From an uncultured Sphingomonadaceae bacterium (GTDB lineage Bacteria; Pseudomonadota; Alphaproteobacteria; Sphingomonadales; Sphingomonadaceae): a DNA stretch of 64,000 nucleotides. A program made the translations under genes and the position numbers. Positions within the stretch are counted from its first letter, which is position 1. The number at the start of each line of letters is the position of its first letter. Positions 1-64,000 of the stretch are shown piece by piece. The DNA lies in contig CAMLGC010000008.1 of NCBI GenBank assembly GCA_946479505.1, forward strand, positions 8,347-72,346, given 5' to 3'. The notes under the pieces were generated by a model, which was given only the letters and a program-made list of their open reading frames with translations, was not told the DNA's origin and made no database searches.

Positions 1-2
1 TC

Positions 3-2117
3 CACCACAATCTCGATGCCGCGTTGGAGGCGACCGGCGTCACCGGGATTGGTCCCGACGGCGGCACGAAGACGCTGAACCCGCAGGCCAAGTCGTCGGC
101 ACGCTCGGCGTTCGAGAGCGCCAAGCAGCGCTTCTTCGGCCATCTGCTGACCTCGATGAAGACGCCGACGCTGATCGCGCGCATCGAGCAGGATCTCGCC
201 GCCGGCCACGCCTGTGTCGTCCAGATCGTCTCGACCGGCGAGGCGCTGATGGAGCGCCGCATCGCCGAAATCCCGGCCGAAGAGTGGAACGACATCCAGA
301 TCGACATCACGCCGCGCGAATATGTGCTCGACTATCTCGCGCACGCCTTTCCGGTTCAGCTCTTCGAGCCCTTCACCGACAGCGACGGGAACCTGTCCTC
401 GCGGCCCGTGCGGGGTGAAGACGGGCAGCCCGTGCAGTCGCGCGACGCCATCGAAAAGCGTGACCGTCTGATCGAGCAGCTCGCGAGCTTGCCCCCGGTA
501 CAGGGCGCGCTCGACCAGATCGTTCAGCGCTTCGGAACCGACGACGTTGCCGAGGTGACGGGCCGCAGCCGTCGGATCGTCCGCAAGCGCGGAGAGGATG
601 GCGTCGACCGGCTGGCGATCGAAAACCGGCCCGCGGGCGCCAATATCGCCGAGACCGCCGCCTTCCAGGACGACACCAAGCGGATCCTGATCTTCTCGGA
701 CGCGGGCGGCACCGGACGCAGCTATCATGCCGATCTCGGCGCACGGAACCAGCGGCTGCGCGTCCACTATTTGCTCGAGGCGGGCTGGAAGGCCGACGCC
801 GCGATCCAGGGCCTCGGCCGCACCAACCGCACGCATCAGGCGCAGCCGCCCCTGTTCCGCCCCATCGCCACCGACGTGCGCGGCGAGAAGCGCTTCCTCT
901 CGACCATCGCGCGCCGCCTCGACACGCTTGGCGCGATTACGCGCGGGCAGCGTCAGACCGGCGGCCAGGGACTGTTTCGGGCGAGCGACAATCTCGAAAG
1001 CGCCTATGCGCGCGCCGCGCTGCGCCAGATCTACATGCTGCTCGTCAACGGCAAGGTCGAAGGCTGTTCGCTCGGCCGCTTCGAAGACGCGACAGGTCTT
1101 GCACTCACCACCCGCGAGGGCGCGGTCAAGGAGGAGCTGCCACCGATCACGCAATTCCTCAATCGCGTACTGGCGCTGCCGATCGCCTTGCAGAACCTGC
1201 TGTTCGACGTCTTTGACGGGCTGCTCGATGCCCGCATCGAAGCGGCGATCGCTTCCGGCACCTACGACGTCGGCGTCGAGACGCTGCGCGCGGAATCGCT
1301 CGTCATTGCCGATCGCCGCACCATCTACACGCATGCCGGCACCGGCGCCGAGACCCAGCTGTTCGACATCGCCCGCCGCGACCGTACCGATGCGCTGCCG
1401 CTTGCCGACGCGCTGGCACTCGCCGAACAACCGCGCACGCGGCTCCTCGTCAACGCGCGTTCGGGCCATGCAGCGGTGCAGATGCCGGCTGCGAGCATTA
1501 CCCTCGACGATGGCGAGGTTGAAGCGGGGCTTCGCCTCGTCCGCCCGACCGAGCGGCGCAATATGCCCGCCTCCGCGTTGCTCGGCTCGTATTGGGACCC
1601 GGTTGATCAGGTCGCGTTCGCGAAAGCGTGGAACGCCGAAATCGCGAGCTTGCCAGAATTCGTCGAAAGTCGTTTCCATGTCGTGACCGGGCTGCTGCTC
1701 CCGATCTGGCGCAGGCTGCCCGAGGACGGCTGCAGCGTCTATCGACTCCAGACCGATGACGGTGAACGCGTGATCGGTCGCCGAGTCTCGCCGCAATGGG
1801 TCGCCGATACGCTCGGGGCAGCCCCGAACATGGCCGCAGATGAGGCGTGGACAGCCGTGCTGGAACGCGGCGCCACGCTCCAGCTCGAAGGTGGGATGAG
1901 CGTCCGCCGGTCGCTGGTGATGGGCGTGCAGCGCGTCGAGCTCACCGGCTTTACGGACGGCATGGTCGAGCGGCTGAAGGCGATGGGGTTGATGTCCGAG
2001 ATCATCGCCTGGCGCCTGCGGCTGTTCGTACCGGTGGGCGCGAATGGTCCGGCTATCCTGGCCAGCCTCCTCGAACGCCATCCGCTCCAGCGCGTCATCG
2101 ACCGGGCAGCCGCGTGA
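3..2117 (+). CDS. Strawberry-notch-like helicase, C-terminal part (partial)
   Basis: The reading frame is open from base 3 with no start in view, so the gene begins left of the window and only about 705 C-terminal residues are visible. The segment with GGTGRSYHAD, then NQRLRVHYLLEAGW and GLGRTNR (about nt 700-840) matches the strawberry-notch helicase C domain; the arginine-rich end resembles SF2 motif VI. The N-terminal ATPase half would lie upstream. Such proteins (usually around 1400 aa) are common backbone genes of alphaproteobacterial ICEs, often next to a Toprim protein as here. The exact role in element maintenance or transfer is unknown. Family assignment is firm; function is inferred. 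Confidence 0.85.
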   Translation, partial: HHNLDAALEATGVTGIGPDGGTKTLNPQAKSSARSAFESAKQRFFGHLLTSMKTPTLIARIEQDLAAGHACVVQIVSTGEALMERRIAEIPAEEWNDIQIDITPREYVLDYLAHAFPVQLFEPFTDSDGNLSSRPVRGEDGQPVQSRDAIEKRDRLIEQLASLPPVQGALDQIVQRFGTDDVAEVTGRSRRIVRKRGEDGVDRLAIENRPAGANIAETAAFQDDTKRILIFSDAGGTGRSYHADLGARNQRLRVHYLLEAGWKADAAIQGLGRTNRTHQAQPPLFRPIATDVRGEKRFLSTIARRLDTLGAITRGQRQTGGQGLFRASDNLESAYARAALRQIYMLLVNGKVEGCSLGRFEDATGLALTTREGAVKEELPPITQFLNRVLALPIALQNLLFDVFDGLLDARIEAAIASGTYDVGVETLRAESLVIADRRTIYTHAGTGAETQLFDIARRDRTDALPLADALALAEQPRTRLLVNARSGHAAVQMPAASITLDDGEVEAGLRLVRPTERRNMPASALLGSYWDPVDQVAFAKAWNAEIASLPEFVESRFHVVTGLLLPIWRRLPEDGCSVYRLQTDDGERVIGRRVSPQWVADTLGAAPNMAADEAWTAVLERGATLQLEGGMSVRRSLVMGVQRVELTGFTDGMVERLKAMGLMSEIIAWRLRLFVPVGANGPAILASLLERHPLQRVIDRAAA

Positions 2118-2129
2118 GGAGGCCGAGCC

Positions 2130-3173
2130 ATGCCGCGATCAGCCCAGGAGCTGGCGGGCCGCCTCGCGCGCGATGCCGAGGCCGTCTGCCGCCACTATCT
2201 TTCCAACGGACGCCGGCAGGGGCGCTACTGGTGCGTCGGCGACGTCGACAATTCGCCGGGGCGCTCGCTGTTCGTGCGGCTGACCGGCCCTGCGTCCGGC
2301 AAAGGAGCGGCCGGCAAATGGACCGATGCCGCGACCGGCGAGCATGGCGATCTGCTCGATCTGATCGCGGCCAGCCGCAAGCTTGGCGGCCTGAACGAGA
2401 CGCTGGAGGAAGCCCGGTCGTTTCTGCGGCTTCCGCGCCCCGAACCAGCGGGGCGAGCGAATGTCGAGCCCGTGCCGGGCGGCTCACCCGAGGCCGCACG
2501 GCGGCTCTGGGCCATCGCGCGACCGATCCACGGCACGCTTGCCGAAACCTATCTTCGCGCCCGCGGCATCACCGATTTTCGCAATCTGGGCGCGCTCCGC
2601 TTTCATCCGCGCTGCTGGTATCGCGGCGACCCGGATGATCCTCGGGATCGCGTCCGCGATGCATGGCCGGCGCTGATCGCGGCGGTGCGCGACAATGACG
2701 GCCAGCTAACCGGCGTCCATCGCACCTGGCTCGCGCTCGACGGGCGCGGCAAGGCCCCGGTGTCGACGCCGCGCCGCGCGATCGGACAGCTGCTCGGGAA
2801 TGGCGTTCGCTTCGGCACGCCCGGCGACATGCTCGCCGCCGGCGAGGGGATCGAGACGACGCTGTCGCTGCGCGAGGCGCTGCCCGGATTGCCGACCTTG
2901 GCCGCACTGTCGGCTAGCCATCTCGCGGCCGTACAGATCCCACCCGGCATCCGCCGGCTCTATATCGCGCGGGACGCCGATCCAGCCGGGCAGGCAGCGG
3001 TGGAGGCGCTCACCGATCGCGCCCGCGCAGCAAACGTCCTGCCCGTGATCCTCGATTCCGATCGCGGCGATTGGAACGATGACCTGCGTGCGCTGGGTCC
3101 AAATGCGCTCCGCCGCAACCTGTGCGCCCAACTCGCACGCGTCGATGCTGAACGCTTTCTCCCAATCGGCTGA
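2130..3173 (+). CDS. Toprim domain protein, primase-like (DUF7146 type)
   Basis: 347 aa, starting 12 bases after the helicase and so likely co-transcribed. The N-terminal third (CRHYLS, YWCVGD, then a KWTDAATGEHGDLLDLI stretch) looks like a degenerate CHC2-type primase zinc region. The C-terminal half is a Toprim fold with the conserved Glu in GEGIET (residue 239) and the Asp pair of RDADPAG (D282, D284), the metal-binding residues of primases and topoisomerases. It probably primes or processes element DNA during replication or transfer, perhaps with the adjacent helicase. Domain call is solid; the biological role is inferred. Confidence 0.85.
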   Translation: MPRSAQELAGRLARDAEAVCRHYLSNGRRQGRYWCVGDVDNSPGRSLFVRLTGPASGKGAAGKWTDAATGEHGDLLDLIAASRKLGGLNETLEEARSFLRLPRPEPAGRANVEPVPGGSPEAARRLWAIARPIHGTLAETYLRARGITDFRNLGALRFHPRCWYRGDPDDPRDRVRDAWPALIAAVRDNDGQLTGVHRTWLALDGRGKAPVSTPRRAIGQLLGNGVRFGTPGDMLAAGEGIETTLSLREALPGLPTLAALSASHLAAVQIPPGIRRLYIARDADPAGQAAVEALTDRARAANVLPVILDSDRGDWNDDLRALGPNALRRNLCAQLARVDAERFLPIG

Positions 3174-3513
3174 TGGCCGGAAGGAGGTTTCGGGCTTCGC
3201 AGTCGGGCAGGGGCCTGCCGCTCACGCTTGAGGGCCGCGCCTGGCCTTCTGCCGGGCGATCGGAGCGGAGTCAGCACGGCCCCGCAACGGCTGCGGCCGG
3301 CTCTTTTCCGCCGCCGGCGGCATCATTACCGGTAATCGGCACGACCGGATTCAGCCGCGGCTTTGCAGCGCGAAGCAAAAGAGCCGGCCTTCACCGTCCT
3401 CCGCTTCGCTCCGGCCGTGCCCGATCCGGCACGGTGCAGGGCCGCGCCGGTCCCGCTCATCGTCGCCCGAAAGGCCGCGAGAGGCGCGGCTTGCAGCCGA
3501 AAGGTCCAGGCAC
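3174..3513 (+). repeat. Gene-free spacer with long-range inverted repeat and palindrome
   Basis: No gene is supported here. A perfect 13-bp inverted repeat (GGCCGGCTCTTTT at 3295-3307 and its complement at 3377-3389) encloses about 70 bases. Inside lies a perfect 12-bp palindrome, ATTACCGGTAAT, at 3325-3336. A further hairpin, CCGTGCC/GGCACGG, spans 3415-3434. Similar structured spacers follow other genes of this element. Function unknown. Confidence 0.6.
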
Positions 3514-4434
3514 ATGTCCGACGATGAAGACGCACCGGCAGAATCTCCAACAGGCGTCATCCTCCAGGAGCTTCAGCTCTATGGCTATCGGCCGTTCGCG
3601 GATGAGGCCGATCCGCGGCCACTCCCCGAAACGACGCAGGTCACCGGCGCGCTCGCCGATCTTTTCGATGCGCTCGTCTTCATGCTTCAGGACACGAGAC
3701 TCGAGCCCGATCTCGAGGATCTGCTCTGGGGGCAGGTCAATCTCTTCCACCGCGCCGCCGACCGGGTCGAGCGCGAGCTCGACGACAACGAGCAGGCGCA
3801 AAAGCGCCTTCAGCGCGAGCAGGACGGCTCCGAAGTCCGCTCGGTCGAGCTCGAGCGCGCGCTCGCCGAGGGCCTGACGCTCCTCGAACGGCGCGACGCG
3901 TTCGAGCTGATGCGCGACACCGCCGCGCAGGCTTACGAGCGGCAGACCCGCTCACGCTGGCGGCCGCGCACCGGCAGTCTCGTCAATCGCAAGATGCTCA
4001 CCGCCGCGATGATCGACAGCCGCGATTTTCTCGCGGCGCGTCGGCGTGCGGAGTCGGAAGTCATGCTTCCGTCCGGACCCAAGGTCGCGTTCACCGGCGG
4101 CCTCGATTGTACCGACCATGACGCCATCTGGGCAGCGCTCGACCGGGTTCATGCCAAGCATCCCGACATGGTGCTCCTTCATGGCGGCTCGCCCAAGGGC
4201 GCCGAGCGCATCGCTGCGTGCTGGGCAGACAATCGAAAGGTAACGCAGATCGCATTCAAGCCCGACTGGACCCGCCACGCCAAAGCGGCTCCGTTCAAAC
4301 GCAACGACCAGCTGCTTGACGTGCTGCCGATCGGCGTCATCGTATTCCGCGGCTCAGGCATCCAGGACAATCTCGCCGACAAGGCCCGCCGCCTCGGCAT
4401 TCCCGTGTTCGACTTCAGGAAACTCGGTGCATGA
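3514..4434 (+). CDS. DUF2493 domain protein (SLOG-like nucleotide-binding fold)
   Basis: 306 aa. The N-terminal half is acidic and helical (about residues 40-150). The C-terminal part, from KVAFTGGLDCTDHDAIWAAL through MVLLHGGSPKGAE to the end, matches DUF2493, a Rossmann-like fold of the SLOG superfamily thought to bind nucleotide-derived ligands; the GG-x-PKGAE segment is the usual phosphate-binding loop. The start at 3514 is the first ATG of the conserved frame. It belongs to the standard backbone set of this ICE type. The ligand and role are not known. Confidence 0.8.
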   Translation: MSDDEDAPAESPTGVILQELQLYGYRPFADEADPRPLPETTQVTGALADLFDALVFMLQDTRLEPDLEDLLWGQVNLFHRAADRVERELDDNEQAQKRLQREQDGSEVRSVELERALAEGLTLLERRDAFELMRDTAAQAYERQTRSRWRPRTGSLVNRKMLTAAMIDSRDFLAARRRAESEVMLPSGPKVAFTGGLDCTDHDAIWAALDRVHAKHPDMVLLHGGSPKGAERIAACWADNRKVTQIAFKPDWTRHAKAAPFKRNDQLLDVLPIGVIVFRGSGIQDNLADKARRLGIPVFDFRKLGA

Positions 4435-4501
4435 GCGCCGGCGAGCATGTGCATCATCCTCCAACACGAGTTTGGCCGGAACGCGGGTGAACGGCGACAC
4501 C

Positions 4502-4701
4502 CGGGAGCTACGTGCTCCCGATCGGTGCAGGCGAGCCACCCCGCTCTTTAGGGCGCATTCCTTGGTCCGGCCGCGGCCTTCCACGATCAACCCGTAAAGG
4601 GTCCGCTACGCATGCGTGCGGCCGCCGGCATGCGCCGACGGTGATCGCGGCCGCGGCCCGGACGCGGGCGCGCGCCTGTCGAGCGGGGGCGGTCCCCGCT
4701 C
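4502..4701 (+). repeat. Two hairpins upstream of small ORF
   Basis: The spacer after the DUF2493 gene holds a perfect 7-bp hairpin at 4502-4520 (CGGGAGC, loop TACGT, GCTCCCG) and a perfect 8-bp hairpin at 4681-4701 (GAGCGGGG, loop GCGGT, CCCCGCTC). The second ends a few bases before the AGGAG ribosome site of the next gene, so it could affect that gene's translation. Neither has a T-run, so they are not typical terminators. Confidence 0.45.
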
Positions 4702-4720
4702 CAGCACAGGAGCCAATCCG

Positions 4721-4885
4721 ATGTCACTCGAGATAGCCCAATCGTTCGCCTGGAATCTCGCCACCTCGCTCATGGTTTGCGTGATCCTCTTCCGCACCGC
4801 CGAAGGCTATGGCGTTCTTCCAACGTCCGAGTTTGACGGTGATCCCGGCTCGATCGTCACCGAATATGACCCGTTCGGAGCCTGA
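4721..4885 (+). CDS. Small hypothetical protein (54 aa)
   Basis: A 54-residue frame beginning MSLEIAQSFAWNLATSLMVC, preceded by AGGAG at good spacing and followed by a strong terminator. The first half is hydrophobic enough for one membrane-associated helix; the tail is acidic (EFDGDPGSIVTEYDPFGA). No family is recognised. The ribosome site and terminator argue that it is real. Longer versions of the frame reaching upstream run through hairpins and are unlikely. Confidence 0.6.
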   Translation: MSLEIAQSFAWNLATSLMVCVILFRTAEGYGVLPTSEFDGDPGSIVTEYDPFGA

Positions 4886-4900
4886 GATTCGTGCTTGTGG

Positions 4901-4936
4901 GACGCCGGAACCGCGATCACGGTTCCGGCGTCGGCG
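4901..4936 (+). terminator. Rho-independent terminator
   Basis: Perfect 13-bp stem (GACGCCGGAACCG at 4901-4913, loop CGATCA, complement at 4920-4932) with a short T-run a few bases beyond. It closes the 54-aa gene. Confidence 0.75.
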
Positions 4937-5011
4937 CTTTTCTGCTATGTTCAGCCCAACGCGCTTGGTGGTTGGGTGGCGCGTCCTCGTTGATTGTTCC
5001 GGAGGACGTCC

Positions 5012-5542
5012 ATGATCATTACGCTCACGCTCTGCTTTGCAGGTCTCATCTTTCTGATGTGGCTGACCTTCAACCTTGCCGTCTATGCGCTGCCGTTTTT
5101 CGCTGGTTTGTCGGCGGCGCTGTTCGCCTATCACCACGACGCCGGCCTGCTCGGCGCTGCGATCGTCGGCCTGATCGCTGGCGTATTCACGCTCGTTATC
5201 GGGCAGTTTCTGTTCGCCATGTTCCGTTCGCCGTGGATTCGCGCAGGCATCGCTGCGATCTATGCAGCGCCCGCCGGCATCGCCGGCTGGCATCTCGTCT
5301 ATGGTCTGTTCCGGATCGCCGGCACCGGTGAACCCTGGCACTCCGGTATTGCCTGGATCGGCGGAGTGCTGATCGCGGGCGTCGCCTGGGTCCGCGTCAC
5401 TGCGCTCCAGCCCGAGATCGAGGCGGCGCGCCGGCGTGGACGTGAACTCGGTACGCGCGCATATTATGGAGAACCGAGGAGCGGCCCCTCGCGCCCGCCG
5501 TCGATTGGCCCGATCACCGGTGCAATCGATCGCCGACGCTGA
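5012..5542 (+). CDS. Small integral membrane protein
   Basis: 176 aa with start at 5012 chosen because GGAGG lies 7 bases upstream; an earlier in-frame start at 4994 has no such site. The protein is almost wholly hydrophobic, with about four to five predicted membrane helices (from ITLTLCFAGLIFLMWLTF at the N-terminus through IAGWHLVYGLF), then a short basic cytoplasmic tail. No catalytic motif is seen. It sits in the ICE backbone between hypothetical genes. Function unknown. Confidence 0.75.
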   Translation: MIITLTLCFAGLIFLMWLTFNLAVYALPFFAGLSAALFAYHHDAGLLGAAIVGLIAGVFTLVIGQFLFAMFRSPWIRAGIAAIYAAPAGIAGWHLVYGLFRIAGTGEPWHSGIAWIGGVLIAGVAWVRVTALQPEIEAARRRGRELGTRAYYGEPRSGPSRPPSIGPITGAIDRRR

Positions 5543-6007
5543 AACCGGCGCTGCAACGGCACCCGCTCGCGTTCGCGACCTGGGGCGAATCAACGCGCTC
5601 TCCCAACAAGGCGCAACAGGGGCATCGTGGTCGCCCGTCCATTCATCCGGCGATTGCCACCTGATCCAGGCAGCTTTCTCGCGTGGACCCGTCCACCGTC
5701 CTTCTGGGAACGGCGCGCGCCAGGTCTTCCACTGTCATGTCGTTGAGCCGATACCCAACCGGCCTCTCTGCGGCTTGATCTGGCCGGGGCCTGCTCACGC
5801 TTCGATCGCCTGAGCCGCAACGGCAGCCGCGCACCTTTCTTCCCCTGCCCGCGCAAGCGGGCATTCCTCGCGCGACAAGAAAGCTGCTTGCTGCCGTCCT
5901 CCGCTTCGCTGCGGCCCGAAGGTGCGGCGGCGCTCGCCCCGGCCCACCGACAAGCCATCGAGACCGCGGTGGGCGCGGGCTCGAATCCAAATGAAAGGAA
6001 GACTGAC
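5543..6007 (+). repeat. Gene-free spacer with imperfect inverted repeat
   Basis: No gene is supported in these 465 bases. GCAGCTTTCT at 5670-5679 is complementary to AGAAAGCTGC at 5878-5887, and the flanking CGCG continues the pairing after a short bulge. This parallels the long-range repeats in the spacers at 3.3 and 6.7 kb. Confidence 0.45.
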
Positions 6008-6334
6008 ATGGCGAGCATCGGCACCTTCAAAAAGAGCGCGAACGGCGAGTTCACCGGCGAGATCGTGACCCTTTCGGTGCAGGCGAAGAACGTCCGCATC
6101 GTTCCCGAGGAGAACCGGTCCAACGAGAACGCCCCATCGCACCGCGTCTTCGTCGGCCGCGCCGAGATCGGCGCCGCCTGGGAAAAGCGTTCGCAGGAGA
6201 ATCGCGACTATCTCGGCCTCAAGCTCGACGATCCGAGCTTCACCGCTCCGATCTACGCCAACCTCTTCGACGATGAGGACGGCAAGACCTACACGCTCAT
6301 CTGGTCGCGCCCGAATGGCAAGCGCGGCGACTGA
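6008..6334 (+). CDS. DUF736 family protein (first copy)
   Basis: 108 aa, beginning MASIGTFKKSANGEFTGEIVT, the hallmark N-terminus of DUF736, a small beta-rich family found almost only on alphaproteobacterial plasmids and ICEs. The conserved SHRVFVGRAEIGAAW and YANLFDDEDGKTYTLIWSR segments are present. AAGGAAG lies upstream of the ATG. A second, diverged copy follows at 6852. The molecular role is unknown; presence is a useful marker of this element class. Confidence 0.9.
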   Translation: MASIGTFKKSANGEFTGEIVTLSVQAKNVRIVPEENRSNENAPSHRVFVGRAEIGAAWEKRSQENRDYLGLKLDDPSFTAPIYANLFDDEDGKTYTLIWSRPNGKRGD

Positions 6335-6347
6335 GCCGTCCGCGAAG

Positions 6348-6381
6348 ATGCTCCGCCCGGGTCTCCGGGTGGAGCATTTTT
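6348..6381 (+). terminator. Rho-independent terminator
   Basis: Thirteen-pair stem with one G-T pair (ATGCTCCGCCCGG at 6348-6360, loop GTCT, CCGGGTGGAGCAT at 6365-6377) running into five T residues. It closes the first DUF736 gene. Confidence 0.8.
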
Positions 6382-6851
6382 CTGCTGTTCGATAGGCGAA
6401 CAATCCTGCTCATCATCGTCGGATCCGATGCCGGTGCGCACGCCTGCGAGGTCGGCGACCGGCGCGCCGTCACCGCTCCCGATGAGCAATTCGGATCTTC
6501 ACCGCCACCGTGTCCGATGGTACGTTCGCGCCACTCCGGTTTCCGAGGCCGGCCGCGTCGTGCTCCCGAATCGTCGCCGGCACAGCCTCCTCTTTGAATG
6601 CATTCCGGACGCCATCCGGCTTTCTCCGCGCCGGTCTGGGCTGGCGTCGTCCCCCGCAAAACCATCGCTGGCGGACTTATTTCCCCGCCGGCGGGCGCCG
6701 GCTCCTCGCGGTCGCTGCGCTTCAAATAAGCCCGCCGCTCATGGTCCTTCGCTGCCGCTCCGGCGCTGCGCGTTCGCGGGGACCGCCCCCAGCCGTGGAG
6801 CCGCGCGGCAGCCGGAATGGACCGGTTGGCCATGCATTGAGGAGACCGACC
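6382..6851 (+). repeat. Gene-free spacer with long inverted repeat
   Basis: No gene is supported in this 470-base stretch. GGCGGACTTATTT at 6670-6682 pairs with AAATAAGCCCGCC at 6724-6736 (one G-T pair). After an unpaired four-base step the pairing resumes with ACCAT (6661-6665) and ATGGT (6741-6745). The enclosed 41 bases are very GC-rich and self-complementary. Confidence 0.5.
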
Positions 6852-7172
6852 ATGCCCGCAATCGGCCATGTCACCAAGCAACCCGACGGCAGCTACAAGG
6901 GCGAGCTCAAGACGCTGTCGATCCGCGCCGAGCTCGAAATCCTGCCCAATCGCGCCAAGCCGAACGACGTCCGTCCCGACTATCGCGTCGTCGCGGCCGG
7001 GGTCGAGATCGGCGCCGGCTGGCTCCGTCGCAGCGAAGCGACGGGCAACATCTATGTGTCGCTCAGCCTTGCTACGCCGGAGTTCGGACCTCGCCGGCTC
7101 TACGCCACGCTGGAACGCGCGGAGCGGCAGCACGAGGACAGCTTCACGATTGTCTGGATTCCGACCGACTGA
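6852..7172 (+). CDS. DUF736 family protein (second copy)
   Basis: 106 aa, starting MPAIGHVTKQPDGSYKGELK. It shares the DUF736 layout with the copy at 6008: N-terminal strand pair, an RPDYRVVAAGVEIGAGW block and a C-terminal SFTIVWIP strand, but identity is only moderate, so this is an old paralogue and not a recent duplication. GGAG lies just upstream of the ATG. A GC hairpin follows the stop. Function unknown. Confidence 0.88.
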   Translation: MPAIGHVTKQPDGSYKGELKTLSIRAELEILPNRAKPNDVRPDYRVVAAGVEIGAGWLRRSEATGNIYVSLSLATPEFGPRRLYATLERAERQHEDSFTIVWIPTD

Positions 7173-7181
7173 TCGCAACCC

Positions 7182-7213
7182 GCTCCCGCGCGTGTCGCGC
7201 GCGGGAGCTGTTT
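7182..7213 (+). terminator. Probable terminator hairpin
   Basis: GCTCCCGCGCG at 7182-7192 is perfectly complementary to 7198-7208, followed by TGTTT. The stem is strong but the T-run is weak. Confidence 0.5.
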
Positions 7214-7332
7214 CCTCGAAGGGGGGTCGAAAACGCGTATAGCGATTTGCGACCCTGCCGCGGACGGTTCCGGCGGGGCAGCAAGGGACGGCTGCGGCGC
7301 AATCGGGCGTCCGCGGCGCCGGACCTCTACCC

Positions 7333-7557
7333 ATGGATGACACCGCCGATCGCGCGCAGGCCGCGCGCGACACATGTCCCTTTCTGACGACCAAGCAGGC
7401 CGCCTTCCATCTCGGCCTCGCCTACAGCACGCTCAAGAAGATGCGCGCGAACGGTGAGGGGCCGCGATGCCGCCTGCACGGCCGCACCTGGCGCTATCAT
7501 ATCGACGATATCGAAGCCTGGTCGGCCGCCCGCGCCAAGGGGGGCGACCATGCCTGA
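7333..7557 (+). CDS. AlpA/excisionase-like helix-turn-helix protein
   Basis: 74 aa. FLTTKQAAFHLGLAYSTLKKMRANGEGPRC and the WRYHIDDIEAW end match the MerR-superfamily helix-turn-helix of the excisionase/AlpA class, where the first helix pair reads DNA and the WR-Y segment forms the wing. Small proteins like this regulate excision or the transfer genes of ICEs. Its stop overlaps the start of the TraF-like peptidase gene, so the two are translationally coupled. Targets are not known. Confidence 0.82.
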   Translation: MDDTADRAQAARDTCPFLTTKQAAFHLGLAYSTLKKMRANGEGPRCRLHGRTWRYHIDDIEAWSAARAKGGDHA

Positions 7558-8122
7558 TGCACGCAACCTGCCGCTGTTCCGCTGGGGCGACCAGCTGCGC
7601 GCGACGCGCGCACGCCGCCGGCGGCGTCACCGCATTGCGATAGGGGCGGCGGGCTCCGTCGCTCTGCTTGCGCTGCCCGCAATCACCGCGCCGCGGCCGC
7701 TCCTCGTGTGGAACGCGAGCGCGAGCGCCCCGCTTGGCCTCTACGCCGTCAGCTCGCCCGACATCCTGCGGCGCGGTGATATGGTCGTCGTCCGGCTTCC
7801 CAAAGCCGCTCGCATGCTCGCCGCGACGCGCCATTATCTCCCCGCCAATGTGCCTGCGGTGAAGCGCGTCGTTGCGACCGTGGGCGACCGCGTTTGCGCG
7901 CGCGGCGACACCGTGCGGATCGCGGGCCGGATGGCGGTGCGCCGGCTGGCGCGTGACCAGCTCGGCAGGCCACTTCCGGCTTGGGACGGCTGTCGCCGCC
8001 TCGCGTCCGGCGAGTTGTTCCTGGCGATGGTCGGCGAACCCGCGTCGTTCGACAGCCGCTATTTCGGGCCGGTCGACCGCGGCAACGTGATCGGACGGGC
8101 GCACCTGTTATGGCGCCGCTGA
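7550..8122 (+). CDS. traF: TraF-type S26 signal peptidase
   Basis: 190 aa; the start at 7550 overlaps the preceding gene by 8 bases. A basic N-terminus is followed by one membrane helix (about residues 28-47). The catalytic serine is S59 in SASAPLGLYAV and the general-base lysine is K105 in VKRVVATVGD, the Ser/Lys pair of family S26. TraF peptidases mature and cyclise the TrbC pilin of IncP-type systems, which matches the trbC gene at 35 kb. It probably acts on the periplasmic face of the inner membrane. Confidence 0.88.
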   Translation: MPDARNLPLFRWGDQLRATRARRRRRHRIAIGAAGSVALLALPAITAPRPLLVWNASASAPLGLYAVSSPDILRRGDMVVVRLPKAARMLAATRHYLPANVPAVKRVVATVGDRVCARGDTVRIAGRMAVRRLARDQLGRPLPAWDGCRRLASGELFLAMVGEPASFDSRYFGPVDRGNVIGRAHLLWRR

Positions 8123-8727
8123 AGCTCGCCATCGTGGCCGCGCTGCTGGCCGCAACGCCACCGGCTCGGGCACAAGACGTCAGCGATCCGGTTGCGCGCT
8201 GGCACTCTTATGTTGCCGAGGCGTCGCTCCGCTTCGGGATTCCGGCCGTCTGGATCGAGCGCGTCATGCGCGCCGAAAGCGGCGGCCAGACCCGGATCGA
8301 TGGCCGCCCGATCACCAGCCGCGCCGGCGCGATGGGGTTGATGCAGCTCATGCCCGGAACCTGGGCCGAGATGCGCGCGGCGCTCGACCTCGGCGGCGAC
8401 CCCTATGATCCGCGTGACAATATCCTGGCGGGGACGGCCTATCTTCGCCGCATGTACCGCCGCTTCGGCTATCCCGGCCTGTTCGCCGCCTATAATGCCG
8501 GTCCGGGGCGGTACGCCGCCTACCTCGACCGCGAGCGCACCCTCCCGGCTGAAACACGGACCTATCTCGAGGAGGTCGTTCCCTCATCGGCCAAATGGGC
8601 GGCAACCGCCGCCGCTGAGGCAGCACCGCCGTCCATCTTTGCGGTCAATATGGTCGATCGAACGGCCGACGTCGGAGCGCCGGCCGCCCCGTCGAATGGC
8701 CTCTTCGCGATCAGGATTGGCCGTTAG
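8110..8727 (+). CDS. Lytic transglycosylase (SLT family)
   Basis: 205 aa; ATG at 8110 overlaps traF by 13 bases. A signal peptide (MAPLKLAIVAALLAATPPARA) is followed by the SLT fold: catalytic Glu in MRAESGG (E56), then GAMGLMQLMPGTW and AYNAGPGRYAAY. The enzyme cleaves peptidoglycan in the periplasm and should open the wall for assembly of the Trb conjugation channel, like TrbN/VirB1. The gene order traF then transglycosylase is typical for this ICE type. Confidence 0.9.
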   Translation: MAPLKLAIVAALLAATPPARAQDVSDPVARWHSYVAEASLRFGIPAVWIERVMRAESGGQTRIDGRPITSRAGAMGLMQLMPGTWAEMRAALDLGGDPYDPRDNILAGTAYLRRMYRRFGYPGLFAAYNAGPGRYAAYLDRERTLPAETRTYLEEVVPSSAKWAATAAAEAAPPSIFAVNMVDRTADVGAPAAPSNGLFAIRIGR

Positions 8728-8883
8728 AGCCGGCGACATCAGCCGTTCGGCCGCGGCCGTTCCTCCGTTCGGAAAGGATCGCTAACCGGACGTCGTGCGT
8801 ATCGGTATATGGCTGTCGCGCCACTTTTCTGCGCGACTCAGGCGGCGTGGGGCATGCGCGTTTGCCAAAGAAGGGCCTTGAGC

Positions 8884-9306
8884 ATGCAGCAGCACATTTC
8901 GGTCATCACGCTCGGCGTCGCGGATTTGGCGCGCTCCAGGCGCTTCTATGGTCTCGGCTTCGGCTGGAGCCCGGTATTCGAGAATGACGAAATCGTCTTC
9001 TACCAGATGAACGGGCTCGTGCTCGGCACCTTCCTTCTCGGATCGCTCGAGGCTGACATGCAGCGCTCGGGCCTGCGCCGTCCTGGCGCGTTCGCGCTGG
9101 CGCACAATGTGGCGCGCAAACGCGACGTCGCCCCGCTGATCGATCGGCTCGAACGCGCCGGCGGGGTCGTGCTCCGCGCGCCGGATGCGCCTCCGCATGG
9201 CGGCTATCGCGGCTATGTCGCCGATCCAGACGACCATGCCTGGGAGATCGCATGGAACCCGGCCTGGGCGCTCGATCCTGACGGAAATGTGACCTTCTCC
9301 GTCTAG
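8884..9306 (+). CDS. VOC family (glyoxalase-like) protein
   Basis: 140 aa, beginning MQQHISVITLGVADLARSRRFY, the classic vicinal-oxygen-chelate opening. One beta-alpha-beta-beta-beta module ends at residue 60 and a second runs to YVADPDDHAWEIAWNPAW. Metal-ligand positions (H4, E in AWEIAW) are plausible. VOC proteins include glyoxalases, dioxygenases and antibiotic-binding proteins; the substrate cannot be told. It lies in the ICE backbone but on its own, and may be a passenger gene. Confidence 0.85.
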   Translation: MQQHISVITLGVADLARSRRFYGLGFGWSPVFENDEIVFYQMNGLVLGTFLLGSLEADMQRSGLRRPGAFALAHNVARKRDVAPLIDRLERAGGVVLRAPDAPPHGGYRGYVADPDDHAWEIAWNPAWALDPDGNVTFSV

Positions 9307-9581
9307 CGGCACGCCCGGGATGGAGGGGGGAGGCTCGTCTCGGCAAGGCCGAGGATGACGGCCGCCGGACCGGCTCTCAAGGCCGGCGGCCCCTCCAATT
9401 TCGCCACGATGAGGAGCGCGCTTCGCGCGCGCGTTTGTTTGTTCGCGCGCGACAAAATCGGTTCCTCCGCCGCCGCTTCGCGGCGCCTCCGCTCACGCTC
9501 CGGCGGCCCTGACAGCCGGCCCGCCGCCCGTCTTCGACAGATTGTCCTCAAGTCGTGAGGGCGCAAGCGAAGGAGGCTCAG
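9307..9581 (+). repeat. GC-rich spacer with hairpin
   Basis: GGCCGCCGG at 9360-9368 pairs with 9383-9391. The rest is low-complexity GC-rich sequence with repeated CGCTTCGC-like words, similar to the other spacers of the element. No gene is seen. Confidence 0.4.
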
Positions 9582-9941
9582 ATGACCATGATTCAATCGA
9601 TCGACGCGATGCAGGATCGCGTCATGGCAACGCTGATCGCAGGGCTCGAAGCAGAGTTCGGGCACGACGCAGGCGAGGCGTTGGCGCACCGGTTCCTGGA
9701 CGCGGAGGAGGTCGATTTTCTCTGGGAAGCACGCATGTCGGAGCGCTGGCTCGGCGCATATGAGACCCTGGACGACGACGAATTCGAACTCGATCGCATC
9801 GCAATTCTGGGGCGGTTGAACGACCGCTGGTTCGTCGCACAGGTGCTCGTTGACGGCGAGGGAATGGCCCATGGTGTCATCGGTCGGCGCGACTTCAAAC
9901 GTGTGGACGCAGCGCGCAAAGCATTCGCGGCAATGCACTGA
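9582..9941 (+). CDS. Conserved hypothetical ICE protein
   Basis: 119 aa, with AGGAGG placed 6 bases before the ATG at 9582. The protein is acidic, without membrane segments; a helical N-terminal half (MQDRVMATLIAGLEAEFGHD, then FLDAEEVDFLWEARMSERWLG) and a small sheet-rich end (RWFVAQVLVDGEG). No family is recognised with confidence. Its strong ribosome site and dedicated terminator show that it is expressed. It lies next to the putative oriT and relaxase, so a transfer-related role is possible. Confidence 0.7.
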   Translation: MTMIQSIDAMQDRVMATLIAGLEAEFGHDAGEALAHRFLDAEEVDFLWEARMSERWLGAYETLDDDEFELDRIAILGRLNDRWFVAQVLVDGEGMAHGVIGRRDFKRVDAARKAFAAMH

Positions 9942-9966
9942 TTGCAGCGATCGGCATCGACGAAAC

Positions 9967-10011
9967 GCCGGAGCGCGGGTCCGACGGGCTCGCGGCTCCG
10001 GCTTCTTTTTT
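9967..10011 (+). terminator. Rho-independent terminator
   Basis: GCCGGAGC (9967-9974) pairs with GCTCCGGC (9995-10002), with further pairing inside, followed by TTCTTTTTT. It closes the 119-aa gene. Confidence 0.75.
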
Positions 10012-10095
10012 GCCTCGACGGGCAGGGTGCAGGGAAAGGAAAAAGCATGCGAAAAGGCGCGGTCGAGGATTGGGCCCGCATAAGGCAAGATAGAG

Positions 10096-10136
10096 AAGCT
10101 ATGGCACCGTCGCGCTCGGGCGACGGCCATAAGCTT
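10096..10136 (+). other. Long bulged hairpin upstream of relaxase, candidate oriT
   Basis: AAGCT, ATGG and CCGTCGC (10096-10113) pair in order with GCGACGG, CCAT and AGCTT (10120-10136), with a two-base and a one-base bulge and loop GCTCGG: 16 pairs in all. It lies about 165 bases before the relaxase gene in the otherwise gene-free stretch 9942-10299. An inverted repeat next to a relaxase gene is the usual form of an oriT, but no nic consensus was identified. A terminator is the alternative, though the preceding gene already has one. Confidence 0.4.
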
Positions 10137-10299
10137 TTGTCTGCACATCCTTTTCTGGCGACCTTCACCGGCACTGTCCTGCTCTCGGCGGTGCCGTTGA
10201 GGCAGAAGCGCGCGGATTTGCGCCGTTCTTAGCGGCACCGGTTTTCATGAGTTCAAGCGGAGGCCATGCTGGCTAGCCCCCAGCGAAAGCACGAACGCA

Positions 10300-12282
10300 A
10301 TGGCCATCGACGACGATTTCGAACCGCGGCTTGGCCGGGCGAAGAGTCGCGGCGGCAAGCAGCACCGCAAGTTCCTCCACGCGGTTCTCGCCGCCACCAA
10401 TCTCGCGCGCGGCGGGGCGGCAACCGTTGGACGCCGGCGAGGCTTCACCGGCAGCCGGATCGGCCGAGGCGCCGGCGTCGGCCGCGTTCTCTCGGCGCGC
10501 GATCGGTTCGCCGCATTCCGCCAGCGCCGCGTCATCATCAAATCACGCATCGTTCGCCTGGCCGGCAAGGGGATGAACGGCGCACGTGCCCATCTGCGCT
10601 ACATCGAGCGCGACGGCACCACGCGCGAAGGAAATCGTGGGCGGCTCTATAATGCTGATTCCGACAAGATCGATGGCAAGCCGTTCCTGGACAGACAGGC
10701 CGGCGACCGCCACCAGTTCCGCTTCATCGTCTCGCCCGAGGATGGCGCCGAATATGAGGACCTGAAACCGCTCACGCGCCGGCTGATGGCGCGGATGGAA
10801 GAGGACCTTGACACAAAGCTCGATTGGGTGGCCGTCGATCACTTCAATACCGGCCACCCCCATGCCCATATCATCGTCCGCGGCAAGGACGAACGCGGGC
10901 GCGATCTGATCATCGCGCGCGATTATATCAGCCACGGCATGCGCGAGCGCGCCTGCGAGCTGGTCGATCTTGATCTCGGTCCCCGCAGCGACGCCGCGAT
11001 CGAGCAGCGGCTGCGCGCCGAAATCGCTCAGGAGCGGCTGACCAGCATTGACCGCGCATTGGTGCGCGACGCTGACGCCTCAGGCGTGGTGAGCGGCATC
11101 GGGCGCGACCCGTTCGATCACGCGCTCCGCATCGGTCGATTGAAGACGCTGGAGCGGCTCGGGCTTGCTACCGCTGAGGGTCGCATGCGCTGGCGGCTCG
11201 CGCCCGACCTTGTCGACACGCTCCGCCGCATGGGAGAACGCGGCGACATCATACGCACGATGCAGCGTACGCTTGGCAAACGAGGTCTCGCGCCGCCGGC
11301 GGCCGAACAGACAATCTTCGATCCGGCTTCGCCACACGCCCGACCGCTCATCGGACGCGTCGTTGCGCGCGGTCTCTCCGATGAAATCAAGGACCGTCAT
11401 TATCTGATCGTCGAAGCGACCGACGGCCGAACCCATTATATCGACATCGGGCGCGGCGAGAATGTTGAACACTTGCGCGACGGCGCGATCGTGCGGATCG
11501 CACCGGTCGAAACGACCATCCGCGAAGTCGATCGCACGATCGCAGCGGTCGCCGCGGGGAATGGCGGGCGCTACGACATCGATGCCCATCTTCGGCATGA
11601 TCCCGGTGCGACGCAGGCCTTTGCTGAAGCGCATGTGCGGCGGCTCGAAGCGATGCGGCGCATCACCAGGAATGTCGAGCGCGAGCCAGATGGCACTTGG
11701 GTCATTGCACCCGACCATCTCGATCGCGCCGCCGCTTATGAGGCGATCCGCGCCAAGGACCGGCCGGTCAGCGTGGAAATGCTGTCATCGCATCCGCTCG
11801 AGAAGCTGGTCGATGCCGATGCGGCAACCTGGCTCGACAAGGAACTGATCGCGTCGGCGCCCGAGCCGCTGCGCGATACCGGATTTGGGCATGATGTCTG
11901 GGAGGCGCAGGCCCGCCGCCGGCAATGGCTGGTGGCGCAAAGATTGGCCGCAGAATCAGACGATGCGGCCATCTTCCGCAGCGACATGATCGCGACGTTG
12001 CGGAGGCGCGAATTACTGCGTGTCGCCAGCCAGCTTGCGGATGAGCTGGAGCTGCCGTTCCGCGAACCGCACGAGGGCAGCCGGATTGAGGGCGTCTATC
12101 GACGCTCGGTCGAGCTCGTCAGCGGCCGGTTCGCGCTGATCGAGAGATCGCGCGAGTTCACGCTCGTGCCGTGGAGACCGGTTCTCGATCGGCAGCTCGG
12201 CAAACGGGTCTCGGGCATCACGCGCGGTAACGGCATCACTTGGGCTTTTGGTCGCCAACGCAGTGGGCCGAGCATTTCATAG
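10300..12282 (+). CDS. DUF3363-type relaxase (VirD2-like)
   Basis: 660 aa. After a basic N-terminus (about 80 residues), the relaxase core appears at residues 90-230: AHLRYIERDG, HQFRFIVSPEDG and the metal-binding histidine cluster VDHFNTGHPHAHIIVRG (about residues 179-195). The remainder is the DUF3363 region typical of these proteins. A relaxase nicks oriT, stays bound to the 5' DNA end and is delivered through TraG (31.6 kb) to the Trb channel. The start at 10300 gives the usual family length. Loss would abolish conjugal transfer. Confidence 0.9.
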   Translation: MAIDDDFEPRLGRAKSRGGKQHRKFLHAVLAATNLARGGAATVGRRRGFTGSRIGRGAGVGRVLSARDRFAAFRQRRVIIKSRIVRLAGKGMNGARAHLRYIERDGTTREGNRGRLYNADSDKIDGKPFLDRQAGDRHQFRFIVSPEDGAEYEDLKPLTRRLMARMEEDLDTKLDWVAVDHFNTGHPHAHIIVRGKDERGRDLIIARDYISHGMRERACELVDLDLGPRSDAAIEQRLRAEIAQERLTSIDRALVRDADASGVVSGIGRDPFDHALRIGRLKTLERLGLATAEGRMRWRLAPDLVDTLRRMGERGDIIRTMQRTLGKRGLAPPAAEQTIFDPASPHARPLIGRVVARGLSDEIKDRHYLIVEATDGRTHYIDIGRGENVEHLRDGAIVRIAPVETTIREVDRTIAAVAAGNGGRYDIDAHLRHDPGATQAFAEAHVRRLEAMRRITRNVEREPDGTWVIAPDHLDRAAAYEAIRAKDRPVSVEMLSSHPLEKLVDADAATWLDKELIASAPEPLRDTGFGHDVWEAQARRRQWLVAQRLAAESDDAAIFRSDMIATLRRRELLRVASQLADELELPFREPHEGSRIEGVYRRSVELVSGRFALIERSREFTLVPWRPVLDRQLGKRVSGITRGNGITWAFGRQRSGPSIS

Positions 12283-12460
12283 GCGAAAGCTGCTGTGAAC
12301 GGGCGCCCTAGGTTCACACGGCGTAGGCCGCTTCGCGCCCTCATAGCGGTCGTCCGATAGGCTTACCGCAGTAATCGAAAAGGTCCACCGTTCTAGGCGG
12401 CGCGGCCGTAGTGGTGAGCGCCGATCTCGATAGGCATTCTCGACCCGGTCTCGTAGCGAT

Positions 12461-13489
12461 TCAACTACCAGGCGAAGTCGGAACGGTCCAATTGCAGGCA
12501 TCCTCCGTTCCGAGAAATCTAAGGATCGTTCGCGCGGTCCACGCCGGCCGGCGGAGATAGAAATAATGCGTGCTGCGCGGCAGCTCGATGGCGATGCCGC
12601 ATTCCTTTTCGACGAGAAAGTCGGCCTGCTGGCGAAGCATCCAGGGACGGATGTTGTGGATGAAATAGTCAACGATCTGCCGCCGCCGTGCAGGCGCGGT
12701 CGCGGCGGGCACCTGATCGGCAACGTCCTTTGATGCGTAGATGGCGAGCGCCGGAGCCCCGATATGCGCATAGTCGGGATCGACAGATGCCTCACCCGCG
12801 AGCACCGCCAGCGTCACGCGGGGCGGCGTCCTGGAAATCAGGCCGTCGGGGCCGCGTTCCATGATGTCGGCGAGGTTGTCATGAACGGCCGGGACATGCG
12901 TGCCGAGCGCCGCGCCGCGCCATCGCGCAAGTGCATCGAGCGAGGCGCGATCCGCGGCGGTCGGCGGCGGCATCGCGGGAACGTTGCTGGTGAGATCGAG
13001 CGCGCGCGTCCAATCATAGGCCGAATCGAGATAGACGAGCCGTTCGACGCGATCGGGATGCGTCGCACCCATCGCCGATAATTCACCGCCCGCGATGCTG
13101 TGGCCAACGAACGATGCACGGTCGATCGACAGCGCGTCCATCATCCCCACGATGTCGCCGATCAGGGCTGCGTTGGAATAATCGGTCTGACTATGGTCGG
13201 ACAGGCCATAGCCGCGGCGGGTGAAGGCGTAGACATGATGGCCATGCGCAAGGCGGGGCGCCAGATCGTCGAAGATGCGCGCCGAATCCCCGAGTCCGCT
13301 CAGCAGGATGATCGCGGAGCCTTCGCCGCCCCAGTCGACATAATGGAGGCGAACGCCGTCGACGGTGCAGAAACTGTCGGCGCCGCGGCCGTTGGTGTCG
13401 CACGCATCCGTCGCGCTTTTCTGGCCCGAAACCGCGGGTGCGGCGATCATCAATATCGCGGCAAGCGCCGCGGCCGAAACGAACCTCAC
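12461..13489 (-). CDS. Secreted alpha/beta hydrolase
   Basis: 342 aa from a GTG at 13489 that overlaps the stop of the TonB receptor (GTGA), so the two form an operon. A signal peptide (MRFVSAAALAAILMIAAPAVSG) points to the periplasm. The alpha/beta-hydrolase fold shows the oxyanion motif near ILLSGLGDSA and the nucleophile elbow GHSIAGG (serine). The acid and histidine lie in the C-terminal half, with STHYFY as a likely histidine site. Its job is probably to cleave an ester-type substrate imported by the receptor. Substrate unknown. Confidence 0.82.
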   Translation of the reverse strand: MRFVSAAALAAILMIAAPAVSGQKSATDACDTNGRGADSFCTVDGVRLHYVDWGGEGSAIILLSGLGDSARIFDDLAPRLAHGHHVYAFTRRGYGLSDHSQTDYSNAALIGDIVGMMDALSIDRASFVGHSIAGGELSAMGATHPDRVERLVYLDSAYDWTRALDLTSNVPAMPPPTAADRASLDALARWRGAALGTHVPAVHDNLADIMERGPDGLISRTPPRVTLAVLAGEASVDPDYAHIGAPALAIYASKDVADQVPAATAPARRRQIVDYFIHNIRPWMLRQQADFLVEKECGIAIELPRSTHYFYLRRPAWTARTILRFLGTEDACNWTVPTSPGS

Positions 13490-15642
13490 AGCCGATAATC
13501 CAGGGTAAGCCCGATCGTGCGCGGGCGGACGAGGAACTCGACCGGGCCGCGCACGCCCGTGGCCGCCTGCGACACGCCCCGCGTATCCCCGATATTCTCG
13601 ACGAAGGCGGCAATCCCGATCCCGCCGAAATGTGCCGACAGGCGCAGATCGAACAGATTGTAGCCGCCCTGCCTGGCCGGCATCGGGCTGAGTTCACCGG
13701 GCGCGCCCGAAATGTAGCGGTGGCTGAGCAGCAGGGTCGGCGTCGCCGCGCTGTCGTGCACCGTGTAGCTGATCGAATCCGACACCTGCCAGCGCGATGC
13801 GCCCGGGAGGCGTGATCCCTTGGGGACGAGCGTGGCGCCGCTTCCGAAATCGCGGCGCAGCTCTGCGTCGAGATAGGTGACGCCCGCCTGGAGCGTCAGC
13901 GCGCGCGTTGGAAAGAAACGGACATTGCCTTCGAAACCCCGGCTGCGCGCCTTGCCGGCATTGGCGGTGTAGATGAAGCCGCCGGGGCTGGTCTGGGTTA
14001 CCTGTATGTTGCTCCAGTCGACATAGAAGAGCGTGCCGTCGAGCTGGAGGCGGCGGTCGAGAAGGCTGGTCCGCGCGCCGATCTCGTAGTTGACGAGCGA
14101 ATCCGATTGGAACTGGTCGGGAATCGGGAAGGTCGGATCGACCGCGATATTGGGTCCGCCGAAGCGGAAACCTTTGGAAACGAGGACATAGACGAGATGA
14201 TCCTCGTCCGGTTGCCACGTCAGCGACGCCTTGGGTGAAAAGCCCGTCTCGCGCGAGCCGCCTTCGGTGGTCGTCGTTCCGCCGACGAACGGACCCGATT
14301 GGGTGGTGGTGGTATGCAGCCGGGTGCGGAACAGCCGCCCGCCCAGCGTGGCCTTGAACTGATCGGTGAAGTGCCAGGTGGCCTCGCCGAACAGCGCGCT
14401 CTCACGCCCGCGGATGTCCACCGGCGCTTCGAGCAGCCTCGCGGTGCCGAAGACAGGCACCGCATTGGGCGCGTCGAGCGCGTCCACGATGCGTTCGTCG
14501 GTCGCGTCGTGATAGGCGCCGATCAGATATTCGAACTTTGCTCCCGTGGGGGAGGCGAGGCGCACCTCGAAGGTGGTCCCCCGGCTGTGGCCGCCTTCGT
14601 CAAAGCTGACGGGCGCGAGGGCGGGGACCAGCCCCGAATAATCCTGGATGCTCGAGAAATGCTTGGCATGATAGGTGCCGGTCGCGGTCAGCGTGGCGAA
14701 CCCCAGATCCTGGTCGAGCCGAAGATTGTGGATCGTCGTGCGAAAACGGAAGGGCTCGGCGACAAGGCTGTCCTTGGCATAGTCGCCGGCGGTGCGCTGT
14801 GCCGATCCGATATCGTCGGTGCGCTCGGTCTGTTCGAGGAACAGATAGTTGATCGTCGTCCCCGTCGCCGGCTGCCAGGTCGCCAGCAGACGGCCGCCGG
14901 TCATGTCGGTTCGGTTCGAATTGGTCGCCGCTGTGCCGACATTGTCGATATAGCCGCCATCGCGCCGCCGCCCGATCACGCCGCGCACGGCAAAGCTGCC
15001 CGGCGCGATCGGCACGTTCACCATCGCGTGCGCGCCGAAGCCCGTCTCCCCATGCTGCGTGCCCTCGATCGTGCCGCGAAGGTGCATCTCATATTCGTCG
15101 AGATCGGGCCGCGCCGCCTGATAGTTGATCGCGCCGCCCAGCGAGGCCGATCCGAACAACGTGCCCTGCGGCCCGCGCAATATGGTGACGTTGTCGACGT
15201 CGAACGTATCGATGTCGGGAATGCCGGCGGAATAGAAGGGATCGGTCAGCGGCACGTCATTGATGAAATAGCCGGTGGTGCCTTGCGCCTGTGCAATCGT
15301 CGTAGTGGTCGCGATCCCGCGGATGATCGCCGACGAGTTGCCCGGAACCGCCGCATTGAACACCACACCCGGCGTGCGCGACAGGTAATCGGCCAGGCTG
15401 TTCGCGCCCAGCGCTTCGAGCTGGGATTCGTCGAAGGCGCTGACGGAGCCCGAAATGTCGCGCACCGATTCGGGCCGTTTGGTCGCGGTGACGATGATTT
15501 CGGGGATGCGGTTTTCGCTTTCGTCTTCGTTCGCGTTCTGCGCCTGGGGAGGGGGCGCTTCTTGCGCCTGCGCCGGCATGCTGCCCAGTGCCGCCGTGCC
15601 GACCAGCAACGCGATCCGAATTGTGCTCTGATTGTCGATCAT
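13486..15642 (-). CDS. TonB-dependent outer-membrane receptor
   Basis: 718 aa. The start at 15642 is preferred over 15645 and the GTG at 15648 because GGGAGG then lies 6 bases upstream. A signal peptide ending in AQAQ is followed by a plug domain (IPEIIVTATKRPESVRDISGSVSAF, ILRGPQGTLFGSASLGGAINY) and a 22-strand-type barrel ending in the aromatic C-terminus (TLDYRL). This layout is typical of the many TonB receptors of sphingomonads that import complex organic compounds. The coupled hydrolase and the divergent TetR gene suggest one inducible uptake and cleavage unit. Ligand unknown. Confidence 0.88.
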   Translation of the reverse strand: MIDNQSTIRIALLVGTAALGSMPAQAQEAPPPQAQNANEDESENRIPEIIVTATKRPESVRDISGSVSAFDESQLEALGANSLADYLSRTPGVVFNAAVPGNSSAIIRGIATTTTIAQAQGTTGYFINDVPLTDPFYSAGIPDIDTFDVDNVTILRGPQGTLFGSASLGGAINYQAARPDLDEYEMHLRGTIEGTQHGETGFGAHAMVNVPIAPGSFAVRGVIGRRRDGGYIDNVGTAATNSNRTDMTGGRLLATWQPATGTTINYLFLEQTERTDDIGSAQRTAGDYAKDSLVAEPFRFRTTIHNLRLDQDLGFATLTATGTYHAKHFSSIQDYSGLVPALAPVSFDEGGHSRGTTFEVRLASPTGAKFEYLIGAYHDATDERIVDALDAPNAVPVFGTARLLEAPVDIRGRESALFGEATWHFTDQFKATLGGRLFRTRLHTTTTQSGPFVGGTTTTEGGSRETGFSPKASLTWQPDEDHLVYVLVSKGFRFGGPNIAVDPTFPIPDQFQSDSLVNYEIGARTSLLDRRLQLDGTLFYVDWSNIQVTQTSPGGFIYTANAGKARSRGFEGNVRFFPTRALTLQAGVTYLDAELRRDFGSGATLVPKGSRLPGASRWQVSDSISYTVHDSAATPTLLLSHRYISGAPGELSPMPARQGGYNLFDLRLSAHFGGIGIAAFVENIGDTRGVSQAATGVRGPVEFLVRPRTIGLTLDYRL

Positions 15643-15663
15643 CATCACCCTCCCATTAAAGAG

Positions 15664-15677
15664 ACCGACTAGTCGGT
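15664..15677. promoter_or_regulatory. Palindromic TetR-type operator
   Basis: ACCGACTAGTCGGT is a perfect 14-bp palindrome in the 85-base gap between the divergent TonB receptor and TetR genes. Its size and place fit a TetR dimer site controlling the receptor-hydrolase operon and probably the regulator itself. Confidence 0.7.
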
Positions 15678-15727
15678 TTTATTGGAGATTGCAATGAGCG
15701 AGCGGGCGAGGGTAGACGCGATCCACG

Positions 15728-16306
15728 ATGCCGAAGCTCTCCAAACAAGCGTTCGAGGAACGGCGCTCCAACATCATGGATGCCGCGCGCCGCTGCTTCT
15801 CGCGTGACGGCATCCACGTCTCGGTCGACGAGCTCTGCGCCGAAGCTGGCGTCAGCAAGGGCGCGCTCTACGGCTATTTCCCGAGCAAGGAGGCGATCAT
15901 TCAGGCGATCGCCGACGAGCATGTCGCCGATCTGGAAGATATCCGAAAGGCCTCCGAACCCGATGCGCTGTTGGCGGCGCTGCTTGAAAAGATGAGCTAT
16001 CGCGATCCGGTTCAAAGCCGTCTCGAGCTCGAGGCCTGGGCCTACAGCCTCAACAACGCGTCGCTTCATCGCCGCCTTCGCGATAATACAGAGAGGCTCC
16101 GCCTCGTGATCGAAGAGGCTCTTACCGCGATGGTCGCCTCGGGAAAGCTCATCCTCAAGCTGCCGCCGGGTTCCGCGGCGCTCCTCCTCGAAACCTACGC
16201 CGTGGGAATGGTCGCCTGCACGGCGCTCGGTCAGGGTGAAACCGATGCCGAACGGCACAAATGCCTGGAAGTGGCGTTCGACGCCTTGATCAGCGAACGA
16301 ACGTAA
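15728..16306 (+). CDS. TetR family transcriptional regulator
   Basis: 192 aa. The N-terminal DNA-binding domain is clear: RRSNIMDAARRCFSRDGIHVSVDELCAEAGVSKGALYGYFPSKE spans the helix-turn-helix, with the TetR signature SKGALYGYF. The rest is an all-helical ligand domain. It is transcribed away from the TonB receptor, with a palindromic operator between them, so it likely represses that operon until its ligand is present. Confidence 0.9.
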   Translation: MPKLSKQAFEERRSNIMDAARRCFSRDGIHVSVDELCAEAGVSKGALYGYFPSKEAIIQAIADEHVADLEDIRKASEPDALLAALLEKMSYRDPVQSRLELEAWAYSLNNASLHRRLRDNTERLRLVIEEALTAMVASGKLILKLPPGSAALLLETYAVGMVACTALGQGETDAERHKCLEVAFDALISERT

Positions 16307-16597
16307 GTAGGTTCGAATTCCGTGCGGCGGTTCCGTGCGGCTGCGTGAGCCTCGGTCGCCGCCTCAGACGTAACGATGAGATCTGCGGAGCATGAAGTGG
16401 CCGTAATACAGGGGCGCTCGACGCGCCGGCCTCTCAAATTGCCGACAGCAATGCGCCCATTCCGGTCGTCGGCCCGTTCCGTGAATGAGCCCAAAAGCTG
16501 CCATTTGTTCAAGTTGCTTAGCTCGGTTCATCTATTGAAAATGCGGGACGGGTTCTGCGCGCAGTTGGGACACGCAGAACCCTCACAAGCGGGTCGG

Positions 16598-17056
16598 TTA
16601 GGATTTCGATCCTAGCAGCCAGCCGAAGAAGCGGCTTTTCCATCCGGAGGCGACTGATGGTATTTGCGGTGGTTCAACATCTTTCCCCGCTGCGACCACA
16701 TCGGAAGGCGCATCCAATCCATAATGCGCCGCTTTCGCCCGCCGGTCCCGACGCCGTTCCGCCGAAACGTCCGCGTCCGACCAAGGTGGGGCCTCGAACA
16801 CCTGGTTGCGACGGATCACGTAGTGCGAACGACACGGGAGCGTCCAACTCCCGACCGACGGGTGCAGAGTGATTGTCTCGCCGTCATAGGTGATGTTCCA
16901 GTCCGTCGGCGTGAGCGGGGTCACGACCTCCTGGCCGCAACCGCAGCAGCAGCTGTGGGCGGCGCTGCCGAACTCCAGCGATACGTAAAGCACGCCCGGC
17001 TCAAGTGTTTCCGGGAACGTCTCGACGAACCGGTGCTCAAGGACGGAATACCGCAT
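16598..17056 (-). CDS. DUF6527 family protein of the ubiquitin-like operon
   Basis: 152 aa; the start at 17056 is chosen because it overlaps the stop of the E1-like gene by one base (TGATG). LYVSLEFGSAAHSCCCGCGQEVVTPL holds a cysteine cluster (CCCGCG) that looks metal-binding, followed by WNITYDGETITLHPSVGSW and HYVIRRNQV. This pattern is what I associate with DUF6527, a family that travels with multi-ubiquitin and ThiF genes. My recollection is that a protease role has been proposed for such proteins in Bub-type pathways; no catalytic triad can be proven from sequence. Last gene of the operon. Confidence 0.7.
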   Translation of the reverse strand: MRYSVLEHRFVETFPETLEPGVLYVSLEFGSAAHSCCCGCGQEVVTPLTPTDWNITYDGETITLHPSVGSWTLPCRSHYVIRRNQVFEAPPWSDADVSAERRRDRRAKAAHYGLDAPSDVVAAGKDVEPPQIPSVASGWKSRFFGWLLGSKS

Positions 17057-18240
17057 CACGACTGGTCCTCGTTCAGCAGCATGTTCCCGTCGAGCGTGTA
17101 GGTCGAATGATGCTCGTTCTCGAGGTCGCAATAGAAGCCGCATAGCTTCTTCCACTTGATGACCGCGAATATCGCGTTCAGCGCGTTGAGATCGGCGACC
17201 TGGATGTTGGACGCGTAGATATCGCCGGCGCCGCCCCCGGCGAGTGGGATGCGTTTGTGCGACGCGACGCCGTCCCGCGTCTCGGCGGTGCTGGTCGTGA
17301 CGCGGAGAATCCCGCTCAGGCCGCGGTCACCAAGCTCCAGACCCATGCCGATGTCGATGAACCCGACACCGCAGGCGTGCAGCCGGCCGACCAGCGCGAC
17401 CTTGGCCTCGCCGGCGTCGAGGCTCAGGAACGCGAAGTCGATGCCGTCGAGTAGGTCGAGGTTGTCCGGCGTGATCGCGTGCGGCACCGCCGTGATGCCG
17501 CGGTGCATGCGCTCATAGATCGCCTTCAAATGGTTTACCTTCAGGGGGGCCTCGCGGAGCTCGTCGAGGCTCGGCGCGCCGGGCGCCCTGAAGGCGTTGT
17601 GCTGGAGGAACTCGTCGGCGTCGAAAATGCGAATCTCCGCCACCGGCGTTTTCGCGACCATGTCGAGGATGTAGCTGCCGGAGCCGCCGAGGCCGATGAT
17701 CGCGACCCGGTGCCCCGCCAGCTTCGCCGTCAGCGCGCCGATTCCGACGCGGTCCGACGCGGTCTCGACGTAGTTGAACACGCTGTTGGCGTCCTCCTCC
17801 TCGTCGAGCGCGCGGTAAGGCCGCGGTGTCGCCGTGCTGTCGAGCACTGCGGCTGGCCCCGCGATGATCGACGCGTAGGTCGTCATCTTGTGGTGGTAGT
17901 CGCGGTAGCCGCCGTCGGGCTTGCTCGAGAAGGCGTGCTCGGCGGTCAGGCCGTGCCCCAGGTCGAAGTGCGTCGTCTGGTTGGCGATCGCGACGATGCG
18001 CCTCCCGTCGGCGAAACACGGGTATTCGCCGTCAAAGTGCATGACGTGCGTGTCGGGCGGCCTGGTCTGGTCGCCGGCCAGCGCCAGGCTCGAGATCAGG
18101 GTTCCCTTGCGCACCTTGCGGTTGGCGTCGACGTAGGGAACCTCGCGCATGACGAGGAACCCACCGACGATCTGGACGAAATAGCCTTCCTCGCGCAGCT
18201 TCGCGAGGTCGGCGTTACGACTGAACAGTGCGCGTGACAT
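17056..18240 (-). CDS. ThiF/E1-like adenylyltransferase with N-terminal extension
   Basis: 394 aa. The C-terminal two-thirds is an E1/ThiF/MoeB fold: nucleotide loop GLGGSG (183-188), acidic IRIFDADEF (D208), and the NxxR pair HNAFR (N215, R218) that contacts ATP. It should adenylate the C-terminus of the modifier encoded just upstream in the operon. Only four cysteines (75, 290, 367, 371) are present and no zinc CxxC pairs occur, so a classic thioester site is doubtful. Residues 1-160 (with HFDGEYPCFADGRR) match the DUF6791-type N-terminus and may be an E2-like domain. The ATG overlaps the modifier gene by 26 bases. Confidence 0.82.
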   Translation of the reverse strand: MSRALFSRNADLAKLREEGYFVQIVGGFLVMREVPYVDANRKVRKGTLISSLALAGDQTRPPDTHVMHFDGEYPCFADGRRIVAIANQTTHFDLGHGLTAEHAFSSKPDGGYRDYHHKMTTYASIIAGPAAVLDSTATPRPYRALDEEEDANSVFNYVETASDRVGIGALTAKLAGHRVAIIGLGGSGSYILDMVAKTPVAEIRIFDADEFLQHNAFRAPGAPSLDELREAPLKVNHLKAIYERMHRGITAVPHAITPDNLDLLDGIDFAFLSLDAGEAKVALVGRLHACGVGFIDIGMGLELGDRGLSGILRVTTSTAETRDGVASHKRIPLAGGGAGDIYASNIQVADLNALNAIFAVIKWKKLCGFYCDLENEHHSTYTLDGNMLLNEDQS

Positions 18241-18967
18241 TGAAGACCGTCCCCTGCTTGATGGTGACCGAGCCGTGGGCGCCCAGCTCCCCGGCGTGCG
18301 GCGTCGAGGCCGCCTTGCGGTAGGTCATCGAGAAGACGACGTTGGGCTCGTGCGGGCCGGGGAAGGCCAGCTCGACGATCTGCTCGAAGGTCACCTCCGG
18401 TCCCGTCACGGTGCGCGCGCGGGTGTTGACGATGATCTCGATCTCCGCCGCGGGGCGCTTCGCGTTGTAGAAGCGTTCGACGCCCGGCGCGTTGAGGTCG
18501 ACCAGCATCGCCGGCTCGATCAGGACGTCGGTCCCGCCGCGCACCTCAAGGAAGACCGCCTCGTCCGGGCCCGGCTTGGCGAGATGCTCGAGGATCCGGC
18601 CGCTGATCGCGGGCTTGCCCCAGCGCTCCTCGTGCGCGTTGACCTCGAACTTGAAGTCGCGGTCCGTGAGGAAGGCGACGAATCGTTCCGCGCCCGCCCC
18701 GCGGAGGTCGAACGTCTCGTCGAGGCGGACGTCCTCAAAGTCGCCGGTGTCGAGAACCGCGAAGAGGCTGTAGCCGCGGTCGGGCTCGAGTCCCGCCGCC
18801 TCGAGGATCTGGCGGCCGAGCGGGATCGGATCGGCGACGCCGAGCGGGCGGAAGTCGACGCCGTCGAGAGCGAACTGGATGCGGTAGGTCTTGGCTGGCT
18901 GCAGAGGGCGACCCTCGCGGATCGCTTCGCCGACATCGTCGTATTCGGGGAGTTCGGGGGTGTTCAT
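18215..18967 (-). CDS. Multi-ubiquitin-like protein (three Ubl repeats)
   Basis: 250 aa from ATG 18967, with AAGGA upstream; an earlier in-frame start at 19018 lacks support. After a 25-residue leader come three ubiquitin-like units at about 26-102, 104-168 and 175-250, each starting with a beta-hairpin (TYRIQFALDGVDF; DFKFEVNAHEERW; AEIEIIVNTRARTV). The last ends GTVFNVTRTVQS, typical of the multi-ubiquitin family; there is no C-terminal Gly-Gly, and the last residue is serine. It would be activated by the E1-like neighbour and joined to targets or to itself. Confidence 0.85.
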   Translation of the reverse strand: MNTPELPEYDDVGEAIREGRPLQPAKTYRIQFALDGVDFRPLGVADPIPLGRQILEAAGLEPDRGYSLFAVLDTGDFEDVRLDETFDLRGAGAERFVAFLTDRDFKFEVNAHEERWGKPAISGRILEHLAKPGPDEAVFLEVRGGTDVLIEPAMLVDLNAPGVERFYNAKRPAAEIEIIVNTRARTVTGPEVTFEQIVELAFPGPHEPNVVFSMTYRKAASTPHAGELGAHGSVTIKQGTVFNVTRTVQS

Positions 18968-19049
18968 CTTGCTTTTTCCTTCGTGTTCAGCCGGGTCAAC
19001 CCGGTCACGAAGGGACAATCGGAACGGCCGCCGCCGACCGGAAAGGCGG

Positions 19050-22000
19050 TCAGAAATCTTTCTGCAGCGATCCGGCGGGGACAGGCCCGCAAATGAAGAA
19101 GGCGGGGCATCCCGGGCAGACGCGCTGCGACGGGGTCGCGGGGAACGCGCCGGCGCGGATCCCCGCGATCACGGTGTTCAGCAGCTCGTGCCGGTTGCCG
19201 AGCACGCGTGCCGTCATGCCGAGTGCCGTGACCTGGTCGCTCATCAGGTGCACCACCTCCGCGGCGGCGGCGGGTGCGTTTTCCGCGAGGGCGAGCAGCG
19301 CGGTCGCGACGCCGAGGTTCTCGGTGTCCGACTTGCGGTATACGCCCGTGCGAATGCGGCGGTAGATTCGGACGCCCTGGGCGTCGACGAGGACATCGTC
19401 GGCGCTGAACACGATCTGATCGGCGCCGATGCTGAGCGGCACCGTGGCCGGGGTCTCCGCGCGGTGGGCTAGGCGCGATTGCCGGAACCGCATCACCAGC
19501 GTGACCGCCATCGCCCGCAGCTCCGCGAAGCTCCCGGGCGTGTCCAGGCCATGATCGTCGCAGGCCCGCTCGACGGCGGCGCGGAGCTGCGCGTCGTCCG
19601 ACAGGTCGAGCCCGTCCCGCACGGCCGCGCGGACGACGGACCGGGCTGCCTCGTGCATCCTCATGTAGTCGGTCTCGGTCCGGCGTCCCCCTATGCCGAG
19701 CACGTGGGTGTAGAAGAAGCGCCGCTTGCACTTGTTCTTATCCAGCATCGCCACCTGCGAGTCCCGCAACCGGATCGTCCCGTCGATGACTAGCGCGATC
19801 GGTTCATCTTCCGGGGCGGGCGGCAGCGCGCGGATCAGGTCGGGCGTGTTCCGGGCCACGCCCGTCCCAAGGCGGCTTAGGAATTCGGACAGTGGTCTTG
19901 CGGTGTGGTTGGCCTTCTCCGTCGCGGCATACATGACGAGCCGGTCGCGTGCGCGGGACAGGGCGACGTAGAAGAGGCATTCACGCTCTTCCGCGTCCCC
20001 GTCGCGCAGCGCCGTCTTCACGTCGCCGGTCAGTCCGGCGATGACGCCCTCCGGCGGCAGGCACGCAGGGGCCTTCGACGGACTCGGGAGCGTGTCCTGG
20101 TTGAGGCCTGGGAGGTGGACGCACCGGAACTCGAGGCCCTTCGCGCCGTGGATCGTCATGAGTCGGACGGCGTCTAGTCCCTGCGCGGCGGCGGGCAGCT
20201 GCCGCAGATCGCGGTCGTCGCCGATCGCCACGAGCCTCCGGATCCGGTCCAGCAGGCGCGGCACGGCCCTTCCCTGCTCGCGCGGCTGCACGCGCAAGAA
20301 GTTCAACAGCTGCCACAGTGCGATGCCCTGGCTGCGTTCGGCGACCGACCGCGCCTCGGCTATACGGGCGGCGATGCGGGTCCGGTCGAATAGGACGGCC
20401 GCGAGCGTGCGCCAAGGCGGCGCGTCGGCATCGAAGCCCTCGAGCGCCTCTGCCAGCCTGTCCAGCGCGGCATGGCCATCCGCGGAGATCGGCAGATCCC
20501 TTCGCGCGTCGAGCCAGTCGAGCGGTTCCCGCTCGTCGTCGCGCAGCGTGGCTAGCACGGCGCCGACGTCGTCGAGCGACATGGCGAAATCCGTCATGCT
20601 GGCAGCGCGAACCAGGCCCATCGCCCTTCGATCCGCGAGCAGCGACAGTAGCGAGAGGAGGTCCTTGACCTCGGCGCGCTCGAACAGACTGCCGAGGAAG
20701 AGGACCGGGATTCCCATGCGCTCGAGATCCCGAGCGATCACGCCGAGCCGCTCGTTGCCGGTGCACAACACGGCCTGGTCGCGGTAGGCGAACCCCGCCG
20801 AGTGCATCTCGGCGATGCAGTCGGCGATCGCGATCGACTGCTCGTCCTTCACCGCGCGGGTCCTGAGCTCGATCGGGATCGCGCACGGACCGCGGTCGGC
20901 CTTCAGCCGCGTCTCCGTCGTGCTCGCCGTCATGCCGACCGCGAACGCGGAGTAGGCGGTGACTATCTCGTCGAACGAGCGGTAGTTGATCTCCAGCCTG
21001 CCCGACCTGGCGCCGGGGAAGTCCTCCGTCGTGAACTTTGAGGTGCTTACCGGGGACGCTCCGCGGAACCTGTAGATAGACTGCCGCGCGTCGCCGACGA
21101 CCCAGAGGTTTTCGCCGGCGGGGCGCATCGCCTTGAGCAGCCGCACGCTGGCGCGGTTGACGTCCTGATATTCGTCGACGAGCAGGTGATCATACATCCC
21201 GCCGAGCTTCGCGGCGATGTCGGGGCGCCGCTCGAGGAGTTCGACGGGCAGCGAGACGAGGTCGCCGAAGTCGACCGCCCGCCGTTCGCGCTTGATCCTC
21301 TCGTAGAGGGCGTAGACCCGCGCCACCTCGGCGGACTTGAGCGCCTCGGACGTCCGCGCCTCGTCGCCGATCGCGGCGACGCGCATCGCCTCGGCGTACC
21401 GCGCGTAGTCCTCGGCGGCGACCACCTCGTCCTTCGCCCGCGATATCGCCGCGAGGATGTCGCCGATCAGCCGGGTCGGATCGTAGAGGTCCTGGTAGTA
21501 TTCGAGCTCGAGCTTCGGGAACTCGCGTTCGAGCAACTCGACCGCCTCGACCCGGTCCATCAGCCGTGGATCGTCGGGCAGCGAGAACTCGGCGCTGAGG
21601 CGCCGGATGAGGTCGAGCCCGAACGCGTGAAACGTGCCGATCCACACCGCCGCGGCCTTCTCGGGTCGCTCCGCAGCGATGCGGTCCGCCATTTCGCCGG
21701 CTGCCTTGTTCGAGTAGGTGAGCACGAGGAGCCTCTTGGGATCGACGTCCTCGTCGAGCAGCTGGACGACCCGCGCGGTCAAAGTCTGGGTCTTGCCGGT
21801 GCCGGGTCCGGCCTCGAGCAGGTAGGGGCCGCCGCGATGGGCGGCTGCGTCCGCTTGGGCTTTATTTAGTGGATGTACCTTGCGAACCTTGTCGTCGAGT
21901 TCGATTGCGGGGAGTAGAAGCCCGTCGAGGAGCTGCTGCGCGACGACGTCAAATGGCGCGCGCATACGCTCGGCGATGGCGGACGCGGTCAGGCCGCCCT

Positions 22001-22454
22001 CGAGGTGGAGGCGGCAAACCACCTCGCGCGGGAGGAGGAGCTCGCGCCCGAAGAGGTCCATCTGGACCTCGCGCCGTTGCCGGCGGCCGTAGTCCACCAC
22101 GCGGTCGATGCCCGTTGGTGAAGGCTCCGCGGCCCGGGCGGGATCGGCCTCGGTGACCGTGGGAGAGGAGGTTCCGTCCCCGAGCTCGTGATGTCCGATC
22201 TCGTGGGCGACGAGGAACGCCTGCTCGAAGGGGGACCCGACGTTCTCATGGATGATGAGGTCATCCTCCGGAACCAGCGTCGCGCGTCCGTTGTCGAGGA
22301 CGGTGGCGCCCGGGTTCGCGGTGTCGACGTCGAGGCCGCGATCGTTCGCGATTGCGACGGCGAAAGCGTAGGGATCCGTCGGATCGAGTCCACGCGCTAC
22401 CGCGTTGGCGTGCAGTTCCGCGGCACGGCGACGTCCAAGCTCGATGGCGTCCAC
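19050..22454 (-). CDS. ImmA/IrrE protease-UvrD helicase-Fe-S nuclease-like fusion
   Basis: 1134 aa from a GTG at 22454. Residues 60-180 form an ImmA/IrrE metalloprotease: HEIGH at 84-88 and a downstream REVQMDLFGRELLLP ligand segment (E129). Residues 195-880 form a UvrD/Rep SF1 helicase: NKAQ, Walker A AGPGTGKT (215-222), Walker B DEYQD (427-431), and later motifs TIHGAKGLEF and YVALSRARDRL. The end has four cysteines spaced as in AddB/Cas4 Fe-S nucleases (C909, C1113, C1116, C1122), but the expected D-x-K catalytic strand reads RRIRTG, so the nuclease looks inactive. It may sense damage or foreign DNA and cleave a regulator. Confidence 0.85.
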   Translation of the reverse strand: MDAIELGRRRAAELHANAVARGLDPTDPYAFAVAIANDRGLDVDTANPGATVLDNGRATLVPEDDLIIHENVGSPFEQAFLVAHEIGHHELGDGTSSPTVTEADPARAAEPSPTGIDRVVDYGRRQRREVQMDLFGRELLLPREVVCRLHLEGGLTASAIAERMRAPFDVVAQQLLDGLLLPAIELDDKVRKVHPLNKAQADAAAHRGGPYLLEAGPGTGKTQTLTARVVQLLDEDVDPKRLLVLTYSNKAAGEMADRIAAERPEKAAAVWIGTFHAFGLDLIRRLSAEFSLPDDPRLMDRVEAVELLEREFPKLELEYYQDLYDPTRLIGDILAAISRAKDEVVAAEDYARYAEAMRVAAIGDEARTSEALKSAEVARVYALYERIKRERRAVDFGDLVSLPVELLERRPDIAAKLGGMYDHLLVDEYQDVNRASVRLLKAMRPAGENLWVVGDARQSIYRFRGASPVSTSKFTTEDFPGARSGRLEINYRSFDEIVTAYSAFAVGMTASTTETRLKADRGPCAIPIELRTRAVKDEQSIAIADCIAEMHSAGFAYRDQAVLCTGNERLGVIARDLERMGIPVLFLGSLFERAEVKDLLSLLSLLADRRAMGLVRAASMTDFAMSLDDVGAVLATLRDDEREPLDWLDARRDLPISADGHAALDRLAEALEGFDADAPPWRTLAAVLFDRTRIAARIAEARSVAERSQGIALWQLLNFLRVQPREQGRAVPRLLDRIRRLVAIGDDRDLRQLPAAAQGLDAVRLMTIHGAKGLEFRCVHLPGLNQDTLPSPSKAPACLPPEGVIAGLTGDVKTALRDGDAEERECLFYVALSRARDRLVMYAATEKANHTARPLSEFLSRLGTGVARNTPDLIRALPPAPEDEPIALVIDGTIRLRDSQVAMLDKNKCKRRFFYTHVLGIGGRRTETDYMRMHEAARSVVRAAVRDGLDLSDDAQLRAAVERACDDHGLDTPGSFAELRAMAVTLVMRFRQSRLAHRAETPATVPLSIGADQIVFSADDVLVDAQGVRIYRRIRTGVYRKSDTENLGVATALLALAENAPAAAAEVVHLMSDQVTALGMTARVLGNRHELLNTVIAGIRAGAFPATPSQRVCPGCPAFFICGPVPAGSLQKDF

Positions 22455-22457
22455 GCG

Positions 22458-23045
22458 TCAGTCGTCGGCCAGCAGCCGAACGCGGTCGGCCTCGGGCACG
22501 CCGGCGTCCTTCAGCACCTGCTCGAACGTGGCCTGCGCGTCCGACCCGGGTGGACCGTCCGACTTGTAGCTTCTCGTCATCGCCATCGGCACCGGAGGGC
22601 GTGCCATGGCAGCGATCACGTGCGCCGGAGGAACGCCCAGCACCCCGGACAGCTCCCGCGTCACGGAACCCGGGACGCTCGACGCGAGCACCCTGTGCTC
22701 GCGGAAGCAGGTGACCACCTGCCGCGGCACGCCAAGCTTCACGGCGAGCGCCTTGCCCAGTTCTCCGGAGAGACGGGCCAGGGGATCGGCGCCGGTTGCG
22801 GGGTCCGATCGGGCAGCCTGGTGGGTGATCCACGCCGCGTCGATGCGGGACTGCTCGGTGGCGGTCAAGCTGCGCTCGTCTTCGGCATCGGGCGTGGCGA
22901 TCAGCCGGGAGAAGTCGATCAGCTGCGGCGCGAACTGAGGGTGCGCCCCGACGTAGCGGGCGAGGACGTCGCCGTCGTGGACGTCCTCCATCTGGAACAG
23001 GTCGAGCACGGCCTCTAGCGTGAGCGGCGGGTTGGTGGCGGTCAT
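22458..23045 (-). CDS. Unknown protein between sigma factor and helicase
   Basis: 195 aa; the ATG at 23045 overlaps the sigma-factor stop (ATGA). No family is recognised. The C-terminal half is helical and has two short blocks that look like helix-turn-helix units (KALAVKLGVPRQVVTCFREH and RELSGVLGVPPAHVIAAM). The leader is acidic. Its place between a sigma factor and an ImmA/IrrE protease makes it a candidate anti-sigma or adaptor protein that the protease could cleave; this is inference from order alone. Confidence 0.65.
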   Translation of the reverse strand: MTATNPPLTLEAVLDLFQMEDVHDGDVLARYVGAHPQFAPQLIDFSRLIATPDAEDERSLTATEQSRIDAAWITHQAARSDPATGADPLARLSGELGKALAVKLGVPRQVVTCFREHRVLASSVPGSVTRELSGVLGVPPAHVIAAMARPPVPMAMTRSYKSDGPPGSDAQATFEQVLKDAGVPEADRVRLLADD

Positions 23046-23818
23046 TCGTCGTCCCCAGGATTGAACAGGGCGCCGAGCCTCTTTAGCGCTCGGTCCCGAT
23101 AGTTGCGAACCGACCGATCCGAGCAGCCCAGGGCCTTCGCGATCGTCATGACCGACGGGTCGCTCGAATGGATCTGCCATCCGATCAACAGGAGGTGCAT
23201 GGTCCTGCTTTGTTCCGGCGGCAACGTGTCAATCGCGACGTAGAGCCGCTCCCGGAAAAGCGGATCGGAAAAAATTTCCGCGTCGAGCGGATTAGTCGCG
23301 ACGGCGACTGCAGCGGCGTCGGCGACGTCGCCCTCCTCATCGTCCATCGAGTCGCCGCGGTTGACCTCGCGCCACACTCGCTCTTGAGCGTCGAGCCGGA
23401 GCCGCTTGATGGCGAGGTCGAACCGCGCCTCAAAGAAGTCGAGCCTGTCGTCCACCTCGGCGCGGTCCTTCGCAAGCAGCTCGACGAAGCGGTCGAAGAC
23501 GGCGTCGCGGATGCGTTCGTCAGTGGCGGACGCAGTGCCGCCCGACGCCGTGCTCGGGACCGCCCGCATGACGCGCTCGGCGAGCACCTTGTAGAGGCGC
23601 TCGAACCAGGCTGAGGAGTTCTCGACGCGGGTGGCGCGGATGAGGTGCACCAGGCATTCGCTTGGCACATAGGCGGGATCCTTGCGGCCGCGGATGCGGG
23701 CCCGCTTGAGTAGCGCCTCCCGTGGGAGGTCGCTGAGGACGGTGAGCAGCGCCTCGACATTGTCGGGACGCGTATACGGCGTCCCGTCCTTCTTCTTCCG
23801 GGTGAGCGGGGCGATCAA
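23042..23818 (-). CDS. Sigma-70-like RNA polymerase factor
   Basis: 258 aa from a TTG at 23818, chosen because GGGAGG lies 5 bases upstream; an ATG at 23926 would give 294 aa. The middle (ERIRDAVFDRFVELL to RVWREVNRG) resembles sigma region 2. Region 4 is clear at the C-terminus: AIDTLPPEQSRTMHLLLIGW, then MTIAKALGCSDRSVRNYRDRALKRL, with the DNA-reading helix. It heads the ubiquitin-like operon and most likely drives it, and perhaps other genes. The exact sigma class is uncertain. Confidence 0.72.
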   Translation of the reverse strand: MIAPLTRKKKDGTPYTRPDNVEALLTVLSDLPREALLKRARIRGRKDPAYVPSECLVHLIRATRVENSSAWFERLYKVLAERVMRAVPSTASGGTASATDERIRDAVFDRFVELLAKDRAEVDDRLDFFEARFDLAIKRLRLDAQERVWREVNRGDSMDDEEGDVADAAAVAVATNPLDAEIFSDPLFRERLYVAIDTLPPEQSRTMHLLLIGWQIHSSDPSVMTIAKALGCSDRSVRNYRDRALKRLGALFNPGDDE

Positions 23819-23942
23819 CTTGTCCTCCCTATACGAAGCGCCAGCATAGGTGCGTTTCAGGAGTAATCGCCACGAAAATTGAAACCGGAACGGCAGGATG
23901 GAATATTTAGAGAGCCTTTTCCGCAAAGAAGCGCCTAGGAGC

Positions 23943-23959
23943 GGACCGTCAATCGGTCC
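23943..23959. promoter_or_regulatory. Short palindrome upstream of sigma-factor operon
   Basis: GGACCG at 23943-23948 and CGGTCC at 23954-23959 with a 5-base loop. It lies about 125 bases before the TTG start of the operon, so it could be an operator. No promoter consensus was found nearby. Confidence 0.3.
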
Positions 23960-24080
23960 ACTTCCCGCCGTTTCCTCTTAACTCAACTTATGACCAAGTT
24001 GGGGCCGGTAGCGGACTGACGGCTTTTCGGCAGATGAGGCGGCGAAGCCGCCACCCGGACCAGCCGACTTAATCAGCCGG

Positions 24081-24109
24081 CCCTAGGTTCGAGCCTAGGG
24101 CGTCCACCA
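24081..24109 (+). other. Decayed tRNA 3'-end-like sequence, possible old att site
   Basis: CCCTAGG-TTCGAG-CCTAGGG-CGTCCACCA looks like the T-arm, acceptor strand and CCA of a tRNA, but the T-loop has six bases where seven are needed. No matching 5' half (GGACGCC) was found nearby. It lies in the gene-free stretch 23927-24470 between two cargo modules, as expected of an attachment site left by an integrated element. The rest of that stretch shows no gene. Confidence 0.35.
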
Positions 24110-24421
24110 TTTCCGACTATATTTCATATAGATACTGCCTCGCCCAAGGGGCGGCTCAATTTCGGAGCCAGGTCAGGTAACAGCCTGGGTAACACTCAAA
24201 ATTTGGACGTTGATTTTCCGCTGGCGTTCGTAAGGCCGAAAACGCGGCCAATTTGGCGAATTCTCTAAGACAATCACGGCTAATTCGATCGCGCACAAAT
24301 CTGGCTTATGGACGCGATCGAGATGCGCAGGACGCGCATGACCGCGCTCCTCCGAGCGCAAGCGGATCATCTAAGTCGGTTGCGATGATCGAATTCCAGC
24401 GTGGGACTGATTGGCAAATGT

Positions 24422-24444
24422 CACCACCTTGGTGTAACGTGGTG
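24422..24444. promoter_or_regulatory. Inverted repeat upstream of RHH gene
   Basis: CACCAC (24422-24427) and GTGGTG (24439-24444) are separated by 11 bases and end 26 bases before the start of the ribbon-helix-helix gene. This could be its own operator, controlling the restriction-modification operon. Confidence 0.35.
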
Positions 24445-24470
24445 CAGAACGATGCAAGGGTGAAACCGCG

Positions 24471-24659
24471 ATGCCCGCCACCGCTCAAATTCAAGATGAT
24501 AAATCAGCCCGGCTGTCTATCAGCCTGACGGCGGAGCAGCACCGCGAGTTGAACGAGATTGCCAAAAAGAACAGAGTTTCAGTTGCGTGGGTGGTCCGCG
24601 AGGCGATTGACCGCCTCTTGAAGGACGACATGCCGCTTCTGCATGTGGGGAAAGAATGA
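24471..24659 (+). CDS. Ribbon-helix-helix (CopG-like) regulator
   Basis: 62 aa. SARLSISLTAEQHRELNEIA gives the beta-strand and first helix, and RVSVAWVVREAIDRLL the second helix of the RHH fold. The stop overlaps the methylase start (ATGA), so it is the first gene of the restriction-modification operon. It probably acts as a controller that keeps expression of modification and restriction in balance, as small C proteins do in other systems. Confidence 0.82.
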   Translation: MPATAQIQDDKSARLSISLTAEQHRELNEIAKKNRVSVAWVVREAIDRLLKDDMPLLHVGKE

Positions 24660-26410
24660 CCGCCGTTCGCGTAAAATCCAAGCCGGCACCGGCCCGTGAA
24701 GGCACGCCACAAGAAGTCAGGGGCCGCTATGCCGATCTTGACCAGGACAAACTACGCGGCGGTTATTACACGTCGTCGCGCGTTGCCGAATGGCTTTGCG
24801 CCTGGGCGATTCAGGATGCCGGCGACACGGTGCTGGAGCCGAGCTGCGGCGATGGTGCTTTCATCGAGGCGGCCATGCACAGGTTTCAGGCGCTCGGTGC
24901 GAACGCCGACCAGATCGCCAACAACCTCAAGGGCGTCGAGATCGTCGCGGCAGAGGCGAAGCGCGCCCGCGCGCGCCTCAAGCAGCTTCTCGGCAAGGCG
25001 GCCGATGCGGTCATCCAAAACTCCGATTTCTTCGGCTGGTGGCAGGGCGTTGATCAGCCCGCCTATGATGTCATCATAGGGAATCCTCCTTTTATCCGTT
25101 ACCAGTCATTCCCCGAGCCGCATCGCACCCGCGCCATGGCTATTATGGGGGATCAGGGACTCACCCCGAACAAGCTGACCAATATTTGGGTGCCCTTCGT
25201 GGTCGCCGCCACGGCGAGCCTCAAGGTGGGCGGTCGCCTCGCCCTCGTGCTTCCTGCGGAAATTCTGCAGGTCACTTATGCCGCGCAGCTTCGGTCTTTC
25301 CTGACCGATCGTTTTAAGCGCATCGACATCGTGGCGTGCAATGAGCTGTTTTTTGAAAAAGCCGAGCAGGAGGTTGTGCTGCTGATGGCCGATGGCGCGC
25401 TTAAGCGAGCCTCGGAGCATAACAAATGCCGCGTTGCGATGACGGAAGCCGATTTGGTTTCCGATATCACCGATCGCAGGCCGACCGTGCTGCTCAAGAC
25501 GGCCAAGCCGAAGATCATCCAGCACGACAATGAGAAGTGGCTGAAATACTTCCTCGACAACAAGCAGATCGAGTTCATGCGGGCGCTGCGCGATGCGGAG
25601 ATCACCGCCGCCATGTCCGCTCATGCCTCGATCGACGTGGGCGTCGTCACCGGCAAGAACGAGTTTTTCGTTCTATCTGGAGATCAGGTCGCCGATTTGG
25701 GTATCGAAGGATACACCACGCCGCTGGTTTCGCGATCCGTGCAGCTCAAGGGCACGCGCCTTGGTAAAGGCGACTGGAGATCGCTGGCTGCTGCCGGCGA
25801 CCGAGTGCATCTTCTCAATATCAGCCCGGCCCAGCTCCAGAAGCTTAGCCCGAAACTCAAGCGGTATATCGAGGAGGGCGAAAGCAAGCTCTTCCACAAG
25901 GGATATAAGTGCTCGATCCGCAAGCCCTGGTACACGGTCCCATCCGTCTGGACCCCTGACGGCTTTGCGTTCCGTCAGATTTACGACTTTCCGCGCATGG
26001 TCCTGAATACGTCGGAGGCCACGTCCACCGACACAATCCACCGTATGCGCAGCAAGGGTGCCAAGGCCGAACGCATCATCGCCAACACCTACACTTGGCT
26101 GACGGCCGCATCTGCAGAGATTGAAGGGCGCAGCTATGGCGGCGGGGTTTTGGAACTGGAGCCGACCGAGGCAGAGCGCCTGCTTATGCCCGCCAAGCTC
26201 AATGGTGCCATGTCCCTCGCCGATGCAGACAAGCTGATCCGTGCCGGCCGTCTCGATGACGTGCTGGAGGAAAATGCCCGTATCGTTCTGAGGGAGCACA
26301 TGGGGCTTTCGTCCGCCGAATGCGCCCTGCTCAAGGGTGTTTGGACGAAAATGCGTAATCGTCGCAATTCACGGCGGCGAGGACCGAAGGTCGCGGGCCC
26401 CGCGAAATGA
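24656..26410 (+). CDS. Eco57I-type N6-adenine DNA methyltransferase
   Basis: 584 aa. SAM-binding motif I is VLEPSCGDGAF (about residues 59-69) and the catalytic motif IV is NPPF (143-146), the order of gamma-class N6-adenine methylases. The C-terminal half (LGKGDWRSL, KCSIRKPWYTVPSVW) resembles the target-recognition part of Eco57I-like enzymes. It lacks a nuclease motif, so it is the modification-only partner of the fused enzyme that follows with a 4-base overlap. Composition is less GC-rich than the ICE genes, which suggests separate acquisition. Confidence 0.88.
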   Translation: MTAVRVKSKPAPAREGTPQEVRGRYADLDQDKLRGGYYTSSRVAEWLCAWAIQDAGDTVLEPSCGDGAFIEAAMHRFQALGANADQIANNLKGVEIVAAEAKRARARLKQLLGKAADAVIQNSDFFGWWQGVDQPAYDVIIGNPPFIRYQSFPEPHRTRAMAIMGDQGLTPNKLTNIWVPFVVAATASLKVGGRLALVLPAEILQVTYAAQLRSFLTDRFKRIDIVACNELFFEKAEQEVVLLMADGALKRASEHNKCRVAMTEADLVSDITDRRPTVLLKTAKPKIIQHDNEKWLKYFLDNKQIEFMRALRDAEITAAMSAHASIDVGVVTGKNEFFVLSGDQVADLGIEGYTTPLVSRSVQLKGTRLGKGDWRSLAAAGDRVHLLNISPAQLQKLSPKLKRYIEEGESKLFHKGYKCSIRKPWYTVPSVWTPDGFAFRQIYDFPRMVLNTSEATSTDTIHRMRSKGAKAERIIANTYTWLTAASAEIEGRSYGGGVLELEPTEAERLLMPAKLNGAMSLADADKLIRAGRLDDVLEENARIVLREHMGLSSAECALLKGVWTKMRNRRNSRRRGPKVAGPAK

Positions 26411-29400
26411 CGGAGGCCGCGCAGAAGGCGGCCGCCCGTGCCCGCATTGCCGAGCTGGTCGCCAAATTCAAACGCAATGAAGCTGATTATCTCAGTGCCG
26501 CCTACAACGAGACACAGGCGCGAACCGACTATATCACCCCGCTCCTCGTGGCCTTGGGCTGGGACGTTTATAACGCGAAGGGCCAGTCCCTTGGGCTGCG
26601 CGAGGTGGTGGAGGAGGCCACCGTCGAGGTCGGCGAGGAGAAACTGTCCAAGCGGCCGGACTATGAATTGCGCCTTGCGCGTCAGCGTAAGCTGTTCGTC
26701 GAGGCGAAGAAGCCCAGCGTTCGGATTGATCGCAGCAGGGATGCGGCCTTCCAGACGAGGCGCTACGGATATTCGGCCAGCCTGCCGATTTCGGTTCTGA
26801 CGAACTTCCATCAACTCGCCATTTACGATTGCGTGCCGCTTCCTGGCGCAACCGACGAGGCCCACGTCGCGCGCATGACGCTGATCGGATACGAAGAGTT
26901 CGACGCGCGATTTGATGAGTTATGGGCGTTGCTATCGCGCAGTGTCGTATATTCCGGCGACTTCGACCGCCGCTTTGCGGTCGATGTCACGCGGCACGGC
27001 GCAGAGCAGTTTGATGATTTCTTCCTGCGCCAGGTGCGGTCGTGGCGCGAACGCCTGGCGGTCGACATACACCATCACAGCCCGAACCTGACACCGCCCG
27101 AGCTGACCTATGCGGTGCAGCTCTTCCTTTCGCGCATCGTGTTCCTGCGTATCTGCGAAGATCGCGATATTGAGCGTTATGAGACGTTGCGGGGATTGGT
27201 CGCCGCCAACGCCTTCGACGCGCTTATGGTCGAACTCCGGCGCGCTGATGCCTTTTACGATTCGGGCCTTTTCCGCCTGCTGGACGATGAACGGCTGGGA
27301 ATCCGTATCAGCGATGACGTGCTGAGCGGGATCATCGAGGAGCTTTACTACCCGCAGAGTCCCTACACCTTCGCCGTCGTTGAAACGGAAGTGCTGGGCG
27401 AAATCTACGAACAGTTCCTTGGGGAGGTGATAACCTTCACCGATCAGGGTTTGGTCGAGATCACGGCAAAGCCCGAGGTGCGGGAGAGCGGTGGCGTGGT
27501 TCCCACCCCGCGCTACATTGTCGATGCCATCGTGCAGCGGACCATGGGGCCGGCGATCGCCGGCAAGTCGCCCGCGGCGCTGGCGGATTTCACCGTTGCC
27601 GATATCTGCTGCGGTTCGGGCATCTTCCTTCTGTCAATGTTTGAGTTTCTGACCGACCATTATCTCGCATGGTATCAGGCCAACGATCGCGCCAAACATG
27701 TCGGCCGCACGATCTATGAAGTCGCAGAGGGTCAATGGCGTCTCACGTTCGACGAAAAGCGCCGTATTCTTCTCGCCCATGTGCGCGGCGTCGATATTGA
27801 TCCCAACGCCGTCGAAGTTGCCCGCTTCAGCCTGATGCTGAAGCTCATCGAGGACGAAACCGGCGTCGGCCTGCGTGAATTCGTCGATCGGACGGGCACG
27901 CCCGCTCTCCCCGCGCTTGATGACACCTTGCGCGCGGGTAATAGTTTGGTCAGCCAGGTCGAATGGACGGCGGCGCGAGGCGCGCTACCGCATCGCTTGT
28001 TCGAGAAGGTTAATCCATTCAGTTGGCCGAACGAATTTCCGGCCGAACACGCGCGGCAGGGATTTGACGTCATCGTCGGAAATCCGCCCTATATTCGCAT
28101 TCAGAACATGCAGGCCTACTCGCCCGAGGAGGCCGCGTTCTACAACAGCCGGCAATCGCCCTACACGACAGCGCGGCAGGACAATTTCGACAAATACGCG
28201 CTCTTTATCGAGCGATCCCTGAGCCTCACCAAGCCTGCAGGCCGTCTTGGTTTCATCGTACCGCACAAGTTCATGGTGGTTCAGTCGGGGCGCGCCCTGC
28301 GTCAGCTCGTGACCGCCCCGCAAACGGTCGAAGAGATTGTCCATTTCGGCGTCCAGCAGGTATTTGGCCGCCAAGCCCTGAACTATACCTGCATCCTGAT
28401 CCTCGATCGCACCGGCACCGCCGACATAGGCGTGGAGCGTGTCGCTGAACTGGAGGCCTGGCGCTACGGTTTCGCCGGCAATCAAAGCCGTCTGAATTCG
28501 GCTGATCTGACAGATGCGCCATGGGAATTCGCCGATGAAGAAACACGCGCTCTATTCGCGCGCGTCCGCGCAGCCTGCGGCCGCGAGCTGGGAGAGGCTG
28601 CGGAAATATTCGTTGGCGTCCAGACCAGCAACGACGCGGCATTTATCTTTCGGGAGGTTGCCTCGAACGCCGCCACCTTGACCCTGCGGTGGCAAGGGCG
28701 GGACTGGCCGATCGAGCGCGGCATTGTTCTTCCTTGCATTCATGACGGACGGCTGTTCCCCTACACGCGCGCCGAGGCCAATGCGTGGATGATCTTTCCT
28801 TATGAGGTCGTGCCCGGCGGCAAGGGGCAGATCGCGCGGCTGATCCAGCCCGCCGATATGGCTGCCCACTATCCCTTGGCGCTTGCCTACCTGACGGCGC
28901 GACGCGAGGAGCTTGAACGGCGCAATATCGTCGGCGGCGCGGCTGCCGATCGTCAGTTCTACCAGTTCGGCCGCTCGCAGAGTCTCACCAAGTTCAATTC
29001 GCCCAAGATTATCCTGCCGATTTTGTCGCGAGAAGCGCGGTATGCCTATGACGAAGATAATGTCATTATGACCGGCGGCGGCAACGGGCCTTATTATCTC
29101 ATCCGCCCGCGTGACGGCGCAGATGAAACAAATCATTTTCTGCTCGCCATCCTCCATCATCCTCTATGCGAGGCCATGGTGCGGACGAATACGAGCGCCT
29201 TTCAAGGCGGATATTATTCGCACGGCAAGCAGTTCATCAAGCATCTGCCGATCCCGGCGGCCACGCCCGCCCAGCGCGCCGATATCGAGCAACTGGTGGG
29301 CGAAATGATCGCTGCGACTGATGGGTTCAAGGCCGCCCGCACACCCCATAACTACAAGCTGCAGGAACGGCGGATCGCGGAGTTGCGCGTGGACATAGAG

Positions 29401-29475
29401 GCGCGAGTGAGTGCGCTCTACGGCCTTTCGGCTGCCGACCTCATGGTGGTTGCGGCCGTCCCGGTGCCGGCATGA
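26407..29475 (+). CDS. Type IIG-like restriction-methylation enzyme
   Basis: 1022 aa. A PD-(D/E)xK nuclease is near the N-terminus: RPDYELRL with D85, then VEAKKP with E99 and K101. A helical linker leads to the methylase: motif I DICCGSGIF (about 399-407) and catalytic NPPY (559-562). The last 300 residues, with AFQGGYYSHGKQFIKHLPIP, look like a TaqI/Eco57I-type specificity domain. One chain therefore cuts and methylates. With the separate methylase it fits the Eco57I arrangement (RM plus M). Recognition site unknown. Both catalytic centres look intact. Confidence 0.88.
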   Translation: MTEAAQKAAARARIAELVAKFKRNEADYLSAAYNETQARTDYITPLLVALGWDVYNAKGQSLGLREVVEEATVEVGEEKLSKRPDYELRLARQRKLFVEAKKPSVRIDRSRDAAFQTRRYGYSASLPISVLTNFHQLAIYDCVPLPGATDEAHVARMTLIGYEEFDARFDELWALLSRSVVYSGDFDRRFAVDVTRHGAEQFDDFFLRQVRSWRERLAVDIHHHSPNLTPPELTYAVQLFLSRIVFLRICEDRDIERYETLRGLVAANAFDALMVELRRADAFYDSGLFRLLDDERLGIRISDDVLSGIIEELYYPQSPYTFAVVETEVLGEIYEQFLGEVITFTDQGLVEITAKPEVRESGGVVPTPRYIVDAIVQRTMGPAIAGKSPAALADFTVADICCGSGIFLLSMFEFLTDHYLAWYQANDRAKHVGRTIYEVAEGQWRLTFDEKRRILLAHVRGVDIDPNAVEVARFSLMLKLIEDETGVGLREFVDRTGTPALPALDDTLRAGNSLVSQVEWTAARGALPHRLFEKVNPFSWPNEFPAEHARQGFDVIVGNPPYIRIQNMQAYSPEEAAFYNSRQSPYTTARQDNFDKYALFIERSLSLTKPAGRLGFIVPHKFMVVQSGRALRQLVTAPQTVEEIVHFGVQQVFGRQALNYTCILILDRTGTADIGVERVAELEAWRYGFAGNQSRLNSADLTDAPWEFADEETRALFARVRAACGRELGEAAEIFVGVQTSNDAAFIFREVASNAATLTLRWQGRDWPIERGIVLPCIHDGRLFPYTRAEANAWMIFPYEVVPGGKGQIARLIQPADMAAHYPLALAYLTARREELERRNIVGGAAADRQFYQFGRSQSLTKFNSPKIILPILSREARYAYDEDNVIMTGGGNGPYYLIRPRDGADETNHFLLAILHHPLCEAMVRTNTSAFQGGYYSHGKQFIKHLPIPAATPAQRADIEQLVGEMIAATDGFKAARTPHNYKLQERRIAELRVDIEARVSALYGLSAADLMVVAAVPVPA

Positions 29476-29508
29476 TCGGAAAAATATAACAAAGGGAGCC
29501 GGGGGACG

Positions 29509-29640
29509 ATGCTTCGCAAAATCATTTCAGTTCACAACGTCGGGCGGTTCCGCAGCTCGGCAACAACCCCTGATCCCCAGCCTGCCAAGCACACAATGAT
29601 TACGGGTGCGAACGCCATAAGCCTGCTTGAGAATCCGTCA
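29509..29640 (+). pseudogene. Truncated AAA-type ATPase gene (N-terminal stump)
   Basis: With GGGAG upstream, the frame starts MLRKIISVHNVGRFRSSA and continues to KHTMITGANA. This looks like the first 35-40 residues of a RecF/RloC-like ABC-type ATPase, where a Walker A loop (GxxGxGKT) should follow TGANA. Here it breaks off into unrelated, basic, low-quality sequence with no Walker motif. The open frame runs on to 30159 but the later part does not look like protein. A third gene of the defence locus was probably lost by deletion. Confidence 0.5.
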
Positions 29641-30427
29641 GAGTCGGGGTGTAATCGGGCTAATTCTGGCGCTCCGACGTCAATCCTTCGATCGCGCGGC
29701 GCAACAAGCTCACCTCACGGCGCAAGGCTGCGAAGGCGCTGGTGGATCATCATGCGCGACCGGCGGATTGGCGTATGGTTCCATGCGCTAAACTACGACC
29801 GCTTTCGGCGTCGCCGAGTGATCCGCCGAACGGCCGAGATTAGGGCGCAATCCCGACATACCGCTCCGTCACACATGCCGCCAACATGCGACCGGGGGGC
29901 GTTTCGGCTGTCACAGGCCGGACATTCTTTTGGAGCGCATGCTGTCCTTGCAGACGAGCCGACCGGCTTTGACGCCTCGCGCCTGGCCGGCGCGACCGCG
30001 CTCTCCGGCTTGGCTGCGCCATCGCCGCCGAGCCGCGTTGCGTCTCGGCCTCCGGTGTCGATCCCTGGCGCGAACACCCTTCGGCTGTTCCGATGGCGCG
30101 GGGCTGCTGACGCGCTCTGCCGGTCGGCTTCGCATTCCCGGACAGGGCGCGGTGTCTGATCGCGGCCCCGCCCGCACTCGCGCTTGGCGATCGGTCGGTG
30201 CGCCCGGCCAGACTTGCCTGCGACGCTGCCGCAGCCTGCGCCTTGCCGACCTTGCACCTTGCTCCTCACGCTGCCGCGCGGGTGCCTGCTTTTGCCTTGG
30301 CGAAGACGCTTGAGAGCAAGAGCGCGCGCGGCCCGTGCCGGGTTCATCTGAATTGGAGAGGCGGGCCGGCCATGTGCCTTCTCTTGCGAGTTGGCGGCGC
30401 GGCCGCCTCCGGCTAGGAATGAGAAAG
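29641..30427 (+). other. Gene-poor stretch after the defence locus
   Basis: About 790 bases with no supportable gene. The first part is remnant sequence after the ATPase stump. From about 29.9 kb it becomes GC-rich with short repeats like the other ICE spacers, so the return to element backbone is probably near there. Open frames on both strands have arginine-rich, biased composition and are taken as chance. Confidence 0.5.
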
Positions 30428-31330
30428 ATGAAAACCGGCCTCGATCACCTTCCGCCATCGAAACAGCGTGACCTCGCGCACATCGTGCGCGTCATCTTTG
30501 AGGAGTTCGAGGCGGCGACGCGCGGGAGCGCGGGCAAGCAGGCGCGCATTCTGAAGTTGGTGCTCTACGGCTCCTATGCTCGGGGCGATTGGGTCGATGA
30601 TCCGATCGGCGGCTACAAATCCGACTATGACATCCTCGTTGTGGTCAACTATCAGCGGCTCACCGATTTCGTGGATTATTGGTCGGCGACCGAGGATCGG
30701 CTGATGCGCGAGATGATGATCGCCAAGTCGCTCAGTGCGCCCGTCAACCTGATCGTCCATACGCTGAAGGAGGTGAACCGCGAACTCGAACACGGTCGAC
30801 CGTTTTTCCTCGACATCATTCGGCAAGGGGTGGCGCTCTACGAAGCGGAGGGCTTCTGCTTCACTCAGCCGCGGGAGCTACCGCCCGAAATGGCGCATGC
30901 TGAAGCGGAAACACATTTCACGGAATGGTTTTCTAGCGCTGCCGCCTTTGCGCAGGGAGCCACTTATTATCGGGAAATCGGACGTCCAAAAGAAGCTGCT
31001 TTTAATTACCATCAAGCGGTCGAGCGTTTCTATCATTGCACGTTGCTTGTGTTGACCCTCTACAGCCCGAAATCGCACAAGCTCAATTTCCTGCGATCGC
31101 ATTGCGAGGAGCTCGCGCCCGAGTTGATCGATGCCTGGCCGCGCGACGACAAGTTTTCCCGTCGCTGTTTCGAGTTGCTGCGGCTGGCCTACGTGAACGC
31201 CCGCTATTCCCCCGAATACAAGGTGACCGACGAGGAGATGCGCTGGATCGCCGAGCGCGTCGGAATTCTCCAGACATTGGTGAAAGAGGTTTGCGAGCGC
31301 CGGCTCGCGGCATCACCTGATCGCGGTTAG
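30428..31330 (+). CDS. Nucleotidyltransferase-HEPN fusion protein
   Basis: 300 aa. The N-terminal half is a MNT-type nucleotidyltransferase: KLVLYGSYARGDW (GS at about 47-48) and SDYDILVVV supply the G-S and D-x-D catalytic features. The C-terminal half (from TEWFSSAAAFAQGA, with FNYHQAVERFYHC) is a HEPN four-helix domain. Separate MNT and HEPN genes form toxin-antitoxin pairs in which MNT modifies and silences the HEPN RNase; the fused form next to traG is common on such ICEs and its role is unclear. An ATG at 30419 is an alternative start. Confidence 0.82.
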   Translation: MKTGLDHLPPSKQRDLAHIVRVIFEEFEAATRGSAGKQARILKLVLYGSYARGDWVDDPIGGYKSDYDILVVVNYQRLTDFVDYWSATEDRLMREMMIAKSLSAPVNLIVHTLKEVNRELEHGRPFFLDIIRQGVALYEAEGFCFTQPRELPPEMAHAEAETHFTEWFSSAAAFAQGATYYREIGRPKEAAFNYHQAVERFYHCTLLVLTLYSPKSHKLNFLRSHCEELAPELIDAWPRDDKFSRRCFELLRLAYVNARYSPEYKVTDEEMRWIAERVGILQTLVKEVCERRLAASPDRG

Positions 31331-31646
31331 CGCTGGATTCTTCATGCCTGCTGCGGCGAGCAGCCGATGCTTGTCCGTGTCGTTGCCTCGTGCCTAAAAC
31401 GGGGGCGTCGCCGTTCGGCGGCCGCGGCGTCCGGAAGGATTGCCGGCGCTATAGCCAAGGCGCCGGCACATGTTCTCAAGCATGTTCTCACATCCATCCG
31501 TGGCGCCGCGTACTGGCGATTTCGTCGAGTGGTAGCCGCGTTCGGCCCATCTGGTCCCATCAGCACCGTTCCGTTTGACGCCGCCACGGCAGAGCATGGT
31601 GCCCGTTCACGCCTGACCCTGGTGGTCGGCGAACGGGAGCTTCGAC
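31331..31646 (+). repeat. Spacer upstream of traG with hairpin and tandem repeat
   Basis: TGCCGGCG at 31441-31448 pairs with CGCCGGCA at 31461-31468. This is followed directly by two copies of CATGTTCTCA (31469-31478 and 31481-31490) on a 12-base period. The arrangement suggests a protein-binding site about 160 bases before traG, perhaps for an AlpA-like or RHH regulator of the transfer operon. No gene is seen. Confidence 0.5.
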
Positions 31647-33665
31647 GTGACGCCCACCAAGCTGCTGATCGGTCAAATCCTGATCGTCTTCGGAATCGTT
31701 CTCGCAGGGCTGTGGGCGGCAACCCAATGGGCGGCCGCCGAGCTTGCCTATCAGCCTGAGCTTGGGCTTCCTTGGTTCCGCTTTGGCACTCTGCCAGTCT
31801 ATCGTCCCTGGGCGCTGTTCGGCTGGTGGTACCATTATGATGCCTATGCGCCGCGCATCTTTGATCGGGCCGGAATGGTGGCGGGGGCGAGCGGGTTTGT
31901 TGGGTGCGCCGCCGCCGTTGCCGGCTCGCTGTGGCGCGCGCGGCAGGCGCGGCATGTCACGACCTATGGGTCGGCGCGCTGGGCAGAGCCGCGCGAGATG
32001 CGCGGGGCCGGGCTGTTTGGCGATGCCGGGGTGTTCCTCGGCCGTTGGGACGACCGCTATCTCCGCCACGACGGACCCGAGCATGTCATGGCGTTCGCTC
32101 CCACGCGCTCCGGCAAGGGCGTCGGCCTCGTCGTGCCGACCCTGCTCTCCTGGACCGGCTCGGCCGTCATCCATGACATTAAGGGCGAAAACTGGGAACT
32201 GACGGCCGGCTGGCGGGCCAAATTCTCGCACTGCCTGATGTTCAACCCGACCGATCCGCGGTCGGCGCACTACAATCCGCTGCTCGAGGTGCGGCGCGGG
32301 GCCAACGAGGTCCGCGACGTCCAGAACATCGCCGATATCCTCGTCGATCCCGAAGGCGCGCTCGAGCGGCGCAACCATTGGGAGAAGACCAGCCATTCGC
32401 TGCTGGTCGGCGCCATTCTCCACGTCCTCTATGCAGAGGAAGAAAAGACGCTCGCGCGCGTCGCGACCTTCCTTTCCGACCCGCAGCGAAGCTTCATCGA
32501 CACATTAAAGCGGATGATGTCGACCAATCACCTCGGCGACAAAGAGCACCCGCGCGTCCATCCCGTCGTCGCTTCGGCCGCGCGCGAGCTCCTCAACAAA
32601 TCGGACAACGAGCGCTCGGGCGTGCTCTCGACCGCGATGTCGTTCCTCGGCCTCTATCGCGATCCGACCGTCGCCGAGGTCACCTCGCGCTGCGACTGGC
32701 GGATCGCCGATCTCATGGAAGCAAAGCAGCCGCTGTCGCTCTATTTGGTCATCCCGCCGTCGGACATCAGCCGCACCAAGCCGCTGGTGCGCCTCGTGCT
32801 CAACCAGATCGGCCGTCGCCTGACCGAGCAGCTCGATGCGCGCGGCGAGCGCGGCTCTCGCCGCCAGCTCTTGATGATGCTCGACGAATTCCCTGCGCTC
32901 GGACGGCTCGACTTCTTCGAGACGAGCCTCGCCTTCATGGCCGGGTACGGCATCCGCGCCTTCCTGATCGCGCAAAGCCTCAACCAGATCGAAAAGGCCT
33001 ATGGCGACCACAATTCGATTCTCGACAATTGTCATGTCCGCGTCGCGTTCGCGACCAATGACGAGCGCACGGCCAAGCGCATTTCCGACGCGCTCGGCAC
33101 AGCGACCGAGCAGCGCGCGATGCGCAACTATGCCGGTCACCGGCTCGCGCCCTGGCTCGCGCATGTCATGGTCAGCCGCCAGGAAACCGCCCGCGCGCTC
33201 CTGACCCCCGGCGAGGTCATGCAGCTCCCGGCCGACGAAGAGCTCGTGCTCGTCTCGGGGCTCGCCCCGATCCGGGCGCGCAAGCTGCTTTATTATGCCG
33301 ATGCCAACTTCGCTCAGCGTGTTCTGGAGCCGCCGCAGCTGGTGGCGGGCGCGTATGCGGACCGGCCCGCGCAGCGGGCTGACGATTGGGTGCGGCAGCG
33401 TTGCCGGCCGGACAAACGCCTCGAACCGGCGACCGATGAGTCCACCGAAAAGCAGGACGATGGCCTCGAGCAGCAGCGGCACCCCGGATTGGCCGAGCAG
33501 TCGGCAAAAGAGCCCGAGCCCGCCGCCGAGCAGAAAGTGGAGGTTGGTGAAGACGACGACGTCGCTGCCGAAGCGCGCGCGATGGATCGTGCTCGCGGCC
33601 TCAGCCCCGTCGCACGCGGCTACGGGCTCGACCGCGACCAGCCCGACCTGGTGCCGGGGTTCTGA
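31647..33665 (+). CDS. traG: Conjugative coupling protein TraG (VirD4-like)
   Basis: 672 aa. Two membrane segments lie near the N-terminus (ILIVFGIVLAGLWAAT; GMVAGASGFVGCAAAVAGSL). Walker A is FAPTRSGKGVG (about residue 149), and Walker B is in LLMMLDEFPALGRLD. This hexameric inner-membrane ATPase brings the relaxase-DNA complex to the Trb channel. The last 110 residues are acidic and disordered, possibly a relaxase-docking tail. It leads the transfer operon, and the RHH gene starts 3 bases later. Confidence 0.94.
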   Translation: MTPTKLLIGQILIVFGIVLAGLWAATQWAAAELAYQPELGLPWFRFGTLPVYRPWALFGWWYHYDAYAPRIFDRAGMVAGASGFVGCAAAVAGSLWRARQARHVTTYGSARWAEPREMRGAGLFGDAGVFLGRWDDRYLRHDGPEHVMAFAPTRSGKGVGLVVPTLLSWTGSAVIHDIKGENWELTAGWRAKFSHCLMFNPTDPRSAHYNPLLEVRRGANEVRDVQNIADILVDPEGALERRNHWEKTSHSLLVGAILHVLYAEEEKTLARVATFLSDPQRSFIDTLKRMMSTNHLGDKEHPRVHPVVASAARELLNKSDNERSGVLSTAMSFLGLYRDPTVAEVTSRCDWRIADLMEAKQPLSLYLVIPPSDISRTKPLVRLVLNQIGRRLTEQLDARGERGSRRQLLMMLDEFPALGRLDFFETSLAFMAGYGIRAFLIAQSLNQIEKAYGDHNSILDNCHVRVAFATNDERTAKRISDALGTATEQRAMRNYAGHRLAPWLAHVMVSRQETARALLTPGEVMQLPADEELVLVSGLAPIRARKLLYYADANFAQRVLEPPQLVAGAYADRPAQRADDWVRQRCRPDKRLEPATDESTEKQDDGLEQQRHPGLAEQSAKEPEPAAEQKVEVGEDDDVAAEARAMDRARGLSPVARGYGLDRDQPDLVPGF

Positions 33666-33668
33666 CCC

Positions 33669-34073
33669 ATGAAGATCCGGCAGAACCTCTATATCGATCG
33701 CGAGATCGGCGAGGCGCTCGAAGCGCTTGCCGCCCGGCGCGGCGGCAACAAATCGCGGATCGTCAACGACGCGCTGGCCGACTGGCTCGCGCGCCGCGCG
33801 ACGCGACAGGTCGATGACCTGCTCAAGGTGCGGCTGAACCGCATCTCGCGCGACTTGGGCCTCGCCCGGCGCGACATCGACATCCTGCTCGAAAGCCTGT
33901 CGCTGTTCGTGCGCTATCAGCTGATGGTCACCGCCCCTTTGCCCGACGCGGACGCGGCGGCGGTCGCCGTCGGCCACGAGCGCTTCGAAAGGTTCGCGGC
34001 ACAGCTCGGCCGCCAGCTCGCCGGCGGCGTCCGCACGCTCGGCGCTGCCCCCGAACCGGAGTCCGGACAATGA
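33669..34073 (+). CDS. Ribbon-helix-helix protein of the traG-trb operon
   Basis: 134 aa. MKIRQNLYIDREIGEALEALAARRGGNKSRIVNDALADWL is a CopG-type ribbon-helix-helix DNA-binding unit; the rest is a helical tail. It sits between traG and trbB with a 4-base overlap to trbB, as in related ICEs. It may regulate the operon or take part in the relaxosome. The stretch RRDIDILLESLSLFVRYQLM is conserved in this group. Confidence 0.82.
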   Translation: MKIRQNLYIDREIGEALEALAARRGGNKSRIVNDALADWLARRATRQVDDLLKVRLNRISRDLGLARRDIDILLESLSLFVRYQLMVTAPLPDADAAAVAVGHERFERFAAQLGRQLAGGVRTLGAAPEPESGQ

Positions 34074-35065
34074 CCGGCGCCGGCTCGACCGACCGCCGTC
34101 GCGCGATGCTGCGCACCGCGATGGGACCCGCGATCGCCGCGGCGCTCGGCGATCCGCGCGTGATCGAGATCATGGTCAATCCCGATGGCGCGCTGCGGCT
34201 CGACCTGCTCGGCGAAGGCCGTGTCGACACCGACCTCAGGCTCGAGGCGGTTCAGGTCGAGCGGATCATCCGTCTCGTTGCCAGCCACGCGCGCACCGAG
34301 GTGCACGCGGGCGCGCCGATCGTCTCGGCCGAGCTCCCGTCCTATGGCCACGGCGCAGCCGAGCGGTTCGAGGGCATCTTGCCTCCCGTTGCGGTGGCGC
34401 CGTGCTTTTCGATCCGAAAGCCCGCCGCCCGGCTCTACACATTGCTCGATTATGTGAACGACGGCATCATGTCCGCCGACGCGGCGCGGCTCCTGTCGCT
34501 TGGCGTGGTCGAGCGGAAGAACATCCTCGTTGCCGGCGGGACCAGTTCGGGCAAGACCACGCTCGCCAACGCGCTCCTCGCCGAAATGGCGCATCTCGAC
34601 GAACGCGTGATCCTCATCGAGGACACACGCGAGCTGCAAAGCCCTGCCGCGGACACGGTGGCGCTGCGCACGCGGCCGGGCCAGGTTTCGATCGCCGATC
34701 TCGTCCGCTCGACGCTGCGGCTACGGCCCGACCGCATCATCGTCGGCGAGGTGCGCGGGCGCGAAGCCCTCGACATGCTCAAGGCCTGGAACACCGGCCA
34801 TCCCGGCGGCATCGCGACCGTCCATGCCAACAGCGCGGGCGCAGCGCTCTATCGGCTCGAGCAGCTCATCCAGGAAGCCGTCGTCACCGTGCCGCGCCGG
34901 CTGATCGCCGACGCCATCGACCTCATCGTGTTCATCGCCGGGCGCGGCCTTGCCCGCCGGGTGGAGACGATCGCGCGCGTCGCCGGCGTCGACGCGCAAG
35001 GCGGCTACGCGGTGGTCGACCTCATTCCCGATCCCACCAGCCATTCCGAAGGAGAGATGCCATGA
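34070..35065 (+). CDS. trbB: TrbB conjugation ATPase (VirB11 family)
   Basis: 331 aa. The Walker A loop GGTSSGKTT (about residue 156), the Asp box VILIEDTRELQ, the Walker B region DRIIVGEVRGREALDML and the His box TGHPGGIATVHANS are all present and intact. TrbB is the hexameric traffic ATPase that powers pilus assembly and substrate transfer at the inner-membrane face. It overlaps both neighbours by 4 bases. Confidence 0.95.
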   Translation: MTGAGSTDRRRAMLRTAMGPAIAAALGDPRVIEIMVNPDGALRLDLLGEGRVDTDLRLEAVQVERIIRLVASHARTEVHAGAPIVSAELPSYGHGAAERFEGILPPVAVAPCFSIRKPAARLYTLLDYVNDGIMSADAARLLSLGVVERKNILVAGGTSSGKTTLANALLAEMAHLDERVILIEDTRELQSPAADTVALRTRPGQVSIADLVRSTLRLRPDRIIVGEVRGREALDMLKAWNTGHPGGIATVHANSAGAALYRLEQLIQEAVVTVPRRLIADAIDLIVFIAGRGLARRVETIARVAGVDAQGGYAVVDLIPDPTSHSEGEMP

Positions 35066-35397
35066 ACCTGACGCAGCGTTTTGCCCGCCATTCAACCGTG
35101 CCGATCAGCGCGGCGACTGCCCTTGCATTGACCATCGCTACCCGCGCGCAGGCCGCCGGGTCGGGCATGCCGTGGGAGGAGCCCCTCCAGCAGGTCCTCG
35201 AATCGGTCCAGGGGCCCGTCGCCAAGATCGTCGCGGTGCTGATCATCATCACCACCGGGCTCGCGCTTGCGTTCGGAGAGACGGCAGGTGGCTTTCGCAA
35301 GCTGATCCAGATCATCTTCGGCCTGTCGATCGCGTTCGCCGCGTCGAGCTTCTTCCTGAGCTTCTTCTCGTTCGGCGGCGGGGCGCTGGTCGCGTGA
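35062..35397 (+). CDS. trbC: TrbC pilin precursor (VirB2 family)
   Basis: 111 aa from ATG 35062, overlapping the trbB stop. A leader ending TRAQA precedes two hydrophobic helices (VAKIVAVLIIITTGLALAFG; LIQIIFGLSIAFAASSFFLS), the usual VirB2/TrbC pilin plan. The TraF peptidase at 7.5 kb is the likely enzyme that trims and cyclises it. It builds the conjugative pilus. Confidence 0.92.
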   Translation: MNLTQRFARHSTVPISAATALALTIATRAQAAGSGMPWEEPLQQVLESVQGPVAKIVAVLIIITTGLALAFGETAGGFRKLIQIIFGLSIAFAASSFFLSFFSFGGGALVA

Positions 35398-35666
35398 ACG
35401 GCACAGGCGCGCATATCGACGGCTTCGAGGCGCCGATCCATCAGAGCCTCGGTGCGCCGATCCTGCTGGGCGGCGCGCCGCGCGGGCTCGCGATCATCAA
35501 CGGCACGCTCGCCGCGGCCGTCGGTCTCGGGCTCCAGCAATGGATCGTCGGGATCGTGCTCTGGGCGGCGGGGCACAGCCTCGCGGTCATGGCCGCGCGG
35601 CGCGATCCCGATTTCGCGCCGGTCTTGCTCCGCCATCTGCGGCAGAAGGGCCATTTCACATGCTGA
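35394..35666 (+). CDS. trbD: TrbD (VirB3 family)
   Basis: 90 aa from a GTG at 35394 that overlaps the trbC stop (GTGA). It has the VirB3 pattern: a short N-terminus with GFEAPIHQSL and two close hydrophobic segments (GLAIINGTLAAAVGLGL; WIVGIVLWAAGHSLAVM). An inner-membrane part of the channel, it works with TrbE, whose gene overlaps by 7 bases. Confidence 0.9.
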   Translation: MNGTGAHIDGFEAPIHQSLGAPILLGGAPRGLAIINGTLAAAVGLGLQQWIVGIVLWAAGHSLAVMAARRDPDFAPVLLRHLRQKGHFTC

Positions 35667-38098
35667 ACCTCGCCGAATATCGCCGGCGGGACGACCGGCT
35701 CGCCGACCATCTGCCCTGGGCCGCGTTGGTCGCGGACGGTGTCATCCTCAACAAGGACGGCAGTTTCCAGCGCACTCTGGCCTTTCGTGGTCCCGATCTC
35801 GAAAGCGCGACCGAGGCCGAACTCGTCTCGGCGTGCGCGCGCGCCAACAACGTCCTCAAGCGCTTCGGCACCGGCTGGGCCTTGTTCTTCGAGGCCGAGC
35901 GCCGCGCAGCGCCCGGCTATCCCGACAGCGACTTTCCCGACCCCGCCTCCTGGCTGGTCGATCGGGAACGGCGGGCCGGGTTCGAGGCCGAGGGGCGGCA
36001 CTTCGAGAGCCGATATTGTCTGACGCTCGTCTGGCTGCCGCCGGCAGACGCCCAGGAGAGCGCCGGGCGGCCGCTGGTCGACCGGCCCGAGGCCGCCAAA
36101 GCGCGCGACTGGCGCGCCGCGCTCGCGAGCTTCATCGCCGAAACCGATCGCGCGCTCGACCTGTTCGCAGCCTTCATGCCCGAAATGCGCGCGCTCGGGT
36201 CGGCCGAGACGCTCACCTTTCTCCACAATGTGATCTCGGCGCGCCGTCATCCGGTCGCCGTCCCCGAGACGCCGATCTATCTCGACGGGCTGCTCGCCGA
36301 CACAGCCCTGACCGGCGGGCTCGAGCCGCGGCTGGGCGACCGCCACCTGCGCACGCTCACGCTGCTCGGCTTCCCGAACACGAGCCGGCCGGGACTGCTC
36401 GACGCGCTCAACCACCAGGATTTCGAATATCGCTGGGTCACCCGGTTCATCGCCCTCGACAAGACCGATGCGACCAAGGTGCTGACCAAGCTGCGCCGCC
36501 AATGGTTCAACAAACGCAAGTCGATCACCCAGCTGCTGCGCGAGGTGATGTACAATCAACCGGCGCAACTCCTCGACAGCGACGCCGACAACAAGGTCGT
36601 CGATGCCGATCTCGCGCTCCAGGCGCTCGGCGGCGATCATGTCGCGTTCGGCTTCCTCACGACGACGATCACGCTCGCCGACGACGATCGGGCGCGCGTC
36701 GAGGAAAAGGTCCGCAGCGTCGAGCGGATCGTCAACGGGCTCGGGTTCACGCTCGTGCGCGAGGGCGTCAACGCCGTCGAAGCGTGGCTCTCCTCCTTGC
36801 CCGGCCAGGTCTATGCCAATGTCCGGCAGCCGATCCTCCACACGCTCAATCTCGCGCATCTGATGCCGCTCTCAAGCGTGTGGGCGGGTCCGGCGCGCAA
36901 TGCCCATCTTGACGGACCGCCGCTGTTGCTTGCGCGAACCTCGGGCTCGACGCCGTTCCGGCTTTCCACCCATGTCGGCGACGTCGGCCACATGCTCGTC
37001 GTCGGCCCGACAGGGGCAGGCAAGTCCGTGCTCCTTGCGTTGATCGCACTTCAGTTTCGTCGCTATCGCGATGCCCAGATCTATCTCTTCGACAAGGGCC
37101 TCTCGGCACGCGCCGCGGTCCTCGCAATGGGCGGCGCGCACCATGCGCTCGGCCTTGCCGGCGATGCCGGCGACACGCTCGCGTTCCAGCCGCTGCGCGA
37201 CATCGCAAATCCGAGCGAACGGGCGTGGGCCGCCGAGTGGATCTGCGCGTTGCTCAGCCACGAGACAATTGCCGTCACGCCCGAGGTCAAGGAGGCGGTC
37301 TGGTCGGCGCTCGAAAGCCTTGCGTCCGCACCCGCCGACGAACGCACGCTCACCGGTCTTTCGCTTCTCCTCCAGTCGAACGCGCTCCGTACCGCGCTCG
37401 GCGCCTACACGCTGGACGGTCCGTACGGACGTCTGCTCGATGCCGCCGAGCAGCGGCTCGCGTTCGCCGACGTCCAATGTTTCGAGACCGAAGGGCTGAT
37501 GGGCCATGCCGGTGTGGTCGCACCGGTGCTCACCTATCTGTTCCATCGCCTCGAGCAACGGTTCGACGGCCGTCCGACCTTGCTCGTTCTCGACGAAGCC
37601 TGGATCTTCCTCGACGATCCGCTGTTCGCCGCGCGCATTCGCGAATGGCTTAAGGTTTTGCGGAAGAAGAATGTCGCGGTCCTGTTCGCGACCCAGAGTC
37701 TCGCCGATGTGGCCGAAAGCACGATCGCGCCTGCGATCATCGAAAGCTGCCCGCAGCGGATTTTCCTGCCGAACGACCGGGCGATCGAACCGCTAGCGCG
37801 CGCCGCCTACGAACGATTCGGCCTCAATGACCGCCAGGTCGAGCTGATCAGTCGCGCGACGCCGAAGCGGCATTATTATCTCCAGTCCGCCCGCGGCAAC
37901 CGGCTGTTCGAGCTCGGGCTCGAACCGATCGCGCTCGCTTTGTGCGGCGCCTCCGATCCCGACACGCAAGCGCGCATCGACGCGCTCCTCGCCGATCATG
38001 GCGGCGCCGATTTCGCCGCGCGGTTCCTGCGGTCCGCCGGCCTCGGCTGGGCCGCCGACCTCCTCGCCGATTTCCCCGACCCAAGCCCCAAGGAGTAA
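35660..38098 (+). CDS. trbE: TrbE conjugation ATPase (VirB4 family)
   Basis: 812 aa from ATG 35660. The N-terminal CagE/TrbE domain begins NLAEYRRRDDRLADHLPW. Walker A is GPTGAGKSV (about 448-456) and Walker B is in LLVLDEAWIFLDDPLF; ATQSLAD follows as the sensor region. It is the largest ATPase of the Trb channel, energising pilin handling and assembly. Full length and intact motifs suggest that it is functional. Confidence 0.95.
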   Translation: MLNLAEYRRRDDRLADHLPWAALVADGVILNKDGSFQRTLAFRGPDLESATEAELVSACARANNVLKRFGTGWALFFEAERRAAPGYPDSDFPDPASWLVDRERRAGFEAEGRHFESRYCLTLVWLPPADAQESAGRPLVDRPEAAKARDWRAALASFIAETDRALDLFAAFMPEMRALGSAETLTFLHNVISARRHPVAVPETPIYLDGLLADTALTGGLEPRLGDRHLRTLTLLGFPNTSRPGLLDALNHQDFEYRWVTRFIALDKTDATKVLTKLRRQWFNKRKSITQLLREVMYNQPAQLLDSDADNKVVDADLALQALGGDHVAFGFLTTTITLADDDRARVEEKVRSVERIVNGLGFTLVREGVNAVEAWLSSLPGQVYANVRQPILHTLNLAHLMPLSSVWAGPARNAHLDGPPLLLARTSGSTPFRLSTHVGDVGHMLVVGPTGAGKSVLLALIALQFRRYRDAQIYLFDKGLSARAAVLAMGGAHHALGLAGDAGDTLAFQPLRDIANPSERAWAAEWICALLSHETIAVTPEVKEAVWSALESLASAPADERTLTGLSLLLQSNALRTALGAYTLDGPYGRLLDAAEQRLAFADVQCFETEGLMGHAGVVAPVLTYLFHRLEQRFDGRPTLLVLDEAWIFLDDPLFAARIREWLKVLRKKNVAVLFATQSLADVAESTIAPAIIESCPQRIFLPNDRAIEPLARAAYERFGLNDRQVELISRATPKRHYYLQSARGNRLFELGLEPIALALCGASDPDTQARIDALLADHGGADFAARFLRSAGLGWAADLLADFPDPSPKE

Positions 38099-38103
38099 CA
38101 AAA

Positions 38104-38850
38104 ATGCGCCGTTCCCCAGTCCGAAAGCATGTCACCGCCGGTGCCCTCAGCGTCGCATCGCTCGGTTTACTCGCCGGCGCGATCGTGCCCGCGACACCCG
38201 CCGAAGCCCAGTGGACCGTCTTCGATCCCAGCAACTATAGCCAGAACGTACTGACCGCCGCGCGCACGCTTCAGCAGATCAACAACCAGATCCGCTCGCT
38301 CCAGAATGAAGCCCAAAGCCTTCTGAACCAGGCCAGGAATCTGAGCACGATCAGCTTCCCCGAGATGCAGGCGATCACCGCGTCGCTGCGCCAGATCGAC
38401 CAGCTCATGGATGAGGCTCGGGGCGTCCAGTTTCGGGTGGACAATCTCGACCAGCAGTTCGCTCGGCTCTTTCCGGACCGCTTCGACGCGGCGCTCACCA
38501 ACGATCAGCATGTGGTCGATGCGCGCAATCGGCTCGACACATCGAAGGCAGCACTGCGTCAGACCATGGGCGTACAGGCTCAGGTCGTCGAGAACATCGC
38601 CGCGGATGCGCGCACGCTGAACGGCATCACCGCCCGCAGCCAAAGCGCCGAAGGCGCGCTGCAAGCCCAGCAGGCGACCAATCAGCTTCTGGCACTCGTC
38701 GCCAAGCAGCAGTTCCAACTCCAGAACCTGATGGCGGCGCAATATCGCGCCGACGCGATCGAACGTGCGCGCCGCGTGCAATCCCAGGCCGATGCACGCG
38801 CCGCCACCGCCAAGTTCCTCGATTCCGGCAACGCCTACACCCCTCAATAG
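38104..38850 (+). CDS. trbJ: TrbJ (VirB5 family)
   Basis: 248 aa. A signal peptide ends in PAEAQ, followed by WTVFDPSNYSQNVLTAARTLQQINN, the typical start of mature TrbJ. Most of the rest is coiled coil (repeated Q and heptads, about residues 60-230). VirB5-like proteins sit at the pilus tip or help mating contact. The usual small entry-exclusion gene trbK between trbJ and trbL is not evident in the 116-base gap. Confidence 0.9.
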   Translation: MRRSPVRKHVTAGALSVASLGLLAGAIVPATPAEAQWTVFDPSNYSQNVLTAARTLQQINNQIRSLQNEAQSLLNQARNLSTISFPEMQAITASLRQIDQLMDEARGVQFRVDNLDQQFARLFPDRFDAALTNDQHVVDARNRLDTSKAALRQTMGVQAQVVENIAADARTLNGITARSQSAEGALQAQQATNQLLALVAKQQFQLQNLMAAQYRADAIERARRVQSQADARAATAKFLDSGNAYTPQ

Positions 38851-38966
38851 GCGCGGCCGGAAAGGGCGGAGGGCATTCAGCCCCCGTGTCCTCCGCCCGC
38901 CGCGAGGTCCGGCGCCGCTCCCCCGCCGGGCCTCGCGGTCTCCACCCCCAACAGGATTGTCGAGCA

Positions 38967-40268
38967 GTGAACGACCTCAACGTCATCGACCGCTTCATGG
39001 GCGCCTTCATCCGCTACATCGATAGCGGGTTCGGGCTGCTTGGCGGCGACGTCCAGTTTCTGACCGCGACCCTGATCGCAATCGATATCACGCTCGCGGG
39101 CCTGTTCTGGGCGATGGGCGGCGAGGACAACGTTCTCGGACGGCTCATCAAGAAGATTCTCTATGTCGGCGTCTTCGCGTTCATCCTGAACAGCTTCTCG
39201 ACCCTCGCCGACATCATCTTCCGCTCGTTCGCCCAGGCGGGGCTGACCGCAGGCGGCGGCACAATCGGTCCCGATCAGCTGCTCCAGCCCGGATGGCTCG
39301 CGAGCACCGGCTTCAGCGCGGCCAAGCCGCTCCTCGACCAAGCTGCCGAGATGCTCGGGTTCACGACGTTCTTCGACAATATCGTCCCGATCGCGGTGCT
39401 GCTGTTCGCCTGGGCGATCGTGATCCTCGCCTTCTTCATGCTCGCGGTTCAGATGTTCGTGTGCGTCATCGAGTTCAAGCTGACGAGCCTCGCCGGCTTC
39501 ATCCTCGTGCCGTTCGCCCTTTGGAACCGAACGAGTTTCCTTGCCGAACGCGTGCTCGGCAACGTCGTGTCATCGGGCATCAAGGTCATGGTGCTCGCGG
39601 TCATCGTCGGCATCGGCTCGGGCTTCTTCGGCGAGTTCACCAATGCACTCGCGGGCCGCGAGCCGACGCTCGGCGACGCAATGAGCCTCGTCCTTGCGGC
39701 GCTGGCGCTCTTCGGCCTCGGAATTTTCGGACCGTCGATTGCCTCGGGGCTGGTGGCGGGTGGACCCCAACTCGGCGCCGGAGCAGCGCTCGGCACGACC
39801 ATCGGTGCGGCCGGCGCGACGATGCTGGCAGGCGGCGCCACCTTCGGTGCCGCGCGGATGGCGGGCGGCGCTGCATTGGGCGCGATCCGTGCGGGAACGA
39901 GCATGGGAACCGGCGCGTCGACCGCCTACGCGCTTGGCCGCGACACCGCAGCGAGCCCGAGCGTCGGCAGCGGCCTCGGCGGGGTGGCGCGCGCAGCGGG
40001 AAATAGCGCCAAGGGCGCGATGTCCGAGAGACTCGGCTTGGGCGCAGCCGCGGAGCGCGGCCGCCAAGCCGCGTTTCGGGCGCTTGGCGGCGGCAGCGCG
40101 ACCAGCACGTCGGCATCCACCGATCGAGGTGGCATGCCCGATTGGGCACGGCGCCTCCAGCACGAGCAGTCCGCTCGGGCTCATCGTCACACCGCTCTTC
40201 AGACGCTCAAGGAAGGCGATCGCGGCGGCGCGGCCGCGACGCCCGACATCAAGGAAAGGGAGGACTGA
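38967..40268 (+). CDS. trbL: TrbL (VirB6 family)
   Basis: 433 aa from a GTG at 38967 with AGGA upstream. At least six hydrophobic helices occupy residues 30-320, including VLLFAWAIVILAFFMLAVQM and the conserved TSLAGFILVPFALWNRTSF. The C-terminal 130 residues are Gly/Ala/Ser-rich and likely flexible. TrbL forms the inner-membrane passage for DNA. Gene order J-L-F-G-I matches other Trb systems. Confidence 0.92.
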   Translation: MNDLNVIDRFMGAFIRYIDSGFGLLGGDVQFLTATLIAIDITLAGLFWAMGGEDNVLGRLIKKILYVGVFAFILNSFSTLADIIFRSFAQAGLTAGGGTIGPDQLLQPGWLASTGFSAAKPLLDQAAEMLGFTTFFDNIVPIAVLLFAWAIVILAFFMLAVQMFVCVIEFKLTSLAGFILVPFALWNRTSFLAERVLGNVVSSGIKVMVLAVIVGIGSGFFGEFTNALAGREPTLGDAMSLVLAALALFGLGIFGPSIASGLVAGGPQLGAGAALGTTIGAAGATMLAGGATFGAARMAGGAALGAIRAGTSMGTGASTAYALGRDTAASPSVGSGLGGVARAAGNSAKGAMSERLGLGAAAERGRQAAFRALGGGSATSTSASTDRGGMPDWARRLQHEQSARAHRHTALQTLKEGDRGGAAATPDIKERED

Positions 40269-40270
40269 AC

Positions 40271-41086
40271 ATGTTCGGCTCGGGTCACTTCAAGCGCAGC
40301 GTCCAGCGCTACGGACGCACCCCGGAACCCGCGACGCCATTCCAGCGCGCCGGTCAGCTCTGGGATGAACGGATCGGCTCGGCGCGGGTCCAGGCGAAGA
40401 ATTGGCGGTTGATGGCATTCGGCAGCCTTGTCCTCTCCGCCGGGCTCGGCAGCGGCCTGCTTTGGCAGTCGATGAAGAGCCGCGTCGTGCCCTATGTCGT
40501 CGAGGTCGATAGTCTCGGCCAGGCACAGGCCATCAGCAAGGCGCAAGCAGGCTACCATCCGACCGATCCGCAGATTGCGTGGCATCTGGCGCGCTTCATC
40601 ACCCACGTCCGTGCGGTCTCGCTCGACCCGGTCGTGATGCGCGAGCACTGGCTCGAGGCTTATGCGCATACGACGCGGCGCGGCGCACAATTTCTGAGCG
40701 GCTATGCCCGCACGGCCGATCCGTTCGCGCGGATCGGCGAGCAAACCGTATCGGTGCAGGTGACGAGCGTCGTGCGCGCCTCGGATCGATCGTTCCAGGT
40801 CAAATGGGTTGAAACGGCTTTTGCGCGCGGCGCCCAAACCGGGCGCTCGCACTGGACCGCCATTCTGACCGTCATCGTCAAACCGCCGCGCTCGGCCGAG
40901 ATACTGCGCAAGAATCCGCTCGGTCTTTATGTCGACGCCATCGACTGGAGCCGGGAAATCGAACCGCCGCCCGCGCCGGCGCACGGCGCGGCGCCTCCTC
41001 CATCGTCGCGCCCGCCAACCCTCGACGCGACCGGTCCCGACCTTTCGAGCGCACCCGCAACATCCACCCCGGAGACGCACCCATGA
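40271..41086 (+). CDS. trbF: TrbF (VirB8 family)
   Basis: 271 aa from ATG 40271, two bases after trbL. The N-terminal tail is cytoplasmic, one membrane helix spans about 47-66, and the periplasmic VirB8 domain follows (VPYVVEVDSLG, DPQIAWHLARFITHVRAVS, NPLGLYVDAIDWSREI). A proline-rich end of about 40 residues is typical for TrbF. It nucleates assembly of the periplasmic core. Confidence 0.93.
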   Translation: MFGSGHFKRSVQRYGRTPEPATPFQRAGQLWDERIGSARVQAKNWRLMAFGSLVLSAGLGSGLLWQSMKSRVVPYVVEVDSLGQAQAISKAQAGYHPTDPQIAWHLARFITHVRAVSLDPVVMREHWLEAYAHTTRRGAQFLSGYARTADPFARIGEQTVSVQVTSVVRASDRSFQVKWVETAFARGAQTGRSHWTAILTVIVKPPRSAEILRKNPLGLYVDAIDWSREIEPPPAPAHGAAPPPSSRPPTLDATGPDLSSAPATSTPETHP

Positions 41087-41961
41087 ACCGAACGCTTTTT
41101 CTCGCCGGCGCGGTCGCGCTGACCGCGCTTCAGATCCCGGCCCAAGCCGCCGCCGCGGCGCAAACGTCCGCAGCCCGTCCCCACACGCATCACCCGAATT
41201 CGCTCAAGAGCGTCGCTGCCGCCAATGTCGCGGCGACGCAGGAGCCCAAGGCATCGGGGTTCGCCAACGCGATCCAGGTCTATCCGTTCGCGCAAGGTAG
41301 CCTGTACCGCCTCTATGCATCGCCCGGTCGCGTCACCGATATCGCGCTCCAGCCCGGCGAGGCACTGGTGGCGGTCGCCGCGGGCGATACCGCGCGCTGG
41401 GTCATCGGAGACACGACCAGCGGCAGCGGCGAGGCGGAACGCACGCATATCCTCGTGAAACCGTTCAGCGCAGGGCTCGCCACCAATCTCGTCGTCACCA
41501 CCGACCGGCGCAGCTATCATCTCGATCTCACCAGCACATCCGGTCCGGCGATGGCGGGGGTGTCCTGGACCTATCCGCACGATGCGCTGGTCGCGCTTCG
41601 AAACGAGGCGCAGCGCGCGAAAGCTGCGGCGCCGGTTGCGGCCGGGTTGGTCGTCGAGCAGCTGCACTTCAACTACGAGATTTCAGGCGATGAGCCGGCC
41701 TGGCGGCCGCTGCGTGCGTTCGATGACGGACGGCAGACCTTCATCGAGTTTCCGGCGTCGATCGTTGTCGGTGAGGTGCCGCCGTTGTTCGTTCTCGACC
41801 AGAGCGGCAAAGCGACCCTCGTCAACTACCGCATGCGCGGCCGCTACTATGTCGTGGACCGCATCTTCAACGCAGCGGAGCTGAGGCTCGGCACCAAGCA
41901 CCCGCAGGTCGTGCGGATCACGCGCGTGGGCGAGGACGTCCGGCAGCGGAGCGGCTCATGA
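41083..41961 (+). CDS. trbG: TrbG (VirB9 family)
   Basis: 292 aa overlapping trbF by 4 bases. A signal peptide (to AQAAAAA) is followed by the N-terminal VirB9 domain (IQVYPFAQGSLYRLYASPGRVTDIALQPGE, RWVIGDTTSG) and the C-terminal domain with NYRMRGRYYVVDRIF. It forms the outer-membrane core layer with TrbI. Complete and typical in length. Confidence 0.94.
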   Translation: MNRTLFLAGAVALTALQIPAQAAAAAQTSAARPHTHHPNSLKSVAAANVAATQEPKASGFANAIQVYPFAQGSLYRLYASPGRVTDIALQPGEALVAVAAGDTARWVIGDTTSGSGEAERTHILVKPFSAGLATNLVVTTDRRSYHLDLTSTSGPAMAGVSWTYPHDALVALRNEAQRAKAAAPVAAGLVVEQLHFNYEISGDEPAWRPLRAFDDGRQTFIEFPASIVVGEVPPLFVLDQSGKATLVNYRMRGRYYVVDRIFNAAELRLGTKHPQVVRITRVGEDVRQRSGS

Positions 41962-43181
41962 GCGAGGACGAAACACCGCCGCCCGCGCCCAAGGTCGACC
42001 CCAAGACGCTCGTCATCCGCGCACAGCCGCCGCGAGCCGTCCGGTTCCGCCGCGGGGTGATCATCACGGCGGGTGCCTTGGGCTCGGTGGCTCTGGCAGC
42101 AATTGCCTGGACGGCCCTGAAGCCGGTCACGTTCGAGCACGTCGCCGCGTCCGAAGAAGGATCGCAGCCGAGCGCGCTGCCGGCAAACGACACGCTCAAC
42201 CGACTACCGTCGAGCTATGCCGACACGCCGAAGCTCGGGCCGCCCCTTCCGGGCGATCTCGGCCGCCCGATCCTCGATCATCAGCGCGCACTTACCGAGC
42301 AGACCGCCACACGGCAAGGCGGGACAGCGGATGAGGACGCCGCCCAGAAACGCGAACGCCGACGCGCCGAGCTCAAGGCGGCGCGCGAATCCGCTATCCT
42401 GTTCCAAAGCGAGCGTGGGACAGCGGGGCCTTCGCAAGCGACACCGGCGTTCGACGCGGCAGCTCCGGCTTCGACCGCACCGGCCGGCGTCGTGCTCGGC
42501 GAACGGAACCCGATGCTCGGCCCCGGACGGCACCCCAACGCCCAGGACAACAAATCCGCCTTCGTCTCGCATTCCGGCAGCGACGGTCACATCAATCCGC
42601 ACCGACTTGCGCCGGCCGCATCGCCCTATATGCTGTCGGCTGGAAGCGTCATTCCGGCGAGCCTGATCACCGGATTGCGCTCCGACCTGCCGGGACTCGT
42701 GATCGCGCAAGTAACCGAGCGGGTCTACGACAGCGCAACCGGACATATCCTCCTGATCCCGCAAGGGGCGCGTCTGATCGGCAGCTACGACAGCGCCGTG
42801 GCATTCGGACAAAGACGCGCGCTGATCGTTTGGCAGCGCATCGTCATGCCCGATGGCAGCTCGCTCGAGCTCGACAACGTGCCTGCAAGCGATGCTGCGG
42901 GCTATGCGGGTCTCGAGGACAAGGTCGATTTCCACACCTGGACCCTGTTCAAGGGCGCGGCGATCTCGAGCTTGCTCGGTGTCGGGGCGAACCTGACGTT
43001 CACCGGCGAGAGCGATCTCGTCGAGGCAATCCGGCAATCGACGCAGCAAAACGTGTCGCGTGCCGGCGACCAGCTCACGTCGCGCAACCTGCACATTCAG
43101 CCGACGATTACGATCCGGCCCGGCGCGCCGGTCCGGCTGGTCGTTCGCCGTGATCTCGTTCTCGCCCCTTGGCGAAATTAG
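41958..43181 (+). CDS. trbI: TrbI (VirB10 family)
   Basis: 407 aa overlapping trbG by 4 bases. One membrane helix lies at about 33-54 after a short cytoplasmic tail, then a long flexible Pro/Ala region. The conserved C-terminal VirB10 beta-barrel domain begins about residue 215 (LSAGSVIPASLITGL, GHILLIPQGARLIGSYDS, DNVPASDAAGYAGLEDKVDFH). TrbI bridges inner and outer membranes and senses ATP use. It ends the structural trb block. Confidence 0.94.
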   Translation: MSEDETPPPAPKVDPKTLVIRAQPPRAVRFRRGVIITAGALGSVALAAIAWTALKPVTFEHVAASEEGSQPSALPANDTLNRLPSSYADTPKLGPPLPGDLGRPILDHQRALTEQTATRQGGTADEDAAQKRERRRAELKAARESAILFQSERGTAGPSQATPAFDAAAPASTAPAGVVLGERNPMLGPGRHPNAQDNKSAFVSHSGSDGHINPHRLAPAASPYMLSAGSVIPASLITGLRSDLPGLVIAQVTERVYDSATGHILLIPQGARLIGSYDSAVAFGQRRALIVWQRIVMPDGSSLELDNVPASDAAGYAGLEDKVDFHTWTLFKGAAISSLLGVGANLTFTGESDLVEAIRQSTQQNVSRAGDQLTSRNLHIQPTITIRPGAPVRLVVRRDLVLAPWRN

Positions 43182-43191
43182 GAGGAAATCG

Positions 43192-43422
43192 ATGCCGGAA
43201 CTCAAGCTTGCCCGCATACCTGATCGCACCCCGGTGAAGCTCACCATCACCCTACTGCCGGACGTGCGACAGGCTCTTCAGGATTATGCTCTGATCTATG
43301 CCGAGGCGTACGGGCGGGACGTAACGGTCCCGGAGCTCATCCCCGCCATTCTGTCCGGATTTCTCGAAAGCGATCGGGGCTTCGCGAGGGCCCGTGCTGC
43401 GCTCCTGGAGGATCGAAAATGA
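43192..43422 (+). CDS. DUF2274 protein
   Basis: 76 aa; AGGAGG lies 6 bases before the ATG. KLTITLLPDVRQALQDYALIYAEAYG and VPELIPAILSGFLESDRGF define DUF2274, a small family encoded straight after trbI in alphaproteobacterial ICEs. The strand-helix-helix layout hints at a ribbon-helix-helix fold, so a regulatory role is possible. It overlaps the next gene by 4 bases. Confidence 0.85.
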   Translation: MPELKLARIPDRTPVKLTITLLPDVRQALQDYALIYAEAYGRDVTVPELIPAILSGFLESDRGFARARAALLEDRK

Positions 43423-43640
43423 CCCCTGTCACAATCGAAGCCGAGACTCCCGACCGCCTGCTCAGGTTGATTGAGGTGCGGCGCCGTGTCGGTCTTGGAA
43501 AGACGATGATCTATGCGATGATCGGTGACGGGCGTTTTCCCAGACCGTACAAGGTCACGCCGGCGGCCTCGCGATGGAGCGAGCGCGAGATCATCGCGTG
43601 GATAGAGCGGGTCAAGGATGGCGCAACGGTCCCCGGATAG
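43419..43640 (+). CDS. AlpA family regulator
   Basis: 73 aa. RLIEVRRRVGLGKTMIYAMIGDGRFPRPYKVTPAASRWSEREIIAWIE is a textbook AlpA helix-turn-helix: recognition helix at TMIYAMI, wing at RW. AlpA-type proteins switch on excision or transfer genes of integrated elements. It is the last gene of the traG-trb operon and could feed back on it. Confidence 0.88.
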   Translation: MTPVTIEAETPDRLLRLIEVRRRVGLGKTMIYAMIGDGRFPRPYKVTPAASRWSEREIIAWIERVKDGATVPG

Positions 43641-43797
43641 GGCCAAACCACACTGCTAAGTTGTTGTGATATCCGTTGCTGGCCAGACACCCCGCACCGC
43701 ATCGCCCCCCCCCCGAGGTCAAAGTTGTGGAATTGAACATGGCCATTGGTGATGCGATGTCTCGTGACGTAAGGGTTCATTACGATCATGAAAGCTC

Positions 43798-45042
43798 TCA
43801 AAGGGCCAGCGCCTTCGCCAGATCGTCATGTTCGAAAGCACTGGCCATCCGCTTGATCTCAGCCGGCCGCGCGCCGATCTGCTCAGCCACCGCGGCCCAC
43901 TTGCACACCACGCTCGCAACCTCGGCGACGATCGCTACCGCATTGGCAGACTTCAAGCCGAAATACTCTGCGACCGAAAGCGCCAGACCGAGATCGCAGG
44001 TCGCCTCGTCGAGTGAGATGTTCGTCGAAAGGACGCGCGCCTTCAGGTCGACGGGCACAGGATTGAGATCATAGGCCGGCGAGAGGACCCAACCGCCACG
44101 ATCCCGCCAGAGGAAGCCGTGGTTGCGCCCATGGTCGTCGACGTTGGAGATAAGGATATTGAAGATCATCCGGCGATAGAGTTCGCTCGCATCGGCCGCT
44201 GCATTGGCTCCGGTCCGCGTCAGCACGTCGACGAGTTCGGGATAGCTGGCGCGTTCGCCATCGTTAATGCCCATCATCGACAAGGCGGACAGATATGGAA
44301 TGCGGCGCTCACCCTCGCGATCGAAGCGCCTCGATATCAGGACCGACTTGCCGGCCACCTCATGAAGAGCGTGATCGGCAACCGCGATGCCGGCTTGACG
44401 GGCAAGGTCGAGCGCGATCGCTTCCCAGAGCTCGATCCGATAGTCATCGGTTTCCTTCGCGAATTTGGCGATCGACAGAGCGCCGTGCTGGTCGAGCACC
44501 GAGGCCTTGGGCCGCGCACCACCCAGCGACGAGCCGGGCGCGAAGATCATGCGCAGATCCTCCTCGCTTTCCTCGTCACGCTCAATCCGCTCAGTGACGG
44601 CCAGGAGTTTTCCGAGGTCGATCAGGTTCGGTATCCCTGCCCCTTGTTCGGCGAGAAATGCTCCCTCCTCGGCGACCCGAAACCGCAAGGCGCCGAGGCG
44701 CGCGCGATCGGAGACGCCGAGCAGATAATCGAGTTCGGTTAATGTGCGTGGCGTACGCGCCTCGCGCTCGGCCCGCTTGCGCTCCGCGCGCTGCATGAGC
44801 CGCCGCCCCCACGTGTCGGGGGCGGAATCTCCAATCGAACCATAAAGGCCCGCAGGCGGGGCATAGGCGCCACGGCCAAGCTGAAGCGCTGGCTCCAGCG
44901 AGAATGCCTCCTTATGTCCAAGCCAGGCAGGGTGATATTCGAACACAACAGGCGCGCGGTCGCCGCCGCGCTCGGGCGCGTAGAGCGTCCCGACGCGTTG
45001 CGTCGCATCGGCGAGCGCAATATGAACCTCGACGTCAGCCAT
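43798..45042 (-). CDS. hipA: HipA-type toxin kinase
   Basis: 414 aa from ATG 45042, overlapping hipB by 8 bases. The N-terminal HipA_N part (GTLYAPERGG, VFEYHPAWL, PDTWGRRLM) precedes the kinase: the P-loop-like SSLGGARPKASV, and the catalytic loop NVDDHGRNHGFLW with the Asp-His-x-x-Asn set. HipA kinases phosphorylate aminoacyl-tRNA synthetases and cause growth arrest; HipB binds and silences them. All key motifs are intact. On an island it would help to keep the element. Confidence 0.9.
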   Translation of the reverse strand: MADVEVHIALADATQRVGTLYAPERGGDRAPVVFEYHPAWLGHKEAFSLEPALQLGRGAYAPPAGLYGSIGDSAPDTWGRRLMQRAERKRAEREARTPRTLTELDYLLGVSDRARLGALRFRVAEEGAFLAEQGAGIPNLIDLGKLLAVTERIERDEESEEDLRMIFAPGSSLGGARPKASVLDQHGALSIAKFAKETDDYRIELWEAIALDLARQAGIAVADHALHEVAGKSVLISRRFDREGERRIPYLSALSMMGINDGERASYPELVDVLTRTGANAAADASELYRRMIFNILISNVDDHGRNHGFLWRDRGGWVLSPAYDLNPVPVDLKARVLSTNISLDEATCDLGLALSVAEYFGLKSANAVAIVAEVASVVCKWAAVAEQIGARPAEIKRMASAFEHDDLAKALAL

Positions 45043-45373
45043 TTTCCCGCGGGCCTGACTTGCGACGCTTGATCCGCGCGCGTTCTGGAAGGGCTTCGGC
45101 CGACAGGAGTTGCCCAGTCTTGTCGTTGACGCGATCGGCCAATGTACCGAGGCCATCAAGCATGCCCATGGCCTGGAGGACGGCGGCATAGATGCCGATG
45201 CCGACGCCGGGATCGCCGGCCTCGATACGCCGAAGCGTCGGCCGTGTCGTAAAGGCTCGGTTCGCCACAACATCGGCGGGCAGGCTGCGTCGCAGCCGGG
45301 CCTCACGCACATCCGATCCCAACTTCTTGAGCGCGCGGCGGACTGCGATAGACGGCAGATGGGCACTCGGCAT
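45035..45373 (-). CDS. hipB: HipB-like XRE antitoxin
   Basis: 112 aa from ATG 45373. AVRRALKKLGSDVREARLRRSLPADVVANRAF and TRPTLRRIEAG form an XRE helix-turn-helix; the C-terminal tail is basic. It pairs with HipA (8-base overlap, antitoxin first). An inverted repeat spanning its own start region is a likely autoregulatory operator. An earlier in-frame start at 45466 has no added conserved sequence. Confidence 0.85.
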   Translation of the reverse strand: MPSAHLPSIAVRRALKKLGSDVREARLRRSLPADVVANRAFTTRPTLRRIEAGDPGVGIGIYAAVLQAMGMLDGLGTLADRVNDKTGQLLSAEALPERARIKRRKSGPRENG

Positions 45374-45422
45374 GGAAACATCGCTTTCCGTTATTACCAC
45401 TTTATGTAACACGAAGTTTCCA
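45373..45422. promoter_or_regulatory. Inverted repeat at hipB start, likely HipB operator
   Basis: TGGAAAC at 45373-45379 is perfectly complementary to GTTTCCA at 45416-45422, with 36 bases between that include the AT-rich hipB leader. Paired sites of this kind are bound by HipB dimers to repress hipBA. Confidence 0.45.
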
Positions 45423-45810
45423 TTAACACAAGCTCGGTGCGGATTAGCGCGAACCCGCCGAAACAATCAACCGCCAGGTCTTGTAGGCTCCGCCGGCCGG
45501 CGGGTGTGAATGGCCGGCCGCATCGCACAATCGCGCATGCACGCGGACGTCGATGATCTCGAGGGCTCGGAAAGGCAGCCGTCGACGAGATGTCGCGCCT
45601 CTTTGTTGAAATGAACACGCTCAGGGAAAGTCCTTCGAGGAGACGGCGATAGGAGCGCCGCGCGCGCCTGCTCGTTGGTTGCGGATGGCGCTCGCAAGCG
45701 GGAAATGAACCGCCGGTAAGCCGTTCTCTCGGGGCCCTGTTGCTTGCTGACCACCAGAGAATTTTTTGGGGCGCAGCACGAGACCGGGGCTATACGCGAA
45801 AGCAGGCGCC
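45423..45810. other. Gene-free stretch between hipBA and stress module
   Basis: About 390 bases with no supportable gene on either strand. Open frames here have biased composition and no ribosome site. It marks the join between the ICE-linked hipBA and the stress cargo. Confidence 0.4.
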
Positions 45811-45951
45811 CTAATTCTCGATGATCTCCCGGATCCGATCCGCGACGAGTTCCATCTGGAACGGTTTCGTCAGAACAAACATGCCGTTGTCGACGCTTTG
45901 GACGAGCAGCTCGAATCTGTTGGTGCTCGACGGGCTTTCAGATTTTGCCAT
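45811..45951 (-). CDS. 46-aa relic of a hybrid histidine kinase
   Basis: A 46-codon frame with AAGGAGGG placed just before the ATG at 45951. The first half (NRFELLVQSVDNG) matches the start of a PAS domain as found in HWE-type kinases. The second half (MFVLTKPFQMELVADRIREI) matches the C-terminal end of a response-regulator receiver domain, with the conserved Lys-Pro of TKPF. The simplest reading is an in-frame internal deletion of a PAS-kinase-receiver gene that left start, ribosome site and end. A translated peptide is likely; function is doubtful. Confidence 0.55.
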   Translation of the reverse strand: MAKSESPSSTNRFELLVQSVDNGMFVLTKPFQMELVADRIREIIEN

Positions 45952-46191
45952 AGCCCTCCTTGCAGTCCTCCCTGCGCCCGACTGCGTTCAAATTGAAACG
46001 AGAATAGATGATGGCTGTTCCCTCTCGGTGCCTGCGTCGAGATGATCCGCACGAGCTCGGCACCGACAACCGCCAAACGACGCGCCGGTGATCCCGACGC
46101 GTCGCGGATCGCCGGGTTCCCCTCGATAGGAATAGCGCACGTACTCGACACCATCCTGCTGGGCACGTCCGGCCTCGTCGAAGCAGTCGAA

Positions 46192-46458
46192 TCAGGGAAC
46201 GCAGCTGACGAGGCGTCGGCGCAGGCCCGATGGAAGGGCGTCCGAGAAGGGTAGTGTCGCCAGCACACGTCCCTTTTCGTCGGTTACCACGAATCGTCGT
46301 GCGCTCAGATCGCGCTGTTCGAGGATTGCTGCAGCCCAGAGCTCACGCGCCGAGGCCAACGCCTCCTCTCTCGCCGCCGACAGCGACGGCAACTCGCTGC
46401 CCTCCTCATCCTCGATCCGCTGCACACCATCTTCGATATGCAAAAAGAAGCGCGCCAT
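46192..46458 (-). CDS. DUF6894 family protein
   Basis: 88 aa. MARFFLHIEDGVQRIEDEEGSELPSL followed by AREEALASARELWAAAI and FVVTDEKGRVLATLPFSDAL matches DUF6894, a small alphaproteobacterial family whose members read like short alpha/beta proteins. Often found near stress and signalling genes. Function unknown. Confidence 0.78.
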   Translation of the reverse strand: MARFFLHIEDGVQRIEDEEGSELPSLSAAREEALASARELWAAAILEQRDLSARRFVVTDEKGRVLATLPFSDALPSGLRRRLVSCVP

Positions 46459-46876
46459 TGGTCGGCCCTAGTCCATCGCTATCCAATTGTGATCCGGTTA
46501 ACGCAGCGGCCCAATCACACTTCCGTATTTGGCTCCGAGCCTTACCTAGCGGGCGCCGCCGAACTCTTCCAGTTCGTGGGATCGGCCAATTGTCGCGATC
46601 TCGAGCGCGCCATCGCGGTGCGGGTGGTTTACGGAAGCGGCAGATCAGCTGCCGATACGGACCGGAACGCTGCAGTAATTATCGTTGCCGACGTCCCGAA
46701 CAAACTCGCGGGGGAGGCCTAAAAAAAATTGGCGAATCCGCCCCTTGAAGTGCCGAGCGTCTGTACCAAATTTCCTTGTCGCCGGGCGCCGTGTTCGGGT
46801 CCGGCGGGACATCGAGGGCGCCGGCTCTCGCACCGGCGCTTCTCATGCCCAGATCGCTTCTTTGGAGGATTTGGAG
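46459..46876 (+). other. Leader region of Hsp20 gene
   Basis: No gene is supported here. Besides the heat-shock promoter at 46744-46773, the stretch holds a frame (to 46722) without ribosome site or family likeness, taken as chance. Confidence 0.4.
46744..46773 (+). promoter_or_regulatory. RpoH-type heat-shock promoter of hsp20
   Basis: CTTGAA at 46744-46749, a spacer of 16 bases, then CCAAATTT at 46766-46773. This resembles the sigma-32 consensus (CTTGAA, then a C-rich AT-ending -10). A similar pair lies before groES. It is about 100 bases upstream of the hsp20 start. Confidence 0.45.
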
Positions 46877-47350
46877 ATGAGAACCAATTTCGACTTTGCG
46901 CCCTACCGGCGTTCCACGGTCGGCTTCGACCGTCTCTTCGATCTGCTCGAGACTGGCACGCGCGGCGACCCGAGCGACGGTTATCCGCCCTTCGACATCG
47001 TCAGGGAGGGTGAGGACAACTATCGCATCACGCTCGCTGTCGCCGGCTTCCGTCCCGACGAGATCGAGGTCATTGCCCAGCAGAACCAGCTCACCGTCAC
47101 CGGCCAACGGGCCGAGGAAAAGGACAAGGGCGAGTATCTGCACCGCGGCATTGCCATGCGCGCGTTCGAGCGGCGCTTTCAGCTCGCCGACTTCATCGAA
47201 GCGGGTCATGCGAGCTTCGATCATGGCCTGCTCTCAATCGAGCTCAGACGGGTCGTTCCGGAGGCGATGAAGCCGCGAAAGATCGAGATCGGCGGCGGCA
47301 ATCCCGCCAGTCAGATCGAAGACCAAGGCGAGACGCGCCAAGCGGCCTGA
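46877..47350 (+). CDS. Hsp20 family small heat-shock protein
   Basis: 157 aa; GGAGG lies 9 bases before ATG 46877. The N-terminal arm (NFDFAPYRRSTVGFDRLFDLL) is followed by the alpha-crystallin domain (YPPFDIVREGEDNYRITLAVAGF to HGLLSIELRR) and a C-terminal KPRKIEIGGG tail with the I-x-I-like anchor. Such IbpA-like proteins hold unfolding clients for later refolding, here perhaps by the GroESL pair of the same island. Confidence 0.92.
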   Translation: MRTNFDFAPYRRSTVGFDRLFDLLETGTRGDPSDGYPPFDIVREGEDNYRITLAVAGFRPDEIEVIAQQNQLTVTGQRAEEKDKGEYLHRGIAMRAFERRFQLADFIEAGHASFDHGLLSIELRRVVPEAMKPRKIEIGGGNPASQIEDQGETRQAA

Positions 47351-47436
47351 TCCACGCAAATCGGCTTGCCGGCGCCGCCATTAGGCGGCGACCGGCGAGC
47401 CACGCCCGAATCCCGTCAGAAAGGAGAGGAGTCATC

Positions 47437-47551
47437 ATGGCTGGCCGTGATCTGACGCCCTTGGAACCCGGAGGAGTTCTGCGAGGGCAAGAAGGCCGAG
47501 GTGGAGGACAAGGAACCAAGCTATTGGGAGCGCAGCTGCGGCCGCTTCTAG
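47437..47551 (+). pseudogene. Frameshifted small gene (about 37 codons)
   Basis: After AAAGGAGAGGAG and an ATG at 47437 the frame reads MAGRDLTP. Moving by one base at CCCTTGG gives WNPEEFCEGKKAEVEDKEP and then SYWERSCGRF before a stop at 47549-47551; this second part has a normal protein look, whereas the unshifted frame becomes Gly/Arg-rich. One extra T would explain the break. It could be a mutation, a sequencing error or a programmed shift. Confidence 0.4.
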
Positions 47552-47656
47552 CGGCGGACCGGCTTCCGCTCGGCATCAAGCGGGAGAAGGCGAGCGCGAC
47601 GTGCGGGAACCGCAATCTCGCCGTCACGCTGCCCAAGTCGAAAGCCACCAGTAAAT

Positions 47657-48169
47657 ATGTCCGCCGAATTCCGATCAACAGCGGTGCGTGAAAGTATGCC
47701 TCGGAACGGCGGCTACGAGCCGGCTTCAACGACGCCGGAGCGTGCTCGAGCGGTCGCCGGTGATGCCGCCAACGACAATGACAATCGCGCCGCTTCGTTA
47801 CCGAGCATATGGCGGGCTGACGCACTCGCTATTGATGAGCCGGCGCCTGTCGCGAGCAACCAGAGCAGGCGGGTGCCGCGAGGATGGTGGCGCGTGCGCT
47901 TCGACTCGCGCACGCGACCTTTCGTCAATCCGCTTACCGGCTGGACAGGTGGATCCGACCCGCTGACGCACGTAGAGTTGCGCTTGCCCGATCGCGAAAT
48001 GGCGGAGCGCTATTGCCGGCGCGAAGGGCTACCGTTCAGGATTGCAAGCTGCCCGATAACGGCCGGCGGAATGCCAGCGAGCGTAAGCGGAAGAATGGTT
48101 CCGCCGAGGCGCGCAACGGAAGACCTTGACCGAAGCGGTCCAGGTTCAGCCAAATCGCCATACCGATAG
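47657..48169 (+). CDS. NDUFS4-like (complex I Fe-S subunit 4 domain) protein
   Basis: 170 aa. After a disordered N-terminal 70 residues, the core WWRVRFDSRTRPFVNPLTGW, then GGSDPLTHVELRLPDREMAERYCRREG, matches the ETC complex I subunit family (NDUFS4, the 18-kDa subunit of mitochondrial and alphaproteobacterial complex I). Here it is away from the nuo operon and inside a stress cassette, so it is probably an accessory paralogue. The true start may be the ATG at 47696. It ends 5 bases before the MarC gene. Confidence 0.68.
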   Translation: MSAEFRSTAVRESMPRNGGYEPASTTPERARAVAGDAANDNDNRAASLPSIWRADALAIDEPAPVASNQSRRVPRGWWRVRFDSRTRPFVNPLTGWTGGSDPLTHVELRLPDREMAERYCRREGLPFRIASCPITAGGMPASVSGRMVPPRRATEDLDRSGPGSAKSPYR

Positions 48170-48174
48170 ACGCC

Positions 48175-48804
48175 ATGCACCTCGGCCCGAACATTCTGTC
48201 GAGCTTCGTGATGCTGCTGGTCACGATCGGCCCCGTCGAGACGGCGGCGGTCTTCGCCAGCCTGACGAGGGGGACCCACCGTCATCAGCGGCTGAGTCTC
48301 GCGATGCGCTCGACCTTGATCGCCGGTCTCGTGCTGCTGCTGTTCGCCCTCGGCGGCAACCTTGCCTTGCGCCTGATGCATATCTCGCTGCCGGCGTTCC
48401 GTGTCGCCGGCGGTCTGCTCCTGCTGCTCCAAGCCCTCAGCCTCACCTTCTCGGGGCCGGGTCTCTCCTCGATCAGCGACAGCGAACGAAAGGACGCCCA
48501 GCGTCCCGGGGACATCGCCGTCTTTCCGCTCGCCTTCCCGCTCATCGCCGGGCCGGCCGGCTTGTCCGCCGTCGTGCTGCTGATGGGCCGCGCCGGCTCG
48601 GTCGTCGAGAGCGCGAGCGTGATCGCGATGATCGTGATCTGCCTTGGCATCACCTTTGGAGCGATGCGCACAGCCGAACGGCTGGTTGCGATGCTCGGGG
48701 AGACAGGCGCCGATGTCGTCGGACGTGTTTCCGGAATGCTTCTCGCCGGCCTCGCAATCCAGTTCATCTTCGATGGACTGCAAGAAGCACCCTTTCTGCA
48801 GTGA
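48175..48804 (+). CDS. MarC family membrane protein
   Basis: 209 aa with six hydrophobic helices, for example NILSSFVMLLVTIGPVETAAVF, STLIAGLVLLLFALGGNLAL and FRVAGGLLLLLQAL. The IGPVETAAVF and FPLAFPLIAGPAGLSAVVLL blocks are the MarC family repeats (NAAT superfamily). Despite the name there is no proven drug-resistance role. It follows the NDUFS4-like gene closely and likely shares its transcript. MarC genes recur in mobile stress-tolerance cassettes. Confidence 0.88.
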   Translation: MHLGPNILSSFVMLLVTIGPVETAAVFASLTRGTHRHQRLSLAMRSTLIAGLVLLLFALGGNLALRLMHISLPAFRVAGGLLLLLQALSLTFSGPGLSSISDSERKDAQRPGDIAVFPLAFPLIAGPAGLSAVVLLMGRAGSVVESASVIAMIVICLGITFGAMRTAERLVAMLGETGADVVGRVSGMLLAGLAIQFIFDGLQEAPFLQ

Positions 48805-48818
48805 CCGCCGCCCGCAAT

Positions 48819-49088
48819 CTATTGGAAGGGAATGATGGCGTCGGCCGCGCGCCATTCCGCCGGGCGGATCAAATGGTCGTGCGCGATCCTGACCGAATGA
48901 AGCGCGCCCTCGATCTCCCGCTGCCAATGGTCGAGAAAATCGAAGAGCACCGGAAAGTCCGGCGCCAGGTCATATTCCTGCCAGACGAACAGCTGCAGCA
49001 GCAAAGGCGCATCGGGCCGGTGATAATGGATTTCCGCCGTGGTCAATCCGTAGCCGTCGAGCTGGGCGATGAAGGCGCGGTCGGTCAT
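48819..49088 (-). CDS. usg: Usg family protein
   Basis: 89 aa. LDGYGLTTAEIHYHRPDAPLLLQLFVWQEYDLAPDFPVLFDFLDHW, then EGALHSVRIAHDHLI, is the Usg family pattern, small alphaproteobacterial proteins of unknown function named from a gene near asd in Caulobacter. It is the second gene of a two-gene minus-strand unit; its ATG overlaps the upstream stop. Confidence 0.8.
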   Translation of the reverse strand: MTDRAFIAQLDGYGLTTAEIHYHRPDAPLLLQLFVWQEYDLAPDFPVLFDFLDHWQREIEGALHSVRIAHDHLIRPAEWRAADAIIPFQ

Positions 49089-49324
49089 TGAATACGCGCC
49101 CCGCCGTCTTCCTGCTCGCCGTCAAGTGCGCGCAGCGCGGCAAGCACGTCGTCGACCGGCACGGCGCGGCGCAGGCCGGGTGGCCTTCGCAGCGCGGGCT
49201 TGCCCTTGACCGCGGCGCGGTCGGATGCCCACGACGCGAGAATGGCGCGCTTCACCTCGGGTTCGAGGCTCGGATGGCGCGCAACATCGAAGGGGTGAAG
49301 AAATCGAGAGCCTGACTGCGACAT
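49085..49324 (-). CDS. Small conserved protein upstream of usg
   Basis: 79 aa from ATG 49324, with AAAGGAGG 6 bases upstream. [33 protein letters not shown] is a conserved block in short alphaproteobacterial proteins of unknown function; the tail contains [14 protein letters not shown]. It overlaps usg by 4 bases and diverges from groES, so the CIRCE region may control both directions. Confidence 0.7.
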
Positions 49325-49436
49325 GGCTGACCTCCTTTCCTCGCTGTCGCTCCTCTCTTTGCGGAATCGCCGTTCGAGAATTTTGGTCTGTAACGCCGTG
49401 GCGTCAAGAGGCTCGAGCACGCGCCAACCAGCACTT

Positions 49437-49463
49437 TTGGCACTCAACAAGGAGAAGTGCCAA
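49437..49463. promoter_or_regulatory. CIRCE operator (HrcA site)
   Basis: TTGGCACTC, nine bases, AAGTGCCAA: both arms differ from the CIRCE consensus (TTAGCACTC-N9-GAGTGCTAA) at one or two places and pair with each other with a single mismatch; outer TT/AA extend the symmetry. It lies 115 bases before the groES start, between divergent units. HrcA binding here would repress the chaperone operon until heat shock. Confidence 0.8.
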
Positions 49464-49480
49464 AAATTTTTGCGCACCCT

Positions 49481-49510
49481 CTTGAAGCAAAAAACCACCC
49501 TTCCCAGTTT
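49481..49510 (+). promoter_or_regulatory. RpoH-type promoter of groESL
   Basis: CTTGAA (49481-49486), 16 bases, then CCCAGTTT (49503-49510), close to the sigma-32 pattern and similar to the pair before hsp20. A small hairpin follows at 49520-49539 (TGTCGTTC, loop AGAT, GAACGACA) in the probable leader. Confidence 0.5.
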
Positions 49511-49577
49511 CCCGAAGTCTGTCGTTCAGATGAACGACAGCGACATCACATCATGTTTTGCAACTGGAGGTTTTGCC

Positions 49578-49892
49578 ATGCATTTCCGTCCCTTGCACGA
49601 CCGTGTGGTCGTTCGCCGCATCGACGCCGACGAGAAGACGGCCGGCGGCATCATCATTCCTGACACTGCCAAGGAAAAGCCGCAGGAAGGCGAGGTCGTC
49701 GCCGTCGGTCCCGGTGCCCGCGACGACAAGGGCCAGCTCGTCGAGCTGTCGGTCAAAGCCGGCGATCGCGTGCTGTTCGGCAAATGGTCGGGCACCGAGG
49801 TCAGGATCGAGAGCGAGGATCTCCTTATCATGAAGGAGAGCGATATCCTCGGTGTCATCGACAACGTCGTGCCGCTCAAGCGGGCAGCCTGA
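49578..49892 (+). CDS. groES: GroES co-chaperonin
   Basis: 104 aa; TGGAGG lies upstream of ATG 49578. [29 protein letters not shown] with the mobile loop, [13 protein letters not shown], and [14 protein letters not shown] are diagnostic. It caps the GroEL cage. The gene is 55 bases before groEL and shares its CIRCE/RpoH control. As it lies on the island side of the tRNA, it is probably an extra copy. Confidence 0.96.
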
Positions 49893-49941
49893 CCCCACCG
49901 GTCTCCCATCATTTCAGGAAGGACGTTCAGAAAGGAGTTGA

Positions 49942-51567
<1,626 letters not shown>

Positions 51568-51576
51568 CCAAATGGA

Positions 51577-51605
51577 GGGCCCGGCTCAGGGCCGGGCCCG
51601 TTTTT
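51577..51605 (+). terminator. Rho-independent terminator of groESL
   Basis: Perfect 9-bp stem (GGGCCCGGC at 51577-51585, loop TCAGG, complement at 51591-51599) followed by G and five T residues. Confidence 0.9.
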
Positions 51606-51606
51606 G

Positions 51607-52062
51607 CAACCGCACCAGAGTTTGCGGAACATCGAACCTGAAGACCCGGGTGATTTCAGCAAGCGCATCGCCGACGTACCGAAAGCGCAGGTGGCACCTG
51701 CCCGAGCGCCCGCCGGCCTCATGGCGACCTCCCGATTCTTTATTGCAGATCGGTCGATGGCGGGCCCAGCCCGTACCCCAGGGGGGCAGTTAGTCTTTTC
51801 GATCGGACACGGGTGCGACGCGTTCGTCCCTACGATGATGCATGCGGCGGTCAGCCGAGGGCCAGCGTCACGCGAGAAGCGTGGCATGTCGTGCTCAACA
51901 ATCGGGCGATATAATCGATGCTGGAGGGCATATCGCCACGCTAACGGACTGATAGCCGGTCAGAAAGAACTTGCCGAACGGACAAAAAGCCGTTCTGAAA
52001 TCGGGTCGGTTGCGATGAAAATTGGGTAGCCCTCTATCGGCGCGGCGGTTGGAGACACTTGA
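51607..52062. other. Gene-free stretch before histidine kinase
   Basis: About 455 bases with no supportable gene. Open frames on both strands lack ribosome sites and family likeness. GGAGAC just before 52063 is the ribosome site of the next gene. Confidence 0.4.
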
Positions 52063-53043
52063 ATGTCACTTATGGCGCGGAAGTTCGGAGCCGATGATCA
52101 TGTGCTTCTCGCCTTGGTGCTCGACGGTACACATGATTGCGTCAAGCTCCTCGACGCCGACGGCCGCATCGAATTCGTCAACCGCCGAGGCGCGGAAGCG
52201 ATGGAGCTGCGCGCACCGGAAGAGTTGGTCGGGCAGCGATGGATCGATCGTTGGCCGCTTGAAGCGCGACCAAAAATCCAAAATGCGCTGGATCGCGCTC
52301 GTTCGGGTGAGCAGGCACGCTTTCAAGCAATGCGTCCGCGGCCTGACGCAAGCGCGAGTTGGTGGGACGTCATCGTCGCCGCCGTGCGTTCCACCGATGG
52401 CGCATTCACGCATTTCCTGACGATCGCCCGGGATATCACGCCTGAGGTCATAGAGCGTGATCGCGTGCAGACGATCAGCGCCGAAATGCGGCATCGCCTC
52501 CGAAACGCGCTTTCGATCGCTGCCGCGTTGGTCAACATGAGCGCTCGCGGCAAGCCCGAGGTTCAGGAGTTCGCAGCAGACATCACGCAGCGCTTCGCCC
52601 AACTCTCGAACGTGCAGGGGTACATTCTCGACCCCGGTGCAAGCAAGAAGTTCGCCGAGATCGTGCCCATGCTCGCCGCTGCGTACGGTGACGGGGCCCA
52701 GCTCGAGTTCGGTGTCATCCCAAACATCGAGTTCGACGATTCCGCCCTCCAGGCCCTCGCGCTCTGTTTCGGCGAGTTATGTACCAATAGTCTTAAATAT
52801 GGCGCGTTGGCGAACGGCGCGAAGGTTAAGGTCGATGCCGAGGTGGAGCATGATCTCTGCACGCTCGTCTGGTCGGAGCAAACCGAATTCAAAGGTCAGC
52901 GGGATGGTGCCCAGGGACTCGCGTTGATCGACCGAATTGTCCGCTCGAGCGGTGGGCGCGTCGTGCGGACCATAAACGGACCCAACCTGACGGTCCGGAT
53001 ATCGTTGCCCTTGAGCAAGGTTCCGGGGAGCGGCGGGCGCTAA
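52063..53043 (+). CDS. PAS domain HWE/HisKA2-type histidine kinase
   Basis: 326 aa. A PAS domain occupies about residues 10-130 (HDCVKLLDADGRIEFVNRRGAEAM; ARDITPEVIERD). The dimerisation box EMRHRLRNALSIAAALV contains the phospho-accepting His. The ATPase domain has the N box FGELCTNSLKYGAL and GAQGLALIDRI. No membrane segment, so it is cytosolic. HWE/HisKA2 kinases in sphingomonads often feed PhyR of the general stress response; its place beside chaperone genes fits. No cognate regulator is adjacent. Confidence 0.88.
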   Translation: MSLMARKFGADDHVLLALVLDGTHDCVKLLDADGRIEFVNRRGAEAMELRAPEELVGQRWIDRWPLEARPKIQNALDRARSGEQARFQAMRPRPDASASWWDVIVAAVRSTDGAFTHFLTIARDITPEVIERDRVQTISAEMRHRLRNALSIAAALVNMSARGKPEVQEFAADITQRFAQLSNVQGYILDPGASKKFAEIVPMLAAAYGDGAQLEFGVIPNIEFDDSALQALALCFGELCTNSLKYGALANGAKVKVDAEVEHDLCTLVWSEQTEFKGQRDGAQGLALIDRIVRSSGGRVVRTINGPNLTVRISLPLSKVPGSGGR

Positions 53044-53380
53044 TCGCTGAAAGGCGCGCGCCTCTGTAGCGAGGTTTGTCCGCTTTCAGAAGCGGCCGCT
53101 TGCGAAAGTCGGCGAATCGCGGGCACGTCGCCCGACCCGCCGGAAGGTGCGGGCACTCCTCAGCGCTCAACGCGAGGAGTACAGCACGAATCCACTGCGC
53201 GAACGAACGCTTCGAGCATCTACAAGGCGGAACTGTTACGCCGCCGAATGTGGCACCGGCCGCCCGTGCTAGTTCACCCCCGTTCGCGTTAAACCGCGAT
53301 CAAACGTGGGTCCGAATGTGGGAACGCTAATCTTCATCCTAAGGAAAAAGAAGCGGCTTCAACACCTTAGCGTAATGTGC
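53044..53380. other. Island end next to tRNA-Gln, candidate att region
   Basis: No gene is supported. At 53305-53326 two GTGGG words lie in tandem (GTGGGTCCGAAT, then GTGGGAACG), resembling arm-type repeats bound by tyrosine integrases. The stretch abuts the 3' end of tRNA-Gln, the usual attachment target, so the island-chromosome join is placed here. Confidence 0.45.
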
Positions 53381-53454
53381 TGGATGCCCCGCGTGGATTC
53401 GAACCACGATTGACGGAGTCAGAGTCCGTAGTCTTGCCGTTAGACGACGGGGCA
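53381..53454 (-). tRNA. tRNA-Gln (anticodon CTG)
   Basis: Reading the minus strand, acceptor TGCCCCG pairs fully with CGGGGCA; the anticodon stem ACGGA/TCCGT encloses CTCTGAC, giving anticodon CTG (Gln, CAG codon). The T-arm holds GGTTCGAATCC, and CCA is encoded at 53381-53383. The 3' end faces the mobile region, which makes it the likely integration site. Confidence 0.96.
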
Positions 53455-53607
53455 ACAGGCGCCGCGAGATAGGCGGCGGAAATGCTGGGGTCAAGCCCTG
53501 TCCCGCCGCACCGGCGGCGCTCGCTTGCCGGGCGCGCGTGGTTACGCTACCGTCGCGGCCAAGCACCGAACGGCGCGCCTTTGCGCCGCGACGGAAGAAC
53601 ATAAGAA

Positions 53608-54657
53608 GTGAGTGACGGCATGGGGGATCGACCCGCCAGCGTGCCGCACCTGCGAGGGGCCACCCCTCGCTCGTTCGGCAGACCGATGCGGCCGCGTGGG
53701 TCGCACCCGCGGCACTATGCCGCGCTCGACCTCGGCACCAACAATTGTCGGCTGCTGATCGCCCGTCCGCACGGCGACGGCTTCACGGTGATCGATGCTT
53801 TCTCGCGCATCGTTCGCCTGGGCGAGGGGCTCGCGACCACCGGCCGGATCAGCGACGCGGCGATCGACCGCACGCTGGCCGCGCTCGCGGTATGCGCCGA
53901 CAAGCTGCGCCACCGCCACGTGACGCTGGCGCGCTCGGTCGCGACCGAAGCGTGCCGGCGCGCCGCCAACGGCGCCGAGTTCATCGCGCGCGCGCAGGCC
54001 GAGACCGGGATCGTGCTCGACGTGATCTCGGCCGAGGAGGAGGCGCGATTGGCGGTGCTCGGGTGCCATGTCCTGCTCGAACCTGGCGACGAGCCCGCGC
54101 TCGTTTTCGACATTGGTGGCGGCTCGACCGAGCTCGTGCTGATCGACACGCGCCCGGCGGCGCCGAAGGTGCTCGACTGGCATTCGTCGCCCTGGGGCGT
54201 GGTGTCGCTGACCGAGCATGTCGATCATGCCGGCGGACCCGCGGACCGGCTCGCCGCCTACACCCGGATGCGCGAGATCGTCGCGGAGACGATGGCGCCG
54301 TTCGCCGCGCGGCTTCCGGACGGCCTCGCGCAGCCGCGGCTGCTGGGCACCAGCGGCACCGTGACCACGCTCGCGAGCGTGCATCTGAAGCTCGACCGCT
54401 ACGACCGCTCGGCCGTAGACGGGCTGATCGTGCCGGCGGAGGCGATGCGTCGGATCAGCACCGAGCTTTCGGGCATGTCGCTCGCCGAGCGCGGCACGGT
54501 CGCGTGTATCGGGCAGGAGCGTGCCGACCTCGTGGTCGCGGGCTGCGCGATTCTCGAAACGATTCTCGACCTGTGGCCCGCCGAACGGCTCGGCGTCGCC
54601 GACCGCGGCATCCGCGAAGGAATCCTCCGCCGGCTGATGCGGAGCGAACGCCTGTGA
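53608..54657 (+). CDS. ppx: Ppx/GppA phosphatase
   Basis: 349 aa from a GTG at 53608; ATG 53620 is an alternative. The ASKHA motifs are clear: AALDLGTNNCRLLIA (phosphate 1), EACRRAANGAEF, and FDIGGGSTELVLID (phosphate 2). The protein degrades polyphosphate or pppGpp; the short length (no C-terminal HD part) is typical of the alphaproteobacterial form. First chromosomal gene beyond the tRNA, paired with rlmE 10 bases downstream. Confidence 0.9.
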   Translation: MSDGMGDRPASVPHLRGATPRSFGRPMRPRGSHPRHYAALDLGTNNCRLLIARPHGDGFTVIDAFSRIVRLGEGLATTGRISDAAIDRTLAALAVCADKLRHRHVTLARSVATEACRRAANGAEFIARAQAETGIVLDVISAEEEARLAVLGCHVLLEPGDEPALVFDIGGGSTELVLIDTRPAAPKVLDWHSSPWGVVSLTEHVDHAGGPADRLAAYTRMREIVAETMAPFAARLPDGLAQPRLLGTSGTVTTLASVHLKLDRYDRSAVDGLIVPAEAMRRISTELSGMSLAERGTVACIGQERADLVVAGCAILETILDLWPAERLGVADRGIREGILRRLMRSERL

Positions 54658-54667
54658 GGAACGATCG

Positions 54668-55345
54668 ATGAGCAGGGGCGGATCGGGTGGCCGGCAGCGC
54701 GTGCGAACCGCGCGCGGGCGCCGTGCGCAATCGACGCGCTGGCTCGAGCGGCAGCTCAACGACCCCTATGTCCGCCGCGCCAAGGCGGAGGGCTATCGCA
54801 GTCGCGCCGCGTATAAATTGATCGAGCTCGACGAGCGGTTCGACCTGCTCAAGGGCGTGCGGCGGGTGATCGATCTTGGGATCGCCCCGGGGGGCTGGAG
54901 CCAGGTGGTGCGCAAGAAACGGCCCGAGGCGGCGGTGGTCGGGATCGATCTGCTGCCGGTCGATCCGCTCGAGGGCGTCACGATCCTCGAGATGGACTTC
55001 ATGGAGGAGCGGGCGCCGGCGCTGCTCGTCGAAGCCTTGGGCGGTGAGCCCGACCTGGTGCTGTCCGACATGGCGGCAAACACCGTCGGGCACCAGCAAA
55101 CCGATCATCTGCGCACGATGGGGCTCGTCGAGGCAGGCGCCGAGTTCGCGGCCGACGTGCTGCGTCCCGGTGGTGCGTTCGTCGCCAAGGTGCTCGCGGG
55201 CGGTGCCGACAGTGCGCTCGTCGCCGAGCTCAAGCGCAACTTCGCGAGCGTGAAGCACGCCAAGCCGCCCGCGAGCCGCAAGGATTCCTCCGAATGGTAT
55301 GTGATCGCGCAGGGATTCAAGGGACGGCGGGATCGCGACGCCTGA
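54668..55345 (+). CDS. rlmE: 23S rRNA (uridine-2552-2'-O) methyltransferase RlmE
   Basis: 225 aa with GAGGAACG before ATG 54668. YRSRAAYKLIELDE (catalytic Lys), IDLGIAPGGWSQV (SAM site), DLVLSDMAANTVGH (catalytic Asp) and GGAFVAKVLAGG (second Lys) make up the FtsJ/RlmE set. It methylates U2552 of 23S rRNA, a late step in large-subunit assembly. Usually heat-inducible in enterobacteria; no such site is seen here. Confidence 0.94.
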   Translation: MSRGGSGGRQRVRTARGRRAQSTRWLERQLNDPYVRRAKAEGYRSRAAYKLIELDERFDLLKGVRRVIDLGIAPGGWSQVVRKKRPEAAVVGIDLLPVDPLEGVTILEMDFMEERAPALLVEALGGEPDLVLSDMAANTVGHQQTDHLRTMGLVEAGAEFAADVLRPGGAFVAKVLAGGADSALVAELKRNFASVKHAKPPASRKDSSEWYVIAQGFKGRRDRDA

Positions 55346-55361
55346 CCATCGAGGTGCGCGG

Positions 55362-56900
55362 TTACGATCCCGGCGTTACCGCCAGCAGCGCCGCGACGCG
55401 TGCCTTGAAGGCCCTCAGCGCCTTGCCAGAAAGTTCGGTGACCGATGCGATCGATAGTTTTCGCGGGTTGATGGCGCGGCCGTTCTTGGTGACTTCGTAA
55501 TGGACGTGGGGGCCGGTCGAGAGCCCGGTCGATCCGACATAGCCGATCACCTCGCCCGCATGGACATGCTCACCGGCATGCACCGCGATCCGGCTCATAT
55601 GGCCATAGCCCGAGCCCAATCCGCCGCTGTGCTTCAGCCGCACGAAATTGCCGTAGCCGCCGTTGCGCCCGGCGAAGCTGACGACCCCGTCGGCAGCGGC
55701 GTGGATCGGCGAGCCATAGGCCGCGCCGATGTCGAGCCCCTTGTGCATCCGCATATAGCCCAGGATCGGGTGGCGGCGCATGCCGAACGTGGAGGTGATA
55801 TGCCCGGCGACGGGAAGTCCGCCGCTACGCGTGCTCCGCTTGCCCTTGCCGTGCGCGTCGAGCCACTGCTTGCGGCCGTCGACCTCCCAGCGGACGAGCT
55901 CGACCTCCTTCTTGCCACGGTCGAGCCCGGCATAGACCAGATCGCCGATCCGCTCTTCACCCGTCGCGGCGCGCTCGCGCTCGATGACGAGGTCGAAGCG
56001 GTCGTCGGCGCCGACGTCGCGTCCGATCGAAAGCCGGGTCGCGAGCGCCTTAATATACGCCTCGACCACGCGCGCGGGCACGCCTGCGGCGCGCGCCGAC
56101 CGATACAGACTCGCGCCCACCAGCCCCTGAACGCGCAGCGGTGTTTCGTCGATGGCGATCGGCTGCTTGTCGAGGCTGAGGCCGCCGTCGACACGGTTGA
56201 CCGCGATCGCGAGATCGAAACGTGCGCGGAATGCGAGCTTCTCCATCGGACGCGGCACCGATTTGGTCGGGCGCCGTCCGAGCGTGAGATCGATCCGCGT
56301 GCCCGGCTTGATGTCGCCAAGGTCGATCGCCTGCCCGACGAGTTCCGCCGCGCGCGCCGCATCGCTGCGGCCGACGCCCGCGCGTTGCAAAACATCCGAC
56401 AGCGTGTCGCCGCTGGCGAAGGTTGCGGTCAGATCGACGATCGGCCGTTCGGGCGTCGCCGCGAGCGGTGCGACGAGATCGTTCGCGGCCATGCGCCGGC
56501 CGGTCGAGGCGCCCCAGGCGAGCGGTGCGATCGATTGCGCGCGTGCCTCGTCCCATTGCGCGCCGGTGAGCGCAGGCGGTGCGGCGCCGATGATCGGAGC
56601 ATGCAGGCTTGGCCCGAGCATCCACGAGACGGTGCATAGTGCAAGGCAGGTCGCGGCGCCGCGAAACCATTCCAGCGAGCCGATCCGCGACCCGAGGTCG
56701 GGAGTCCAGTCGATGGCGCGGAGCGCATCGCGCAGTGCGTCGAAGCGGTCTGGCGCGGGAATCGCGTCGGCGCGCGCGAGGCTAACCGCGCCGCCACCGC
56801 CGAACAGATCAGAATCGCTGCGCAGAAACACGGCGCGCTGCCCCCATTTGCGTGCCGCCGACCACCCCGACACCGGGTCGAAGCGTTGTGGCGGGGACAT
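55362..56900 (-). CDS. M23 family peptidoglycan peptidase
   Basis: 512 aa. One membrane segment lies about residue 70-85 (CLALCTVSWMLGPSLH). A LysM/OapA-like region (TFASGDTLSDVLQRAGVG) precedes the C-terminal LytM domain with zinc ligands in HKGLDIGAAYGSPI and HVHYEVTKNG. The enzyme would cut peptide cross-links in the periplasm, or act as a division or curvature factor. Convergent with rlmE. Confidence 0.9.
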   Translation of the reverse strand: MSPPQRFDPVSGWSAARKWGQRAVFLRSDSDLFGGGGAVSLARADAIPAPDRFDALRDALRAIDWTPDLGSRIGSLEWFRGAATCLALCTVSWMLGPSLHAPIIGAAPPALTGAQWDEARAQSIAPLAWGASTGRRMAANDLVAPLAATPERPIVDLTATFASGDTLSDVLQRAGVGRSDAARAAELVGQAIDLGDIKPGTRIDLTLGRRPTKSVPRPMEKLAFRARFDLAIAVNRVDGGLSLDKQPIAIDETPLRVQGLVGASLYRSARAAGVPARVVEAYIKALATRLSIGRDVGADDRFDLVIERERAATGEERIGDLVYAGLDRGKKEVELVRWEVDGRKQWLDAHGKGKRSTRSGGLPVAGHITSTFGMRRHPILGYMRMHKGLDIGAAYGSPIHAAADGVVSFAGRNGGYGNFVRLKHSGGLGSGYGHMSRIAVHAGEHVHAGEVIGYVGSTGLSTGPHVHYEVTKNGRAINPRKLSIASVTELSGKALRAFKARVAALLAVTPGS

Positions 56901-57039
56901 GCTAAAGTCAAATTAACCTGCGCCGGCCGGAGTCCGCCGTGCGGCGAACCGTGGCGCGCGAAAGGTGGAGCGTTTCCCGCAGGTTGGAACCGCTTTCGAG
57001 CTTGCGCTTCGCACGGGCGCGCCCGACATTGGTCGAGCC

Positions 57040-59541
57040 ATGTCTCGCACCATCCCCAGCGCGGTCACCGCGGTGCTCGGGCCGACCAATACAGGCAAGA
57101 CCCATCTCGCGATCGAGCGGATGTGCGGCCATTCGAGCGGGATGATCGGTTTCCCGCTTCGGCTGCTCGCGCGTGAGGTTTACGACCGCGTCGTCGCGAT
57201 CAAGGGCGCACACCAGGTCGCGCTGATTACCGGCGAGGAGAAAATCCTGCCGCCCGACGCGCGCTGGTTCCTGTGCACCGCCGAATCGATGCCCGCCGAT
57301 CGTGATGTCAGCTTCGTCGCGCTCGATGAGGCGCAGCTCGGTGCCGATCCCGAGCGCGGCCATGTCTTCACCGATCGGCTGCTCCACGCGCGCGGCCGCG
57401 ACGAGACGATGATCCTCGGCTCCGAGGCGCTGCGCCCGATCGTGCGGTCGCTGGTGCCCGAGGCCGAGATCGTCAACCGGCCGCGCTTCTCGACGCTGTC
57501 CTATGCCGGCGCGACCAAGATCTCGCGCCTGCCCAAGCGCTCGGCGATCGTCGCCTTCTCGGCCGAGGAGGTCTATGCCGTCGCCGAGATGCTGCGCCGG
57601 CTGCGCGGCGGCGCGGCGGTGGTGATGGGCGCGCTCTCTCCGCGCACGCGCAACGCGCAGGTCGCGATGTTCCAGGCGGGCGAGGTCGATTATCTCGTCG
57701 CGACCGATGCGATCGGCATGGGGCTCAACATGGACGTCGCCCATGTCGCGTTCGCCAGTCTGCGCAAGTTCGACGGACGGCGTCAGCGCCGGCTCACCGT
57801 GTCCGAAATGGCGCAGATCGCCGGCCGCGCGGGCCGGCACCAGCGCGACGGCAGCTTCGGCGCGATCACCCAGGAGGGGCCGGGCGCGTTCACGCCAGAG
57901 GAGATCTTGGCAATCGAGGAGCACCGCTTCCCCGCACTCGACGCGGTCTATTGGCGCGAGGCCGCGCCCGATTTCGCGAGCATCGACGCGCTGATCGCAA
58001 GCCTTGAAGCGCGCCCCGACGCCGATCGGCTTCGGCCCGCGCCGCAGGCGGTCGATCTCGCGGTGCTCAAGCGGCTCGCCGAGGAGGCATGGGTGCGCGA
58101 GCGGGCGCGTGGGACCCGAATGGTCGCGCGACTGTGGGCCGCATGCGGGCTGCCCGATTTCCGCAAGGTCGGCGTCGATCCGCACGCGCGTTTCGTCGGG
58201 CGGCTGTTCGGGCATTTGTCGGAAAACATGGGCCATGTGCCGCACGAGTGGTTCGCCGTCGAGATTGCGCGGCTCGACAACGTCCAGGGCGATGTCGAGA
58301 CGCTCGCCGGGCGAATCGCGGCCGCGCGGAGCTGGGCCTATATCGCCCACCGCGCCGACTGGCTCGTCGATCCCGCCCATTGGGCCGAGCGCACGCGCGG
58401 CATCGAGGAGAGACTGTCCGACGCGCTCCATGCGTCGCTAACCCAGCGCTTCGTCGACAAGCGCACCACGATCCTAATGCGCCAGATCGGCGCCGACATC
58501 TCCGCGCTCCCGGTGGTGATCGGCGACGAGGGCGAGGTGCTAGTCGAGGATCACCCAATCGGGCGGCTCGACGGTTTCCGCTTCACCGTCGCCCCCGACG
58601 CGCGCCATGCCGACAAGAAACTCCTGCTCGCGGCCGCTGAAAAGCGGCTCACCGGCGAACGCGCGCGGCGCGGGCGGGCGCTTGCCGAAGCGCCCGACGC
58701 GGCGCTCGCGCTCGTCGCCGAGCCCGGACAGGCGCCGGCGATCGCCTGGGAGGGGCTGCAGGTCGCGACGCTCGGCGCAGGGTCGTCGCTCGCGACGCCC
58801 CGCGTGGCGCTCGACCGCGCGCTCGATTGCCTTGACCGGCCATTGCGCGATTCGATCCGTGACCGGCTGGGGCGCTGGGTCGTGGACGAAATTGTCCGCC
58901 GCGCCGCCGCGCTGCCGCGGCTCGAGATGCTCGCGCGCGATGCGGAGGCGTCGGCCGCGCTGCGCGTGGTTGCCGCGGCGCTCGCAAATGCCGGCGGTAT
59001 TGCGCCGCGTCAGCCCGTCGCCGAGCCGCTCCACTCGATCGACCCCGCCGAGCGCAAGCGGCTGCGCCAGGCGGGGATCACCGTCGGCACGCTCGACCTG
59101 TTCGACGCGCGGCTGCTCAAGCCCGATGCCGCCCGCTGGCGCCAGGCGTTGCTCGCCGCTCGCGATGGCGCGACCCTAGCCGAACTGCCGCCGACGGGCG
59201 CCACAGTGCTACCGCGGCAGGAAGCATCCGGCTTCCGCACGATCGGCGCGCAGGCGGTGCGGGTCGATCTGGTCGAGAAGCTTGCCCGCGTCGCGCATGA
59301 CGCCCGCAAGGGACGCGCACCCTTCGCCCCCGATCCGGCGCTCGCGACCTCGATGGGCGTAACCCATGAAACGCTCGCCAAGCTGATGGCGCAGCTCGGC
59401 TTCCGCGCGACCCCGGCAAAGGACGGCAGCCTCCGCTGGGCGTGGCGCGGGCGTCCGCGTGCTGCTCCGCGCGTTCCAGTCCGGCCACGGCCCGACAACG
59501 CCTTCGCCGCGCTCGCGCATTGGGGAACGCATGGCGGCTGA
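57040..59541 (+). CDS. SUV3-like DEAD/DEAH-box helicase
   Basis: 833 aa from ATG 57040; a GTG at 56965 adds 25 residues without a better ribosome site. Motif I is GPTNTGKTHLA right at the N-terminus, motif II DEAQ, motif III-like ATKISRLPKRSAIVAFSAEEVY, and motif VI QIAGRAGRH. This is the mitochondrial SUV3/bacterial MgpS-like RNA helicase pattern of alphaproteobacteria. It overlaps the S4-domain gene by 11 bases, which supports a joint RNA-related job. Confidence 0.88.
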   Translation: MSRTIPSAVTAVLGPTNTGKTHLAIERMCGHSSGMIGFPLRLLAREVYDRVVAIKGAHQVALITGEEKILPPDARWFLCTAESMPADRDVSFVALDEAQLGADPERGHVFTDRLLHARGRDETMILGSEALRPIVRSLVPEAEIVNRPRFSTLSYAGATKISRLPKRSAIVAFSAEEVYAVAEMLRRLRGGAAVVMGALSPRTRNAQVAMFQAGEVDYLVATDAIGMGLNMDVAHVAFASLRKFDGRRQRRLTVSEMAQIAGRAGRHQRDGSFGAITQEGPGAFTPEEILAIEEHRFPALDAVYWREAAPDFASIDALIASLEARPDADRLRPAPQAVDLAVLKRLAEEAWVRERARGTRMVARLWAACGLPDFRKVGVDPHARFVGRLFGHLSENMGHVPHEWFAVEIARLDNVQGDVETLAGRIAAARSWAYIAHRADWLVDPAHWAERTRGIEERLSDALHASLTQRFVDKRTTILMRQIGADISALPVVIGDEGEVLVEDHPIGRLDGFRFTVAPDARHADKKLLLAAAEKRLTGERARRGRALAEAPDAALALVAEPGQAPAIAWEGLQVATLGAGSSLATPRVALDRALDCLDRPLRDSIRDRLGRWVVDEIVRRAAALPRLEMLARDAEASAALRVVAAALANAGGIAPRQPVAEPLHSIDPAERKRLRQAGITVGTLDLFDARLLKPDAARWRQALLAARDGATLAELPPTGATVLPRQEASGFRTIGAQAVRVDLVEKLARVAHDARKGRAPFAPDPALATSMGVTHETLAKLMAQLGFRATPAKDGSLRWAWRGRPRAAPRVPVRPRPDNAFAALAHWGTHGG

Positions 59542-59839
59542 ACCGGGCACGACGATGCGGCTCGACCGCTTTTTGTGGTTCGTCCGCCTCGCCAAGACCC
59601 GGACCTTCGCGCAAGCGATCGCGAGCGCCGGCCATCTGCGCATCGACGGCCGTCCCACCGACCGCCCGGCGGCGGCGGTGCATGTCGGCAACATTCTCAC
59701 CTTCGCGACGCACCGGGGCGAGGTCCGCATCCTGCGCGTGCTCGCCTTGCCGCAACGGCGCGGCCCGCCGGCCGAGGCGCTCGGCTGCTACGAGGATGTC
59801 GGCGCTGCGAACGGCTCGCAAGCAGCGGCGGGTGATTGA
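59531..59839 (+). CDS. S4-domain RNA-binding protein (Hsp15-like)
   Basis: 102 aa from ATG 59531. MRLDRFLWFVRLAKTRTFAQ, then HLRIDGRPTDRPAAAVHVGNIL, is the S4 RNA-binding fold as in Hsp15/HslR, which rescues stalled 50S subunits. The coupled helicase gene upstream supports an RNA role. The tail is short and non-conserved. Confidence 0.88.
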   Translation: MAAEPGTTMRLDRFLWFVRLAKTRTFAQAIASAGHLRIDGRPTDRPAAAVHVGNILTFATHRGEVRILRVLALPQRRGPPAEALGCYEDVGAANGSQAAAGD

Positions 59840-59899
59840 CGGGCGCGCGGCGCGGGCATAGCAGCGAAGCGGACCCGTGCCCCAAGGAGTGATCCGGCA

Positions 59900-60241
59900 A
59901 TGACCTACGTCGTCACCGACGCCTGCATCCGCTGCAAATACATGGATTGCGTGGAAGTGTGTCCGGTCGACTGCTTCTACGAGGGCGAGAACATGCTCGT
60001 CATCAACCCCAGCGAGTGCATCGACTGCGGCGTGTGCGAGCCCGAATGCCCCGCCGAGGCGATCCTGCCCGATACCGAGAGCGGGCTCGAAAAGTGGCTC
60101 GAGGTCAACAATAATTTCTCCGCGCAATGGCCAAACGTCACGCGCAAGAACGACCAGACCCCCGCCGATGCCGACGAGCACAAGGGCGAAGACGGCAAAT
60201 ACGACAAATATTTCTCGCCCGAACCCGGCCAGGGCGACTGA
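59900..60241 (+). CDS. fdxA: Seven-iron ferredoxin FdxA
   Basis: 113 aa. [21 protein letters not shown] and [16 protein letters not shown] provide ligands for a [3Fe-4S] and a [4Fe-4S] cluster; the C-terminal extension ([18 protein letters not shown]) is usual for FdxA. A housekeeping electron carrier, commonly next to carD in alphaproteobacteria. Confidence 0.95.
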
Positions 60242-60283
60242 GCCGCAGCCGGCGGAGTTTTCACGATCGAGGGGGAAACAGAC

Positions 60284-60712
60284 ATGCCGGTACCGACGCT
60301 TCTCAATGCCCGAACGCCGATCGCGCGCAGCATCCTGCGGATCGTCACCGGCCTCATCTTCCTCGAGCACGGCACCCAGAAGTTCTTCGGCTTTCCCGGC
60401 GGTGACCGTGCCGGCTCGGGGCTCGCGCTCGATAACATGGGCGCCTATGCCGGCATCATCGAAACCGCTGCCGGGCTGCTGATCGCGCTCGGCCTCTTCA
60501 CGCGCCCGGCCGCGTTCATCGCCTCGGGCACGATGGCGGTCGCCTATTGGACGGTGCATGCGCCGCAGAATGGCTTTCCGGTCAACAATGGCGGAGATGC
60601 GGCGATCCTCTATTGCTTCGTCTTCCTCTACCTCTTTTTCGCAGGACCGGGGCCGTGGAGCCTCGATGCGGTGCGCGGCGGCGGGCTGCGGCTCGATGCG
60701 GCGCCCGAATAG
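60284..60712 (+). CDS. DoxX family membrane protein
   Basis: 142 aa with four hydrophobic helices. RSILRIVTGLIFLEHGTQKFFG and the later AYAGIIETAAGLLIALGLF, PAAFIASGTMAVAYW and FLYLFFAGPGPWSLD blocks are the DoxX signature. Members link to thiol or quinone redox metabolism; the specific role here is unknown. Inserted between fdxA and carD. Confidence 0.88.
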   Translation: MPVPTLLNARTPIARSILRIVTGLIFLEHGTQKFFGFPGGDRAGSGLALDNMGAYAGIIETAAGLLIALGLFTRPAAFIASGTMAVAYWTVHAPQNGFPVNNGGDAAILYCFVFLYLFFAGPGPWSLDAVRGGGLRLDAAPE

Positions 60713-60819
60713 AAGCCCCGCCCAAATCAGGCGGAAGGGAGGCGGAAGCACGAACCGCGCCATCCTTCCAGCCGGGTCGGCGACCTGCGCTGCGACTACC
60801 ACGTTCGGATATGGCGCTC

Positions 60820-60848
60820 TGGTAATATTATTGCGGCCGTGCTATAAG
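60820..60848 (+). promoter_or_regulatory. Possible carD promoter
   Basis: TGGTAA (60820-60825), 17 bases, TATAAG (60843-60848), about 130 bases before carD. It resembles a sigma-70 promoter with a weak -35 box. Confidence 0.35.
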
Positions 60849-60978
60849 ACGAGTCACCGGAACCGGTCTGTCCCCGCGTTCCGCCTGGAGACGCTCATAC
60901 CTTCCTCGCCCGCGCCGATCGGCTCTGTGCCGTCGGCCGCCTCGCGTGAGGACGAATCCACGGAAAGGCTTATATAAA

Positions 60979-61527
60979 ATGGTCGCCAAGGCGCTGTTCT
61001 TCGATGTTGGAGATTATGTCGTTTATCCCAAGCACGGCGTCGGCCGTGTCGTCGAGCTCCAGAAGCAGGAGATCGCCGGCATGCAGCTCGAACTCTACGT
61101 GCTGCGTTTCGAGAAGGAGAAGATGACGCTCCGCGTGCCGACCAACAAGGCCGAGAGCATCGGCATGCGCAAACTCTCGAGCGACAAGACGCTCAGGGAA
61201 GCGCTCGACACCTTGAAGGGCAAGCCCAAGGTCAAGCGCACCATGTGGTCGCGCCGCGCGCAGGAATACGAGGCGAAGATCAACTCGGGCGACCTCGTGT
61301 CGATCGCCGAGGTGGTCCGCGACCTGTTCCGCGCCGACGACCAGCCCGAACAGAGCTATTCGGAGCGCCAGATTTTCGAGGGCGCAACCAGCCGCCTCGC
61401 GCGCGAGCTTGCCGCCATGGAAGAGGTCGACGAGCCGACCGCGCAGGAGAAGATCCTCGACATCCTCCGCGCGGCGGCGGCCATTCACAACAAGAGCAAG
61501 GAAGAAAAGGAAGCCGCCGACGCCTGA
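60979..61527 (+). CDS. carD: CarD/CdnL-type transcription regulator
   Basis: 182 aa from ATG 60979. DVGDYVVYPKHGVGRVVELQKQEIAGM is the RNA-polymerase-interacting Tudor-like domain; the C-terminal helical domain (TMWSRRAQEYEAKINSGDLVSIAEVVRDLF) binds promoter DNA at the bubble edge. It stabilises open complexes, notably at rRNA promoters. Upstream in-frame codons from 60946 lack a ribosome site. Confidence 0.93.
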   Translation: MVAKALFFDVGDYVVYPKHGVGRVVELQKQEIAGMQLELYVLRFEKEKMTLRVPTNKAESIGMRKLSSDKTLREALDTLKGKPKVKRTMWSRRAQEYEAKINSGDLVSIAEVVRDLFRADDQPEQSYSERQIFEGATSRLARELAAMEEVDEPTAQEKILDILRAAAAIHNKSKEEKEAADA

Positions 61528-61553
61528 CGGGCGGCTCATTTCCGGGTGAACGA

Positions 61554-61580
61554 GGGCGGTCCTGCGGGGCCGCCCTTTTT
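61554..61580 (+). terminator. Rho-independent terminator after carD
   Basis: GGGCGGTCC (61554-61562) pairs with GGGCCGCCC (61567-61575, one G-T pair) followed by five T residues. Confidence 0.85.
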
Positions 61581-61647
61581 CGTTTGCGCGTATCGGGTAT
61601 GTGTATTATTCAACCAACACACGAGATAACGACCCGAAAGGACGATC

Positions 61648-62388
61648 ATGCGCCTGCTTCCGCTCCTTGCCATGCTGCCGCTCATTGCCTGTTCGGGCCA
61701 TTCGGACGCGAGCGACACCGCCACAGCGGGCGATCCGGTGGCGGCGCAGGGGGCGGGCACCTCGCGCAGCTACGCCGTCAGCGGCTTTGACCAGGTCGAT
61801 CTGCGCGGATCGGACGATGTCGACGTGCGCGTCGGCGGCGATTTCGCGATCCAGGCAACCGGGCCCGCCGACCTTCTCGACAAGCTCGAGATCGTCAAGG
61901 ACGGCGATACGCTCAAGATCGGCCGCAAGGGCAACAGCTTCAATTGGGGCGGCGACAAGGGCCGCGCGATCAAGGTGCTGGTGACGATGCCGGCGATCGG
62001 CGGCGCGTCGGTCTCGGGCTCCGGCAACCTGTCGATCGATCACGTCCAGGCGGACGATTTCGCCGCCTCGATCGCCGGCTCGGGGGATATGAAGATCGGC
62101 CAGATGGCGGTCCAGTCGGCGCATTTCTCGATTGCCGGCTCGGGCGACATCACCGCGTCGGGGACGGCGGGCAGCGCCGAGATGCAGGTCGCCGGATCGG
62201 GCGACATCGGCGCGCAAGGCCTCACCGCATCGCGCGCCAACATCACCGTTCAGGGATCGGGCGATGTCTCCGCGACCGTCAACGGACCCGCCAACGTTTC
62301 GGTGATGGGCTCGGGCGACGTCGAGGTCGGCGGTGACCCGACGTGCCGTGTGTCGAAGATGGGCTCGGGCGAGGTGCGCTGCGGCTGA
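61648..62388 (+). CDS. DUF2807 (head GIN domain) lipoprotein
   Basis: 246 aa with GAAAGGA before the ATG. A lipobox at LPLIACSG suggests a lipoprotein. The rest is a right-handed beta-helix built from about seven repeats of a GSGD-type turn (SGSGNLSI, AGSGDMKI, AGSGDITA, QGSGDVSA, MGSGDVEV). This family is widespread and of unknown function, placed at the cell envelope. Confidence 0.88.
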   Translation: MRLLPLLAMLPLIACSGHSDASDTATAGDPVAAQGAGTSRSYAVSGFDQVDLRGSDDVDVRVGGDFAIQATGPADLLDKLEIVKDGDTLKIGRKGNSFNWGGDKGRAIKVLVTMPAIGGASVSGSGNLSIDHVQADDFAASIAGSGDMKIGQMAVQSAHFSIAGSGDITASGTAGSAEMQVAGSGDIGAQGLTASRANITVQGSGDVSATVNGPANVSVMGSGDVEVGGDPTCRVSKMGSGEVRCG

Positions 62389-62400
62389 TCCGGGCGCCGC

Positions 62401-63228
62401 TCAGAGCTGCTTGTCGCCGGGATAGGCGAACAGTACGTCGCTGCCCTCGGCGATTTCGATCTCGACATTCCCGGTGAGCGTTGCGCATTCGCCCGCGCTC
62501 CAGGCGACTCCGTCGGCGACGCCGCCGCCCGCTACGGGCACGAGCCATCCGCTGACGCCGTCGGAAAGGCGGACCTTGCGGTGTCCCGCGGGCCAGCGTT
62601 CGAGCACGAATTTGGGCCCTTCGGCAAGGATCGTGCGGTCGGGCGCGACCCGTCCGGGCGCCGGTTTTGCGATGAACGGCGTGCCCTCGCTCACCGCAAT
62701 TCCCGCATCGAGGTGCAGCTCGCGCGGACGGCCGTAATCGTACAGCCGATAGGTGAGATCGACATTCTGCTGAATCTCGATCAGCGTGATTCCGGCGCCG
62801 ATCGCATGCACGGTACCCGCGGGCGAATAGAAAAAGTCGCCCGGTTGGACGGGCTTCCAGTCGAGCAGGCCTTCGATCGACCCGTCGAGCGCGGCCTCGC
62901 GCAGCTCGTCGCGCCCGACCGGACGCTTGGGGCCGAGCGCGATCGTCGACTCGGGCTCGGCGGCGAGGATCAGCCATGCCTCGTCCTTGCCGCGGGGATA
63001 GCCCGCCTGGCGTGCCGCTTCGTCGTCCGGATGGACCTGGACCGACAATTTCTCGCTCGTGAAGAGATATTTGACGAGCAGGTCGGGATTGGCGTCTCCC
63101 GGCATCTGGAACCATATCTCGCCGATCGGCGCGCCGTGGGCGTCGGGATCCGCAAAGCCGGGCCAGAGGCGATGCCGGCCCCAGGGTTTCTCGACACGGC
63201 GGGTGGCGAGCAGGGTAGCGGGCATCAT
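62401..63228 (-). CDS. manA: Class I mannose-6-phosphate isomerase
   Basis: 275 aa. EKPWGRHRLWP, SVQVHPDDEAARQ and SPAGTVHAIGAGITLIEIQQ supply the zinc ligands (Gln/His of QVHPDD and the later Glu and His), and DLTYRLYDYGRPRELH is the type I signature. It interconverts fructose-6-P and mannose-6-P for exopolysaccharide and glycan precursors. Convergent with the DUF2807 gene. Confidence 0.9.
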   Translation of the reverse strand: MMPATLLATRRVEKPWGRHRLWPGFADPDAHGAPIGEIWFQMPGDANPDLLVKYLFTSEKLSVQVHPDDEAARQAGYPRGKDEAWLILAAEPESTIALGPKRPVGRDELREAALDGSIEGLLDWKPVQPGDFFYSPAGTVHAIGAGITLIEIQQNVDLTYRLYDYGRPRELHLDAGIAVSEGTPFIAKPAPGRVAPDRTILAEGPKFVLERWPAGHRKVRLSDGVSGWLVPVAGGGVADGVAWSAGECATLTGNVEIEIAEGSDVLFAYPGDKQL

Positions 63229-63372
63229 CGACTCCTCGAATTGGCGACCGATCGTCGCGATAGTCTCAACGAGCCGGGTCCACCAGCAGGTCCGCGGCCG
63301 ATCGCGCTCCAGGATGCGGCCAGACGAAAAAGCGTTGTTCGCGCCCGCCCGGCTCGGCTAAGAACCGCAGCC

Positions 63373-64000
63373 ATGCGTATCCCCCCGTATCGCCGGGCGC
63401 TCGCCCGCCCGCTCTCGCTCGCGCTGATCGCCGCGCTCGCGCTCCCCATCGCCGGCTGCGCGCGCAACAAGACCAAGGCGGACATCCCCTATGTCGCGCG
63501 CGACGTGGGCACGCTCTACACGGCCGCCAAGGCACGGCTCGATCGCGGCGACTACAAGGAGGCCGCGCAGCTCTTCGCCGAGGTCGAGCGCCAGCACCCG
63601 TATTCGATCTGGGCGCGCCGTGCGCAGTTGATGAGCGCGTTCAGCTATTATCTCGACCGAGATTACACCAACTCGCTCCAGGCGGCGCAGCGGTTCATCT
63701 CGGTCCATCCCGGCAGCGCCGATGCACCCTATGCCTATTATCTGATCGCGCTCGATTATTACGAGCAGATCTCCGACGTGACGCGCGACCAGAAGATCAC
63801 TCAACAGGCGCTCGATGCGTTGGGCGAGCTCACCCGGCGCTATCCGGCCTCGAGCTATGCCGCCGATGCCCGGCTCAAGATCGATCTCGTGCGCGATCAC
63901 CTTGCGGGCAAGGAGATGGAGATCGGCCGCTTCTACGAAAATCGCGGCGAATGGCTCGCGGCGACGCTGCGCTTCCGCCGCGTGGTGGACGAATATCAGA
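63373..64000 (+). CDS. bamD: Outer-membrane assembly lipoprotein BamD (partial)
   Basis: 209 residues are visible before the window ends. A lipobox LPIAGCARNK follows the signal peptide, then TPR repeats: VGTLYTAAKARLDRGDYKEAAQLF, VERQHPYSIWARRAQLMSAF, DYYEQISDVTRDQKITQQAL. This is the BamD (YfiO) subunit of the BAM complex that inserts beta-barrel proteins. The 3' end lies outside the window. Confidence 0.92.
   Translation, partial: MRIPPYRRALARPLSLALIAALALPIAGCARNKTKADIPYVARDVGTLYTAAKARLDRGDYKEAAQLFAEVERQHPYSIWARRAQLMSAFSYYLDRDYTNSLQAAQRFISVHPGSADAPYAYYLIALDYYEQISDVTRDQKITQQALDALGELTRRYPASSYAADARLKIDLVRDHLAGKEMEIGRFYENRGEWLAATLRFRRVVDEYQ

Follow-up and report, generated by a model that had tools for sequence, protein, structure and literature searches.

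Ubiquitin-like conjugation is a recognised immune mechanism in bacteria, as in the Bil system, and what holds systems with such a potential for self-harm in check is a question of interest. The locus described here raises this question in a particular form: why does a ubiquitin-like cassette share an operon with a sigma factor and a protease-helicase fusion? The operon lies in a 64,000-nucleotide stretch of DNA from an uncultured Sphingomonadaceae bacterium, the whole of which is referred to as the window, and it adjoins restriction-modification and conjugation genes. Six overlapping or near-touching minus-strand genes had been proposed here in the original prediction; their positions and overlaps were confirmed, and the family calls are backed by Pfam profile search for every protein except X, though weakly for SIG. 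The features are as follows, including the additions to that first reading, namely a PDDEXK-like domain 3' of the helicase, the DUF6791 domain on E1, and the repeats P1, P2 and P3:

P1, 23865..23891, minus strand: promoter-like repeat upstream of SIG, with a spacer of 15 and one mismatch
SIG, 23042-23818, minus strand: divergent sigma-70-type factor, 258 aa
P2, 23231..23258, minus strand: exact promoter-like repeat within SIG, ahead of X-HEL
X, 22458-23045, minus strand: 195-aa protein, no Pfam family
HEL, 19050-22454, minus strand: M78 (ImmA/IrrE) peptidase, UvrD helicase and PDDEXK-like domain
P3, 19017..19044, minus strand: exact promoter-like repeat just past the HEL stop, before the UBL start
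UBL, 18215-18967, minus strand: multi-ubiquitin protein with three repeats, 250 aa when read from the conserved ATG
E1, 17056-18240, minus strand: DUF6791 (residues 10-160) followed by ThiF/E1 (residues 171-285)
DUF6527 protein, 16598-17155, minus strand: protein with a Cys/His cluster; an alternative later start is possible at about 17056-17059

With gene starts set by alignment to the window genes, 36 of 38 loci show a 4-nt overlap of SIG and X, the remaining two (L035 and L043) having broken frames, and UBL and E1 overlap by 26 nt in 44 of 44. The SIG start is a TTG preceded by GGAGG in a frame that stays open up to 23926, and the UBL frame contains a TTG at 19018, upstream of its conserved ATG start.

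The proposed linkage of a modifier cassette to a sigma factor and a protease-helicase held up well across genomes. SIG, X and HEL occur together in 38 of 44 genome loci, four of the others starting at a contig end and two having lost SIG and X; counted over homologous loci with enough upstream sequence, the figure is 38 of 40, so that consistent absence of the sigma factor and helicase genes is not what is found within the window's subfamily. X was detected in 7 of 349 Pseudomonadota genomes (six strong matches and one weak), all six strong matches adjoining a multi-Ubl gene, and in 3 genomes of a second sample of 385, each time with a multi-Ubl gene about 3.6 kb downstream; one genome, G007, is common to both samples.

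The six genes are thus linked, but they do not form one inseparable pathway. Comparison of gene orders gives good support to two modules, SIG-X-HEL and UBL-E1-DUF6527, because SIG-X-HEL is missing from many multi-Ubl loci (in one survey, from 8 of 14) and SIG-X-HEL also stands ahead of Bil genes. On three plasmids (L109, L116 and L117), Bil-type genes (BilABCD), whose Ubl, E2, JAB and E1 families differ from those of the window cassette, are preceded by the same SIG-X module and an exact P3; HEL accompanies SIG-X in L109 and L116 and is absent from L117. A CBASS pair in one locus has a further copy of the motif ahead of it. Conversely, several other Bub-like loci have CapH/CapP- or CapK/CapS-like controllers in the slot of SIG-X-HEL; HTH and M78 genes take its place in L093 and L099, and weakly in L097, and HATPase and wHTH genes in L089. 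SIG-X-HEL operons are carried on mobile plasmids and beside Tn7-like transposition genes; on a Polymorphum plasmid (L110/L112), IS21 genes cut SIG-X off, and no Ubl gene was seen in the two stretches read.

The tagging cassette itself is of a known kind, that of the polyUbl operons and of Bub-like systems. UBL matches Multi_ubiq over three stretches (2.7e-55) as well as PDB chains 9cd2, 8u38, 9d5b and 9d59, and in the window's subfamily it ends in [VI]FNVTRTxxS, with no terminal Gly; no multi-Ubl match at E<=1e-5 occurred in 50,697 phage records. E1 matches DUF6791 (4e-57) and ThiF (1.3e-08), and its residues D207, R218, K234 and D275 are invariant in 28 sequences. Its model (mean pLDDT 59.5) led structure searches to report the ThiF part. 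Among those 28 sequences Cys75 is the only invariant Cys of E1, and it is kept in 34/34 and 40/40 sequences in two further comparisons. Together with His65 (also 40/40) it made DUF6791 a candidate E2-like domain, which was rejected after hhalign against six E2-like sequences gave a probability of 0.3%. In the DUF6527 protein (PF20137, 3.1e-24), Cys71, Cys108 and His111 are kept in 35/35 sequences, and Cys69, Cys70 and Cys73 in 34/35. Pfam gave no JAB match at E<=1 and no E2-family match in any of the six window proteins. The cassette would carry out conjugation and so tag targets.

Within the polyUbl family of Iyer et al. (2006; row 6e), typified by the three-repeat mlr6139 of Mesorhizobium loti, operons likewise encode a multi-repeat Ubl and a small Cys/His metal-binding-like protein (PMC1779556). 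Judged from its genes, the window appears to carry all three features of row 6e, with metal binding by the DUF6527 protein as a prediction. In row 6e the E1 is fused to JAB or, in some members, to a "domain X", and the window E1 likewise has an N-terminal domain other than JAB, DUF6791; this "domain X" probably corresponds to DUF6791, and protein Y to DUF6527. The words "sigma", "UvrD" and "helicase" do not appear in the text of PMC1779556; the window operon encodes a sigma factor and a UvrD helicase. Bub, as known from PDB entries and PMC13373217, shares the multi-Ubl, E1 and DUF6527 genes, and the window UBL is related to Citrobacter BubA. That system differs in its JAB-E1 fusion (BubCD) and its E2-like BubB, in that the window has DUF6791 in place of JAB and no recognised BubB, and its controller is SIG-X-HEL, unlike Bub. 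An Enterobacter cassette (L053) matches the Citrobacter BubA, BubB and BubCD chains, its Ubl scoring 1.2e-135 against 9d59, where the window UBL reaches 5.6e-18.

What would the sigma factor read? The claim that the operon has its own sigma factor is well matched by a conserved two-box promoter-like motif, TTNCCGG-N16-CGATT, ahead of the modifier genes. In a first set of 36 loci, P3 is exact in all and P2 in 35; in 11 further loci, with at most one mismatch allowed, P2 is found in 10 and P3 in 9. Together the 47 loci comprise 857,686 bases, in which there are 82 exact plus-strand matches, 80 of them P2 or P3, and none on the minus strand, and among 5534 control windows none matched exactly and 3 within one mismatch. 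The 15 multi-Ubl loci lacking SIG have no exact motif on either strand and none within one mismatch at the Ubl gene. A scan of SIG-bearing genomes covered 12 of 13 (it left out G264, whose locus L101 has no motif) and returned 30 matches, 23 of them within the operon region, the reversed control pattern giving 0; the seven matches outside are about the chance expectation, estimated at 8. One exact match, at 14789 of L001, falls where frames overlap and was left out of the targets.

P2 lies within coding sequence, and codon usage indicates that it is preserved at the DNA level inside the SIG gene: all 33 distinct SIG sequences use ATT for its Ile, a triplet that makes up 16% of Ile codons on average, and 32 of the 33 use CGG for its Arg, against 27%. 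Random synonymous recoding reached the observed P2 match at 0.0001-0.005 in 15 of 16 hand-picked representatives and at 0.06 in one. P1 is seen in the window and L001-L006, and also in L048 (one mismatch) and L116 (exact). As a feature of all loci it was rejected, being absent from most others, and no clear shared box emerged when 15 other upstream regions were aligned; one- or two-mismatch matches elsewhere in L003, L006, L025, L036, L090 and L101, and a one-mismatch match ahead of SIG in L117, were not counted as P1. On these sequence comparisons, both the motif and the link between it and SIG can be regarded as well supported.

SIG itself is divergent. Its match to Sigma70_r4_2 (1.1e-4) is weak and under the Pfam cut-off, although this family is found at E<=0.01 in 23 of 28 aligned SIG proteins; in the same 28, Pfam recognises no sigma region 2. 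NCBIfam PRK09047 matches residues 135-288 of the longer frame (5e-05). Several homologues are annotated as sigma24 family, others as "DNA-binding response regulator", and one from Acinetobacter as sigma-70. In ECF sigma/anti-sigma pairs, the sigma gene overlaps a small downstream gene and the factor reads a two-box promoter. The window operon resembles them in its overlap of SIG with a small gene and in the two-box motif at the putative target genes, but differs in that X is outside the recognised anti-sigma families and region 2 of SIG is unseen by Pfam. For X, structure prediction points to a helix-turn-helix of XRE-like fold, spanning roughly residues 85-149.

HEL matches UvrD (3.7e-60), Peptidase_M78 (PF06114, 3.8e-10) and PDDEXK_1 (6.2e-09). 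Of 41 loci, 37 have the HExxH of its peptidase, the remaining four being pieces without the N-terminus, and Walker A, DEYQDVN and Cys 909, 1113, 1116 and 1122 are invariant in 30 sequences. In a comparison of 30, HEL reads RR-I/V-x-TG in place of DYKTG, the usual RecB-type motif: Asp is replaced by Arg in 29 and by His in one, and Lys by Arg in 26, Gly in 2, Ser in one and Asp in one. Because both positions are replaced, the nuclease looks inactive. ImmA and ImmR are one case of an M78-type peptidase paired with an XRE-type repressor. CapP and CapH are another, CapP being, according to PMC13373217, an ssDNA-activated protease that cleaves the separate XRE-type repressor CapH. Both that system and the window have an M78-type peptidase, but that of HEL is fused to a helicase, and the XRE-like character of X is a predicted fold.

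The explanation that we consider probable is that the operon consists of two modules, in which SIG-X-HEL controls the tagging genes through a sigma factor, the anti-sigma factor X and an M78 protease. SIG would direct RNA polymerase to the motif at P2, P3 and, in some loci, P1, and X, proposed here as both anti-sigma factor and protease substrate, would hold SIG inactive, its gene overlapping that of SIG by 4 nt. Once its helicase part encounters DNA of abnormal structure (single-stranded, broken or invading), the M78 domain of HEL, thus alerted, would cleave or release X; freed SIG would then fire P3, giving the tagging genes, and also P2, giving more X and HEL and so resetting the switch. 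That a protease might free the sigma factor had been suggested originally, and this is consistent with the modelled fold of X and, by analogy, with the CapP/CapH precedent of PMC13373217. We also lean, if slightly, towards a broader reading, in which SIG-X-HEL is a portable sigma-based immune switch that defence modules acquiring the promoter (Bub-like, Bil and once CBASS) obey.

The motif might instead serve as an operator, bound by X or by some other DNA-binding protein, with SIG not its reader and X repressing P2 and P3 like CapH until M78 cleavage relieves it. The predicted HTH of X would suit this, as would the palindromic ACCGGT in the first box and the action of M78-type peptidases on XRE-type repressors, as with CapP on CapH (PMC13373217). 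L117 cannot separate SIG from X as the reader, because it has both together with the motif. Yet the motif as a whole is non-palindromic, its fixed 16-nt spacing is sigma-promoter geometry, and it points at the next gene, the 47 loci having no exact minus-strand match. In L118 a second, divergent Ubl module lies on the opposite strand, where a further copy with one mismatch is found, on the strand of those Ubl genes; the copies in this locus share the variant CCGATC. An operator therefore seems decidedly unlikely.

Defence effectors often contain UvrD and PDDEXK domains, and HEL is recognised by models of GajB and other defence helicases, which would fit HEL as an effector rather than a sensor, its helicase and nuclease attacking foreign DNA while Ubl tagging runs in parallel and M78 has another substrate. 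We doubt this, given that the degenerate nuclease motif appears inactive, that HEL, through P2, shares its motif with the Ubl genes, and that regulators occupy its slot in several multi-Ubl loci without HEL. A host DNA-damage or general stress response, with no role in immunity, is likewise improbable: the SIG-X controller is also found ahead of Bil genes and a motif copy ahead of the CBASS pair, and the mobile plasmids, Tn7-like transposition genes and the window's restriction-modification and conjugation neighbours argue against it.

The tagging genes, then, are of a known kind, and the SIG-X-HEL switch appears to be transferable with its own promoter-like sequence. In the papers searched, we came across no account of the switch or of an operon combining a sigma factor, UvrD and a ubiquitin-like protein; in PMC13373217, "UvrD" refers to the repair gene of E. 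coli, and "sigma factor" occurs in an anti-sigma comparison. The same paper describes CapH+CapP, CapW and CapK+CapS as dedicated controllers adjoining Bub, Bil and other immune operons, and those it names act through repressors. By contrast with this repressor-only control, the window has a sigma factor and its own promoter-like motif; a dedicated sigma factor whose promoter can be read would, if true, supply a positive layer of control. Since 219 of 544 Bub operons have CapW or CapH+CapP and 59 have CapK+CapS in PMC13373217, many lack a named controller, and SIG-X-HEL could explain part of these. The defence genes so regulated would be findable by sequence, as Bil and CBASS genes already were with the help of the motif and module.

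The operon in the window comprises six genes, all on the minus strand at 16598-23818, and these are transcribed in the order in which they are given here:

SIG, minus strand, 258 aa: first gene, a divergent sigma-70-type factor
X, minus strand, 195 aa: second gene, a proposed anti-sigma factor with a predicted XRE-like fold, without a Pfam family
HEL, minus strand, 1134 aa: a fusion with Pfam Peptidase_M78, UvrD and PDDEXK_1
UBL, minus strand, 250 aa counted from the conserved start: Pfam Multi_ubiq in three stretches (2.7e-55)
E1, minus strand, 394 aa: Pfam DUF6791 and ThiF
DUF6527 protein, minus strand, 185 aa, shorter if the start lies near 17056-17059: Pfam DUF6527

Sigma region 4 is weak in SIG by Pfam and is matched in 23 of 28 SIG relatives; the NCBIfam sigma model aligns to residues 135-288 of SIG's longer reading frame. 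The Ubl cassette is already known (Iyer 2006, Table 1 row 6e, PMC1779556; also Bub), and a word search found no "sigma", "UvrD" or "helicase" in PMC1779556. No paper in the literature searched connects this cassette with both a UvrD-M78 protein and a sigma factor, although the main two Bub papers may mention such neighbours. As far as these searches go, neither the promoter motif discussed below nor the shared control that would link Bub-like, Bil and CBASS genes has been described.

A scan with UBL as query gave 44 genome loci, 38 of which carry SIG, X and HEL upstream of UBL. Among the other six, L007, L023, L039 and L041 end at a contig end, and the Mesorhizobium loci L020 (3680-8968) and L040 (5926-8968) no longer have SIG, X or the N-terminus of HEL; the remaining C-terminal part of HEL in L020 is continuous in one long frame with unrelated upstream sequence. 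When gene starts are set by aligning each locus to the genes of the window, the 4-nt SIG/X overlap is exact in 36/38 loci, the exceptions (L035 and L043) being broken frames, and the 26-nt UBL/E1 overlap is found in 44/44. Gene order is kept in plasmids of Leptolyngbya, Klebsiella and Acinetobacter, as well as in an acidobacterium (Silvibacterium, L036) and a Planctomycetota MAG (L038). Several rhizobial loci (L008, L010, L012, L015, L016, L020, L022 and L040) also have another ORF with weak similarity to HEL (52-106 bits) downstream of the operon, at about 14100-17650.

Alignment of the HEL-UBL gap revealed a conserved pair of boxes in diverged surroundings, written TTNCCGG-N16-CGATT, and this copy (P3) directly follows the HEL stop. 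A second copy (P2), which was unexpected, lies within the SIG gene, in most loci 217 nt ahead of that gene's end. P3 is exact in 36 and P2 in 35 of the 36 loci of a first set; the window belongs to this set, and three loci with broken frames (L035, L043 and L044, all carrying both copies) were omitted from it. In a second set of 11 loci, P2 is exact in 5 and within one mismatch in 10, and P3 in 4 and 9, respectively; neither was found in L101, and P3 of L100 has a 15-nt spacer. A third set of seven plasmid loci (L109 and L113-L118) has P3 exact in six and with one mismatch in one, and P2 within one mismatch in five, P2 being absent from L116 and L117. Among distant hosts, the motif is exact in L036 and L038, and Leptolyngbya (L046) has one mismatch at each copy. 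Across 47 loci (857,686 bases), 80 of 82 exact plus-strand matches fall at P2 or P3 and no exact match lies on the minus strand, nor does any in 119,741 bases of the third set; control windows gave 0/5534 exact matches and 3/5534 within one mismatch. A further copy before SIG (P1) is present in the window and L001-L006 with 0-2 mismatches and spacer 15, in L048 with one mismatch and in L116 exactly, and was not found in most other loci. In an Acinetobacter johnsonii plasmid (L047:7042-8001), an IS5-like element stands between HEL and UBL, and a one-mismatch P3-like motif still adjoins UBL.

P2 is conserved at the DNA level, beyond protein conservation. Its Ile codon is ATT in 33/33 distinct SIG sequences, against an average of 16% of Ile codons in these operons, its Arg codon is CGG in 32/33, against 27%, and the preceding codon has third base T in 33/33. 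Synonymous resampling reached the observed match at a frequency of 0.0001-0.005 in 15 of 16 hand-picked loci; in L046, for which one mismatch was tolerated, the frequency was 0.06. P2 and P3 have the same third motif base in 14/15 chosen loci, and a CCGA variant is common to the copies within the two Acinetobacter loci and within L118, which is what recognition of both copies by a single protein would predict.

The motif accompanies SIG in several phyla; its orientation towards the following gene and its constant spacer length are the geometry of a promoter, with SIG as its natural reader. Fifteen multi-Ubl loci without SIG (234,654 bases) contain no exact match on either strand; within one mismatch there are four on the plus strand, none of them at Ubl, and two on the minus strand. 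A slightly stricter pattern, applied to 12 of the 13 SIG-bearing genomes (the 13th being G264, with L101), gave 30 matches, of which 23 lie in the operon region; the 7 outside it compare with about 8 predicted by arithmetic, and a control pattern gave none in the same genomes. Counter to a strict rule, P3 is kept in L020 and L040 despite the loss of SIG and X from the locus, which is read as recent loss. That X, as an operator-binding protein, reads the motif is a weaker explanation than reading by SIG. HEL need not be the reader, because L117 has SIG, X and P3 and no HEL match was found there.

The same module or motif also precedes other genes. A Bradyrhizobium japonicum plasmid (L109:6204-14540) carries SIG-X-HEL, P2 and P3 both being exact, and behind it genes that match BilA (1.6e-47), BilB (4.5e-44), BilC (1.3e-60) and BilD (4e-146) in PADLOC, and relatives of these four stand behind an exact P3 in L116:7689-15476 and L117:7725-13440. 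These Bil-type loci, on Bradyrhizobium and Cupriavidus plasmids, have SIG-X-HEL, except for SIG-X only in L117. In a Rhizobium beringeri plasmid (L118:4540-15043), two different Ubl modules flank SIG. A motif copy with one mismatch lies on the opposite strand, that of the divergent module, and begins 76 nt before the start of this module. As a single case, a further exact copy in the Planctomycetota MAG (L038:11392-11419, plus strand), downstream of the Bub-like operon, precedes a CBASS pair, a SAVED-HNH effector and a CD-NTase; the 220-aa gene after this pair could be read as E2-like. SIG-X-HEL also stands upstream of other core types, namely JAB-E1 (L092), a Ubl-E2 domain fusion (L100) and E2/UBC with ThiF (L056).

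Distant multi-Ubl loci, in turn, share a similar core with different upstream genes: HTH and an ImmA/IrrE peptidase by annotation (L051, L052, L058), HTH and an M78 peptidase by Pfam (L093, L099 and, weakly, L097), an ImmA/IrrE gene next to two unnamed genes (L054), WYL (L057) and HATPase with winged HTH (L089). The L053 pair is arranged as CapK/CapS, yet HTH gave its only matches, and no clear regulator was found upstream in L049 and L050. These genes resemble the controllers CapH+CapP, CapW and CapK+CapS, as described in PMC13373217. Multi-Ubl occurs in 14/349 Pseudomonadota genomes, with SIG-X-HEL in 6, HTH+M78 in 3, HATPase+wHTH in 1 and no assigned type in 4 (L094, L095, L096 and L098, with 1-2 upstream ORFs scanned per locus and L095 stopping at a contig edge). 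X matches seven genomes of this sample, the six with SIG-X-HEL and, weakly (3.8e-5, within a 698-aa frame), G149, which is outside the 14. A second sample of 385 genomes from the class, which also includes G007, has multi-Ubl in 12 and X in 3, in 3/3 about 3.6 kb upstream of Ubl.

The window operon adjoins Eco57I-type restriction-modification genes (24656-29475), a HEPN/Polbeta protein and type IV secretion genes, and therefore probably lies on a conjugative element. The divergent neighbours at 24471-40268 are, in order, a CopG-like RHH gene (24471-24659), an Eco57I-type methylase and restriction-methylase pair, the HEPN/Polbeta protein and the secretion genes; an inverted repeat, CCCTAGG-CTCGAA-CCTAGGG, lies at 24081-24100, upstream of SIG and between it and the RHH gene. 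A phage collection gave no multi-Ubl match. X is found in 66 plasmid records (45 from Acinetobacter), 40 being mobilizable and 16 conjugative, and Tn7-like transposition genes adjoin the operon in a Klebsiella plasmid (L045:11513-16789) and an Acinetobacter plasmid (L047:14909-16753).
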